DNA of 64,000 nt from Amphiura filiformis (lineage: Eukaryota > Echinodermata > Ophiuroidea > Amphilepidida > Amphiuridae): positions 77,006,713 through 77,070,712 of the forward strand of contig NC_092628.1 in NCBI RefSeq assembly GCF_039555335.1, in the 5' to 3' direction. The notes beneath the pieces were generated by a model, which saw nothing but the letters and a program-made list of their open reading frames with translations, ran no database searches and had not been told where the DNA came from. Of the stretch, positions 1 to 64,000 are shown in pieces (the first letter of the stretch is position 1; each line of letters starts with the position of its first letter). The translations under genes and the position numbers were made by a program.

Positions 1-204
1 TATCTGATAATGAATGGACACAATTTGAGGGACTTCAGTTTCAATTCAGACTGAATTTATCAAATGAACAACATCGTAAGAAACTGCATTTCAAATCCAA
101 AGAAATGGTGGAATCTTGTCAAACTAATGACATCAATTTTCATTTGAGGTGGCGAGTTCCAAGAACCTAAACTTAACAATGGTGGTGAATACAGAACAAC
201 ATCT

Positions 205-2060
205 TTGAAATATGTGTACCTTATTCTATGCAAATTTCCCATTCCCGATGTTACAGGAAAACGTCCTGTACCTAACAATGCCAACAGAAACTGGTATCAA
301 AAGAAAATCAATGGTCTGGATTTTGTAAGAAATGAATCTCAACCTAGTTTCAAAAACAAAAATAGTGAAAACAAAGCACCAACGCATATCTCAAAGACTA
401 AACTCACTGAACTTTGGAAGTCAAACAAGAAATGTGCAATTGGGATTGTAAAGCAGGATGCATGAATATTCTGCAATTCAATTGCCCAGTCAATAAAAAC
501 CTTGTCACAAAGTTTTACACCAAAAAACAGTGTATGAACTTTGAATTTGAAAACAAACTCTTGAAAGCATATGTTACGAGGGAGAACTTGGTGTTAGTAA
601 ATGTACCGGAGGTACAAGGTCCAGACGGCAAGGAAGATACGAAGCAAGTTTTTGTTGAATTTTTACAACAGAATTTGGATATAGATGCTTCTGAAATGGA
701 TATACAAAGAGTACATTGTGTGTCTTCTTAAAAGGAGGCCCATGTCCCATCAAGATGCGGCTATTACGATATACAGATAAAGAGAACATTTTATGCAATG
801 CCAGGAAATTTTAGCTTTAAAAAGACCCGCAGCTCCATTGGTCTGTCATTGTTTTCCCATGCCGCACGATGTGAAACGTGTCAATAAAGACCTTGTCACA
901 GAGTTTTACACCAAACAAAGCCATCAAATACTGCATAAATATAACTCCAATGTTGCACCTTGGGTTGATCAAAACTTAATTCCTCCTGCTATTGTGGATG
1001 ATTCAATTTTAACAAGACCGATCACAGAAAGCTAAGTGGAGCATGGCCTCCGAACGGCACCAAATAGAAGCGCACCAGGGCATGACAGACTAACTTATGC
1101 GGACTATAAAATCAGTAATGTTATCAATATTTAACACGGCTGATTGGAATCATGCAATTATCAATCTTATTACAAGCATTGATTCAATAGATCTGTCTGA
1201 AAGGAGACCGATATCAAAACTTGTCACAATTTACAAAATGTTTATGATGGTTTTAGGTAAACAATTAATCCTGTGGCTAGTTGACACAGATAGGCTATCT
1301 TGTAAACAAAAGGGGTCTCTACCACGCAACAATTTACAAGAACATGTGTTCTGTCTCAACAGCTCTATAACCGATTTTAAATATCAGTCTGGTAAAATGT
1401 ACATTATGTTTTTGGACTTTTGAAAGCATTATCATGAAATGATGACCGATGCCCTTCAAACGTACGGGTATCCTAATAGCCTTGTCAGTTTAACAAGAAA
1501 CATTGACACCGAGTCCATGTCAGACATAAAGGCATTATTCAGGGTTGCCCTTATTGCATCATTGCCTTCGAGCAGGGAATAGACATATGGCTGAGGTAGC
1601 TTTACGATAATAACATGCAGCCATCTATACCCAATAAAGTTCAAGGGTATGTTGATAACATTGTTCTTGCAACCACTGATGAAGAATCTTTGATTCACAT
1701 GGCTTCCAAAACTTTTTTTAACTACTCTGATATGAAAGTCAAACACCATAAATGTGGTATCTTGCATGGTCAGAGATCTGGCAATAACTGGTATTGTAGA
1801 GATTATACTGCCACTGTTGAGGTCATTATTCAAGATGAGGAAACACCAAAAATGGGTAAAACTGGTAAATATCAATATCTGGGTGCCTCACTGTTCCCTA
1901 TTGTTGCCAAACTTGAAGCCATTAATACTATGGTCATGTCAAAACTTAACTTTGATCTACAGGTGCAACATTTCGATGACAGCACAGCTATCAGGGCTTT
2001 CTTTAAGCATTTTGCTGAAGGGGTATTTTCACATTTTTGTTTACCCTTTCAATTGTGAAT
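205..2060 (+). pseudogene. Decayed non-LTR retrotransposon (LINE) ORF1/RT fragments
   Basis: Broken plus-strand reading frames resemble a LINE. Around 545-720 the translation reads like an ORF1 segment (VTRENLVLVNVPEVQGPDG... followed by DIQRVHCV, compare the family's 'RRENL..GIPE ... I.RVHR' pattern). At about 1195-1423 there is an RT finger/palm segment (RRPISKL, KQKGSLPRNN, MYIMFLDF). At 1640-1900 the catalytic block continues as QGYVDNIVLATTDEESL, then KVKHHKCGILHG and KYQYLGAS. The family usually has Y-x-D-D here; this copy has Y-V-D-N, so one metal-binding aspartate is lost. Frames shift at least three times. A 40 bp stretch (about 488-527) is repeated at 879-918. I infer an old dead copy; the exact clade is not resolved. 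Confidence 0.75.
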
Positions 2061-2425
2061 TTTTCCACTGAAGGTGTCCAAAACACTACCCAAGGGTTAT
2101 TTTGGAAAACGTTTTTAGCAATACTGGGTGTTTCTATTTTCAAATCTTGTAACATTTGAACGTGTATGTTTTCAAGATTTTGTACGCGTTGGACTTTGAA
2201 ATTTGGATTTGAAGGGGTCTGTAAAGTGTGTGAATGCGTAAATATGCATGTTTTGTGCGTTAAAGTAAACCCTGACAGCTATGTGTCCTACTTACCCATC
2301 TCTTTCTTGATAGATTGAGGATGGCTTATGTGTTCTACTGGTGGAGGGTAACCTCTCTCAGTCTGTGTAAGAGTCATACTATAATAAAGTAAACAAGGGT
2401 TATAGTTAATTTGAGGAAATTAACC

Positions 2426-2463
2426 AAACCTACAGGTGCAATTTTAATTGCACCTGTAGGTTT
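2426..2463. repeat. Perfect 38-nt palindrome
   Basis: Two exactly complementary 18-nt arms (AAACCTACAGGTGCAATT and its reverse complement) are separated by TT. It lies between the LINE remnant and a C-rich repeat with no gene nearby. It could be a tiny foldback relic or a joined pair of transposon ends. No function is implied. Confidence 0.9.
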
Positions 2464-2469
2464 AAAAAT

Positions 2470-3125
2470 GTGGCAATGTATTTAAAACCCAAATAGTAAT
2501 GTATGCACAAATTCAAAATATCTTACCGTATTGTCTGTAATAAACTCTCCCCCTCCAATAAATGCCCCCCTCCAATTTCTCTGTGAAAAATTGACAAAAA
2601 TGCAAACATTTCCATGCAATATTGTGTGAGTAAGCTGAAAACTTGCATCAGTCATGTCAGTCTTGTCAGTGACGATCGCTACATTGCATGGACAAAACCT
2701 ATTATGACTCAAACTTACATCCATTTCATTGCCTAATTATGGTAGAATTTCACCAAATTCTTGCTTGATGATGCACTTATGGATGTAATTTTGTTGTATT
2801 TACCACAAAAATATCATTTTCCACTCGATATCTGTAAGGACACTCAGCGCAGTATAGTCGTAAATCCCTCCTTTCTACAAGAGCACCATCAGGAAATTTA
2901 CCCCGATTTTAAAGTTTTTTCACTGACAATTCACCTTCTATAAACGCCCCCTTTTGGAAAAAATGCAACGCCCCCCCATAAGTAAAACTTACGTCTTACA
3001 AACTATTTACTTAAGTTTACAAACTGTTTACTTAAGTTTACAAACTGTAAAGTGTGCTGAGGCTTGTCGATGAACGACTAGGCATTGTGCCTGTGCGTAG
3101 CGCACTATAAATCACCGCGCTTCTT
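2470..3125. repeat. C-rich dispersed repeat, 20-bp tandem and 'AGGCATTGTGCC' repeat
   Basis: No coding signal. Two 'taaa(c)gccccc' type segments (about 2535-2580 and 2938-2985) suggest a dispersed element. A 20-bp unit (tttacttaagtttacaaact) is repeated about 2.5 times at 2996-3048. The segment at about 3080-3125 (AGGCATTGTGCCTGTGCGTA, then a CG-rich end and T-run) recurs at about 39,553-39,602, so it is an interspersed repeat. Confidence 0.6.
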
Positions 3126-3304
3126 TTTTACTTACTGGACGCCTGACAGATCATCTCCAACTCTCTCCTGCTGTTTCCAAAACTCACTACCCACTCGGTC
3201 TGTTAAAAGAACAGTAACACACACAGATGCACAGTTACAACAGATTATCCAAACAACTTTTTGCAATGATGCAGTAAATCAAATTTCAAACTTCCAAATA
3301 ACAT

Positions 3305-3500
3305 GAACAGTGGCGTGCGCAGCACATTGAAAGTGGGGGGCAGGTTGTTCAGTACCCCGAATGGAGTCTGATTAGGAGTGTAAGTGCAGGCGAAATCAGT
3401 CATTTCGGGGGAAACGACTGATTTCCCCGAATGACCAACAAAGTGGGGGGCCGTGGCCCCCTGACCCCCCTTTGCGCATGCAACTGCACATGAATGTAGC
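3305..3500. repeat. G-rich dispersed repeat (gtggcgtgcgcag type)
   Basis: A segment with 'agtggcgtgcgcagc', G-runs and 'ggggccgtggccccctgacccccc' has the composition of interspersed repeats. Looser relatives are visible at about 40,990-41,040 and 42,600-42,660. It contains a short inverted repeat around 'cagtcatttcgggggaaacgactg'. There is no coding evidence. Confidence 0.5.
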
Positions 3501-3848
3501 AGTCTTTCTCCTTCTAACTGCACACAAATAGACGAAAGAACTATGAAAACAAGTCACTGATAGCTGATCAGTCAAAAAGTCAATGTGTTTCATTGCTTCA
3601 ATCAGTATCAGTTACAATCACTGTTTTATCACTAAATGTGTTTAAGCAGAAGCTGAACTTTGCCATTTTTTATTCAAGTTTAAGACCTAGCACAATCAAA
3701 TCTGACAAAGAGTGTAAAATCAATTGATCTAAGCAATTTTTAATTAATTATTTAAACACCACTTAGTATCATCATCATGATTGTCAGCAGTAGTAGCACG
3801 TTCATCCCTGTGATCTTTTTAATACAGATTATGTGACATAATACTTAC

Positions 3849-3968
3849 ATCCCTTGCCATAGTCCATGGCTGGTATGGATCTATCAATCAGGTACCTGTC
3901 TTCTTGTGTCTTACGGTAGTCTTCTGATTTATTCATCACCAACGCCTCAACAGGTTTTTGTAATAATT
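3849..3968 (-). CDS. MYCBPAP: MYCBPAP exon, last one inside the window
   Basis: The acceptor CTTTTTTCCTTCAG precedes 3968 and the donor GTAAGTAT begins at 3848. With the phase-1 base from the previous exon it reads K-LLQKPVEALVMNKSEDYR, then KTQEDRYLIDRSIPAMDYG. No downstream exon is visible between 1 and 3840, so the rest of the gene must lie left of the window. Confidence 0.8.
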
Positions 3969-6900
3969 CTGAAGGAAAAAAGAACAAGGAATGAAATAGG
4001 ATATAAACAGTGTTCAATATAAGGGCTACTTTGCAAGAGATAACCAGAATTACATATTCCAGAAAGCAGGTTGGTTTCAAGCACTAGATACTTGCACTGC
4101 TCAAACAGGAGTTAATGTGCGTGCTCCAAATCTAGGACAGGATTGCAATGGCTCCAATAGGCTTGTAACTTCTGCACAAAAGAAATCTGCTCTGAGGAAT
4201 AGATCCTGGTTATGGTGGTCAGGGTCTTAGCTAGAAATTGAGGGTTACCCGTCATTTGAATAAAATTGTCTGTCCTAATTTGACCTTTAAAACATTTACC
4301 AGACGTCTATAGTAGCCAAATGGGGTTTCAAAGAGTTCAAATATGTGCTGATATGGCCTTGTTCTACAAATCTGGTCTACTAAAATGCCAATTAGCTTCT
4401 CAACACATACAATTTATAATAGCATCTGTCAAAGGCATTAATTTTGCCCGTCCCAGGAGCAAACTCCCCGTTTAAAATGACGGCCAGACAGGTGGCTAGC
4501 TAAGACACTGATGGTGGTTATACCTGCAAGAAGGAGAAAGACTTGTAGATCCTGACAAGCCACCTTCATTCAGACACAAGCCTGTACGGACAATTTCAAG
4601 TATTCCTACGTTCCAAGATTGGAATGAGCTACTACCTGACATAACATCAATTATTGAACCAGAGCAATTCAAGCAAGCACTACACACCCACTTCCAGACT
4701 AAGGATTTGGGAATCAAAGACTAAATAATCTTCGCATGCACACTCATCCCCCTGGACTCATTCCTGCTCGTCAGCTTCCCTAAGGAAGATTGAGCAGTAT
4801 TCAAGAAGAAGAAGAAGCTGAATGGGGCTGGTACCACTCAGCTGCACCCCTCGGTAATGCTGTATGGGGTGTGTAAAGCAGCTGTATGGAGCATATGGAT
4901 GCTCTTTGGTTATTAAGAATTAGGATATGGTATTGAAATCATGTGGGTTTAGCATGACTCACTATATGTTTTAGTGTTGACTTACTTGATATATAACCTT
5001 GTTGTTTCTTCCTTTCTATCATCTTCATCTGCCAATTTCTCAATGCATTATCCTCATCCATGTTAGCCTCTCTTGGTTTAGGATGAACCTCCTTGGTCTT
5101 CTTCTCAAACTTTATGCTTGGTGTCTTAGGACGAGTGTCTATCTCATTTAATTGAGAGGCCTGCAAAAAGACAAGGTTATAATTAAACAATGCAATATGA
5201 CCAGTCTATTTAACCAAGGCAACTTCTGTTTCTTTTGCTTCCTTCCTTGTTTTCATGATCTTTGTTGTTTACTGATGAGTTGAGATGTATTAGAGAGTCA
5301 CATCTTTCACACACCCTGTGCTACAACCAATAGCTGGCAAAGAAGAATGGCACTCTCTTACATTGATCAACGTGCGCACCTTGAACAGTTTATCCCCACC
5401 AAAAAAACAACAACTGGGTCATGCCAGGATCAAGAGCTGCTACACGGTTTTGGTTTGAGATTTTAGTGAATGAGATGTCAATGTTTCATAGCTTTTCATG
5501 ACATGATTCAATCACTTTTATGCTTACACTATGTAAAAAGGTAAACAAGTGCCATTCTTCTCTGTAAAAAAAGTGTAGTCCGACTAGTCTCTCATTATCT
5601 TGATGGATACATGTTTTGTGTTAGCTTGAAATTACCCTGGACTGGGAACTTACTGCTAATTGTAATCCGTACGAAACTTGTGGACCTGATTCTGGTTGCG
5701 AATGTCTAGAGTGTGTGCTTCTTAGCTGCAAAGTCCCTGAGTTATTGTTTAATGGTTTATGGAATTATGTGAGGCCGTAGTGGTCAGCGACATCCTGTAA
5801 AAGTGTCCTGAGTTTTTTTAAAGTTTGGCATTAAAACAAGCTTTGAGGAAATATTTGTCTACAAGCAACATGCCTGTCTGCTTTACTCACCTCCATCTGT
5901 CCCTGATGAACGGCTTCCAACTTAAAATCTTCCACACTGCCAAGAATACTATGAGGTACAATATTGCCAATGGTGTCATATCTAGGCCCAGCACAACCTG
6001 AGTTCATAAAATAATACAGAAGTTATATGTCTATGACACACAGAAATAGGCACACAATTTTACAGACATCAATCAAACACTGATTAGTAGTATAACTGTT
6101 TTGACCTCCCTCTTTCTTTTCAAAAAGGACAATGGAAACTACTAGTACTAGCTGCCACATTAACCAACTCCTTACCAACATAACAGTACCATTTAGTCTG
6201 TCCATCTACTTTAAGTTCCCAACAGGAAGCAATAGACAATGTGCCAGAATTGGTCATTCAATTTGAGAAAGTGCAGAGTCATAGCATAAAACTGTCATTG
6301 GATTAGTTCACAGAAATCTTTCAATGTATATTTTGAATAGCAATCCTGATAAACTTATTTGTGTGTATGTGGGAGGTTGGTTTTTGTTTTATTGGTGCGT
6401 TTAGAGTATACTAGAGAATTCCATCTGCAAGAATATATGTCTCAATGGCAGATACCTGCCACAAAAACATTACAATAGATTTGTCTTACAATAATATGTT
6501 TATACAGCCGCCTGTATCAGTTAATAGTTCCTCAAACTCTTTTGTGGAGCATGTCTGCCTTTTGTCTCTTTCATCAAAAACACACACACTTATTTACAGG
6601 CACATATGCTTGTAGATGGAACTCTACAGTATTTTCCTATCAACCTCTTTTGGGTTATTTCCATTCTTTAGACAGCCCAACTGTTCTTAATAACCTAGTA
6701 CTAATCATCTACACTCCTGGTCCAGACGCACCTGAATAGTCCTCTTGTTTGAGTGTAGCATCACGAGGAGCAGGTTGAGCTATCAATATCTGCTTCATCT
6801 TGGGTTTATCCAGCTCCGATTGTGGCTTCATTTTACGCACTATCACTCCTCGCTTTTTGGCCGAGTGTATTCTTCTGTCGCCTGCAGGTGGCTTTGGAGC

Positions 6901-9900
6901 TCGAACCTTGAATATAGAGAAATTCATGTTAAGCATCCCTTAATTTAATATGAGGAATACACCTGCAAGTATCACTGCAAACTTTTAAAGTCCTTTTTTA
7001 ATACTCATTAATTACCAAAAACAGGGATTTTTTAATTGATTTATTTTTAACTTGTAAAAGACAGGATCGAGTCAAGTAGCAAAGAAGATTTGTCCATCCT
7101 TAACTTGACAACTCCAAATGAGAGGACCAGAGGAATAAGCCTTGTACATTTTGGTTCAATTTAATCTTTTTTCACTTCCACATTTCAGTTTCTGTGTTGT
7201 CTTTTTCAGTGCCTAAATGACACTGGAAAAGATAATAAACATAAAATCTATAAACATGAATATCTATAGGTTTTGAGGCATTAGGTCAGTATTAAATATT
7301 TAAAGTAATTGTCCAGTCAAAATTGTAATATGGAAAAGAAAATAAGGCAAGCTAAACAAAACAAAACTAAAAAAGTACCTAATCCCTACCGTTATATCCC
7401 ACTGCCCCATATCTAACTACATTTTCTTACCTTAGACAATTCTTCCAAGTTGATAGCCAGAGCCTGTACATCTTCCCCATCAATCTTCAGCTTGCTGGGA
7501 GGGACAACTTCCTCCTCCATCTGAGACTGAGATTGGTTGGGTGTGACTGGTTTCTCAGGAGTTCCATCTCTTCTCTTGTTAGACTTGATCTTATCTGTGA
7601 TAAACAGATAACAAGATCAAAACAATTAAAACATAATTTGAGAAATGCCTTGTAACATCATTTCAGAATTTGAAGTGAAATAATTGAAACACTGGTTGAT
7701 GTATCTCCCGATGTGTCCATACATATGATGACTCAAAGTGATCTACTCATCAACATAACAAACAAATCACATGCAAAACTTTGCAATTGCATTACTACTA
7801 ACATGAAGACATGAAGCGACCAATCGCATGAACAGCAGTTGCTCGTCCTCTTGTCATGGAAGCACTACTGGAAGATCTAGACATTGCTGAACTAGATGGC
7901 GACTTTCTGCTAGGAGATAACTGTCTTTTGGATGATGAAGATTTCAATCCACTTTTATCTTTCGAACTGTCAGTATCTTTTCCTTTCTGACCATCCTTTC
8001 CTTTGCTGCTTTCTTTGTTTTTCACCTTTCCTCCATCTTGTTTCTTATCAGTTACTTTGGTTACAGATGATCTCCTTCCATTCTCAGGTTTCACACTGCC
8101 CTGTACATTATTCCCCTCCATTGCAGCTCAATGCACTTGCTGTGAAATGTGTATCTGATGATGGGCATATAGATTACATTTGTACTCACATAAAACTAAC
8201 TTTGCATTCAATGAGTTACTTTTATCAGTAACCAAGACAAACACAAGTGTTGTGTTTCTAAAACAATGACAAGTTAATGCATCATAATGTCAAAGGCTAG
8301 TAAGTGATAAAAGTGACCTTTGTTCCATCTCTGTTGTTTCTAAGCAACCTTCAAAAGTACATTTCAAATGATGTGATTATAAATTTAAACTTTGGTTGGC
8401 TTCTTGCTCGAATTTAACAAACAGATCGTTCCTTGACTGTGCTGACCATTCCATGTTATGAGCAATCATAAACCAATAACCAAAATATGAAACCCCACTG
8501 TAACAGCTAGAACAATATCAATCACATAAATGGTACTTGCAAAGCGTGGATTGCCGACACATTGATCAATGCAAACAATTCCGCTTGTTTATTGAATATC
8601 CAATTATGAAAAACAGTGAAATGTTCACACTGGCATCATTAGCCGGAACTTAGAAATGTTTTTCACAGAAAACACCACAACGAAAACCTGCGCCAGATCC
8701 ACCTTTAACATACTACAGTGGTTACTGTATCAATGCTAAATAAAGCTTCTTCAAAATGATATAGGGTATCAGAAACACTACATTTGTACACAGGAAATGT
8801 AGCCTAGAAACAGTGAACCATTTATCACTAGGTGCAACAATAGTATGACATATCTGCATTATGGCTGGCAGATATAACCATGTATCACCGAGACAATACT
8901 GTCTCTCAGGGAACAAAGAAATGCAATCACTTAGCATCTATCTGTGAAGGCCACGTATCGCAAATGTGACTTTTGTTTGGCGTTATTTGATGAACTGTTC
9001 CTTAAAACTAACATGAGTTGCAGTATTTCAATTAAAAAGTCAAATATGACATGGATACATCGGTAAATATGAAGTCATTACACTATTTACATGGGCTATA
9101 TGTATTATGTATGCCGAATGATGTAACTTGTATGTATTTGGGAAACAATAAAGATGTAAATGAAAGCCGCTGTATTTAGCACTTGAACAGAAGTTACTAA
9201 TGTCCCAGAGAATTACTAAAAGGAAAACATTTATTTCTGTAAACAAACATTAACCTATCCATTGTGTGAAAATGGGAAATATTACATAAAATTTAATGCT
9301 CAATTTTATATCACGCCAACAGGTGAAACTAATTTCACCAATTGCTAACTGCTTTGTAGAATGATAAGTGAAAAATACAGTGCAATAGACCTTTTCATAT
9401 ATCAAGATACAGGGTGTCCCAGAATGATTTGTACCGTGTTTGCAAAAATAACTAAAAATAGAAGACGGGCAGTGTATCCATTTTTGATACCAGCATTATT
9501 ATGTTGGACATGTCTCCTACTTATTCTGTTAATTTCAGCACGCTACCTTTATTTGTTTTGGCGTGGCATGCAATAATGTAAAATCGATGAAAAACGACTC
9601 GCATACCTTTGAAAAATGGCACAATACGATTAAATGAAGAACGTGGGATGTTTGGCACAGCATTTCGACGACAACTACTGTTGGGGTTGCGCCTTAAAGC
9701 TTGCCGGACAGCTGCAAGGTTCGCTCTAGTTCTTACAGTCTTACGAGCACCTGAAGCTCCACTCTGCCGATTCCTGACAGTTCCATGCTCGTCAAACTTC
9801 TTTACGTTATACACTATCGCCTAATGAATCTTCTTTGCGTCTCAACATAGCTGCCGGTTTGCAGTAAGTTTTTGAAAGAAATCCACGCTGCTGTACAGTA

Positions 9901-12900
9901 AATTGAGGAGCCGTCTTTTCTGTACCACAACCAGTTCGATCTCTGCAAGCATTTCAAATGACATGGACCTCACACCACAATAACTATATTTAAAACTACC
10001 TCCAAAGAGAGGATGGGATTAGGCCACAAATCCTTAATTCCATATAATGATTGCTTCGTAACGTCATAAATAATAGATAGATATCGGCTATTTAGTGGAA
10101 ATATGAACAGGGCACAACTAAAATACCTGCATAACTTTTTCCAAATAACTTTGTGCTGAACGGTTAGTAATGTTACAGATATTCAAAATAGGTTGCGTTG
10201 TCAAAACTTAGAATTCACCATTTTTACGCAAATCTTCTATAACTTCTACTAGAAACGTCCAATTTTTAAAATCTAAAAATCTGAGAAAGCTAAATATATG
10301 TAGAACTTAAAATGCAAAACAATATGACCATTTAACATGCCCTTCATACCTAAAAATTTCCACCTTTCTCGGTACAGATCATTCTGGGACACCCTGTAGG
10401 AAAAGTTCGGAAAACCGCGCTATTTATTCAGTAAGCATTGGGGCAAATTGTACCCAAACTGGCAGACAAGAAATGTCATGAATTATGACACCCTTTTGCG
10501 CAAAAATACAGCTTATTAAGCCAATGTGAACATGGGGTCATCGCGAGAAATATTTTCCTATCATATTGAGCTAACACCTCAGCTACTAGGTTTTTCACAA
10601 ATGGACAATATCCATCATTTTTCGTCAGTTAAATTTTTTTTTACAGAAAGTTTTGTTTATGTGCATCACCTCTTCCACAGTCAGTCTCTTACACAACACT
10701 ACCACCACACGCTTGATTGCACATTGAGTATCCTTGGCAAAAGTACCTCTCTCATCCACAATTGACAGTTGAAAGCTCATTGCAGTTTATGATGCCTGTT
10801 ATACATTGGAACTTCGCACTGTTCATGATGCTGATGAGGTACTTTTATGCACGCACGATAGGGGAAATTATTTCATGCTTCAGGTTTTATCGGAATTACT
10901 CAGTATGAAAAGGTCTATACTAGTATTTTGGTCAGTGTGACTTGCCATAATTTAATAACCTCTCAATGGTATTTTAGCATATATCCCAAAGTAGTATCCT
11001 TTGCACAAAGTTGAAATAGGTGCGTTCAAATTCAGATGGTCATAGAATTTGAGAGATGAGGATTGGCGTACTTGAGATTGCAAATCCTGACTGTGTGTCA
11101 ACTCGACTCCATTGAAGACTAGAATCCTACAGTTTTGCAATGCATGATGATGTACAGCTTTGGAATTACAACCACAAGTTTACTGCGACCTACCTAGTGG
11201 TGTGCCAAATTGAACCATATTACGGTAAATATATTTTTAATTATATTAAAATATAAATTATAATTAAATTTTGATTATATTAAATTGGTTATATTAGTCC
11301 CAAACAAAAATGTTTGGTAGACTCATAACCGGTGCGATCTTACCTTTCCGATGTTGATTAAGATACTTCTTGCATCGATCCCGAGATGCGGAAATAACCA
11401 ATAGTCATTTTGTCCCACATAAATGAATAAATAACAAAAAACCCCGATCCCCGGTGGACTCACCCAAAAGGTGACGCCACACCATATGATCGCCCCTTAT
11501 CCGACTTGGGATCCCCTACTCGGACCAAACTTGTAGGGGTGGCCGGGTCGGGATAATCAACATCGGAAAGGTAAGATCGCGACGTTATGAGTCTACCAAA
11601 CATTTTTGTTTGGGACTAGACTCAGTACACGGTCGATCTTACCGCTTCCGATGTTGATTAAGATACTTCTTGCATCAACATCTGAAAGATCGATCTAGCA
11701 AGTAACCGACGGATGGAGGTACAAGATTGGTCAGCATCTGATCAGGGATCGGGAGCGGTAACGATGGTTTTCGCGAGGTCAGAAATATTTTCCCCAACGG
11801 TCGGGAAACAAAAAGACCACGCGATCACAGACATAAACCTCCTTACTTAATAAGTTTGGTGGTTAAGAATAGCGACACTGGTTCTTACCATGCTGAGTAT
11901 TCTGTATAGTCTGAAAACCTGGTACCCGTACACCACCGTATTATGATCGCCGAACAATGTCCCGGTAAACCTCCCGCCCGCCTCTGATTACTAACGTAAA
12001 CGGAAGTATCGTAGAGAAGGGCGAAGGTGGCTTCCGGGACACCGCCTGCTAGATCTCCTCAAGGGACAACCGAAAGGTATACCCAAGATGATGAGATAGC
12101 TCGCGTGTCGAGTGGGTCGTGGACGCGAAACCTTCGCGATCCCCGGACCCCACCAACACCTGGACCAGCCATTGCGACAGCGGCTGGACCGAAAGGCTCT
12201 GTAAGGGTGATGAATGCGGTCGTGAGTCCCTCGCAAGGCTTGTGTTCGGAAGAAATAGTGCTGCAGCGCCTTATCGGACACCCCAGCCTATCTTTGGCTT
12301 CAGCCGAACCTTGCCCAACCCTGGGGATTGGAGAGGGACGAATGTCGGTATGCACCGCGCCCGCTCAGTAGTCACGAGAACAGAGCGCCCGAAACAGTGT
12401 CGCTCCAGTGTTTGTGAACACGGCAGCTAACCTCGAGACCGTGTGCAACTCAGCACCGCCGTCCCGAAGCCAACGCCAAACCGGAAAGCCATCTTGAGAG
12501 TTACGATTTAAGCGCCGCTTTTGGACGGAAGGTCAAAAGGGTGACCCTTAAAGTAATCTAAGACTGTGTTGGGATCCCTTAGGAGGATCACTTTCCTTTT
12601 GGTAGACACTGCTGAACATACCGTCGAGGCGTGAGACTAATAAGGTAACCATCGGCTATGATAGTCGAATTCGCCTCGAAACCTCGGTGAATGGAGAGGA
12701 CAGCTGACTTATAGCTGGCCCCAGTGGCCCGCTGAAGTCTTGCTTGGAACTTTTCTGTCAGAAACTCCGGAACTAGCAGCACAGAGGTTCTAGCGGAGAG
12801 CTATTTGTCTCATTGCACCAAGCGTAGTATGGAGCCAGACTCTGGCTATACGTGCGGAGGGTAGACTTCCGCCTAGCCCCGGCGATGAGAAAAACAGCTT

Positions 12901-15900
12901 CTGATGAAAAGTATCCCTCCGCTGCGTGTTCCCTGGTAAGGGCCATGCAGCTAACTGCAGGTGCTCTAGTGATAGACTGGTACCTCCGCTCCGGGCATCC
13001 GGAGTAGATCTGGTACTGGGAGTGCCAGCGGCCTTGCCGCTAGCAGAATGACAATGCAGTCTTCCCACCCGAACTTGGCCACCACCCTCATGAGTAGTGA
13101 GATCGGAGGGACTGCATAAGCCGTCAGCCCTTCCCCAGTCTATGGACAGAGCGCGCACGGTGAATGCTTGGCGGTCCGCCACCCTTGAGCAGTACACCGG
13201 CAGTGGATGATTGCGATGAGATGCGAACAGATCTTTCGAGGGTGGTACATCCCTTGAAGATCGCCTGAGCGACCTCCGCGGAGCAAGGGACCATTCTGCT
13301 GGTCCCGACACCCTTCCTCGTGACAGATTGTGCGCGCGAGGATGCTGGTGACGCCTGCGATGTGTATCGCTCTCATCGTAATCTGCCTGAACTTGCACCA
13401 CCCTATCAGGTGTCGTGCATGCAGGCTCAATCGTGGTGGCCCGGAGTCCCTTGTCTGTTGGGGTAGGCTACCACGGTTGTGTTATCCGTCAGGACAACGG
13501 TATGTGATTCCACGATCACCTCCTCGTAAGCGAGGGAGGTTGATGTGAAACTCTGTCTCTATGGCCCCCATAGGCCCGAGACGTTGTCTCCGTGGATGTG
13601 GACCCCCAGCCCCGCTTTTGACGCTATGGTCGCTACTACGTGACATACCGGGGTGCAGGAAACCTGACACCCTGGGTCAAATTGGGCTGATGGGTCCACC
13701 ACCAGAGTTCCTCTCGCGCGATCTCCGACAACGGAACCGCGAGGGATAGTGGGTGACGACTGGGCCTGCAAGCAGGCTAGAAGGTGTAGTTGGGTAAGCC
13801 TAACGTCGAAACGGCAGTACAGTACGAGGTCTACCATACTGGCCATTAGGCCTACCACCTTCATCCATGCCACAGCGGGTTTTGCCCGAGACTCGGCCAC
13901 GAGTCAGGCACACCGCACCATGTTCGTCACCCGCTCGGGTGAGAGCACCGCGAACCCCTCCGTGAGGGTGATCTGGGCCCCTACAAATAGTGGTGTTCAT
14001 GCGTCGGGACCACGCTGGACTTTTTGAGCTGATCAAAAATCCAGGGTCCCGCACCCTACGGACTATCAACCCCATGAGACCCGTAGTCTTCAGTGGAGTG
14101 CGTCCGTATAGGAGCCAAACGTCCAGATAGCAACTGATGTTGACACCACTGTGCTTCAGGGACGATGCCACCGCTCTGACCAAGAGTGTTAAACACCCTG
14201 GGAGAGATGGACAGGCGGATGGCCGGTATCAAAACTGGTAATTTTGATCCTGTACCTAGAAGCGCAGATGCCTCCGATCTTGAGAGGCGATTGGCATATG
14301 CAGAGAGGCGTCCGAGAGATCTAGCGATGTTGTTCCCATGCCCCTGATGGGGCAGGCTAGCACCGAGGCGAGAGTCCCCATTCTGAACCTCTTGGGCCTG
14401 AAGAACGTGTTCAACAGCCTGCGGTTCCGGATGGGGCTCCCGTCGCCGGTCTTCCTTGGAGCCAATGGCTCCAAGATCACCCAGAACGGGGGTAGACCGG
14501 GACAATCGCCCGCTTGCGTGAGAAGCTGTGTGATCCCTGTCAGTAGTGCCCGACGCTGGGGGCCGCCTGACGGCACTACTGTGGACCTCTGAAATGTGCA
14601 GATTTAATGTGGGGAGACTGGGTTGCCAGTCTGTAACCCCCACTCACCACTGACCATACCCAGGCGCTCAAAGAGATGGTTTCCCACCTCTGGGTGAAAG
14701 CCATAAGCGGTCGTCCACTGGGAGATCCCCCTGTGGAAAAACCGCTGAGCCCCCCAGGAATGCTCTGCCTAGCTTCCCTTGGAAGAGCGCTTGCTCTTCT
14801 TCGGGGCTTGCCAGCTGTTCCTGTGCTACCCTTGCGCCTCCCAGAAATGGGTGCTGCAGAGGTAGTGGGCTCGGGTACTGTTGGTGGTGCACGGCCTGCT
14901 GAAGTCGGAGCTCCTACCCATGGTAAGGGCAGTTTCCGACCTCTTCAGAGTGCTCCCGTTGGTAGCTTCTTTGCACGGTCCTCCACCGTGGCGCAGAAGC
15001 ATCCAAAGAGAAAAGGACCCTGCCTTTCCATCGCTGAGCGATTGGAGTGGCAGGCCCCTCCCCGGGCGCTGAGTGGACACCCTATGGGCTAGGCCCATGG
15101 AGCTCTCGTTGAGGCTAGCTGTTAGCACCGCTAATAGGCTCACCTCATGCGGAAGAGCTCAGATGTTGTCTGAGCGTGATACGCCTGACGACATCTGGGT
15201 CCCTCTCGGATCCCCCAGGTAGGTCCCGTGGTCCTCCCGCGCTACACGCAGAGGAAGCGTGCAAAGCACGCCGCGCCATAGCTCTACTGAGCTCGACAGC
15301 CCCACGATATCTACCCGTGAGGTTTGCCGGGAATGAGAGTGCAGGCGTCCCCTGTGAGGAAGCAGCAGCTGAGCATCCTACTGAAAGGATCCCCTGGTCC
15401 TCCTCCATGGACTCCCCTTAGGGGGTGTCCGGAGGAAGATCAGTGCTGTTGCTCCTCATGCAGGGCAGCGGGGAAGGAGACTGTAGTGATGTCACTACCG
15501 GACTCAGCTTCCGACTCCTTTCCCTCGCCCACAGTATCCGTGATCATGCTCCGATGATGACGGTAACTGAGGACGGGCATCTGAAAGCGGGTAAGAAGGC
15601 ATAACCACTGTGTGGCTCCCGACTACCTGCCAGCAGAAGAGGGAGTACTCCCGCAAGACCCTGAGGTATCCGCCATGGCACCACTGGGTCCGCATACTCT
15701 CGCAGCTGTCGTCCTAGCGCTAGCAGCACGGGGCCTACCCTGATCAAGATCTGGGTTAGCCCCATGCCGCTGGCCTGGTCAACAGCTGATGTTGGTACTG
15801 CGTGGCCATCGCTAGGCGACACTTGCCAGGGTGCTAGGCCGTGGAAGAAACACCCTGCGGCGGGTACCACGGGCATACCCGCCGCAGCTGACCCTGAAAG

Positions 15901-18900
15901 GATCCGCCACCAGGGTAACCCCATGGTACTGCAGTACCAGCACCGCCCCCCTTGTTGCCACAGAGACTGTGGCGACTAAGGCGGTGCTGCGTACCGGTGC
16001 GGTATCAGCGTGGGTACCCGTGAGGGTTCCCAACTGTGGACCGCTGTACCCTCGCCACACTGCGCTTCCCTGTTTGGGGGATCAAGCTGTGTGCTGGCGT
16101 GGTACCGGCGCTGGTACTAGCGTAGGTGCCCGTGAGGGCTCCCGGCTGTGTACCACTGTACCCATGCCGCACTGCGTGCCCCGCAAGGGGATCAAGCCGT
16201 GTGTATGGGTACCCCGCTATACCGGCTGTCCCTTGGCTAGAGGGAGCTTGCCTAGTACCACGGGTAGCTGAGCGCAGATACCCCGATCAATCACCTCGCC
16301 ACCTGAATAGGCAGCGTCAATCAATGGAGCTATGCCCTGTTGATTTGACAGTGATCGATCAAGAGAGGGTAATTGACCCATTGACGGTAATGGATCACCC
16401 ACGCTCCGCTGGCTCTCGAGGACATAAGTGGGTTGTTGATCAGCTAGGCTGTTCAAGCTACTTACTGTACCCTCTAGAGCTTCGCCCAAGGTCGCTGTGT
16501 GTGGCGGACCACTCACGGCAGCTATGGGCGGGTGCATAGCGGCTACCACTGAAGTCAAGCCGTGGCTCGCCTTTGTAGCTGCCACCGAATGCACCTGGGT
16601 CGCTGTCCCGTGAGAGACTGCGAGCCCAACCCCTGAATAATCGCCAGCCAGTCCCTGTGGACAGCCAGCAGCTATTCTAGGGCCCAGGGTATCACTCGGC
16701 GGTCCCGCCATGGAACGCTGCCGTGTGACAACCCCAGTTGGTTCTGCTAAGACTACACCCACAGCGTTAGCAGCGGTATCGTCTCTGTTGAACCCATGCA
16801 TGCTAGGGTTCAACCCAGGCAAGCCCGGGGTGCCCTTGCATGCTGCCCGTCGCGGGCGACTACGGTGGCTCTTTGAGCCCGTAGACATGCCTGCAACAGA
16901 CGGGTGTCCTCCTGCTAAAAACCCGTGAGGATTTTCGCTGAGGGCTGGTATCCTCCTGCTACAAAACCCGCTAGGGTTTTCGCTGGTGGTTACCGCTCTG
17001 CTGCCTGCTACTTTGCTCCGGCGATAGTCAGTGCTTTCGCTGGCTGCTGAGCCTTTGGACGCGCTTAGCAGTCCCGAAGGAACCGCTTGCTTGTCCGGGG
17101 ACCGGAGCCCCTTAAGCAGACCTGCCATGACCCATAGGGGCTGTCACAGCAGAATCTACCGTGTCGACTGGTATCCTCCTGCTGCAAAACCCGCTAGGGT
17201 TTTCGCTGGTGGTTACCGCTCTGCTGCCTGCTACTTTGCTCCGACGTATAGTCAGTGCTTTCGCTGGCTGCTGAGCCTTTGGACGCCTTAGCAGTCCCGA
17301 AAGGAACCGCCTGCTTGTCCGGGGACCGGAGCCCCTTAAGCAGACCTGCCATGACCCATAGGGGCTGTCACAGCAGAATCCACCGTGTCGACCTTACCAG
17401 TGCCCTTGGTAGATTTCTTCTTCGTCTTATGGCGATGGACGGAGCCTATCCCAATCGTCAAGCTGGAACTCGGAGAGTCCTAAGCAAAAGAAAGACATCT
17501 AGAAGATCGTGAGCACTCCTGTGGGTGAAACAGAGCGGTGTGGGTCCCGCTCCGTCACCAGGGAAGGGCAAGCCCGACAGGGCCGAGGCGAAGCGAGGAG
17601 AAAGGGAGGGGGCACTACCCCCCAACACGCCGACTCAAGCCCAGTAAGCAAACCTGAGCACGGAGGCTGGTCGCTAACGTTAGTGGTAAAGTAAGGACTG
17701 GCTAACTTTATTACTAAAATGTCAGGCGGGTCCCTACCAATCCCCACCGTATGAATATCTGATTAACTCGTCTTTATTGGACGGTAATGAAGACATAACG
17801 ATAGAGTAATCACCCTAACATAGCAACAATAACCTACCGTACATGAAATACAATGTGTATGTACAAACATCTATTGTAACTTACAGGCTGCAATGGTTGT
17901 TTTACGTGGGAAACAAAATGAATGGCGCCAACGAATGCCATTTTGAATTGCTCGTGTGTCCCGTGATACAAACGGAGGCACGATATGTAGCTAAGTTTTG
18001 GATCGCTTTTTGTCACTTTTTCGCCAGAAAATGCCGTCAAAACTATCCTCAGCCGAACAATACCGGTTTGGTTTTACCTAAGGTGTGAAACTACAACCAG
18101 ATATCTCGCCTTTGGTCGAGAAATTGATACACAGTGCTATGAACAATCGATAGGCACGCCTGTGTCAGTCGGAGACCAAGGAGGATAAGGACGATCATAT
18201 GGTGTGACGTCACCTTTTGGGTGAGTCCACCGGGGATCGGGTTTTTTTGTTATTTATTCGTTTATGTGGGACAAAATGACTGTTGGTTTTTCCGCATCTC
18301 GGGATCGATGCAAGAAGTATCTTAATCAACATCGGAAACGGTAAGATCGACCGTGTACTGAGTCTAATTATATTGGTTTAATTATACTTAATTATAATTA
18401 TTTTAATCATATCTAAAAATTGGTTTATAAAAACCAAAGTTATAGGTTCAGCTAGCTCAGCTCGCGAGAATCACAAAATGGCTTGTTAACACAGCAATAG
18501 CACCCTAGGACCATTTGAGGATCATTCAGGGAAATCTCAAAATCATTTTAAAATGTCAAAATTTCTTGTGGACAAAATTTGGGGAAAACGTTCGGGAATG
18601 GAAACCATTCGCACAGCAGATTTCCCAAAGTTTTGCTCTATATGTCCATTTTCTTACCTCTTATGTGCACTTTCATACATTTCTTACTGTTTTGTGCTCC
18701 TTATTTGTTTTTATTATTGCTAATACCGACTTTAGTCTGATTGGATCAGAATTGTCGCTATTCCATCAAAACCTTGTATGCAAACATGGTTTCGATAGAA
18801 CAATGATGATATCTTGGTGTATCTTAGATCAATGCATAAGTACTTCATCTAAGACTGTATCCACAAACCAATGGTTGTGAAAGCAAAATGTTCATAAATA

Positions 18901-21394
18901 TGTGCCCTACATGCAGCCAACTGATGTTGTTAAGAAACAACAGGAAGTCAAGTATTCACTCAAGTCATCCTGACAATAACTCCACCATCACAGTTTTTGT
19001 TTCTTGAGAAACTAAATTAATAATAGATATTAATACTAAGAAAACTTACCCATGATATATATATTTCATGCTGGTCTTCAAACATAAAATGTACCAAAAA
19101 AAGCTGCTTCAGACACCCGCAATACATGTGTCAACAGCTAAAATACAACTAAACAGTTTATCAATTGCAACAAAATAATACAAAAACATATCACATGATC
19201 GAAACATGAAATCCACTATTTGTGACTAAACACTTTTTAATGCTCTTAACAGTGCATTGAGTGTTTGCACAGATAAAATGTGAGTGTTTACTAATATAAG
19301 AAAACATCAATAACTCTATGGGAATACTCACAAGTCAAATATCTAGGGGGTTAGTATACTAGCCTGCAACTTCCACTAAGTTTTAGGACAAAGATTCTTT
19401 TTTTTGTATAACAAATAATGTAACTTTCAACAAGGACATTCTTTCACAAATATCACTGTAATATTGAGTTGTCTAACAACTTGAGTAAATCACTTCAGTA
19501 TACTCCTCGCTTTCCCAAGATGAAGGGTCTTGAGAGTGTTTCTGCGTGTTTCTACTGAGGGCCAAATTCCGTGCCATGCCGTGCCGTGCCGGGTCATACC
19601 GGTAACAAGCCCAGTAAAACGATCGGGTAATCGGTTGCCGTGTCATGCGGGTCATGTGCTCGCTTTTCGTGATCCACCTCTTGAGGTGGATCATGCCGGT
19701 CAAAGCGTGTAATCCGCGCAGTAGAAACGAGCCGTGTGATCGGTTGCGGGTCGAGGTCATGCGTGTTGCAAAAATAACGCGATTTATATTCTATACTTGT
19801 ATAGTCTAGCCTAGGCCTATAATGTAGTAGGTTCCTTCTTTCTGATATTATATACACTGGCATGATGTGTGACTCGCATGAACTTGATGAAGTAAAATGG
19901 ATATGACTTTACTTAGTCTAGGCCTACTTCTTTATAGTTGGTTATATTTTGGCTGTAAATCAATTATCATAATAGCCAATTACTAGATCCACTGGTAAAT
20001 TAATGCAATTTGTATTTTACTTAAAACACTAAATTGTGACTTGTAGGTCATATGCCATGAGCTGCCATGCGTGAGACATTTAAATTTAGGATACAACCGT
20101 CAAATCTGTTTTCCGTATTCGGTTTACAGGAAAAAAATGCTGTGCATCGGGCTAGACACGGCTTTCTGGTCTCAGTAGAAACAAGCTGGGTAACGGTGGC
20201 CGGATTATGATCGGTATTTTGTGCCCGGAAAATAGCGGGTCAAAAAGCCGTACGCTCAGTATAAACACGCTGTTTGTGTCGGGGGGTGTGTGGGGGGGGG
20301 GGCTGTCAAAATGGAGGCAGTTCTTTCTGACAAAGGTGACAATAGTTATTTTGATACCAGACACTAAGTGAGTTCTCTGTTTGACATAATGTGTCTAACA
20401 AATTACGCATCATGTTGTGTGCTGCTACCTGCATGTAAAGGTGGTATGGGTATGTGCGGCGGTCAAGGGTCCCTTTTTCAGACTCTCCAGCAGTTCCTTA
20501 AGACCCACATTTGGATCATGCTCCCGTTCTTTGAGCCTCAGATTCTGACAATTGTAGCTCAGGCTCTTTAGATCAAATTTGAAAAATTTTGAATTTTTTT
20601 AGCTCCAAAGCTAATAATTTGGCCTAATTTTAGTTTGCAAGACCAATCAAAAATGTTGAAATTTCAGTTCATTAAGCCCCTATTTTGCCCAAAATTAGTT
20701 CTTAGCTCCCAAAGTTTGTGACTGTGCACCGCACGGCGCACACCCCTACCAAAATTTCACTTGAGTGCCCCCCCCCCCCGGCCCCCACACGGAACCTGTA
20801 CATACAAGACAATCACACTTTAGAAAACATGACTGCTTCACTAGAATTCAAAAGGTTATACAAAATAATAATAGTAGTACTCAGTTCCACACTTCTAATG
20901 CATCTGCAATTCTGCCGCTTTCTGCATAGATCATCAAAAATACATTCTTTTGGCATGTATGAATCTTCATGCAATGCATATATATAAGGGTAACCCAAAT
21001 GCAAAACTACAATGTAGTATGAAATTACAGAATATGCTTAGCCTGAAACTTACATCCCTAATAATACATAATAACAGCCTCATAGAAAAAGCCAACATCA
21101 ATGTATTGCTAACCATAATCATTCAAGAAAAGTACTTAAACATAAAAAACAAATCAATGTTCAATGAATTGATATTGATACCCGGGATTGATACCTGCCT
21201 TGCTAGGCCTACTCATTTATAAACTCAAGCTCACCGGTAGCATGTTTGGATGTGGACCTTTTACGCAGTGACTTCCTAGATGATTCCTCATGATCTCCCA
21301 AAGAGGAACGTCTTGATACTGTTGAACCAGTTGAACTTCTACGCCCATTTGAACTTCTACGTCCAGTTGAACTTCTACGAGCAGCTGACGACAT
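3849..21394 (-). CDS. MYCBPAP: MYCBPAP-like gene, N-terminal part (seven exons, continues off the left edge)
   Basis: Exons at 21394-21235 (probable), 8126-7803, 7594-7431, 6906-6732, 5997-5891, 5160-4986 and 3968-3849 are all in compatible phase and bounded by AG/GT. Joined they encode about 408 residues. Order: a Ser/Arg/Lys-rich low-complexity N-terminus (residues 1 to about 160), a basic linker, then conserved blocks GVIVRKMKP, GPRYDTIGNIVPHSILGSVE, DNALRNWQMKMIERKKQQGY, and LLQKPVEALVMN through EDRYLIDRSIPAMDYG. I recognise these blocks from MYCBPAP, which is known to bind the MYC partner MYCBP/AMY-1 and to be enriched in testis and sperm flagella. The last visible donor (GTAAGTAT at 3848-3841) shows that more exons lie leftwards outside the window. 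The identification is from memory of the family; no search was run. Confidence 0.72.
4540..4820 (+). pseudogene. LINE 3' end (C-terminal RT tail) inside a MYCBPAP intron
   Basis: The plus-strand frame at about 4580-4722 reads KPVRTISSIPTFQDWNELLP, then DITSIIEPEQFKQALHTHFQ, with a stop at 4722. The 'WN.LP..I......FK..L' pattern is typical of the extreme C-terminus of LINE ORF2. It is followed by a short 3' tail ending in (AAG)n at about 4807-4818. Antisense to MYCBPAP, within the intron between its last two visible exons. Confidence 0.65.
4986..5160 (-). CDS. MYCBPAP: MYCBPAP exon with NWQ/KKQQG segment
   Basis: The acceptor TTTTTGCAG precedes 5160 and the donor GTAAGTCA begins at 4985. It encodes ASQLNEIDTRPKTPSIKFEK ... 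then EDNALRNWQMKMIERKKQQG. The helical KMIERKKQQ stretch is conserved in the family. Phase 0 in, phase 1 out. Confidence 0.8.
5891..5997 (-). CDS. MYCBPAP: MYCBPAP exon with GNIVPHSILGS core motif
   Basis: The acceptor AACTCAG precedes 5997 and the donor GTGAGTAAAG begins at 5890. The product GPRYDTIGNIVPHSILGSVE, then DFKLEAVHQGQME, is the most diagnostic MYCBPAP segment in the window. Phase 1 in, phase 0 out. Confidence 0.8.
6732..6906 (-). CDS. MYCBPAP: MYCBPAP exon
   Basis: The acceptor TATATTCAAG precedes 6906 and the donor GTGCGTCT begins at 6731. It encodes VRAPKPPAGDRRIHSAKKRG, then VIVRKMKPQSELDKPKMKQI, then a Pro-rich tail ending DYSG. The basic 'RKMKP' block is typical of the region preceding the conserved HSILGS segment. 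Phase 0 in, phase 1 out. Confidence 0.75.
7431..7594 (-). CDS. MYCBPAP: MYCBPAP exon
   Basis: The acceptor TTATCACAG precedes 7594 and the donor GTAAGA begins at 7430. The product (KIKSNKRRDGTPEKPVTPNQ ... SKLKIDGEDVQALAINLEEL) is acidic-helical at its end. Phase 1 in and phase 0 out match both neighbours exactly. Confidence 0.72.
7803..8126 (-). CDS. MYCBPAP: MYCBPAP exon, Ser/Lys-rich N-terminal region
   Basis: This exon encodes a low-complexity charged stretch (ENGRRSSVTKVTDKKQDGGK ... SSKGKDGQKGKDTDSSKDKS ... SPSRKSPSSSAMSRSSSSAS). An in-frame Met lies at 8121. If the weak acceptor at 8128-8127 is not used, an upstream TGA would make that Met the start codon. The donor GTTAGT begins at 7802 and leaves phase 1. 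The plus-strand ORF over this interval is an antisense shadow. Confidence 0.65.
8130..9405. other. Intronic AT-rich DNA, nothing recognised
   Basis: Part of the long MYCBPAP intron. Only short chance ORFs; no splice-bounded coding pattern or strong repeat structure was seen. Confidence 0.5.
9408..10398 (-). mobile_element. Mariner/Tc-like DNA transposon, internally degraded
   Basis: Near-perfect terminal inverted repeats of about 28 bp (ACAGGGTGTCCCAGAATGAT at 9409; matching reverse complement ending at 10397) are flanked by TA, the IS630/Tc1/mariner target. At 9814-9600 on the minus strand there is a transposase N-terminal helix-turn-helix-like stretch (KKFDEHGTVRNRQSGASGAR ... LRRNPNSSCRRNAVPNIPRS). 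The catalytic DDE/D part is not visible, so this is a deleted, non-autonomous copy. It sits in the large MYCBPAP intron. Confidence 0.85.
10400..11294. other. AT-rich intronic DNA
   Basis: No coding signal; AT-rich runs (for example 11,225-11,290) precede the DIRS element. Nothing further recognised. Confidence 0.5.
11295..11510. repeat. DIRS right inverted terminal repeat
   Basis: Matches the reverse complement of 18175-18366 over about 170 bp, including 'gatgttgattaagatacttc', 'gatcccgagatgcgg' and 'gatccccggtggactcaccc'. It carries an extra outer 30 bp (gtcccaaacaaaaatgtttg...) absent from the other ITR, as is usual for the unequal ITR ends of DIRS elements. Confidence 0.88.
11554..11676. 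repeat. DIRS internal complementary region (circle-junction copy)
   Basis: The first half (to 11618) is the reverse complement of the element's own left-coordinate end (gagtctaccaaacatttttg...tttgggacta). The second half is the reverse complement of the right-coordinate end (gactcagtacacggtcgatc...). The two meet at TTTGGGACTAGACTCAG, i.e. the sequence of a circle junction. Confidence 0.85.
12000..12790 (-). pseudogene. DIRS tyrosine recombinase, broken
   Basis: On the minus strand 12782-12588 reads SYKSAVLSIHRGFEANSTII, the N-terminal core-binding part of a DIRS recombinase. In the downstream frames a segment HDPLDTRAISSSWVYLSVVP (about 12130-12070) corresponds to the catalytic H-x-x-R region. 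In the second copy at 28.2 kb this is AHSTR. Several frameshifts separate the pieces, so no active enzyme is encoded. Confidence 0.65.
13140..13430 (-). pseudogene. DIRS RNase H domain fragment
   Basis: The minus-strand frame reads MSLHARHLIGWCKFRQITMR, then AIHIAGVTSILARTICHEEG. The pattern 'IHIAGV.N..AD.LSRG' is the C-terminal part of DIRS RNase H. The Asp expected in 'ADDLSR' is replaced here, and the frame breaks soon after. The better-preserved counterpart at 28.6 kb reads IHIAGVTNILADDLSRG. Confidence 0.7.
13800..14600 (-). pseudogene. DIRS reverse transcriptase, frameshifted
   Basis: Two overlapping minus-strand frames together show an RT. One carries IRLSISPRVFNTLG. The other (14183-13800) carries VRAVASSLKHSGVNISCYLD, then VWLLYGRTP. 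The canonical Y-L-D-D catalytic motif is Y-L-D-V (about 14131-14120), which should abolish activity. The fragments 'SLGRLSAYANR' and 'HLHISEVHSS'-like segments also match the second copy at 29.3-29.9 kb. Confidence 0.75.
15985..16225. repeat. Degenerate approx. 110-bp tandem repeat in DIRS
   Basis: Two diverged copies share 'gcgtgggtacccgtgagggt' / 'gcgtaggtgcccgtgagggc' and 'gatcaagc(t/c)gtgtg'. This low-complexity GC-rich stretch gives spurious plus-strand ORFs. Confidence 0.6.
16217..17128 (-). CDS. DIRS gag-like ORF, 303 codons open
   Basis: The longest uninterrupted ORF in the window, on the same strand and upstream of RT, in the position of the DIRS first ORF. The product is Pro/Gly/Ser/Ala-rich, with few recognisable motifs (MAGLLKGLRSPDKQAVPSGL at the start; ERRxxPRR-type basic patch near residue 100). 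I recognise no domain; the call rests on position and strand. The true start may lie upstream in the 223-bp tandem duplication. Confidence 0.5.
   Translation of the reverse strand: MAGLLKGLRSPDKQAVPSGLLSASKGSAASESTDYRRSKVAGSRAVTTSENPSGFCSRRIPALSENPHGFLAGGHPSVAGMSTGSKSHRSRPRRAACKGTPGLPGLNPSMHGFNRDDTAANAVGVVLAEPTGVVTRQRSMAGPPSDTLGPRIAAGCPQGLAGDYSGVGLAVSHGTATQVHSVAATKASHGLTSVVAAMHPPIAAVSGPPHTATLGEALEGTVSSLNSLADQQPTYVLESQRSVGDPLPSMGQLPSLDRSLSNQQGIAPLIDAAYSGGEVIDRGICAQLPVVLGKLPLAKGQPV
16948..17393. repeat. 223-bp tandem duplication in the DIRS gag region
   Basis: The segment beginning 'gtatcctcctgct' at 16948 is repeated from 17171 to about 17393 with only a few differences, including single-base indels that change the frame. 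It therefore extends or breaks the gag-like ORF between copies. Confidence 0.85.
18175..18366. repeat. DIRS left inverted terminal repeat
   Basis: Reverse complement of the repeat at 11295-11510. Its outer end (ccgtgtactgagtcta) supplies the second half of the internal complementary region. Confidence 0.88.
18370..19530. other. AT-rich intronic DNA
   Basis: Several short ORFs (the longest 121 codons at 18515-18880, plus strand) have no recognisable content. No splice-bounded pattern was seen. Confidence 0.45.
19530..20280. mobile_element. Candidate DNA transposon remnant with 'tttctactgag' ends
   Basis: 'gcgtgtttctactgagg' near 19545 faces inverted forms 'ctcagtagaaacaagc' (about 20173) and 'ctcagtataaacacgc' (about 20258). 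Inside is a perfect 24-bp palindrome at about 19670-19693 (tgatccacctct and complement) and a tandem of 'tgccg' units. No transposase is visible. Confidence 0.4.
20430..20780. repeat. Dispersed repeat, inverted copy at 63.1 kb
   Basis: Shares 'ggtatgggtatgtgcggcgg', 'agcagttccttaaga' and 'gttgaaatttcagttcatta' with the reverse complement of about 63,110-63,370. The two copies are 42 kb apart, so this is an interspersed family rather than a local duplication. Confidence 0.7.
21235..21394 (-). CDS. MYCBPAP: Probable MYCBPAP first coding exon (RRSS-repeat)
   Basis: The ATG is at 21394, with an in-frame TAG eight codons upstream (21421-21419), so this is a plausible start. It encodes 53 residues with a repeated RRSS(T/N)G motif and ends at a good donor (GTGAGC, first intron base 21234) in phase 1. 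That phase fits the acceptor of the exon starting at 8126, and both exons share the same Ser/Arg/Lys-rich composition. The join would span a 13 kb intron filled by transposons. It could instead be the first exon of a different transcript. Confidence 0.45.
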
Positions 21395-21399
21395 TTGGA

Positions 21400-24300
21400 C
21401 AATTATTAAGCCCCACTACTGCCGCTCAAGATTGATACAAATGATATACAAATTCCACTGATGATGTGAATTTCTGTGCAGCTCAACCAAGTTCTGAATG
21501 TATGTACCAGCAATTCACAAATCATACATCAAATGACACCATTCCTCATAAAATGTCCTGCTATCAATTGCCCTTCAATCACATAGTCATGCTGTTCTAT
21601 TCCTTCGCAGTTAACAAATCTAATTTATAATGTCCTATCACGTACATTTTCATTTCACAGCAATCACATAAATGACATCATTCAAGTACCATATCCAATC
21701 TCAAGTGTTTGTTGTGTAGCTATATATCACTGTGATACACCCTTACCATATGTTTGAAGGGTGTCTGCATCATATCAGTTACATCAAAAGACAATACACT
21801 ATTTACACCCCAACACCTGTATGTTTTGATACAAGACCAATAGGTAATCACACATACATGTATTATATTGAAACTATTTGTTCAGTGTCCAGTTGCAAAG
21901 TTTCCATTAACTTTAAGACAAAATCCATGCCGATGTGGTTACCCAAACATGCGAAGTATATATTTTAAAGAAATATTTTTGTATAAGATGATGTCATAAG
22001 AAGATGTGGGAAGATATGAGTTTGACTTGAGGATTATGACATAACAATGAGGTTGTTATAAGATAATACAAACTGGTCAGATGAACAATCCAAATACTGA
22101 TGAAATAATATTATCCACAGTTCTTCTGTTTACCCAGGATAAATTGTTTTCTCTTCCAAATTGATTCTTTGATGTGTACACCACTTCCTATGAGTTTACT
22201 CCCATTCACAAATGTTCAAAACTTGAAATTTAAAAAAAAGTTTCTTGATGGACAGAATAACAAAATTAATGTACATTCTCTTCACAATTCCAGCTTTGCA
22301 TGTTTCCAAGAAAGAATGCTCTTCTTGATTCATAATCCCACTGGATACTCCTTTTCTTTATTCATTGTTGTCTTTCTCAGAATGGTCATTTGTTGAAGGC
22401 TTTAAAAAGACTATGAAACAGAATCAAATTGCTGTCCGGCAGTATGCGCGCAAATTATGGCAATTTCCGTTGTTCTTTGTCCTGCAGTGTACATACGCAT
22501 CGTAGTTTGCTCAGGGCACATGCATTTTAAATCGCCCACAACATTTCATATAGTACAAGAAAGCCATTGAACAGTGTAGCGGTTCATTCAAGCATATCGA
22601 TAGACCAATCCCTCGCCTTTGTTGATAAACAATGATGTCAAGTGGTCAAACCTTATCCAAATTTAATGAAACAAAAAGCAAACTTTAACAGGAATATACA
22701 AATTTCATGATCCCACAGGTTACATTTTCCTCTGTCAGAGTTACACTAAAAACTTGACAGTGTCCACAATTATGTTCACTTCATTGGATATCACTCTTCG
22801 TTGCCATAGCAATGACTACAACAAAAAATTTGGTTACTGAGCCTTTATTTACACTTCAACATGGACAGGGTGGTAGGTACTCTGATTTTGATATCTAGTT
22901 ACAAACAACTGATCACCACACATGGTGCTAAAATCTAAACAAATCTAATATAGTACAATGACATGTTATAGATAGTTGGGAAAGTCTAGGACAATATTAT
23001 ACTGAAGATAATATTATACTGAAGTGCATTAAATGGTAACTTCAAAAGAGGTTTTGTTTCACTATATTAAATTATATTGAGTAGGTTAGACAGCTTGGGC
23101 TCTGTGACATGCAGGGAACCGTTATGAATCTTGCAAATTAGTGGTGGGCTCATCTAATCCATGATCTCAACCCACTTTTTCCGAATAATGAATGCAAATT
23201 TAGTAAAAATCCAACCACTGTATTTTGACCCCTGGATTTTAACCAGTCCTCAAAACATTTTGATCAACTTGCCCATTGGACCAGCTGCTATGATAGCTGC
23301 ATAGCAAAGAGACAGCAGCTGTTCCCCCTATGAAAAGTTTTGCCCCCCCCTCCCCGATTCAAAATACGAGAAGTTCAAAAACCCTGTTAAGACACAAATG
23401 AAGTCAAGTTCAAATTCCACTGATGTCAACTTGAAGCTCTGTGTAAACAAGGTCTAGTTTAGAATTCAACTTTGCTTTAATCAGGTTACTTCCAAACAGC
23501 AGACATAATAGCACATTTGATTACAATCAGCACATTCTCTCCATATCATTATATGCACCTGCTCCTCATCTAATTCATCTATTCATGGAAATTAAAACCA
23601 TTAAAATTGCTATAAAATATGCCTGAATCATAATGATTGATTTTCCAATCATAATGCCGATTTAATAATAAAATTTGAACAAACCACCTTTTACTTTAAT
23701 TGAAAACAATCCGTCATAATTTGGTTGCATAAAAAACCATCACAACTTTTCTCCAATTGCTATAATCCTTTGATTGGGCTGCAGCGTGTTCTGAAGGTTT
23801 CTCAAGAGGCACCAAGAACAACTGGTGTGTGGTGTCCTGTCATCCAGATATCATCCTCCTGTGCAGAGCATAAAGTGCCTAGTCCTTCACAGGGTCATCA
23901 TCTCACAAGCTATGTAAGTATTCTGTTACTTGGTTCGTCCATAAAATAGACAATGACTATGACAATTGTAAATGTCTAAGAAAATTAAGAATGAGAGTGA
24001 TGAGTGCGCATATAATGAGTCCAATCCGTGCGTGGAACAATCTGCGACAAACAGGACATAAAAGATTGGTCAGGACGCTCACTGCTGTACTACTTTTGGG
24101 CTTGACTTGCTTGATCCTATTTGATCAGAATTGACAGCAACATCTATGATAAATGATATTCCATCATGAGTCTTGCTCTTCAGAGCTAGACTTTCCCAGA
24201 CTTTCCCTGCTCCAGATCAACATTTAAGCTCTTCAGAGATACTTCAATCCATTACTCCAGAAAAAGCTGCAAGGTGTTTTGCATGTGATGTGTGTAAGAC

Positions 24301-24940
24301 ATTGAGTATTAAACAAGCTCTAACCTTCCTGAAGGGAGAGGGTCACTCACCTTAAAACAGAGTAGGGGTGCATGGGCAGTACAGATTCTCAAACGCTTGG
24401 AAATAACAATAATACAGAATGCTGAATTGAAGTAAAGAACAAAGTAAGAAATAGTCTAATGTGAGTAAAATGACACATAACCTGCAACCATACAGGAAAC
24501 TGTGACACAGAGTTGTCTTAAAAAGCTTAACTTTAGAAAAGATTGGAATACTGGTAGTTGAACTTCTCCAAGGGTACTATTTCAAAAGGGATGATCTTGC
24601 CATGCTGGTGTTTTATTTCTCTTCAGATCACTAGCATTGGATCTCATCATCAATCTCAGTGTCTGCTTAAGTACCAATTACTGACATAGTTAAAATATGT
24701 GGACTAGTGTCCTATCAACATTGCCAACACTGGAAACACTGGAAACAATGCTATCTGCTAATGCTGCTGAGCAGGTCTTGAGAATTGTTATTGAAGATTA
24801 TAAGAGGACAATTCATCAGCAAAGTTTGCATGTACAAACATGTATATTCAGCTATTTGGTCTGATATCTCCTAACATGACAAAGATAGGTACAACTTCTG
24901 GAAGGTCTTTGTACAGAAAATAAGTGTATATATATACCTC
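21400..24940. other. AT-rich non-coding stretch
   Basis: No splice-bounded ORF convincing enough to call. Short open frames at 22169, 23725 and 24173 (plus) are not recognised. A C-rich tract at about 23,335-23,360 resembles the dispersed repeats elsewhere. Confidence 0.4.
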
Positions 24941-24947
24941 TCCTCAC

Positions 24948-25025
24948 CTGAACAGACTGTGTTTGACCATTGTTGGATGTAGCCCTCTTCATGGCTTTGT
25001 GCCCATTTTTCTGTCTCTTGCATTT
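24948..25025 (-). CDS. Candidate internal exon, unknown gene
   Basis: Between an acceptor (ACCTACATAG before 25025) and a strong donor (CAG|GTGAGG at 24947), the frame reads EMQETEKWAQSHEEGYIQQW. Phase 1 at both ends matches the candidate exon at 25432-25351. Alternatively the exon starts at an ATG at 25092 (MATKNRKKIKRKKEEE), preceded directly by an in-frame TGA. It could be an alternative 5' exon of the MYCBPAP transcript, because the next acceptor at 8126 is also phase 1. Confidence 0.35.
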
Positions 25026-25350
25026 CTATGTAGGTAGTTAAGGTCTCCTCTTCCTTCTTCCTCTTGATCTTTTTCCTGTTCTTGGTTGCCATTCAGGAAG
25101 TTGTTTAGTCCATCTGTTATCTTTACTTCGTGCAAGGAGACCTGTCCATCTCCATTTCGCTTCATTGAGTCATGTCTTTGACTTGAGTTTGGCGTGTTGT
25201 TCCCCTGTGTTCTTAATTTTATCGCTTAAGGCAAGGTAAATTATAGGAATGAGCTCTGTACATTACAGTAAATTAACAGATATTTTAACATTACTTTTAA
25301 AAAAAAACAAGCACAAGCAAAACCAGTTTATGTGTTCATCCTGTCCATAC

Positions 25351-25432
25351 CTTCATGAGATGCATGCGATGACTCCACAGCACGAGAGCCCCTTCTCCCT
25401 CCTCGAAATAACGAATTCCTCCGTGAATTCAT
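25351..25432 (-). CDS. Candidate first coding exon, unknown gene
   Basis: From an ATG at 25432 the frame gives MNSRRNSLFRGGRRGSRAVE, then SSHASHE. It ends at donor GTATGG (25350) in phase 1, compatible with the candidate exon at 25025. The Arg/Ser-rich composition resembles the N-terminal MYCBPAP exons. Low confidence. Confidence 0.35.
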
Positions 25433-25956
25433 GTTCAAGGTACAACCCAAATCACAACACAAAAATCCACCTGCAAGTTGTTTCACACCTGTTGCAAATC
25501 TCCTACATGGCAACCAACACTGGTTTCCCTCACAACTATTCCAGCTAACACACTCATCAATAGGCCATATGTATACACTCTTGATATCACATTTTGTTAT
25601 TCAATTGCTTAATAGACACCTGTCTTATAAATGCACTCAACTGATCAGTTATATTGACCTTTATTATTCACACACTCAATTCATTGCATTGTGCCTAGAA
25701 ATCTCAGCCATACCCCCTGGATGCTATTTGTTTTAAGATTGATTATTTGATTTACCTACTATTAATATAGCAGTAAATTTAACATAACAATTGTTAGGTT
25801 GTTAGTAACTGTCAAATGGTTTGTTTTCATTCATTAGGGAAATAATTAAACACAGTGAGAAACATATGTTAACTAAAAAATCAATGACAACATACATAGA
25901 AAAAACAATACAGCAAATAAAACTTCACTGGCAAGTATTATCTTACAAGCATTGTA

Positions 25957-26620
25957 TACTGCGCCAATAAAGTATCCTTACACTTGGAAAAATAATCACA
26001 ATTTCAAAACTGAACAATATTGGGGAAAATTTATTTTTTTAATAGATGCACTATCTAATCCTGCACATTATGACACCACATTGAATCCAATGTGACCTCA
26101 CGAAGTAAAGTTACAAGCAATTGAATAGGCGAAGGTCCAGTTTTAAAAGTGACAAACTGGCCTATACAAAGCGCAAAAAGATTCCAACAAAGCGCAACAA
26201 AGAGACAACACAGTTTCTTCAATGAAGCGTTATTTAAAGCAGTTTTTATTTCAGTTTTTACTTCTCTGTACTTTTCATAACTTTCATTTTATTTGTCAGT
26301 TCTTTTGTTTCAGTTTTCTTTTGTTCCTTTTGTTTTAAATTAAAGCCAAACACATAAATTAGCCATTCACCACTCTCAAACCAGACGTCTAGTCTGTGGA
26401 GTTTTGAATAGGCCAGTTTGTCACTTTTAAAACTGGACCTTCGTCTAATCAAATGCTTGTAACGTTGCTTCTTGAAGTCACATTGGATTCAATGGGGTGT
26501 CATAATGTGCAGAATTAGATAGTGCATCTGTTAAGAAAACAAATTTACCCCAATATTGTTCAGTTTGGAAATTGTGAATATTTTTCCAAGTGTAAGGATA
26601 CTTTTTTGGCGCAGTATCTA
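25957..26620. mobile_element. Foldback DNA element with long inverted arms
   Basis: About 200-bp arms (25957-26165 and 26388-26620) are inverted copies with a spacer of about 220 bp. The ends are TACTGCGCCAATAAAGTATC and its complement, and the arms share 'ccttacacttgg' and 'ttaaaactggacctt'. TA-type ends suggest a non-autonomous Tc1/mariner-like element. The plus-strand 'ORFs' across it are shadows. Confidence 0.75.
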
Positions 26621-26671
26621 TGATTATTATATGTACCATATTCATTCCAATCCATTTAAACTGCCCAGGGT

Positions 26672-27732
26672 GCTTAAGGTTGGTCTGAACCCTGGAATTA
26701 TGGAAACTTTTGGGCCTCAAAGTAACTGCTAAATTCTCGCTATTCACAATAAGAGCATTAAGCGGTTTGCGATGTAATCGTGATGTATCATGGGAAAAGG
26801 TCGACATCCAAGTCCGCTGCATAATACTGAATATTACCATGCTATTACATAGGAACACGTGACAATATTTTGTCAAAATAAAGGTGCTACACGCGAATCG
26901 ATACTCAATAATACTTAATAATGTGATTTGAATGTGCACAATTAATTTTTTCTCTATCGATTTGCGTGTAATACCGTTATATTGACAAACTAAAAAATAT
27001 TGTCACATGTTCCTATGTAATAGCATGGTAATATTCAGACATGCGCGGACTTGGATGTCGACCTTTTCCCATGATACATCACGATTACATCGCAAAACCG
27101 CTGGGCACCCTTTATTGTGAATAAGCGAGAATTGTTGGTCTAAAGTATATAAAAGTATACATATTTAGAATGGCAAAGACTTGATAAGTTCATCTGTGAG
27201 GTCAAATTTGGACCAAAATGCTCATTTTTGGCCCAAAATCCCAAAATACTGGTTTTTTTTATTAATTTTTAAAAACTAGATAAAAATATCTAGGGACCGT
27301 TTTTTTATTTTTTTGAATTTTGACCAACTTCACCAAAAATATTTGAAATTTGGGTGAAAATCAGGCTTTTTTTTTTTTTTAATTTAGCATTTTTGACCAT
27401 TTTTAGGTGCAAATTTCTTGAAGTTGGTCAAAATTCAAAAAAATAAAAAAATGGTCCCTAGATATTTTTATCTAGTTTTTAAAAATTAATAAAAAAAAAA
27501 AATTTTGGCCCAAGAATTTTTTTGGTAGGATGCACAAAAAAGAAAAAGACCAAAAAAGCAGTATTTTGGGATTTTGGGCCAAAAATGAGCATTTTGGCCC
27601 AAATTTGACCTCACAGATGAACTTATCAAGTCTTTGCCATTCTAAATATGTATACTTTATATACTTTAGACCAACAATTTAGCAGTTATGAGGCCCAAAG
27701 TTTCCATAATTCCAGGGTTCAGATCAACCTTA
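26672..27732. mobile_element. Nested inverted-repeat element: outer arms enclosing two separate hairpins
   Basis: Outer arms of about 60 bp (26672-26735; inverse 27678-27732, 'ggaattatggaaacttttgg') enclose two foldbacks. The first has arms at about 26740-26920 and 26955-27135 (sharing 'cccatgatacatcacgatta'). The second has arms at about 27140-27350 and 27420-27677 (sharing 'gaacttatcaagtctttgcc'). As DNA or RNA this could form a three-way structure. Probably foldback elements that inserted into, or recombined with, each other. Confidence 0.75.
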
Positions 27733-27734
27733 AT

Positions 27735-28100
27735 TTTAAAGGGGAATATTGGAATGTCATCTTTCCCTGGGTAAGATCTGACAGCAGGCCAGACCATGAC
27801 CAGAGGGTAACATGAGTAGGTTTATTTCACCTTGGAAGGCAAGGATAGTCTTGCTAATATGGGCTAACTTTCCCCTAGGCCATCCAATATGCCATGAATT
27901 AGTTGACTACAACTGGTATCTACTGGTCAGTTTATACTCCTATTTCCACATCTGTTATTTTTATGTGTGCCTTTAACAGAGTCATTTTGGCTGGTTGCTT
28001 ATTTGCTTATTTTTTATATTGTTTACATACTAATTGCATGTAAAAAATAGCCCAGAATACGGATTTTATGTGTAGATGGTTTTGTGTTTGATACACATGT
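27735..28100. other. AT-rich DNA between foldback and DIRS copy
   Basis: No coding or repeat signal recognised. Confidence 0.4.
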
Positions 28101-28109
28101 AGTTGGATG

Positions 28110-30095
28110 GATCCTGTACATAATGTTAAGAGTCTCTAACGTTTCGGTAGTAGACAGCTGAGAACGACGATGGGGTTTTCGCGGAGACCGCCTGACAGAT
28201 CTCGTCTAGGGACACCCCTCCTGTGGTAGGCTCAGGATGACAAATCAAACGTGTAGAGTGGGCTGTGGGGCGAAAATCCTTCTCGACTGCCCCGGAGTCC
28301 ACTAACCATTGGACCAGCATAAGGTCTGCTTATAGGCTGGACCGTGAGGCTCTGTGTGAGTTATGCAAACTAGCGGGAGTCCAGCGCTAGCTGAGTAAAT
28401 GGGAGCAATCACTCAAACACGATAATGCCCGAGGATCCTTGGTCCTCGAGCAGTACTCCCGCAGTTGATAATTGCGATGAGATGCAACAAATCTATTGAG
28501 GGATGGTACATCACCTCGAAGATCATCTGTACGATCTGCGGAGCATTTTGTTGGTCCCAACACCTTGCCTCGGGACAGATCGTCCGCGAGGATGTTGGTG
28601 ACTCCTGCAATGTGCATCGCTCTCAACGTAATCGGCCTGGACTTGCACCACCCTATGAGGTGCAGTGCATGCAAGCACAACTATGGTGACCTAGTGTCCC
28701 CTTGTCTGTTGAGGCAGGCTACCAAGGTTGAACGTGCCCCTTCCCCCCAGCAGCCCAGCTTTGACGCATTGTTAGTGACTATGTGTCGTACCGGCGGTGC
28801 AGGAAACCTGACACCCTGGGTCAAATTGGGCTGATGGGTCCACCACCAGAGTTCTTCTTGCATGATCTCCAACATTGGAAATGCGATGGCTATTGGGTGA
28901 CGACTGGGCCTGTAAAAGGCTAGAAGGTCCATACTGGCCATGAGGCCTAATATAACACCTTCATCCATGCCACGACGGGTGCAGCTTCTGACTCGGCCAA
29001 GAGTCTATAGTCACCCGCTTGGTGTCGTGAAGGCACCGCGATCCGCTTTGACGCATCGTTAGTGACTATGTGTCGTACCGGCGGTGCAGGAAACCTGACA
29101 CCCTGGGTCAAATTGGACTGATGGGTCCACCACCCGAGTTCTTCTTGCATGATCTCCAACATTGGCAATGCGATGGCTATTGGGTGACGACTGGGCCTGT
29201 AAAAGGCTAGAAGGTCCATACTGGCCATGAGGCCTAAAACCTTCATCCATGCCACGGCGGGTGCAGTTTCTGACTCGGCCAAGAGTCGTCACCCGCTTGG
29301 GTGTCATGAGGGCACCGGGATCCCCTCTATGAGGTTGATCTGGGCCCTTGAGAAAAGTGGCATCTGCATATGGACCATATGGGATTTCTTGAGGTTCATC
29401 AAGAACCCTAGATCCCACACTGTACAGACTACCAACTCCATGAGACAGGTTTTCTCTTTCTTCTTGTCTATATATATGAGCAAATCATCAAGGTAGCAAT
29501 AGGAAGCTCTGACCAGAAGTGTAAACACTCTGGGTGCGGTGGACACGCCGAATGGCAGACACTGAAACTGGTAAGTCTGACCAGGTACCTCTGGTGTTGA
29601 GGGGCGATTGGCACATGCAGATAGGTATCCACAAGATCCAGTGAGCAAGCCCACATACTCTTCATGGGGCAAGCCAGCACTGTAGGGAGAGTCTTCATCA
29701 TGAACCTCTGTGGCCTGATGAACTTGTTGCGTCTCAGTCATCGGACTTCTTGAGCAACAAAGAATGTGCTCCAAAAGCCCCTGAAACGGGGTGGGGGAGA
29801 GACCAGGACGATCGCCAGCTTTGCAAGAAGCTCTGTGATCTCTGACAGTAGTGCCTGACACTGCCATCTGACGGCACTACAGTGGACCTCTGAATAGGCC
29901 AGGTGAATCGAGGGGGACTGTAAACTCCAGTCTATAACCCCCTGTCACCACCGATAGTACATGTACCCAAGAGCCCGGAGAGATGGCTTTCCATCTCTGG
30001 GCGTAATGCAATAAGCGGCTGCCCACTGGGAGAACTCCCTGTGGGAGGTCCAGTGCTTGACTAGACCACCGTTTGCCCAGTGAGCATTCAAAGCT
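28110..30095 (-). mobile_element. Second DIRS copy, truncated and partly better preserved
   Basis: Minus strand: RT pieces at 29867-29304 (with QFQCLPFGVSTAPRVFTLLV and the intact catalytic YLDD), RNase H end at 28680-28387 (LIGWCKSRPITLRAMHIAGV, then TNILADDLSRG) and recombinase C-terminus at 28320-28126 (AHSTRLICHPE ... FSAVYYRNV, the HxxR and Tyr region). There are frameshifts between RT frames. No ITR, ICR or gag is present, so it is a 3'-biased fragment. A further partial duplication (about 28760-29010 repeated at about 29047-29300) is visible at its inner edge. Confidence 0.82.
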
Positions 30096-30935
30096 TCGGC
30101 TTAATTTTATTGCAATTTTACACTATTTTATACCAAATCAATTTGTGTTTACCGAATGCGTACATGTATGTGTAAACAGAACTTACTAATAGGGATGTCC
30201 ACTGTCATTCTGTCAATATATTTGATGCTAGAACAGTTTCATACTTTAGTGTAGGGGTGCACTCACCCATGTATTCTCTATGCAAACAAGGCTCCATGCA
30301 CTAAGTCCAAGCCCTGATAAATGGTAACAATACTTGTTGTGGTCCAATTTATAGGCCTAAAACGGGGTGTTTCAAGAAATTCCTTATTCCACCAGAAAAC
30401 ATTAACAAAAATCTTTCCTGATTGGTCAGTAAATAGTGAGGACCTTCCTTTATCAAGGGATCAACTTTTTTTAAAAGAAAAAATGAATGAGATGAGAACT
30501 ACAACAGGTTGAAGTGACACCATTCTGGATTGATTCAGACAAGCAAACTTACATAGGCCTACTCATAAAATTTAATTATTTTTGAAGACAAAATGTGCAG
30601 GATGTTAAGAAATTAAAGAATGTTTAAGATTGTGTCCCGCACCATTCATGGACTTCAACAATTTAGAGTCCACCACTAAAATCAGGCTAGCTACAGCCGT
30701 TTACAAAGCACACTTATATGGTACTAAATTACTACTACCATGCATAGCTCTATTGCATTGGCGCCCAAGTTGTAAACATTGCGATTGTACATGTATCATG
30801 CACACCCTCATCAAAATAATGCATTTAAGGTAGGAGCATCGGATAATAGGCCCATGCAATAAAATAACCACTATTTAAAATCAGAATTATGTATCCATTT
30901 CAAATATATAACCAATTGAAGATAAGTCTTTACTC
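29016..30935. repeat. Tandem segmental duplication, unit 1 (1,920 bp)
   Basis: Contains the DIRS RT fragment plus about 840 bp of unrelated AT-rich host flank. The same sequence follows immediately at 30936-32862. The offset is 1,920 bp (for example 29101 and 31021). Confidence 0.92.
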
Positions 30936-32862
30936 CGCTTGGGTGTCGTGAAGGCACCGCGATCCGCTTTGACGATCGTTAGTGACTATGTGTCGTGCAG
31001 GCGGTGCAGGAAACCTGACACCCTGGGTCAAATTGGACTGATGGGTCCACCACCCGAGTTCTTCTTGCATGATCTCCAACATTGGCAATGCGATGGCTAT
31101 TGGGTGACGACTGGGCCTGTAAAAGGCTAGAAGGTCCATACTGGCCATGAGGCCTAAAACCTTCATCCATGCCACGGCGGGTGCAGCTTCTGACTCGGCC
31201 AAGAGTCGTCACCCGCTTGGGTGTCATGAGGGCACCGGGATCCCCTCTGTGAGGTTGATCTGGGCCCTTGAGAAAAGTGGCATCTGCATATGGACCATAT
31301 GGGATTTCTTGAGGTTCATCAAGAACCCTAGATCCCACACTGTACAGACTACCAACTCCACGAGACAGGTTTTCTCTTTCTTCTTGTCTATATATATGAG
31401 CAAATCATCAAGGTAGCAATAGGAAGCTCTGACCAGAAGTGTAAACACTCTGGGTGTGGTGGACATGCCGAATGGCAGACACTGAAACTGGTAAGTCTGA
31501 CCAGGTACCTCTGGTGTTGAGGGGCGATTGGCACATGCAGATAGGTATCCACGAGATTCAGTGAGCAAGCCCACATACTCTTCATGGGGCAAGCCAGCAC
31601 TGTAGGGAGAGTCTTCATCATGAACCTCTGTGGCCTGATGAACTTGTTAAGTCTCCAGTCATCGGACTTCTTGAGCAACAAAGAATGTGCTCAAAAGCCC
31701 CTGAAACAGGGGTGGGGGAGAGACCAGGACGATCGCCAGCTTTGCAAGAAGCTGTGTGATCTCTGACAGTAGTGCCTGACACTGCCATCTGACGGCACTA
31801 CAGTGGACCTCTGAATAGTCCAGGTGAATCGAGGGGGACTGTAAACTCCAGTCTATAACCCCCGGTCACCACCGATAGTACATGTACCCAAGAGCCCGGA
31901 GAGATGGCTTTCCATCTCTGGGCGTAATGCAATAAGCGGCTGCCCACTGGGAGAACTCCCTGTGGGAGGTCCAGTGCTTGACTAGACCACCGTTTGCCCA
32001 GTGAGCATTCAAAGCTTCGGCTTAATTTTATTGCAATTTTACACTATTTTATACCAAATCAATTTGTGTTTACCGAATGCGTACATGTATGTGTAAACAG
32101 AACTTACTAATAGGGATGTCCACTGTCATTCTGTCAATATATTTGATGCTAGAACAGTTTCATACTTTATATTAGTGTATGTGTGCACTCACCCATGTAT
32201 TCTCTATGCAAACAAGGCTCCATGCACTAAGTCCAAGCCCTGATAAATGGTAACAATACTTGTTGTGGTCCAATTTATAGGCCTAAAACGGGGTGTTTCA
32301 AGAAATTCCTTATTCCACCAGAAAACATTAACAAAAATCTTTCCTGATTGGTCAGTAAATAGTGAGGACCTTCCTTTATCAAGGGATCAACTTTTTTTAA
32401 AAGAAAAAATGAATGAGATGAGAACTACAACAGGTTGAAGTGACACCATTCTGGATTGATTCAGACAAGCAAACTTACATAGGCCTACTCATAAAATTTA
32501 ATTATTTTTGAAGACAAAATGTGCAGGATGTTAAGAAATTAAAGAATGTTTAAGATTGTGTCCCGCACCATTCATGGACTTCAACAATTTAGAGTCCACC
32601 ACTAAAATCAGGCTAGCTACAGCCGCATAAAGCACACTTATATGGTACTAAATTACTACTACCATGCATAGCTCTATTGCATTGGCGCCCAAGTTGTAAA
32701 CATTGCGATTGTACATGTATCATGCACACCCTCATCAAAATAATGCATTTAAGGTAGGAGCATCGGATAATAGGCCCATGCAATAAAATAACCACTATTT
32801 AAAATCAGAATTATGTATCCATTTCAAATATATAACCAATTGAAGATAAGTCTTTACTCCAC
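30936..32862. repeat. Tandem segmental duplication, unit 2
   Basis: Near-identical to unit 1, with isolated substitutions and small indels (for example a few extra bases at about 32,169 and a shortened 'gccgcataaagc' at 32,622). The minus-strand RT frame at 31592-31224 again shows the intact YLDD motif. The high identity shows a recent event. Confidence 0.92.
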
Positions 32863-34000
32863 TGATTTTTAATGTTTCATGAAAATTTAAACAATTCTTA
32901 TGTTTTTCTTTATATTTTGAAAATTCCCTAATTTTGTCTACAAATAATTATTGCTAGCCTAGAGGGAATGTGATATGGTTTCCATAGTTTGTGGGGTGGT
33001 TAATAAGCCTAATACCTAAATTCTCTCGCCAGATTTGTTTGATAAAGTGTTTATTTTTTGAGAAAAATCATTTTTTCTATTTTTAAATTAGGGAAATCTA
33101 GAAACACCCATAACTTAAAATAGAAACACTTTATTAAAAAAAAGCTGGCGAGAAAAGTTTCTAAATTTAATAACCTTTCATATGACACCTTGTTTGTTAA
33201 ATTTGGCCCTATGGTTAGCTCAGACAATAATTATGAAATTGGGTCATCCAGTGTTTCTAGATCAAATCAAGAAAATTTGAGCAAGTACTAACATTAGGCT
33301 AATGGAACTCGATTGTTAGTTTCCTATTGACCGCCCGCGTCACCTTTTCAATTTGACCAAAACTTTCATTATTTTCATTAAAAAGTCAATTATCTGAAAA
33401 TTGAGATGGAAATAATCAAAATTGATACTTTCAAAATGGCTGACATCACCTGCTGATCATAATGAGCAGTTTTTCTTAGTTTTAGGGGTAGAGGATGTAG
33501 TAAATAATGGAAATTTAAGGATTACCTCATCATGTTTCTAGTGATTACAAAAATTGCCAATTTCTTTTCATTTTAATAAAACAAATTCAAATCTTTTCTC
33601 AATCTGTTGCAAAATGTCTGTAAAGATGATCTAAGCATTAATACCTGTTTTGAGATGGTCTTTCATCAACAATATACTTTGGTAAATTTGGAGAAAGCTG
33701 TTCATAAAATCATTGATTTTGTTGACATAATGGATAATGAAAAGAGACCGAATAATGAATAATGAAATAGCGACCTCGTCCTTTCTTTCAAACATCCAAT
33801 CGGAAACTAATAATCGAGTTCCATTGGCCTTACCTTCAAATATCCCCTATATTACTGACCAATGTATTGGAAAAAAGTCACTAATATTATTTGGTAACAT
33901 TTTTGTAATAAAAAGATCCAAAAAGCAGTTCTATAAATGGGATGGAAAGGAGAAAAAATAATATTTAAACATAGTATCCATTTTCAAACTTTTACCAATT
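32863..34000. repeat. Inverted repeats in AT-rich DNA
   Basis: 'tggaactcgattgttagttt' (about 33,303) is inverted at about 33,803 (aaactaataatcgagttcca). A smaller pair around 'ctctcgccag' / 'ctggcgagaa' lies at about 33,025 and 33,145. Likely a decayed foldback element. No gene. Confidence 0.55.
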
Positions 34001-34779
34001 TTAGTGAACGAGGCTTAGTGTCAAAACCACTTTATGTACAAAGTCAATGGGGTTTTCTAATGATAAAAAATGGCATAACTCAAAAACGCTTTGTTGGCAA
34101 AAATTAAAACTTGGCAGGCAAGTTTATCTCACTCAACTACACATCCTGTATCATTTTAAACCAAATCTGTGCATGACACCGTAGCCGATGTTTCTACCTT
34201 AAATGTACAGCAAACCCTATATTTTAAAAAGAATTTCATTTGAATGGAAACTGCAGGATAATCAATCACTGCATGATGCAGAATACTAGTTTTACAGTAG
34301 AAATTTCAATTCAATAACACAGCCTGACATGTAGCGTGACAAATTTTTGTGTACACTGTGTGATGTATGCCAGCATGACTGTACATGCGGCGATCTTTTC
34401 CTATAGACCACTGCACCCTCGCTATATAGGGACTAAATTATTACTTTTGCAGCAAGGTTTACATTTGCATCAAATTTAAACAGTTGCCAAACACTTTGGA
34501 GTTTGGAGTCAAGGTTTAATGTATTAGAAGGAGGGCAGGGCTTCGATAAATGAGGGAAATTGTCAGATAAAAATTAAATAACTTCAATACCGTATATAAT
34601 AAACATGATGAAGCTGCTACAATTCTTGGCCAAGCTCGAACGTAACTGTTGCGTTCATGTAGCGAATTAACATGCATTTGCATGACTATTATTAGTGTGA
34701 TGTAGACAATGGTGTGTGCATGCTTTCTGTATATATGTACATGATGTACTGCGCTGTGCGCGACTGCACATGTTTATCG

Positions 34780-34990
34780 CCTGAGACTCAAGTTGGTTTT
34801 TTTAAACTTCCGTAGTCCGGGTACGCGCTGGTGAATTGCGATCGCGTAGAAGTGACAAGGTCGCCTACTACGCGCCACGCCGAAGACCAATGGGTCAGCC
34901 GGCTTGTTGTCAAGTGCATTGATCAGCCTATCAGCGAGATTGTTTATTGCTTTTGCGTTTACGCTCGTGTACGCGACACGCACAGCTAAA
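34780..34990. repeat. Approx. 190-bp direct repeat, copy 1
   Basis: 'aacttccgtagtccgg', 'gaagtgacaaggtcgcctac', 'gaagaccaatgggtcagccg' and 'ttgcttttgcgtttacgctc' recur in the same order at 37,165-37,365. It is locally GC-rich. Just to the right, 34,997-35,027 and 35,229-35,260 form an inverted pair (ttctcgatcatgagag). Confidence 0.85.
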
Positions 34991-35967
34991 CACTATAGCC
35001 AAAATATTAAATTCTCGATCATGAGAGCCAACTTGGGTACGCACAGTTATTTGCGTCGAGCGTATTACGGGGGGAATTTACGCAAAGACCGGCGCTTTTA
35101 TACGGCACAAACACAGCTTATGAGAATTGGCCAATCACACGGTCGTTGCTAGGCAAGGTCAAGGTTCGGTCATGCAGGTCGCGCAATTGTGTTATTCTGT
35201 GAAAAGTAAGCTGACGCAGAAGGTACATCCTCTCATGATCGAGAATTTGTTATTTTGGCTATTCTGTCGGTCGGACATCCGGGCTATCTCTAGTCTCGGG
35301 CCCAAACTGCATGTGGCTCACGGTTTGTTGTGAACAACAGAAACCGGCTGTGAAGGAGGCTACATAGCGATGTTGCTGGAGTGGCATTCAATTTTGGAAA
35401 AAACGACACTCGACCATGGAATTTAATTTTAAGTTTGTCAGTATATAAACGGTAAATCAAGTAAGTTTCTTCCACTCTGAAGACTTAGAAACGGTTGTTT
35501 GATTCCACTGACTATTTGCGATCGAAATTTACATAACACCAATGACAGAAATCATCAACAAAAATTGCATCAGGGACTTGTTTTCACTCAAACATCATCA
35601 ACCGGAAGTGACGTGACACGGACCGACAGAATAGTCCAAGTAGTCCGAATAATCAGACCCAGAACAAAATATTAATTTCTGACATGATCTTGTACTGGGT
35701 CTGAACTGTTTCCATATGAAATCTTGATGGCAAATTGGACAATAGAAGCACATGGTTCTAAGTAACAGCTTTTTAATCCCTATTCAGGTTACGTGAATCA
35801 CGCTATTGTGGACCATCCTTCTGATACTTGAGTGTTTGAACACGCGGAACGGTTTTTTGTCTACCTCTCTGTTTGTAAACAAACCAGGAGGTCGAAATAA
35901 ATCGCCTCCTCGCCGAATCACGAAAGTCAGCGTAATAGTACGGCACTATAGTCCAAGCTGATGGACT

Positions 35968-36094
35968 ATGCCAAGTATTGCAGTAGAAGTAGAAGTAGAA
36001 GTACCTCAGGCTCAGTTTATCACAGACCCAGCGACAGCGTTCCGAGTGTTCCAACTTGGCCAAGAATTACCTAATTTACCTGCAGCTGAGTACA
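35968..36094 (+). CDS. Candidate first coding exon, unknown gene
   Basis: From an ATG at 35968 the frame reads MPSIAVEVEVEVPQAQFITD, then PATAFRVFQLGQELPNLPAA. It ends in phase 1 at a good donor (A|GTGAGTAT). The sequence upstream is comparatively GC-rich with short palindromes, as near a transcription start. I do not recognise the protein. It does not splice in frame directly to the PEMT-like exon at 42218 (either phase gives an early stop), so it is either another gene or missing an intermediate exon. Confidence 0.5.
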
Positions 36095-37164
36095 GTGAGT
36101 ATTTTTATAGTAAAATACTTTTAAAGGGGGCGCTATACTACATAGGAATTCATGAATTGGGGATTTGACATTGACTGTTCATTCAGTCATTCATTGTTCA
36201 TTGTCATCATTATTGTTGACATTTTAGATTTTTAGACATGATTACCAACTTGATTATTTACGTTTTTATACTAACCACTTGATCTAGGACGGTTCTGCCG
36301 AGAGGGCTTTGTACTCAGTCGACTACTCATTTTTATGGCTTGGAAAATAACCGGAAACTTCGATTTTCCTGATCGAAAATTACTTTAAAAGCATTCGTCT
36401 TTTCACCGAATCCCACTCGTCCATTCATGCATTACTTTCTGTACACATTGGATAGTCGCATAACATACCAAATGGTCTCCATGACTTGATAAAAAGTAGT
36501 TCCATTACGCTTCTATAGAGGTCAATTAACACAATTTTAGTTGTAAATTATGTATTGCTTATAAATATGAAATAGGTTTGGGAAGAATTTCAAGTGAAAT
36601 GTATTATTCAGATTACACAAATATCATTTATATTTTGCGTATTAATTCTAATGACAGTGAAATGCCCTAACAACGTCAAACTGAGCATGCGTTTTGACCT
36701 CAAAATATAACCTTTGACATAGAGGTCAATCAATCAGCTGAGATTGGTGCAGACGACGTTAGATTTTACTGTCATATTTTGGTTTGGTTTGCTTGTAAAA
36801 CTCATCAGATGATAAAGAACAACGTATTCTCTGAATGCTGTGACGGGTTATCAAGAATTTCATGGGATAAGGTGTTCAAACTAACCTAACTATATGGTTT
36901 TGAAAGTGTAGAAATAGAATTTTCCATTGTCATGTTATGAATGGTGTCAACACGTTACACAGTCAGTCACAGCACACCAGTACCAGTGCAGTCAGTCGGG
37001 GTGCATGCATGCATGCACAAAGGATCATGATTCATGTGCATGACAGCTGTTGACACACCAGGCATAGTAGTGTTATACATGTATAATTATAGTCCATTTG
37101 GCTTCCTCGATACTGTGTGTTGATTCATAAGCTTTTGATCATGTTGATCAGCGAATTGTTACTG

Positions 37165-37368
37165 TAACTTAAAGTTGGTTTTAAAACTTCCGTAGTCCGG
37201 TATGCTGCTGGTGAATTGCGATCGCGAGAAGTGACAAGGTCGCCTACTACGCGCCGCGCCGAAGACCAATGGGTCAGCCGGCTTGTCAAGTGATTGATCA
37301 GCCAATCGGCGTGATTGTTTATTGCTTTTGCGTTTACGCTCGTGTACGCGATACGCACAGGCAGTCAG
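37165..37368. repeat. Approx. 190-bp direct repeat, copy 2
   Basis: Same orientation as copy 1, 2.38 kb away, with several small deletions. The pair could be solo repeats of one family, or ends of a degraded element that brackets the 35.97 kb exon. Confidence 0.85.
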
Positions 37369-37559
37369 GCACGACCACAGAAGTTTAAAAAAACAAACTT
37401 TAGTGTTAACAATTCGCTGATGTCATTTGAGCAACTTTTTCGGGTGCTGCACTTTAGGCTTACCTTAAAGCCATAAATGTACAATCTTATAATATGAATT
37501 TGGTTCATTTTTTTCAAACCTGATTTTTTTTCAGGTTTGAAATGTTTACACATGTCCCA

Positions 37560-38350
37560 ACTTGCACCTAAATGGAATCGGCCAAATTTGTTGTCTTTAG
37601 GTCAACAGAGCAAAGTTCGACATATTATCATAATTTAAAATTAAATAAAGGGTTCACAAAAATAACTCCCCCTAAAATTACTCAAAACATTTCTTTGCGT
37701 AACTTGACATACATTTCGTTCACTTTCGTTGATTTGAAAAATTTAAAAACCTGTGAATAAAGTAATCGTTTTCTACCCTCCCAAAGTTCGTTCTTCTAAA
37801 ATTCTTTTTGTTTTTATTAAAAATAATCACATTGTTCAAAAATGATGCTTTCAGAAAAAGTTGCACTTTTCAACATCCTCATTTATGTCAAAATTAGCTT
37901 CTACGAGACTGCGAATCATTATTTTGCCCAACATGATGGTTGCATGGGTGACTAAGGGATCAGAGACAGAAAGGTGAAGGAAAAAACCCAATTAAATCAA
38001 TCCTAACATTGATATCGAGAGAGTTTTGCAGGTTTTTTTAAAGCATCATTTTTGAAAAATGTGATTATTTTTTACCAAATCAAAAGGATTTTGAGAAGGG
38101 TTAACTTTGGTAGGGTAGCAAAAAGATGCCTTTATTCACAGGCTTTTAAAGCATCATTTTTTGAAAAGTGTCATTATTTTTGGCCAAAGCAAAGAGATTT
38201 TTCTAAAAAGAACTTTGGGAGGGTAGGAAAATGAGTCCTTTATTTACAGGTTTTTAAATTTTTCAAATCAACGAAATGTATGTCAAGTTATGCAAAGAAA
38301 TGTTTGTAATTTTAAGGAGGAGTTATTTTTGTGAACCCTTTATGTCCTCC
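37560..38350. repeat. Inverted repeat with internal tandem copy
   Basis: The arm at about 37,640-37,860 (gggttcacaaaaataactcc ... aaaaatgatgctttcag) is inverted at 38,135-38,345. A further partial direct copy of the inner arm lies at 38,040-38,140 (aaagcatcattttt). Foldback-type element without coding content. Confidence 0.7.
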
Positions 38351-38359
38351 CATAGAACT

Positions 38360-40120
38360 GTATGTTAAATGGCCAAAATAACCAGTGGGGTTTCTTTCAC
38401 TTTACCATGTTATTTCAACTTAAAATGGACAGTAACCCTTCCCGGTAGTTATTACTAATATTATTTCAACATTTTGAATAAAGAATAACAAAATTAAAAT
38501 TTGAATAATGAAGAAGGAGGTGGCCTATATGCTTCACCCTGGCAGGGCGTAAGACAATGCGAAACACAAATTAATATATGCGAGGATAGGAAATAAACGA
38601 TGCAAGCCCGAGAAATTATAATTTAAATGGCGTGATTGGGGCTCGAGCAAACTGGCATATGAAAATATTGAGAGAGAAAAAAATCAGGACTCAGCGGGAT
38701 TGAACTAATTAAAATTTGACGAAATCGTACATTAAGGCTTTAAGGTGCAAACTTTGTTCTGAAGATAAGTCATCAAAATAAATTTTGGTAACAACTAACA
38801 TTAAATTTCACAAAGAATTGTTTTAATAATGCATTTGAAAATTGGTGATGATTAAGTGACTAAAGTAGTTATATAATAGTTCCATGCTCTATCTCTATCC
38901 AGTCTAGTCCAGTACAGGGATCTATACGGTGATTTTTTTGTTGTTGGGTGGAAAGGATAAAATTCAAATTGAGAAAAGATTCTAGGTATGACTTGTTGTA
39001 CTAATCCAGTAACATGAGTACGGTAACTACATTGTAGATCCAATGGCAGATCTAGACTAGAGCAGTCAAGAAGGGCAGGGGGAGCAATTTGAGTCTTGAG
39101 AAAAAAAATTTAAGTGGCCACAAAACAGAGGGGGGTGGGGGTGTCTGAGGGGATGTGCCGACCTCAGAATTAAGTGAGAAATTGAAGCCATTTGGTGGAC
39201 CATTTTGGTACTATAATTGTATAAAATTTTAATATGGAAAAGCTGAAAATTTTCGAAATTGATGGCCCAACTAAAGCCTTTTGGGGGCAAGTTTTCAACT
39301 TATTGTATAAATAATTATTGCTTTTTAAACATAAAATTGAAGCCATTTCCCCCCTGTTATTGCATACTATTTAAAACATAGAGGCAAGGTCAATGTGATG
39401 TATTGTGCTATTCCACAGAAAGTATAGTGTTTTAGACCTTTGACAGATAAATCTTCATTCTGGCAAAAGTGGGGGGAACAAGTTACCATCTGGCTTGATA
39501 TAATTAATGTAAAATTGACCATGATTTTTTATCTGCATCTTACCGGAATGTCTAGGCATTGTGCCTGTGCGTAGCGCACTTTTAATCACTGCGCTTTTTT
39601 TTTAAGTGCCCATGCTTTGTATGCTGTGATTTCTAGCATATTCATGAAGGCCAATAACTAGTGTCTAACAATCACGCCAGCATTATATACCTTCATGTAC
39701 ATGCGATAGAGCATTGTGTGTCTTTTGTTTATGCTAAAGATAGTCCAAATATATATGCAGTGTGTGCATAGCAGTTTCTTCTGTCATATTTCATGAAACG
39801 ATCTACCCTCATTGACGGGTGATGCTTGGACTTGTATAGGAAATAACGTCTGTTTAAAGGAATTTACAGCCATTTCATTTTGACACCCAAATTGTAAGAT
39901 GGTGTATATTGATAGAATAATAATAATGTTTATAAAATTACCAACATACAAACAATATAATACAAGTCAGCAATATATAACTCAAAGGAAAATATGTAAG
40001 TTGTGCTTTAAAACAACCTGACCCTACTACTGAATAACTTAAAGCTGGTTTATGCACTTGCTTAAAATAGAGCACCCTTGAATAACAACTGGCATGTAAA
40101 GTTTGTTCGGTTTGTTGAAG
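38360..40120. other. Repeat-rich non-coding DNA
   Basis: Contains a G-rich repeat (about 39,070-39,300, with 'gaagccatttggtggaccat', which recurs at about 41,286) and a second copy of the 'AGGCATTGTGCC' repeat at about 39,553-39,602. No exon recognised. Confidence 0.5.
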
Positions 40121-40124
40121 AAGC

Positions 40125-40739
40125 TGACAGCGTGGACCTTCTAGGTCTTACATTGAATAACAACTTGTCCTGGAACCAAGTATATCACCAAAATGTCTAA
40201 GACAGCTGGTCAGCAACTGGGACTCCTCAGAAGAGCATCACCCTATATTCTACCTGCACAGAGAGCCATCATCTACAAGGCCATGATACGATCAAAAATG
40301 GAATATGCCAGCAGTGCTTGGACTGGTACAACTCCCATCTCACTAGCTCAGCTTGACTCCATCCAAAATAGAGCTAAGCATGTCATTGGTCTGCCACTTG
40401 GTCTGAGTATGAAGATCATCATATTCAGCCATTGAGCCGCTGCAGGGCAGTTGGAGCAGCCATCCTCTTCCATCGTATGTTCTACAAGGATGCCCCTGAG
40501 TTATTATGCCAGCTGATGCCAGATATCCATGTCCATGACCCCAGGTTGCGACGGTCTGTGAGATCCCATGACCTAGCAGTGGAAGTCCCAAGATCAAACC
40601 TTGTCAGCCATGAAAGATCATTTCTACCACCATTATGGAATTCTCTTCCTGCCCAAATTCCAGCCATTAGATTGAGGGCCAGCTTCAGCAGGGAGGTTAA
40701 TCGCTTTCTGGGTGCTTCCTCGTCAGCAGCTTCTAAATG
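40125..40739 (+). pseudogene. LINE reverse-transcriptase C-terminal remnant
   Basis: Three frames joined by two frameshifts (about 40,193 and 40,430). They read VDLLGLTLNNNLSW, then SKTAGQQLGLLRRASPYILP ... IRSKMEYASSAW, then VGAAILFHRMFYKDAPELL ... SFLPPLWNSLPAQIPAIRLR, with a stop at 40,737. This order (LLG..., thumb 'MEYAS.aW', terminal 'WNSLP') is that of jockey/CR1-like LINE ORF2. It is dead. Confidence 0.8.
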
Positions 40740-42200
40740 ATTTTTTTGTCTCTGCTGTTAATGCCCAGTTATGCCATGTCGTAAAAAAAATTATTCAGAT
40801 TTTGTTACTGCATGTTTGTGTAAATTCACATAAGCATGCGCCAGTCACACATTACCCAATGCACATTGCACAACTAGCATAAGCACTGTGCCCAAATGCG
40901 TGCATGCCATTCTATATCAATACACGGTGTAGTTAGTCTTTATTTTTTCCGCTTTATATAAGCCTAATATTAAACTTTGGTATAATCCCAGGCATGTACG
41001 CAGGATTTGTTTTTGATGGGGGTGGGGGGGGCTGAAATAAGGTTTTTTTTTCTAATAATAAAAAATTGCGGTGAAAAATTTCCGAAATGACAGCCCATAT
41101 GAAGCCTTTCGGAAACAAGATTTCCTATTATTATTATTATTGCAGGCCACTGGTGCTAAAGTGTGTTGAACTTTAAGTGCCGGGTGTCAAAATCAGAAGC
41201 GAAGACTGGCACTTGTTTTAATAGGCTTAATAATATCCACTACACAGGGGGTTGAAGTGAGAAACTTTTACAAAATGAAGTCCTAATTGAAGCCATTTGG
41301 TGGACCATTTTGGCACTATTATTGTTTTTAGTTTGAAAACCCTGAAAATTTGCAAAAAAAACTCACGATTAGGCCTACTAAAGCATGAATGGATTGGTGA
41401 CAAAATGTGATAGGCCGGCTGCATATCAGTGGGCCTGATCATAGGCCTATTAATTATTATACTCACGATCAACCCGGTTGTGCATTAGGCATGCGCCACC
41501 GTCTACTCAATTACCACGGTTGCATGCATTTAACCCGGGCATTTATTTAACTTTTCTCTTCTCTTTTTCTCCCTTTCTCTTCTGCTTTTCCCTTTCTCTC
41601 CTCTTTCACCTTTCCTCTTTCTCCTCTCCTTTTTTTGAAATTTAACGGGGTGCTCGCCCCCTTCCCCCTGTGTACGGTGATATCATAGATGGGCAATTCT
41701 TGTGAAACTTTTGGTGTGAAAGCTAGCTCTAAGGTTTGGTTTTCATTTATTTTAAGGATATCAAAATTGAAATATTTTGCTGGTGAAAGGCCCATTCAAT
41801 GATCCCAGCGAAAGTGTAAATAAATTAAAATTGTGTATGTTGTTTAAAAGTGAAAGATAAGTAATTAAAATCGTCATTAGGTATTTGTGAAATCAAAAAT
41901 TTGGTCAAAAAACAAGGAAAATGGCAGTATTGATAAAGTCCCATTCAAATAGCTAATTTCTCTACTCAAGTGCTGAAAGATATTACAGTTCCTCGTTATT
42001 AATGTCCTATTTTAAATGCAAGGCTTTCAGCTTAACCATTAGCACATCTATATTTCTAACAAAGCTGAAAAAAAAGAGAATTTTGATGATTTTTACAATT
42101 TTCTGAACAAATCTCTGAATAGGCCTTTAACTGACTGTATAAATATTGAATTTTATACGAATTGTCCACTATTAAACCCTTTACCGGTATTGTAACTTTA
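40740..42200. other. Repeat-rich non-coding DNA
   Basis: G-rich and CT-rich low-complexity stretches (about 41,015-41,035 and 41,540-41,640) and a copy of the 'ttgaagccatttggtggacc' repeat at 41,286. The minus-strand ORF at 41795-41547 is an artefact of the CT tract. Confidence 0.5.
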
Positions 42201-42217
42201 TTGAATTTTTGATGTAG

Positions 42218-42328
42218 ATGGAACTGCCCAAAGCTCTGACGTGTAACCCACCTCAGATTGACTGGAGTGATACCAATCTGTATATCACAGGGATTCTCAT
42301 CATTTTCAATCCTCTGTTTTGGAATTGT
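42218..42328 (+). CDS. PEMT: PEMT-like exon (phosphatidylethanolamine N-methyltransferase)
   Basis: The 111-nt exon lies between acceptor TTTTTGATGTAG and donor GTAAGTAT, in phase 0. It encodes MELPKALTCNPPQIDWSDTN, then LYITGILIIFNPLFWNC. The hydrophobic 'I.I.FNPL.WN' block matches the first membrane helix of PEMT, the ER enzyme that methylates phosphatidylethanolamine to phosphatidylcholine. I could not find the next exon (expected to encode the V-A-R-W-E segment) before the end of the window, so the following intron may be long or contain the hairpin cluster. Assigned from memory of one short motif. Confidence 0.5.
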
Positions 42329-43179
42329 GTAAGTATATAATGCAAAAATCTTCCCCAAAGACTATTGCTATTTTCTGTGCTAAGTTTAATTGTGTTTCTT
42401 TTAAATATTTTAATGTACTGCTATGAAGCTTAAATGTGTGTAGATTTTTATTCTGTTGATTGAAACAAGTCAAATCAAAAATCAAATTAAATCAAACCCA
42501 TGGCCTGATTGGGCCTGAAACAGTTTACAGACTGCTGGACTGTTATAAAATATTATTATGTTGTTCCAGGATAGTAAATTTTTATTTTTTTCATTCAGCA
42601 GCGTAACTCCTTATGCGCTCTGGGGGGCTGCGCCCCCCGGGGTAAGGGGGCACCCAGGCCTGACACGATAATACTTTGTTCTAGGAAAGAAGTGGAAACC
42701 TTTACCCACTATGCATAGAATTACTCTTCATTTGGGTGTCTCCTTCAACTTAAATTGTCATTTGAGACCGAAATGCAATTAATGGTATTTATGCACATTT
42801 TCACGTGCAATTGTTTCAGGAAGAGGGGATATTTTGTTTTATGAAGCTTCCATCTATACCACTCATTTTTAGTACTGAATGACGTTAAATCAAACTGTTC
42901 AGTATTTTTACAAAACTGTTCAATAAATCTTGATACCGGCACACTCATCATAATACCCATCACACAAACGCAGTACTTATTCATGTAGAGCATTCACAAA
43001 CAGTGATTGAGACTAATTTTGGTACTGCATGACCCCCCTCTGATCGTACGGTTCTCCGACGCTCTGTAGGAATTTAAAAACAAAACATGACTACTCTGCA
43101 GATGACTCCGCGACTCATTGATGTGTGGTAAATGTTTTCATTTATGAGTTTCAGTCAGCTTCATATTATATAATAATAA

Positions 43180-43285
43180 TAATAATATTGGATGGCTTTA
43201 TTTCAGGTTGTTGAATGTTATTCATGGCGCGTGCAGTATATTCTAATACAACCATCAATGCCATCCAATATTATATAATTCTTGC
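43180..43285. repeat. Small hairpin element (MITE-like)
   Basis: 'aatattggatggc' at about 43,190 and 'gccatccaatatt' at about 43,260, with flanking 'attatataat' on both sides, form an inverted pair of about 20 bp around a 50-bp loop. Confidence 0.6.
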
Positions 43286-43584
43286 CCCCGGGCACCACAA
43301 CCAATAGCTACGTCACTGCAGCTAGTGATGAATGTTCAAATGTAAAGAGAAGATGAATTTAAAAAAAATAATATGAAGTTCACTGAAACATGAAATAAAT
43401 TTGATCTGAAACACTATTTGTAAGTTATTCTATGGCTTTCAATACCTAAATTGATTTGCTGTGCACCATGCACACCCTTGGTTAGGGGCACCTGATCTAC
43501 TTTCGTCCCCGGGCACCCTATCCCAAAGTTGCGCCACTGTTTTCATTCCTGTGTAGGCAAATCTGAATTGTGGGTGCACATTTA

Positions 43585-44400
43585 AGGGATGTGGAATGAG
43601 CATTTCAACAGTATTTTTGTGGGACATGAGAGCACATCAGACATATCGAATTGCATTCTGAATACGGAAAATGTCTTTCTGGTATCAAATAATTTTTATT
43701 TTTTGAAATTCACGATATAATACAAATTTTATGACAAATTATTAAAATTTGATATTTTTCACATTTTTGACATCACTGTCCTCAAAATAAATTTTATAAA
43801 TCTAATGATATATAGGTGTATATTATTATTAGTGAAATTACCACATCGTAATACAAATTTGTTTCGTATGGATGGTTTCACCCATCCACACTCGTCAGTT
43901 GCAATGTGTAAAATGACAAAGAATATGTCTTGAGTTTTGATGCACGCGCAAGAGGAATTAACGCAACCGCGGATCTTAAAGTTGCGCAACACAATACGCG
44001 TCGTAAGTGCGAGGAAAAGCCCGACGATCAATTGAAAATTTTGACCTTTCATATTGAAGATATGGATTTGTTTTTCCCAAAAGACCTAATTTATTTTGGT
44101 GTTTTGGGGAAAAAAATCCATATCTTCAATACGAAAGGTCAAAATTTTCAATTGATCGTCAGCTTTTCATCCCAAGTACATATCATCAGATTTATAAAGT
44201 TTACTTGAGTACTGTTAAATATAAAAATATCAATTTTTACTGATTTGCCATAAAATGTGTATTACATTGCGAATTTCAAAAAATCAAAATTATTTGATAT
44301 CAGAAGGACATTCTTCGTATTCAGAATGCAATTCTATATGTCTGATGTGCTCTAATGTCCCACAATAAATACTGTCCAAACGTTCATACCCCATGCCTTA
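43585..44400. mobile_element. Foldback element, family copy 1
   Basis: The outer arms share 'gtgggacatgagagcacatc' / 'gatgtgctctaatgtcccac' and 'gaattgcattctgaata'. The inner arms (about 44,035-44,062 and 44,130-44,160) share 'caattgaaaattttgacctt'. The whole 0.8 kb can fold on itself. A related copy is at 58,198-58,655. Confidence 0.75.
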
Positions 44401-44947
44401 AAGTGTGAAGGGATTTTTTGTTTGTTTGTTTATTTAGTTGTTGTTTTTCATTCATTCATATTTTTATTTTTTTGTTGCAATCATGTGTGCCCCATTTTTT
44501 AAACAAAAATCAGAGATGATATAAGCAAAAATCAGAGATGATTTATCAGTGATAACTGGGATGCATTTTTGATGGGGAAATCCATTACAGAGGGCGCTAT
44601 AATCATTTTTTAACATAAGTCAGGGGAGATAAGACAAGAGTTGATATTAGTATTGTACCAGATTTACTATTGTGACACAATCTGATTACCTTATTACATA
44701 CATTGGTCTAGCAAATACTGACAATGCCAAATGTCTAGCATACTTGGTTCTAAAGTTTGTGATGTTTATTCTTATATTTAATATTTTGTAGTTTAAAAAA
44801 AATTATTTTCCCCATATCTCAATTTCAAATTTGCTGCCTTTGGCCTCCATGGAACCAGATCTTGTCACATTTGATATATTGGATCGCAAGTTGCAGCCCA
44901 CTACATCTTAAATGTCATGGCTTCCCAGCAAACACAAATGTTTTTAA

Positions 44948-45312
44948 GGGGGTACTACACCCTTCGATAAATTTGTGACTATTTTTGCACTTTTCTCAAA
45001 AACTAATAACACACTGGTAACAAAAGTTATGTATATTATTGGGGCAAGGAATCCAATTACTAGACTGGAATTTCAGTGACTCAAGACGAGCGGTACGTTA
45101 TTTATGATAAGAAATGAGGTACCGCTAGGATGTACCTTATTTCCTATCATATATACTGAACCACTTGTCTTGAGTCACTGAAATTTCAGTGTAGTAATTG
45201 GATTCCTTGCCCCAATAATATACATAACTTTTGTTACCAGTGTGTTATTAGTTTTTGAGGAAAATACAAAAATAGTCACAAATTTACCACAGGGTGTAGT
45301 ACCCCCTTAAAA
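44948..45312. mobile_element. Near-perfect 365-bp hairpin element
   Basis: Arms of about 145 bp (ggggtactacacccttcgat ... to about 45,090; inverse about 45,165-45,312) with only scattered mismatches and a 75-bp centre that is itself partly inverted (gaggtaccgct / agcggtac). No coding content; a young MITE-type insertion. Confidence 0.8.
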
Positions 45313-45974
45313 TGTTATAAACCCAAAACATTTTAATAACATTTAAATATATGGTTATATAGGCCTAATGGTCATGAAAACATTATTAAAATGACTTGTA
45401 TATGAAGAGCTTGGTTTCAAAACCACTTACATCAACTCTTGGTCAAAATTAAATACCCATCATCCAATTAAATTAACTGATTATAAAAAATACTTGACTG
45501 ATTTTTGAAACGTCCATGTTTTTAAGTAGTGTAATGCAACTTTTCTTCAGAATTAACTGATTATAAAAAATATTTCAAATAATTTTGCATGCCATCCCAC
45601 ATGATGCAATCACCTAAGTCATATTTACGCATGGAATCGCAGAGAAACCCCTGTGGCAACCGGTTGGTGATACTGTGGTTGGCATGCAAGGGGTCTAAGG
45701 GGGAGGGTAAAATGACCCTAAAATATCACTAAAAGCTTGAAAATTCGGCCAAAATTTGTTGATTTTTGTGAACATATTTTAAAAATATTTTTGAAATTTT
45801 GTCAAAATCAAATAGATTTTGGCACAAAAACAGCTGATTTTACATGATTTTTTTTTCGTGGCCTTAGAGAAAGTTGTGAATAATGCCATTGAAAATTGCC
45901 CAGTGCCCACTCAATCAGGCTGGCAATTGAATGACTTACATTATGCCTAATGTTCCTATTAACACATATTATTC

Positions 45975-46240
45975 ATTATATGTGATGCGATGAAGCAAAA
46001 TCAGTCGGAACTCGGAAATATTGATTTTGAGATATATGCCAAACAATGGAAATATTTCCTTTTGAATTCCGTTGTTTTGGAAACACTTTAGTTGCTCATA
46101 TCTTTGGAACTGATTGTTCAATTTGAATGGAGTTTTCTACAAAATGCAGATTTGTAGATGCTTTTTACTATCCTGTAAGAAACTGAAAATGTAATATTTC
46201 AGAGTTCAGACTGATTTTGCTTGATCGCATCACATACGTC
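45975..46240. mobile_element. MITE with approx. 45-bp inverted ends
   Basis: 'tatgtgatgcgatgaagcaa' at about 45,978 faces 'ttgcttgatcgcatcacata' at about 46,218. The inversion extends through 'aatcagtc' and 'aatatt'. Confidence 0.75.
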
Positions 46241-46322
46241 TTGCATTGAGATTGAACTCGGCTTCAGGGCATCTAACTCAACTGTGTCCTGTTTTGTGAC
46301 TTGATGGATGCTTCAGATATTA

Positions 46323-47012
46323 TTACCGTATTGGTCCGAGTATAGTCCCATGTTCGAGTATAATCCCACCCCCCATTTTTCGAAAAATTTCAGAAATTGT
46401 AAAAAAAAAATGCTAGGATCATTCATGGTTGACCTAAAAAATAAATAAAAAAAAAAATTTCAAGATATTTTGTATTTTTAATATGAAAATTGATAATTTG
46501 TATTCATGTCATAATAAATTTCAAAATGCATAAAATTTGAATGCATTTTGAATTTTTTTTTTTTTTGAAATTCGAGTATAATCCCACCCCCCAATTGTGA
46601 AAAATTTTCACATAAAAAACGGGTGGGACTATACTCGGACCAATACGGTAAGTGTGGATTTTGAGTTCCATATTTTTATGAGTGGTCAAAGCCACTGCAG
46701 TTTTAAGGTGCAAATGAAAAGGGATCTATCCCCAGGGATCTATCGTACTGCAGCCGCGAGTATAGTCCTACCTTCGAATAAAGCCCCAGTCACAATTTTT
46801 TTCTAAAAATTCCAGAAATTGTTAAAAAATGCTAAATGCTAGGATCATTCATGATTGGACTTTAAAAAAAATTCAATATGCAAAGTGCTAATTTGTGTTC
46901 ACTCAAAAAAAAAAAAAAAATCAAGTTTTTATAAATAGTCCCTCCTGCCAATTTTGAAAATTGTTCACCTAAAAAGGTGTGGGGTTGTACTTGATTCAGT
47001 ACAGTAATTTAA
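46323..47012. mobile_element. MITE with 'ccgtattggtccgagtatag' ends plus a degenerate second copy
   Basis: The ends at 46,326 and 46,650 are exact inverses over about 26 bp, and the motif 'gagtataatcccacccccca' is repeated inside. A diverged relative follows at about 46,757-47,012 (gcgagtatagtcctacc ... gtgtggggttgtactt). Confidence 0.75.
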
Positions 47013-47019
47013 TGACTGT

Positions 47020-47810
47020 CATCAAGCATTCTTAATTCTTATGTTGCAGAATTTCATAAACATTAAAATAAAAGACAACTGAAAAACTAGAAAACATTTT
47101 GATCATTCATACGGAAGAATGAATCAATCATCATTCTTTATTAATCATTAAAAATACAACAAAATTATAAGAATATACAAACTTCTACCTGTTTAGCTTT
47201 TTGATATTAATCCACTGATCTGGGTTTAAGGGAATCCAACATATTGATTTATTGGTTATGGATCTTCCTGATCAATGCTTGGTCAAATTTACTAGACAGA
47301 TTATCAGTTAAAATTGATTGATAATCCCCACTTTTACAATAATTCCATACCTTATGCATAACAATTATACTTTTACCTTGAGAAGCTTCAATAGCTCACC
47401 AGATGTAAAGACTGAAGGGCCTAGCAAGAAATTAACTCAAGTGAGCGGGGAAAAAAGAGCTTATTACCAATATGTTGCTTTTTGAAATTTGAAAAAAAAA
47501 ATTGTCTTTTCATTTATGATGAATAGTTCAAATTTAATTTTTTCACTTCTTAGACATAGCCAGGCTGAAATGGGTTATTAGTAACCATTAGGCAGGAAGG
47601 TAACCCATATTATGTTGTATATTGAAAAATGTCCCATACTTCCATGCCCTATGCAAAAAACTGATATACTCCCATGGTCCCACCTCTACCTCTCTTAGTC
47701 TAAATTTACCAAAAGACCATTGTAAAAAATTCAACATTATATAACAAGTAAGTACTCTTAACATTCTAACATATTAATTTACCCAGCTAAAATAATTTTT
47801 TTTAAATGTT
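47020..47810. other. AT-rich DNA, nothing recognised
   Basis: No coding or clear repeat signal. Confidence 0.4.
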
Positions 47811-47811
47811 G

Positions 47812-48105
47812 GTATATTATACAGCGCCTTTCACATGTGTACATGTACCAAAGCGCTTTACATTTATTCTGCTGTCATTAGAATTATGTCAGCTGCCATG
47901 CTTAAGGCATGGTCATACCTTTAGGCGGCGCTCAATGGACAATATTCATAACAGCTCCCCATTTCACCCCTGGGTAGAGAGAGGCAAGTAAGGTAAAGCG
48001 CCTTGCCCAAGAGCACAACACGTTGGCACCGCCGGGGCTGGAACTCGCAATCCACCGATTACAAGGTAGAGCCGAGCCCGTACCGTTGCGCCAACGTGCC
48101 CTTAT
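47812..48105. repeat. Widespread 'gcgcctttcacatg / gccttgcccaagagcacaa' dispersed repeat
   Basis: The order 'agcgcctttcac ... aaagcgctttaca ... aaagcgccttgcccaaga ... gccggggctggaactcgcaa ... ttgcgccaacgtgccc' is that of a repeat common in marine animal genomes. Its 3' half recalls a tRNA-like B-box, but no intact tRNA can be folded. Confidence 0.6.
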
Positions 48106-48583
48106 CGGGCTAGTGCTACAGAATAGTGAAATCATTGTGTATTTTAGACCAGAAAGCTTTTGATGGGCCAAATTAATCTTTTTCCAAGATTGCAACCAAC
48201 ATTACCTCAAATCATTAAATTTTTTTTTTTCAAAATAGTTCAGAAATGATGATGCTTTTTTGGAAAAATGCACAATAGATACTATTCACCCTTATGCATA
48301 TTAAACTATATAGAATGGTTTGCTTGAAGCTGAACAGCAAATCACTAAAGTTGTAATTACCACTTGTATCAAGTAAACCAAATTATAGGTTCGTCCACAC
48401 TTTCTGCACCTCACACACTCAGAAATTAGCTAGAATATGTCCATAGTAGTAACTATTATTGCCATGGAAGTGAAAAAACTGATAATTACCATGATTACCC
48501 ATTATAATTACCTGAGCGTCTCGGCCTTTATACTGTAATTTAACACCAGGAGAAGCTCAAATTTGAAGTAAGAGCAATGTCAC

Positions 48584-48647
48584 TGTGTTCTTTGTGGGAC
48601 AACTCATACTTCATAATTTCACATGAGCTATTCCACAAAAACCAAAG
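48584..48647 (-). ncRNA. Isolated hairpin of the cluster family (outlier copy)
   Basis: Read on the plus strand, TGTGTTCTTTGTGGGACAAC, then a loop of about 15 nt, then ATGAGCTATTCCACAAAAAC. It keeps the family's arms but has GTGGGAC opposite ATTCCAC where most copies have mismatches. It lies 0.9 kb beyond the array with an unrelated spacer. Its lower stem (AATGT / ACATT) differs from all array copies, yet still pairs. Supports an individually maintained hairpin rather than a fragment of a satellite. Confidence 0.65.
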
Positions 48648-49513
48648 AACATGCCACATTCTCCGCAGTCCATGGTCCAATGAAACTCCTCGGCTAGCCG
48701 TCTTGCCTTTGCTGTAGTACAATCGCCAGTTCCTGCCCTAAAACTTATGAAATGGACAACATGCATTACTACAAAGGCGGTATACATTAAAACCATTCAA
48801 CAACACAAATATGCCCTATCTATGCATTTGCTTACTCATCTGTCATAAAAGACAGAATATATAAACACTATTTCCCACACTATTTTTACAAAACATGTGT
48901 GGCCATACATTGTCAAGAACATTTACTCTAGTAATTATTGTATTCTAACCTAAAATTATGAATAATCATACTTTCTAATTTCCTCTGATATTCCCATGTA
49001 TAATTGGTAGAAAGCAAGTGAAGTGGGTGAACATTACCATGCTACATAGGTGATCGGCTTATTTGCTTATTATATAACCACCCTTCAATAAATGGGCTAA
49101 CAAATAATAACCTATCCAAATTCTGAGTCATTGACCAGGAAAGAGCATTAGACTTTTACACAGTCTTTTTATCTAATTAATCCCATGAATAATGGTATGT
49201 ATAGGAATGTTATGCAAGATCATGTACTTACATGTTTTACCCAGAAATGGTCCTTGAATTTCCAAATGTAGATTAAAAATGCAGTTTGATGCTCAGCTAA
49301 AAAGAACATATGACCATGAATATACAAAAACAAAACATACTAAAACATGGGACATAATTAATTATAATTAATACAAATAAAATTTACCAAAACAAGCTAA
49401 ATAGGATAAAAATAATAACAAATTGTAGATCCAGGGACTAGTATAAGTACACTTTTTACCGAATGCAGATCTGCAACATTAATTGTCCGGTGTCAATTGA
49501 TGTGATGAGTTTG

Positions 49514-51260
49514 ATCAGAAATCTTTGTTCTTGTAGAACAACTCATGGTGAGATATTCGCATGAGCTGTTCCACAAAAACCAAGGATAACCGATGATCTG
49601 TCAGGAAACTTGATGTAGATCTGCAACACTAATTACTGGCTGTCGATTGATGTGATGAGTTTGATCAGAAATCTTTGTTCTTATAGAACAACTCATGGTG
49701 AGATATTCGCATGAGCTGTTCCACAAAAACCAAGGATAACTGATGATCTGTCAGGAAACTTGATGTAGATCTGCAACACTAATTACTGGCTGTCGATTGA
49801 TGTGATGAGTTTGATCAGAAATCTTTGTTCTTATAGAACAACTCATGGTGAGATATTCGCATGAGCTGTTCCACAAAAACCAAGGATAACTGATGATTCT
49901 GTCAGGAAACTTGATGTAGATCTGCAACACTAATTACTGGCTGTCGATTGATGTGATGAGTTTGATCAGAAATCTTTGTTCTTATAGAACAACTCATGGT
50001 GAGATATTCGCATGAGCTGTTCCACAAAAACCAAGGATAACCGATGATTCTGTCAGGAAACTTGATGTAGACCTGCAACACTAATTACTGGCTGTCGATT
50101 GATGTGATGAGTTTGATCAGAAATCTTTGTTCTTATAGAACAACTCATGGTGAGATATTCGCATGAGCTGTTCCACAAAAACCAAGGATAACTGATGATC
50201 TGTCAGGAAACTTGATGTAGATCTGCAACACTAATTACTGGCTGTCGATTGATGTGATGAGTTTGATCAGAAATCTTTGTTCTTATAGAACAACTCATGG
50301 TGAGATATTCGCATGAGCTGTTCCACAAAAACCAAGGATAACTGATGATTCTGTCAGGAAACTTGATGTAGATTTGCAACACTAATTACTGGCGGTCGAT
50401 TGATGTGATGAGTTTGATCAGAAATCTTTGTTCTTATAGAACAACTCATGGTGAGATATTTGCATGAGCTGTTCCACAAAAACCAAGGATAACTGATGAT
50501 TCTGTCAGGAAACTTGATGTAGATCTGCAACACTAATTACTGGCTGTCGATTGATGTGATGAGTTTGATCAGAAATCTTTGTTCTTATAGAACAACTCAT
50601 GGTGAGATATTCGCATGAGCTGTTCCACAAAAACCAAGGATAACTGATGATTCTGTCAGGAAACTTGATGTAGATCTGCAACACTAATTACTGGCTGTCG
50701 ATTGATGTGATGAGTTTGATCAGAAATCTTTGTTCTTATAGAACAACTCATGGTGAGATATTTGCATGAGCTGTTCCACAAAAACCAAGGATAACTGATG
50801 ATTCTGTCAGGAAACTTGATGTAGATCTGCAACACTAATTACTGGCTGTCGATTGATGTGATGAGTTTGATCAGAAATCTTTGTTCTTATAGAACAACTC
50901 ATGGTGAGATATTCGCATGAGCTGTTCCACAAAAACCAAGGATAACTGATGATTCTGTCAGGAAACTTGATGTAGATCTGCAACACTAATTACTGGCTGT
51001 CGATTGATGTGATGAGTTTGATCAGAAATCTTTGTTCTTATAGAACAACTCATGGTGAGATATTCGCATGAGCTGTTCCACAAAAACCAAGGATAACTGA
51101 TGATCTGTCAGGAAACTTGATGTAGATCTGCAACACTAATTACTGGCTGTTGATTGATGTGATGAGTTTGATCAGAAATCTTTGTTCTTATAGAACAACT
51201 CATGGTGAGATATTTGCATGAGCTGTTCCACAAAAACCAAGGATAACTGATGATTCTGTC
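49514..51260 (-). ncRNA. Hairpin sub-cluster A1 (12 copies), miRNA/hpRNA-like precursors
   Basis: Each hairpin is about 81 nt. The plus-strand arms are ATCAGAAATCTTTG...GAACAACTCATG and CATGAGCTGTTCCACAAAAA...AACTGAT. The stem has about 34 positions, with one bulge, a 2-nt internal loop and a 12-nt loop (gtgagatattcg or ttg). On the minus strand four recurrent A-C mismatches become G-U pairs, leaving an almost continuous helix of about three turns, as Drosha substrates have. If cut about 11 bp from the base, the 5' product on the minus strand would begin near TTGGTTTTTGTGGAACAGCT. The arms are the most conserved part across the whole cluster. Processing and transcription are inferred, not shown. 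Confidence 0.6.
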
Positions 51261-51299
51261 AGGAATCTGGATGTAGATCTGTAATAATATCAATTCTTA

Positions 51300-51700
51300 G
51301 GATGCATTTTTCAGTATCTGTGTTTTGTGTAGAACAACTCATGAGCAGTATATAAAACATGAGCTGTTCCACAAAAACCAAGGATAACTGATGATGTGTC
51401 TGGAAACTGGATGTAGATCTGCAGTGTTAATTCTTGAGCTGTTCTGCAAAAGCTGAAAATAACTGCTGATGAAGGGAAGCCAACTGTAGATCTGCAACAT
51501 TAATTATCCGGTGATATGATGAGTTCGACCAGAAATCTTTGTTCTTATAGAACAACTCATGGTGAGATATTTGCATGAGCTGTTCCACAAAAACCAAGGA
51601 TAACTGATGATCTGTCAGGAAACTGGATGTACATGTAGATCTGCAATGTTCATTCTTGAGCTGTTCTTCAAAAGCCGAAGATAACTGTTGATGAAGGGAA
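51300..51700 (-). ncRNA. Degenerate interval of array A: one divergent hairpin, one typical hairpin, two half-hairpins
   Basis: A divergent hairpin at 51319-51385 (loop 'agcagtatataaaa', lower stem TCAGT/ACTGA) resembles copies at 53725 and 54225. A normal copy starts at 51535. Lone 3' arms (ttgagctgttctgcaaaagc at about 51434; ttgagctgttcttcaaaagc at about 51655) lack their partners and cannot fold. Confidence 0.5.
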
Positions 51701-51756
51701 GCCGAAAGAAGATCACAACACTAAATTATCGGGTGTTGATTGATGTGATGAGTTCG

Positions 51757-53660
51757 ACCAGAAATCTTTGTTCTTGTAGAACAACTCATGGTGAGATATT
51801 TGCATGAGCTGTTCCACAAAAACCAAGGATAACTGATGATTCTGTCAGGAAACTTGATGTAGATCTGCAACACTAATTACTGGCTGTCGATTGATGTGAT
51901 GAGTTTGATCAGAAATCTTTGTTCTTATAGAACAACTCATGGTGAGATATTCGCATGAGCTGTTCCACAAAAACCAAGGATAACTGATGATTCTGTCAGG
52001 AAACTTGATGTAGATCTGCAACACTAATTACTGGCGGTCGATTGATGTGATGAGTTTGATCAGAAATCTTTGTTCTTATAGAACGTTCTTATAGAACAAC
52101 TCATGGTGAGATATTCGCATGAGCTGTTCCACAAAAACCAAGGATAACTGATGATTCTGTCAGGAAACTTGATGTAGATCTGCAACACTAATTACTGGCT
52201 GTCGATTGATGTGATGAGTTTGATCAGAAATCTTTGTTCTTATAGAACAACTCATGGTGAGATATTCGCATGAGCTGTTCCACAAAAACCAAGGATAACT
52301 GATGATTCTGTCAGGAAACTTGATGTAGATCTGCAACACTAATTACTGGCTGTCGATTGATGTGATGAGTTTGATCAGAAATCTTTGTTCTTATAGAACA
52401 ACTCATGGTGAGATATTCGCATGAGCTGTTCCACAAAAACCAAGGATAACTGATGATTATGTCAGGAAACTTGATGTAGAACTGCAACACTAATTACTGG
52501 CTGTCGATTGATGTGATGAGTTTGATCAGAAATCTTTGTTCTTATAGAACAACTCATGGTGAGATATTCGCATGAGCTGTTCCACAAAAACCAAGGATAA
52601 CTGATGATTCTGTCAGGAAACTTGATGTAGATCTGCAACACTAATTACTGGCTGTCGATTGATGTGATGAGTTTGATCAGAAATCTTTGTTCTTATAGAA
52701 CAACTCATGGTGAGATATTCGCATGAGCTGTTCCACAAAAACCAAGGATAACTGATGATTCTGTCAGGAAACTTGATGTAGATCTGCAACACTAATTACT
52801 GGCTGTCGATTGATGTGATGAGTTTGATCAGAAATCTTTGTTCTTATAGAACAACTCATGGTGAGATATTCGCATGAGCTGTTCCACAAAAACCACGGAT
52901 AACTGATGATTATGTCAGGAAACTTGATGTAGAACTGCAACACTAATTACTGGCTGTCGATTGATGTGATGAGTTTGATCAGAAATCTTTGTTCTTATAG
53001 AACAACTCATGGTGAGATATTCGCATGAGCTGTTCCACAATAACCCCCGACAACTGATGATTCTGTCAGGAAACTTGATGTAGATCTGCAACACTAATTA
53101 CTGGCTGTCGATTGATGTGATGAGTTTGATCAGAAATCTTTGTTCTTATAGAACAACTCATGGTGAGATATTCGCATGAGCTGTTCCACAAAAACCAAGG
53201 ATAACTGATGATTCTGTCAGGAAACTTGATGTAGAACTGCAACACTAATTACTGGCTGTCGATTGATGTGATGAGTTTGATCAGAAATCTTTGTTCTTAT
53301 AGAACAACTCATGGTGAGATATTCGCATGAGCTGTACCACAAAAACCAAGGATAACTGATGATTCTGTCAGGAAACTTGATGTAGAACTGCAACACTACT
53401 GGCTGTCGATTGATGTGATGAGTTTGATCAGAAATCTTTGTTCTTATAGAACAACTCATGGTGAGATATTCGCATGAGCTGTTCCACAAAAACCAAGGAT
53501 AACTGATGATCTGTCAGGAAACTTGATGTAGATCTGCAACACTCAATTGATGTGATGAGTTTGATCAGAAATCTTTGTTCTTGTAGAACAACTCATGGTG
53601 AGATATTTGCATGAGCTGTTCCACAAAAACCAAGGATAACTGACGATTTTTCTGGAAACA
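51757..53660 (-). ncRNA. Hairpin sub-cluster A2 (13 copies)
   Basis: Copies start at 51764, 51915, 52066, 52230, 52381, 52532, 52683, 52834, 52985, 53136, 53287, 53434 and 53571. They have the same structure as sub-cluster A1. The copy at 52066 carries an exact 13-bp duplication (GTTCTTATAGAAC twice, 52072-52097). The copy at 52985 has a damaged 3' arm (53040-53051). Copies at 53434 and 53571 have shortened spacers. Most units are otherwise almost identical. Confidence 0.6.
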
Positions 53661-53724
53661 TTCTGATGAAGGAAAACGAAATGTAGAACCGTAATATCAA
53701 TTCATATGATTCATTTTTACAGTA

Positions 53725-53792
53725 TCTGTGTTTCATATAGAACAACTCATGAGCATTATATAAAACATGAGCTGTTCCACAAAAACCAAGGA
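53725..53792 (-). ncRNA. Divergent hairpin between the two arrays
   Basis: Arms 'tagaacaactcatg' and 'catgagctgttccacaaaaa' with loop 'agcattatataaaa' and lower stem CAGT/ACTG. Similar to the copies at 51319 and 54225, hence probably a relic of the ancestral type. Confidence 0.55.
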
Positions 53793-53794
53793 TA

Positions 53795-54215
53795 ACTGAT
53801 GATGTTTGGAAACATTTTGGAGAAGTAAAAACTGAATGCAGATCCCGAGATCCGCAATGTCAATTCTTTGTAAGCTAATTTACAAAATAAAAAAAATAAT
53901 ATAAAAATAAAAATGAATGAAATGGTTCATACAACTATAAATATTGCACTCACCCAGTGAACTTGTGATTTGCCTGGAAACACTCACATTACACATTGTA
54001 TAATCTGAAAAAGGGAAAAATTTAACACAAATCTGCAACATAAACATGCAAATGCAATACCTGGTATCTACTGATGAGAAATCGAATTACACAACATTTG
54101 CAACATTAATTCTCATGATGTTACCTTGTGTTTGTAGACCAAATAAACAGACGCTGAAACGATAAAACTGGATGACACAACAACATCTGCAAGCAGTAAT
54201 TTCTCATGATGCATT
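53795..54215. other. Spacer between hairpin arrays
   Basis: AT-rich, with remnants of the unit spacer ('gatctgcaacat', 'ctcatgatg') but no foldable hairpin. Suggests decay of former units. Confidence 0.5.
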
Positions 54216-54221
54216 TCTCAG

Positions 54222-54915
54222 TATCTGTGTTCTTTGTAGAACAACTCATGAGCAGTACTAATAAGCACGAGCTGTTCTACAAAAACCAAAGATTACTGAT
54301 GTAGTAGTTCACATTCCTCCATGATGATCTGGTATGTAGACCCCGATGATGTAATTATCAAGAACCAGTGTTCTTTGTAGAACAACTCATGGTGAATGAT
54401 GAAAACATGAGCTGTTCAACAAAAACCAAAGGTAGATGATATCAAACTGCAGTGAAATCCAATCCAATCCCCAATAGCCTGGTCATTAAGCATCCATCCC
54501 AGCTGTCATCGATATGTCAGAAAACAGATGAAAACATTGGGAAGTTTGGATTAACAACCAGTGTTCTTTGTAGAACAACTCATGATACAGACACATATGA
54601 GCTGTTCCACAAAAACCATCAGTCATCAATCACTACAGTAGTTAGTAGCAGGAGAGGAATCAAAACCAACTGATGAAGATGCAAATGAAGATCGAGTCAC
54701 ATGATATGTGTTCTTTGTAGAACAACTCATGAAAATTAGGAAAAACAGGAGGTGTTCGACAAAAAACAAACATCACTGACAAAGTAAATTATCAAACAGC
54801 TTCTCGTTGGACAACATGACATGCAATTGATGAATTAAAAAATGATCAGTGTTCTTTGTAGAACAACTCATGGGTTACATACATGTATCATGAGCTGTTC
54901 CACAAAAACCAGAAA
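54222..54915 (-). ncRNA. Hairpin sub-cluster B1: five individually diverged copies
   Basis: Hairpins start at 54225, 54368, 54560, 54708 and 54849. Each keeps 'gttctttgtagaacaactcatg'-type and 'catgagctgttc(c)acaaaaacca'-type arms with an unrelated loop and spacer. Lower stems differ and several pair well (54225: TCAGTA with TACTGA; 54849: ATGAT with ATCAT). The copy at 54708 has lost several pairs (aggaggtgttcgac). The pattern of constant arms and variable loop and flank is typical of microRNA genes of different ages. Confidence 0.62.
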
Positions 54916-54974
54916 TCATCTAACAACATGACACAAGAAAACACTGCTGCCATTCTTCACTTGAGGAGCTTTTG

Positions 54975-57160
54975 TTCAATAGCCTGTGTTCTTTGTAAAA
55001 CAACTCATGGATTAACTTCCACAACATGAGCTGTTTTACAAAAACCACAGATCATTGATAATGATCAGACTGAAAAGAAAAAATTGCCAAGATGTATTAT
55101 TCAAAGACATGTGTTCTTTGTAAAACAACTCATGAATTAAAGAATATACTTCACATGAGCTATTTTACAAAAACCAAATGTCATTGAAGCAAGCAAAAAC
55201 AAACAAACAAAAAAATACTGCAAGAGTTGGAGTTGGTTATCAATGTTCTGTGTTCTTTGTAAAACAACTCATGGTTAAAACAATTTACATGAGCTGTTCC
55301 ACAAAAACCAAAGACCATTGATAATGATCACAAACTGAAAAGAAAAACAGCTCACCATGATGTATTATTCAAAGACCTGTGTTCTTTGTAAAACAACTCA
55401 TGAATTAAAGAATACACTTCACATGAGTTATTTCACAAAAACCAAATGTCATTGAAGTAAGCAAGAATATAAACAAAAAATAATGTAAGACAACTTGGGA
55501 GTTGTTTATCAATGTTCTGTGTTCTTTGTAAAACAACTCATGGTCTAAGACTATTCACATGAGCTGTTCCACAAAAACCAAAGATCATTGAATATAATGA
55601 AAAACAATAGACCACAGTCACAAAATGAACAAGAAAAAGACCATGATGTGTCATTCAAAGACCTGTGTTCTTTGTAAAACAACTCATGAATAAAAGATAC
55701 TTCACATGAGTTATTTCACAAAAACCAAATGTCATTGAAGAAAGCAAAAACATAAACAAGAAATAATGAAACAACTTAGAGTTGTTTATCAATGTTCTGT
55801 GTTCTTTGTAAAACAACTCATGGTTAAAACAATTTACATGAGCTGTTCCACAAAAACCAAAGATCATTGATAATGATCGCAAACTGAAAAGAAAAAGCTC
55901 GCCATGATGTATTATTCAAAGACCTGTGTTCTTTGTAAAACAACTCATGAATTAAAGATACTTCACATGAGTTATTTCACAAAAACCAAATGTCATTGAA
56001 GTAAGCAACAAACAAAAAATAACAAAGTGGCTTGGAGTTGGTTATCAATGTTCTGTGTTCTTTGTAAAACAACTCATGGTTAAAACAATTTACATGAGCT
56101 GTTTCACAAAAACCAAAGATCACTGACAATGATCGCAAACTGAAAAGAAAAAGCTCGCCATGATGTATTATTCAAAGACCTGTGTTCTTTGTAAAACAAC
56201 TCATGAATTAAAGATACTTCACATGAGTTATTTCACAAAAACCAAATGTCATTGAAGTAAGCAACAAACAAAAAATAACAAAGTAGCTTGGAGTTGGTTA
56301 TCAATGTTCTGTGTTCTTTGTAAAACAACTCATGGTTAAAACAATTTACATGAGCTGTTCCACAAAAACCAAAGATCATTGATAATGATCGCAAACTGAA
56401 AAGAAAAAGCTCGCCATGATGTATTATTCAAAGACCTGTGTTCTTTGTAAAACAACTCATGAATTAAAGATACTTCACATGAGTTATTTCACAAAAACCA
56501 AATGTCATTTAAGTAAGCAACAAACAAAAAATAACAACGTAGCTTGGAGTTGTTTATCAATGTTCTGTGTTCTTTGTAAAACAACTCATGGTTAAAACAA
56601 TTTACATGAGCTGTTCCACAAAAACCAAAGATCATTGATAATGATCGCAAACTGAAAAGAAAAGCTCGCCATGATGTATTATTCAAAGACCTGTGTTCTT
56701 TGTAAAACAACTCATGAATTAAAGATACTTCACAAGTTCACATGAGTTATTTCACAAAAACCAAATGTCATTGAAGTAAGCAACATAAACAAAAAATAAT
56801 GTAAGGTAGCTTGGAATTGTTTATCAATGTTCTGTGTTCTTTGTAAAACAACTCATGGTTAAAACAATTTACATGAGCTGTTCCACAAAAACCAAAGATC
56901 ATTGATAATGATCGCAAACTGAAAAAAAAAGCTCGCCATGATGTATTATTCAAAGACCTGTGTTCTTTGTAAAACAACTCATGAATTAAAGATACTTCAC
57001 ATGAGTTATTTCACAAAACCAAATGTCATTGAAGTAAGCAACATAAACAAAAAATAATGTAAGGTAGCTTGGAGTTGTTTATCAATGTTCTGTGTTCTTT
57101 GTAAAACAACTCATGGTTTAAAACAATTCACATGAGCTGTTTCACAAAAACCAAAGACCA
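54975..57160 (-). ncRNA. Hairpin sub-cluster B2: 17 copies in alternating dimers
   Basis: Two types alternate. Type 1 starts at 54985, 55249, 55519, 55799, 56054, 56310, 56566, 56832 and 57090 (loop like gttaaaacaattta, lower stem TATCAATG with CATTGATA). Type 2 starts at 55110, 55379, 55664, 55925, 56181, 56437, 56692 and 56959 (loop like aattaaagatacttca, lower stem TTCAA with TTGAA and GAC with GTC). The dimer period is 255-285 bp. The arm reads TGTAAAACAACTCATG here instead of TGTAGAAC..., and in copies such as 54985 and 55110 the other arm changes to TTTTACA, restoring pairing. Confidence 0.62.
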
Positions 57161-57735
57161 TTGAACATGAACAAGATTGTTGACAAATATTAATAGAGTA
57201 CCCAACTGGAGTTGTAACTTATCAATGTTCTGTTTATCAATGTTCTCTTCAATGACTGAACATGAAGGACTACTCCATATTTCAGAAAAATACAGCACTA
57301 AATTTTTGAGACAAGTCTTTGAATTTTATGATTGCAATTGTAAGAAATCATTCAAAATAACATGTTTTAGGCCCATTGTCCCCCAAATTACAAAAATATC
57401 AAACTTTAATATTCCCTGTTAAAACTAAAGGATTAAGATTGAGCAAGTGTGGATAATATCCTTTGTAAAAAAAAAAAAAAAATTCTGAGCTCATAGCCTA
57501 TACTCGAAATTGTGAATGCTAGCCTCAGACTTGTGACAAGTCTTTGAATTTTTGTGACTGCAATTGTAAGAAATCATTCAAAATTAGGAATTAAAAATGG
57601 ATTAAGATTGGGCAGTTTTATTTCATAAAACAGTACATCATCTTTTGAATCCAAATAAACTTAGATCTGTATTTTACCGAAATAGGGAGTAAGAACAAAT
57701 AGAATGCAGTACCCACTTGGAGTTGTTTGTCAATG
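57160..57735. other. Insertion inside the hairpin array
   Basis: A non-hairpin stretch interrupts the array. It contains a local repeat (ttgaattttatgattgcaat ... at about 57,318 and a diverged copy at about 57,545, each followed by 'gtaagaaatcattcaaaat'). Confidence 0.5.
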
Positions 57736-58082
57736 TTCTGTGTTCTTTGTAAAACAACTCATGATTAAAAGCAATTTACATGAGCTGTTTTACAAAAACC
57801 AAAGATCACTGGACATTGTTGAGAACTGCAACGAATATAGCGGTGCCTTCTCAGATGTAGTTCATCAATGTTCTGTGTTCTTTGTAAAACAACTCATGGT
57901 CTAAGAAAGCATCTCACATGAGCTATTTTACAAAAACCAAGGATCATTGAACAAGAACAGAATCAGGAAAAAATGACACTAATCTTGTGTTTACTTGAGG
58001 CATTTACCAATGGTCTGTGTTCTTTGTAAAACAACTCATGGTTAAGGTTAAAAACATGAGCCATTTAACAAAAACCAAGGAT
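57735..58082 (-). ncRNA. Hairpin sub-cluster B3 (three copies), distal end
   Basis: Hairpins start at 57739, 57874 and 58016. The copy at 57874 pairs GTAAAAC with CTATTTTAC; 58016 is more eroded (gagccatttaac). Lower stems such as TCAATG with CATTGA remain in 57874. They form the 5' end of the cluster if it is transcribed from the minus strand. Confidence 0.58.
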
Positions 58083-58197
58083 CATTGATTTCAAAAATAC
58101 AAAAATAAAAGAAACTTGTTCTCAGAAAAAAGAACCTGCATTGGGCAATTCATTTAAACCATCTTTATCATTAAATTTTATAAATATAATTCCTCAA

Positions 58198-58655
58198 TTA
58201 AGGGCTCTGGTATGAGCATTTGGAAAGTATGTTTTGTGGGACACAGCAGATATATCAAATTGCATTTTGAATATGAAGAACGTCCTTCTGATATCAAATA
58301 ATTTTGATTTTCTGAAATTTGCGAAATAACACTTTATTGCAAATGATTAAAAATTTATATTTTTGATATTTAATGCTACAAAAAGTAACAGTCCTCGAAG
58401 TACTAACGATGTACTTAAAGTGTATGTAGCTGGGATAAAAAGCTGCAGATCAATTAAAATTTCCCCCCCAAAAAAAAAAAAAAAATTAGGCCTTTTTTGG
58501 AAAAAAAGGTATATCTTCAGTTTTAAAATGTCAAATTTTTGAATTGATCATCAGCTTTTCATCCCAGCTACATACACATAAGTACGGTACATATCATTAT
58601 AAAGTTAATAAAGTTTACTTCGAGGACTGTCATATATCAAAACACCAGAGCCCAT
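58198..58655. mobile_element. Foldback element, family copy 2, abutting the hairpin cluster
   Basis: Ends 'gggctctggtatgagcattt' and inverse 'accagagccc'. Internal arms 'gtagctgggataaaaagctg' / 'cagcttttcatcccagctac' and 'cagtcctcgaagta' / 'tacttcgaggactg'. Shares 'gtgggaca', 'aaattgcatt.tgaata' and 'tgatatcaaataatttt' with the element at 43,585-44,400. Confidence 0.75.
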
Positions 58656-58659
58656 AAGT

Positions 58660-59800
58660 AAATTATATAAAATGGGTTAAAATTGAAGATATTCATTTGC
58701 ATATTAACTTGTTCTTTTAAGAACACATGATACAGTGATACACAACATATGACAAAATACATACACTGTACTATGAGATTGCGCAGGAGTCTAATATGTT
58801 GATTTTCTCACAGGGCAAAGCTTAAACATGTGAACCACATGGATTGTGAATGAGCAAACATAAGCTATCAGAATGTCAAACTAGGGAAAATTATTGGAAA
58901 GTGCTAATAAGCTTCTGTATGCTTACTGGCCCTTATGGTGCAAGTGGATATAGCTGGACCGTCAAAATCACAAATTTATCTTACAAAAGATCGCAAATGC
59001 AAGTCCCGCCCACTGCAAACTTGTGTAAAGTGTGTATATATATACACACACATGTTGTAAATTGGATGCCCATGCCAACAAAGTTAATTAAACACACTAG
59101 GCAATTTGAAATGAGCCACTAACCCAGGCCACTAACCAACAGTATAGCAAAAGAACAGTTTGATGTTTTTTGCTCAACAGTACTAAAACCAAAATGAAAA
59201 ATCAACAATTATGAAATTGATCTTGGTCTATAAACTATCCAGCAATGGAAAATTTATATTGCAATAATATTCCAAATGTTTACCACAATCAAAGGAAATT
59301 AATATTCAGATAAACAGGATGTTCGTAGTTCAATAAACAAATTTGACACTGAACAAAATGTAAACAAGTCAATGTAACAGGTCATTAAAAAGCAAACAAT
59401 TGACAGAACATAACTAATGATCAGCATGAGATCCCTCCGAGAGAACTAGTAAATTTGAGTTAAAGAGTTATGTTCTGTCAACATAAAATCCTTCAAAGAA
59501 GAAATATGATAACTAGTAAATTTGAGAATTTAGCATTTCAATTTCACAATGATGCAATGCGAAACTGTAGGTATATTTAAAATAAAATTTAAAATCTCAA
59601 TTTAATATCATTTTTATGAACTGATAATTTTGCATTGCAATCTTAATCTTAGAGAATTTAAGAACATGGACCAAAACTTGTTTAAAGTACAATTTCTAAA
59701 GAATCACATTGAAGCTGAACAGATCAAATACAAACACAAATGTAGTAATGTAAACTGTGTATAACAAATAGTAATGCATAACCTGGTTGTCATCTTAGGA
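58660..59800. other. AT-rich DNA, no gene recognised
   Basis: Short ORFs only. A (TA)n/(CA)n patch lies at about 59,034-59,052. 'agttatgttctgtcaa' at about 59,467 is an inverted copy of a segment near 59,400 (ttgacagaacataact). Confidence 0.4.
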
Positions 59801-59810
59801 ACTTACTTAC

Positions 59811-59884
59811 CTGTACATCTGTACATGGATGAACCATCTTCAGATCATAAGCATAACTCCAATATCCATAACTGATCATCATAC
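59811..59884 (-). CDS. Weak candidate exon upstream of the hairpin cluster
   Basis: Minus strand: acceptor-like ATAG before 59884 and a strong donor (CAG|GTAAGTAAGT, first intron base 59810). The open frame reads ISYGYWSYAYDLKMVHPCTD. It lies 1.7 kb before the minus-strand start of the hairpin cluster, so the following intron or exon could carry the hairpins. The family is not recognised, and the phase with the next candidate exon is unresolved. Confidence 0.3.
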
Positions 59885-59973
59885 TATCATGTTAACTTGT
59901 TCCATAACATTGTACACAACATGTGTATTACAAGGTAAAATATTTCACCACACACTAACCAGTAAAGTCTTTA

Positions 59974-60176
59974 CTACATGAGCAACAGTTGTAGAATGAT
60001 GCCAATCCCGCCAAGTACTCTTCCTTTTAATCTACTTTCTACCTCCATACCTCCCATACATAATAGATGAGGGTTTCTATTGAGAGAATCAATTCTTCTT
60101 TTCATCCTTGGCCAAGCCTCATCAACATAACAATAGTGATCACTGACCACTGATGAATGCCTATGCCGGACATTAC
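59974..60176 (-). CDS. Weak candidate exon, unknown product
   Basis: After acceptor CAATGCACAG, the minus-strand frame reads NVRHRHSSVVSDHYCYVDEA, then WPRMKRRIDSLNRNPHLLCM, and runs to a TAG at 59976-59974. An internal donor (GGGAG|GTATGG or GGAG|GTAGAA) could end it earlier. The composition looks coding rather than random, but I know no matching family. Confidence 0.35.
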
Positions 60177-60639
60177 CTGTGCATTGATAGACTTTACTCA
60201 AGTCTGTAGGCTTGAATAACTTTTAACTTTAGACAGTCTAAATTCTCAGTATGGACCATACAAAGTTTCAAGGTTATTTAAATATTTATTTTATAGAAAT
60301 ATAAATTAAATATTTTACTTATGTAATTAGTATCTGGCTGTGTAATAATATTTTTAAAATTTAAATTTTTAAATTTTAAATTTAAATATTCTCTTGATGT
60401 GTCTTCTTAAACCAGAAAGTTGTGTACTAAATATTCTTTTATTATATTATTAATTTTTAGCATTATCTTTATTTATTTCTTAAATAATGAAAACAACTAG
60501 TTTTTATCATAATTCATAAGTTTGTATTTTGTATAAAATTTATATATTGTATTTTATTTCATTTTTAATATCTTATTCATTTATTAACTTTATTTTATTA
60601 TTTTATTTATTGTTTTTACAACATATCAGAGTTAATTTG

Positions 60640-60870
<231 letters not shown>

Positions 60871-60879
60871 CAAATATAA

Positions 60880-62685
60880 GGCATATGCAAACATTCTGTT
60901 TAATTTTATTATGTTTAACATTGGGGTTAGTTTACCGCAAAGAAGATCTTGGACTCAATCTAACAACCACTCATCAGAATCAATAACAGAAGCTAGGACT
61001 GTAAAACAAACACAATTGTGTTTATTGGTCAGGAAGACTAGCCAATCCCATGGATGATTGCAAGATCACCAATTGTCTTCTCTCATTTCACCCAACACTT
61101 AAGTCACTTACCATATATTTGGAGTGATGTCTTAAAGTGGGGATTAGGTGCATCTAATCCTGGGTCTAATCCTCTTATTGTTTTCTGTCAATCAACTTTC
61201 TGGACCTGCTCATCACTGATGACAAACTGACAGACAAGCTTGTGTCAAAACTTGGGGATAATATAATTATGTTTTTCTTTTCATTGTTTTGATTAATATT
61301 TGTTCAAGAAAAATTGTATAACATTTAAAATGATATAAGAAATAAAAATAATATGAGTTGTTTTAATTTTGAAAACCAAAACACATTTTTCCTAAATGTC
61401 TTTGTTTATTGAGTAAAATAATTCCAGTTCCCCTATTTGTTAAAAGTAGGCGACATGTATATAACTTAAAATGCACATTATTGTTACCAGTGAACTGAAG
61501 TAACATGGTTAAAATTTAAAAAAGTTAAATATACCTACACAACAATTGCTTGCATTTATTAAGAGTTATTAAGGTGTATTTTTAAGTGTCAATTCGCTAG
61601 TTAATAATAGTAATAATCATTTAACTGGACTCATATTCAAGTAAGTTTAACAAGAAATCAAAATATTTTGTTTGAAAACTTGTCTTTACAAATTATGTGC
61701 CTGAAAAAACTTTTGTTTTTTGAATGCAATTGCATAAAAATGTATAATTTCAATGTTCTTAAGTTAGTAGCACTAGTTCAACTATTGGCATAACACTTAA
61801 TAGATGACATTTTACTAATTGTATGTAGAGTAGTATAATTGTAGACCCCTATTTTATAAGAATTTCTAAAGATAAACCCAAATTAATTTTAGGACTTAAT
61901 ACAAAGGTAAAGAATGAAAGCAAACTTATGAATTTCCACATGCTATAAAGTATAATATGTGTCTGGTGCATTCTCCCTTTTTTTGTGCCTTATCAAATCA
62001 TTTGGTTTTGGCAAAAGATGATGATACACTACTTGAAAAAAATAATGATTTGGGTCCAAAGTCATTCGGCTGTAGTTAAGATTAAATTATTATCAATTTG
62101 TTGCGTTTGACAACATTATTTGAAAAGAACAGTGTAAGATGTTTTATGAATTCAAAAAGAAGAAAGAGTGTTTGTGTAGTGTGTATCCACCTATGTTGAT
62201 AATCCATAGAAAGTCAAGCTTATTATTATCATTTCCATGATCTTAGATGATTGATTTTGGATTTTGATAATAAAAAGGAGCAAATTTGAATCCCAAATAG
62301 TAGATGGATTAGACAAGAAAGATGGTTCAATATTATGGAGATGGGAAACAAGTCAATACAATCATGTGTTACTTTCTCACATACAAGCAGACTAAGAGAA
62401 AGTCAATACCAATTTTCTACTTAGTCGCTTGATACATTCCCACAAGCAAAACATGTACTACTTGACTTATAACTCAAATTTATGATGAACCTCTTTGGTA
62501 GAATTAAATTTAAAATTACCAAAACCTCCTCCAATAAAGGGGAATAAAATTGACCTTTCCTAACTAAGTATCCCTGATAATAATAAGATCGCATGGTGAA
62601 TCTTACAGACGAGAACACAAAACACATCAAGGATCAATAATGATACCTTGAATATATATGAATAACCTGATACTAGCATCAGTGT
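60880..62685. other. AT-rich DNA, nothing recognised
   Basis: No splice-bounded coding segment, tRNA or clear repeat. Confidence 0.45.
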
Positions 62686-62689
62686 TGGA

Positions 62690-62850
62690 GGACTCGGGAC
62701 TCGGACTCGGACTCGAGTCCGGACTCGAGTCCTTTTTCAAGGACTCGGACTCGGACTTGGACTCGGAAGCTAAGGACTTGGACTCGGACTCGGACTCGGA
62801 CCCCAAGGACTCGGGGACTCGGCTTCGAGTCCTCTTCGAGTCCGACAAAA
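62690..62850. repeat. (GACTCG)n-type imperfect minisatellite
   Basis: About 20 degenerate units of GACTCG/GACTTG, including the self-complementary GGACTCGAGTCC. Because the unit is 6 bp, both strands stay open (Asp/Ser on plus, Glu/Ser on minus), giving spurious ORFs. Confidence 0.92.
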
Positions 62851-63089
62851 TAGGGTCTTTTAGGTCTTTTATTTTCGTTCATTGTAAACTTCTTCTTATG
62901 CTTGATCAATGATCACATAATTTTACATGCAAATAAATTCAGTTTATAAATAAAAGTACAACCAAAAAGCAAAATTGCTTTCAGTTATAATCATAATCGT
63001 TTGTTTTGTACGGAAAGCCCAATCTACGGAAAGCCCAATCGGACATTGTAACAGCAATACAGCATGACTGCTTGGTTAGGCGCAAGTCT

Positions 63090-63400
63090 AGAATATAGGC
63101 CTACATGAATAATAATTTGTGGGCAAAATAGGGGCTTGATGAACTGAAATTTCAACATTTTTGTGGAGGTCTGTGAACTAAAAATGGGCCATATTATAGG
63201 CTTTAAAGCTAACAAATTCAAAATGTTTCCAAATTTGAGCTAAAGAGCTACAATTTTCAGAGTGTTGGGCTCAATGAACTGGAGCATGATGGAAACTGGG
63301 GGTCTTAAGGAACTGCCAGAGAGCATGAAAAAGGGACCCTTGACCGCCGCACATACCCGTACCACCTTTACACGTGAGTGATCCCCCCCACTCCCGGAAT
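63090..63400. repeat. Dispersed repeat, inverted partner of 20.4-20.8 kb
   Basis: Shares 'tgaactgaaatttcaacatt', 'tcttaaggaactgc' and 'ccgccgcacatacccgtacc' with the reverse complement of 20,430-20,780. Confidence 0.7.
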
Positions 63401-63479
63401 AATACTGCATAGGCCTACAGCCAGATCCAACACCCTTTCGTTTGGCACCTGAAGTTTGGTAGTGACGTCATATTTTGAT

Positions 63480-64000
63480 TATCATATTGCATCTTTTGCC
63501 TCTTTAAAACACAAGCCTAATAAGTTGGGGTGGGGGAGTCTGTGATTATACTCTGTTATGGGCATTTGGGGAAGGTAAAATTAGAGGCAAGATTTTTTGG
63601 CCGATCGAAAGGGAGGGTGGAAGCAATTTTTGGCAAGCAGATTTAGCTGAGAGGGGGGAACAAGCAACTTTGACACATGGGGCACCTTTCAAATAAAACG
63701 CTCTAAAATTGCTTAGAAAACAGTACGGAAACGCTTACATATTATGCAAATTTGCCTGCTCGCTGCACTAGCAACATATATCCAAGGTTTGTAAATTGGG
63801 ATCTTCAAAAATAGCATGTGCAAAGGGGGTGCAAATTTTTTTGGCAGGCCGGGAGTGGGGGGCAAGCGATTTTTGGCAGGCCGAGAGGGGATATAGTAGG
63901 GTCCAGAATGGAAGTCCCGTTCTCGGTTTGAGTACAAGAAGTTTTGAAGGTGTTTTTTATAGATTTGAGGACGCTGAATAAAGTGAGAGGGGTCTGACCC
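63480..64000. repeat. G-rich dispersed repeat with 'tttttggcaggccg' units
   Basis: 'tttggcaggccggg' at about 63,838 and 'tttttggcaggccgag' at about 63,870, together with 'atttttggcaagcagattta' at 63,628, form a loose tandem. The composition (G-runs, 'gggtctgacccc'-like end) matches other dispersed repeats in the window. Confidence 0.55.

Follow-up and report, generated by a model that had tools for sequence, protein, structure and literature searches.

A tandem array of 54 hairpins, very probably of the mir-2009 family, on the minus strand of an Amphiura filiformis contig

Layout of the array and its surroundings

The window considered here, that is, the whole stretch of DNA analysed, comprises 64,000 nucleotides of the Amphiura filiformis contig NC_092628.1 (positions 77,006,713 to 77,070,712 of the forward strand, assembly GCF_039555335.1). 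A Hamming scan, in which both arms were searched in the orientation of the original prediction, recovered the 54 hairpin copies claimed there as 54 paired dyads, all lying inside 48559-58114; they share a single orientation within 9.6 kb. The features of this region are as follows:

48559-58114, minus strand: array of 54 precursor copies, very probably of mir-2009 (54 units and Rfam RF03590), presumably transcribed from right to left
48577-48652, minus strand: u01, an isolated copy with a predicted mature 3p sequence equal to spu-miR-2009 (23/23)
49498-51276, minus strand: first block of array A, 12 near-identical copies (u02-u13) with a period of 150-151 bp
51294-51417, minus strand: u14, a diverged copy between both blocks of array A; its tree partner is u29 (support 81)
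51380-51520, minus strand: relic, a 5p-arm-like piece whose partner arm was not found
51512-53669, minus strand: second block of array A, 14 copies (u15-u28)
51600-51745, minus strand: second relic, a 5p-arm-like piece
53702-54948, minus strand: u29-u34, six diverged copies with dissimilar spacers
54960-57190, minus strand: array B, 17 copies (u35-u51), types B1 and B2 mostly alternating, with a 256-bp dimer period from 55641
57714-58114, minus strand: u52-u54, three copies on the side of the putative promoter

The distance between the arms ranges from 12 to 25 nt over the 54 units, and the loop of 12-20 nt given earlier fits 53 of them, the exception being u48 with 25 nt. Most start-to-start distances (125-154 nt) agree with the claimed spacing of 125-151 nt, but outliers of 164, 193, 218, 229, 499, 648 and 939 nt also occur. 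In the same way, the description of conserved arms with differing loops and spacers holds between subfamilies, whose spacers are unlike each other, but fails within array A, where the spacers are near-identical. Tandem Repeats Finder detected the two main arrays, one with a 151-bp period (within 49463-53659) and one with a 128/256-bp period (55641-57164). A BLASTN search of the cluster against the window gave one match outside the cluster, 30 bp of low complexity, and a dispersed transposon was rejected, since no copies were found elsewhere in the window.

No host gene was found among 10 ORFs searched with Pfam, which gave one match, a reverse transcriptase piece under the curated cut-off. Two very similar ORF sets lie about 1.9 kb apart on the minus strand (29059-29876 and 30979-31646), and one of their ORFs matches RVT_1 weakly (E 8.6e-6, under the curated cut-off). 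Two overlapping plus-strand ORFs at 40157-40737 have no Pfam match and appear retroelement-like by eye; the second of them has 59 relatives in ENA proteins, with up to 91% identity (88% for the best-scoring one). A MITE-like palindrome at 44008-44168 is 88% self-complementary (RNAfold -101.5 for 44000-44180) and matches several other Rfam miRNA families (MIR7504, E 2.8e-12, below its cut-off), these matches apparently arising through structure. Directly to the right of the array, on the presumed promoter side, there is a further palindromic element (58411-58585), which shares 80% identity across 82 nt with a portion of the 44-kb palindrome. The region 12000-18000 has a GC content of 53-61%, compared to mostly below 44% in the rest of the window, and contains tandem repeats of 112 and 224 bp.

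Strand and family identity

Folding, pairing, the placement of CNNC motifs and the known miRNA place the array on the minus strand instead of the strand as first described. When the units were folded on both strands, as had been asked for in the original prediction, the MFE was lower on minus than on plus in all 54, with RNAfold means of -35.0 kcal/mol (mean z -6.9) on minus and -23.5 kcal/mol (mean z -3.8) on plus; the MFE of a unit alone is unexceptional when set beside 300 random 90-mers from positions 1-48000 of the window (5% level -32.8, extreme -41.8). An animal microRNA gene is expected to form one hairpin with 16 or more nt of its mature strand in pairs. On the minus strand, a single-hairpin fold was obtained for 53 of the 54 units, and in 54/54 no fewer than 19 of the 23 positions of the predicted 3p miRNA are base-paired. 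The plus stem contains A-C mismatches at the sites of G-U pairs on minus. Counted over 24 consensus pairs in 20 representatives, pairs form in 462 of 480 cells on minus and in 403 on plus, and cells pairing on one strand only number 63 and 4, respectively, a count that favours minus somewhat, as the 24 pairs are the minus prediction. RNAalifold gave 24 pairs at -25.4 for minus and 13 pairs at -8.2 for plus. A plus-strand miRNA was ruled out by folding, pairing and CNNC.

It is very probable that the 54 hairpins constitute a mir-2009 array on the minus strand. In E-value mode, Rfam returned mir-2009 (RF03590) on this strand for all 54 copies over model positions 1-83 of 83, including the mature 3p sequence and seed, with scores of 41.2-87.8 bits and E values from 6.1e-7 to 5.1e-21 (25 matches in 54000-58200 and 29 in 48000-54100). 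Plus-strand matches to the same model were obtained for 51 of the 54 copies, each scoring below its minus match. In gathering mode nothing was returned, the best unit reaching 87.8 bits against a curated cut-off of 90 bits, which is a curation setting. So, an entire array of a known miRNA can be missed behind a curated score cut-off, as here, where Rfam at its default settings returned nothing.

An unrelated family matches the palindrome at 44023-44160 with E 2.8e-12, which indicates that strong hairpins inflate covariance-model E-values; for this reason, a local alignment to the Rfam consensus by sequence only was run. In this alignment, the 54 minus units scored 30-53. None of 540 mononucleotide shuffles exceeded 13, the palindrome did not exceed 11, and the highest-scoring tile in the remainder of the window reached 17; because they are nearly self-complementary, the units also scored 13-34 when read on plus. 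The leftmost copy, u01, is identical letter for letter (23/23) to spu-miR-2009, given as UGAGUUGUCCCACAAAGAACACA in a published table (PMC4669494). This alignment and the 23/23 mature match are the basis of the presumed homology to mir-2009, a family reported from sea urchin and sea star (PMC3247247, PMC4669494). The likeness extends over the full length of 83 positions, with the same arm, the same seed and one copy identical over 23 nt, whereas nt 9-11 are changed in the other array copies relative to spu-miR-2009, and in array A the 3' half is changed as well. The locus differs from the Rfam family in its 54 tandem copies and in scores below the Rfam cut-off.

The original prediction had considered a previously undescribed small-RNA locus and had recognised neither arm, because the complement was read. 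The miRNA family is already known (mir-2009, RF03590), and the locus belongs with the high-copy tandem miRNA clusters; the description as a microRNA-type cluster with conserved arms, on a par in size with known large clusters, was borne out. In the open full texts searched, no mir-2009 array or copy number is described, and the words "copies" and "tandem" have 0 occurrences in the main text of PMC3247247; the copy number may be on record in miRNA gene databases such as miRBase and MirGeneDB, or in supplements. Searches with the mature sequence gave 0 matches in viral contigs and 0 in prokaryote contigs, in keeping with an animal origin.

All 54 of 54 copies have the same seed, GAGUUGU. The mature sequence is UGAGUUGUUUUACAAAGAACACA in 20 copies and UGAGUUGUUCUAUAAGAACAAAG in 22, the rarer variants being UGAGUUGUUCUACAAGAACAAAG (3 copies), UGAGUUGUUCUACAAAGAACAC[A/U] (5 copies), the spu form (1 copy) and three singletons. 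Positions 9-23 vary between subfamilies, and one nt is missing in the 3' half in array A (26 copies). Among 20 representatives, 0/8 columns are variable in nt 1-8 of the 3p arm, and 4/8 of the facing 5p columns vary, with 10 of the 12 changed cells still paired; the loop and 5' flank show 0.64-0.65 differences per pair of copies. This contrast between constant 3p positions 1-8 and a drifting facing arm is what a 3p guide strand would lead one to expect.

Processing signals, covariation and history of the array

Pri-miRNAs contain a CNNC motif 16-18 nt downstream of the Drosha cut, which is enhancing and not obligatory. On the minus strand, this signal of animal microRNA genes is present, with CNNC starting 16-18 nt downstream of the predicted Drosha cut in 48/54 copies and in 17/20 representatives (23-nt 3p), the latter being the fairer count because the 54 copies are not independent. 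In same-width windows further downstream, the mean was 8.9/54 and 2.5/20, and the maximum 30/54 and 7/20. The same test on the plus strand, where 52/54 arms begin with TGAG, gave 6/54 copies and 3/20 representatives, and 0 to 7/54 with other 3p lengths. An apical UGU directly after the arm was found in only 24/54 copies.

An hpRNA or endo-siRNA source, in which neighbouring units would pair in long transcripts and Dicer would make siRNAs, is extremely improbable. In its favour, neighbouring units have arms that complement each other (pairs I1 and I3), but 53/54 units fold alone as one short hairpin, CNNC flanks them and the seed is invariant. Drosophila hpRNA loci are composed of tandem hairpins, and in this the present array resembles them; short pri-miRNA-type stems, flanking CNNC and the invariant seed distinguish it, and the hpRNA-type locus of the original prediction gave way to short hairpins with these two features.

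Covariation was assessed in 18 of the 20 representatives, u02 and u28 being left out because a 1-nt deletion shifts their register. The paired cells amounted to 91.4% compared to 88.7% in shuffles (0/500 as high), double-change cells to 23 compared to 10.6 (0/500 as high) and further pair types to 27 compared to 23.9 (15/500 as high), where the shuffles ignore relatedness and the structure is derived from the same sequences. The number of pairs with double change was unexceptional (6 compared to 4.6, 114/500 as high), and when the lower-stem register was set wrongly, the percentage of paired cells was unremarkable too (63/500 shuffles as high).

These results bear on the explanation that the array lacks small-RNA function and is a palindrome of satellite or transposon origin, whose likeness to mir-2009 stems from a dead ancestor copy. 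Tandem repeats, palindromic MITE-like elements in the same window and the two relics are compatible with it. At the same time, conservation is one-sided (nt 1-8 of the 3p arm against the facing arm), covariation and CNNC at a fixed distance are seen in diverged copies, and dispersed copies are absent within the window, so that this explanation is very improbable. The two relics, half hairpins at 51380-51520 and 51600-51745, have the appearance of dead mir-2009 copies.

In a quickly built tree, one branch sets array A (26 copies, support 92) apart from the remaining copies and another does so for B2 (8 copies, support 97), and B1, the diverged copies and u01 are placed unsurely on long branches. 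In array A, 10 of 79 hairpin columns and 11 of 72 spacer columns are variable (20 units); the hairpin being as variable as the spacer, the last amplification is too young, or too weakly constrained, for selection to be visible. This similarity, together with near-identity including the spacers, agrees with a sub-case in which only the diverged copies (u01, u14, u29-u54) work as miRNA genes and array A, a young satellite derived from one copy by unequal exchange, adds little. Moreover, the 3' half of the mature sequence is altered in array A, and one of its units, u18, has lost the single-hairpin fold with a 13-bp duplication. On the other side, 26/26 A units retain the seed and fold better on minus, and the two A representatives listed have CNNC at 16. 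We regard this sub-case of the mir-2009 reading as unlikely.

Proposed expression and comparison with known arrays

The array is likely to represent a single polycistronic pri-miRNA that runs from right to left, has expanded by tandem duplication and gives several mature variants with one seed. We infer transcription as a single unit and processing by Drosha/Dicer, in which one or a few minus-strand primary transcripts, started from a promoter to the right of 58114 and running from right to left, would bear up to 54 hairpins. Drosha/DGCR8 would cleave each hairpin base, aided by CNNC 16-18 nt downstream, and Dicer would free a duplex with the 3p strand, beginning UGAGUUGU, as the putative guide and a 5p partner near UGGUUUUUGUGGAACAGCUCAUG; the assignment of the guide to 3p is made by analogy with spu-miR-2009. 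With the seed GAGUUGU present in every copy, the array should repress a single shared group of mRNAs that contain ACAACUC sites, and the copy number would serve dose, that is, high output of one seed. We are much less sure of this dose function than of the mir-2009 identity.

Two possible minus-strand poly(A) signals inside the array, AATAAA at 57622 and ATTAAA at 57410, are a point against the single transcript. In the region 48500-58200, the minus strand has 1 AATAAA and 1 ATTAAA and the plus strand 8 and 13, counts made non-independent by the repeats.

Very large one-seed miRNA arrays are best known from vertebrate early embryos, and the miR-430/427 family has the seed AAGUGCU. The present array resembles the miR-430/miR-427 arrays of fishes and Xenopus in its many tandem copies with several variants, 54 copies carrying one seed here, but differs in sequence and seed, GAGUUGU being found in 54/54. 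For miR-427, 171 precursors are reported in X. tropicalis and 33 over 55 kb in X. laevis, and for miR-430 more than 2000 in zebrafish (PMC10569791); miR-430 forms tandem clusters in fishes (PMC10417697). The copies in X. laevis occur in both orientations (PMC10569791), in contrast to the single orientation here. The copy number of miR-427/430 has been proposed to accelerate the clearance of maternal mRNAs (PMC10569791, PMC10417697), and in Drosophila such mRNAs are cleared by miR-309, which has no comparable array (PMC10417697).

By analogy, the echinoderm array may have evolved independently of the vertebrate ones as their convergent counterpart, an early-embryo burst of the GAGUUGU seed clearing maternal mRNAs; this proposal is speculative and rather unlikely as a whole. 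A 54-copy echinoderm array would be an unrelated second case beside the vertebrate ones, which would open the idea that copy number provides a rapid embryonic dose to comparison. In the published table of sea cucumber coelomocytes, the spu-miR-2009 row has three values that read 0.0000 (PMC4669494). An early-embryo role of the mir-2009 array is possible, by the same analogy, and miR-2009 has been detected by northern blotting in embryos of one sea urchin and one sea star aged 1, 2 and 3 days (PMC3247247).
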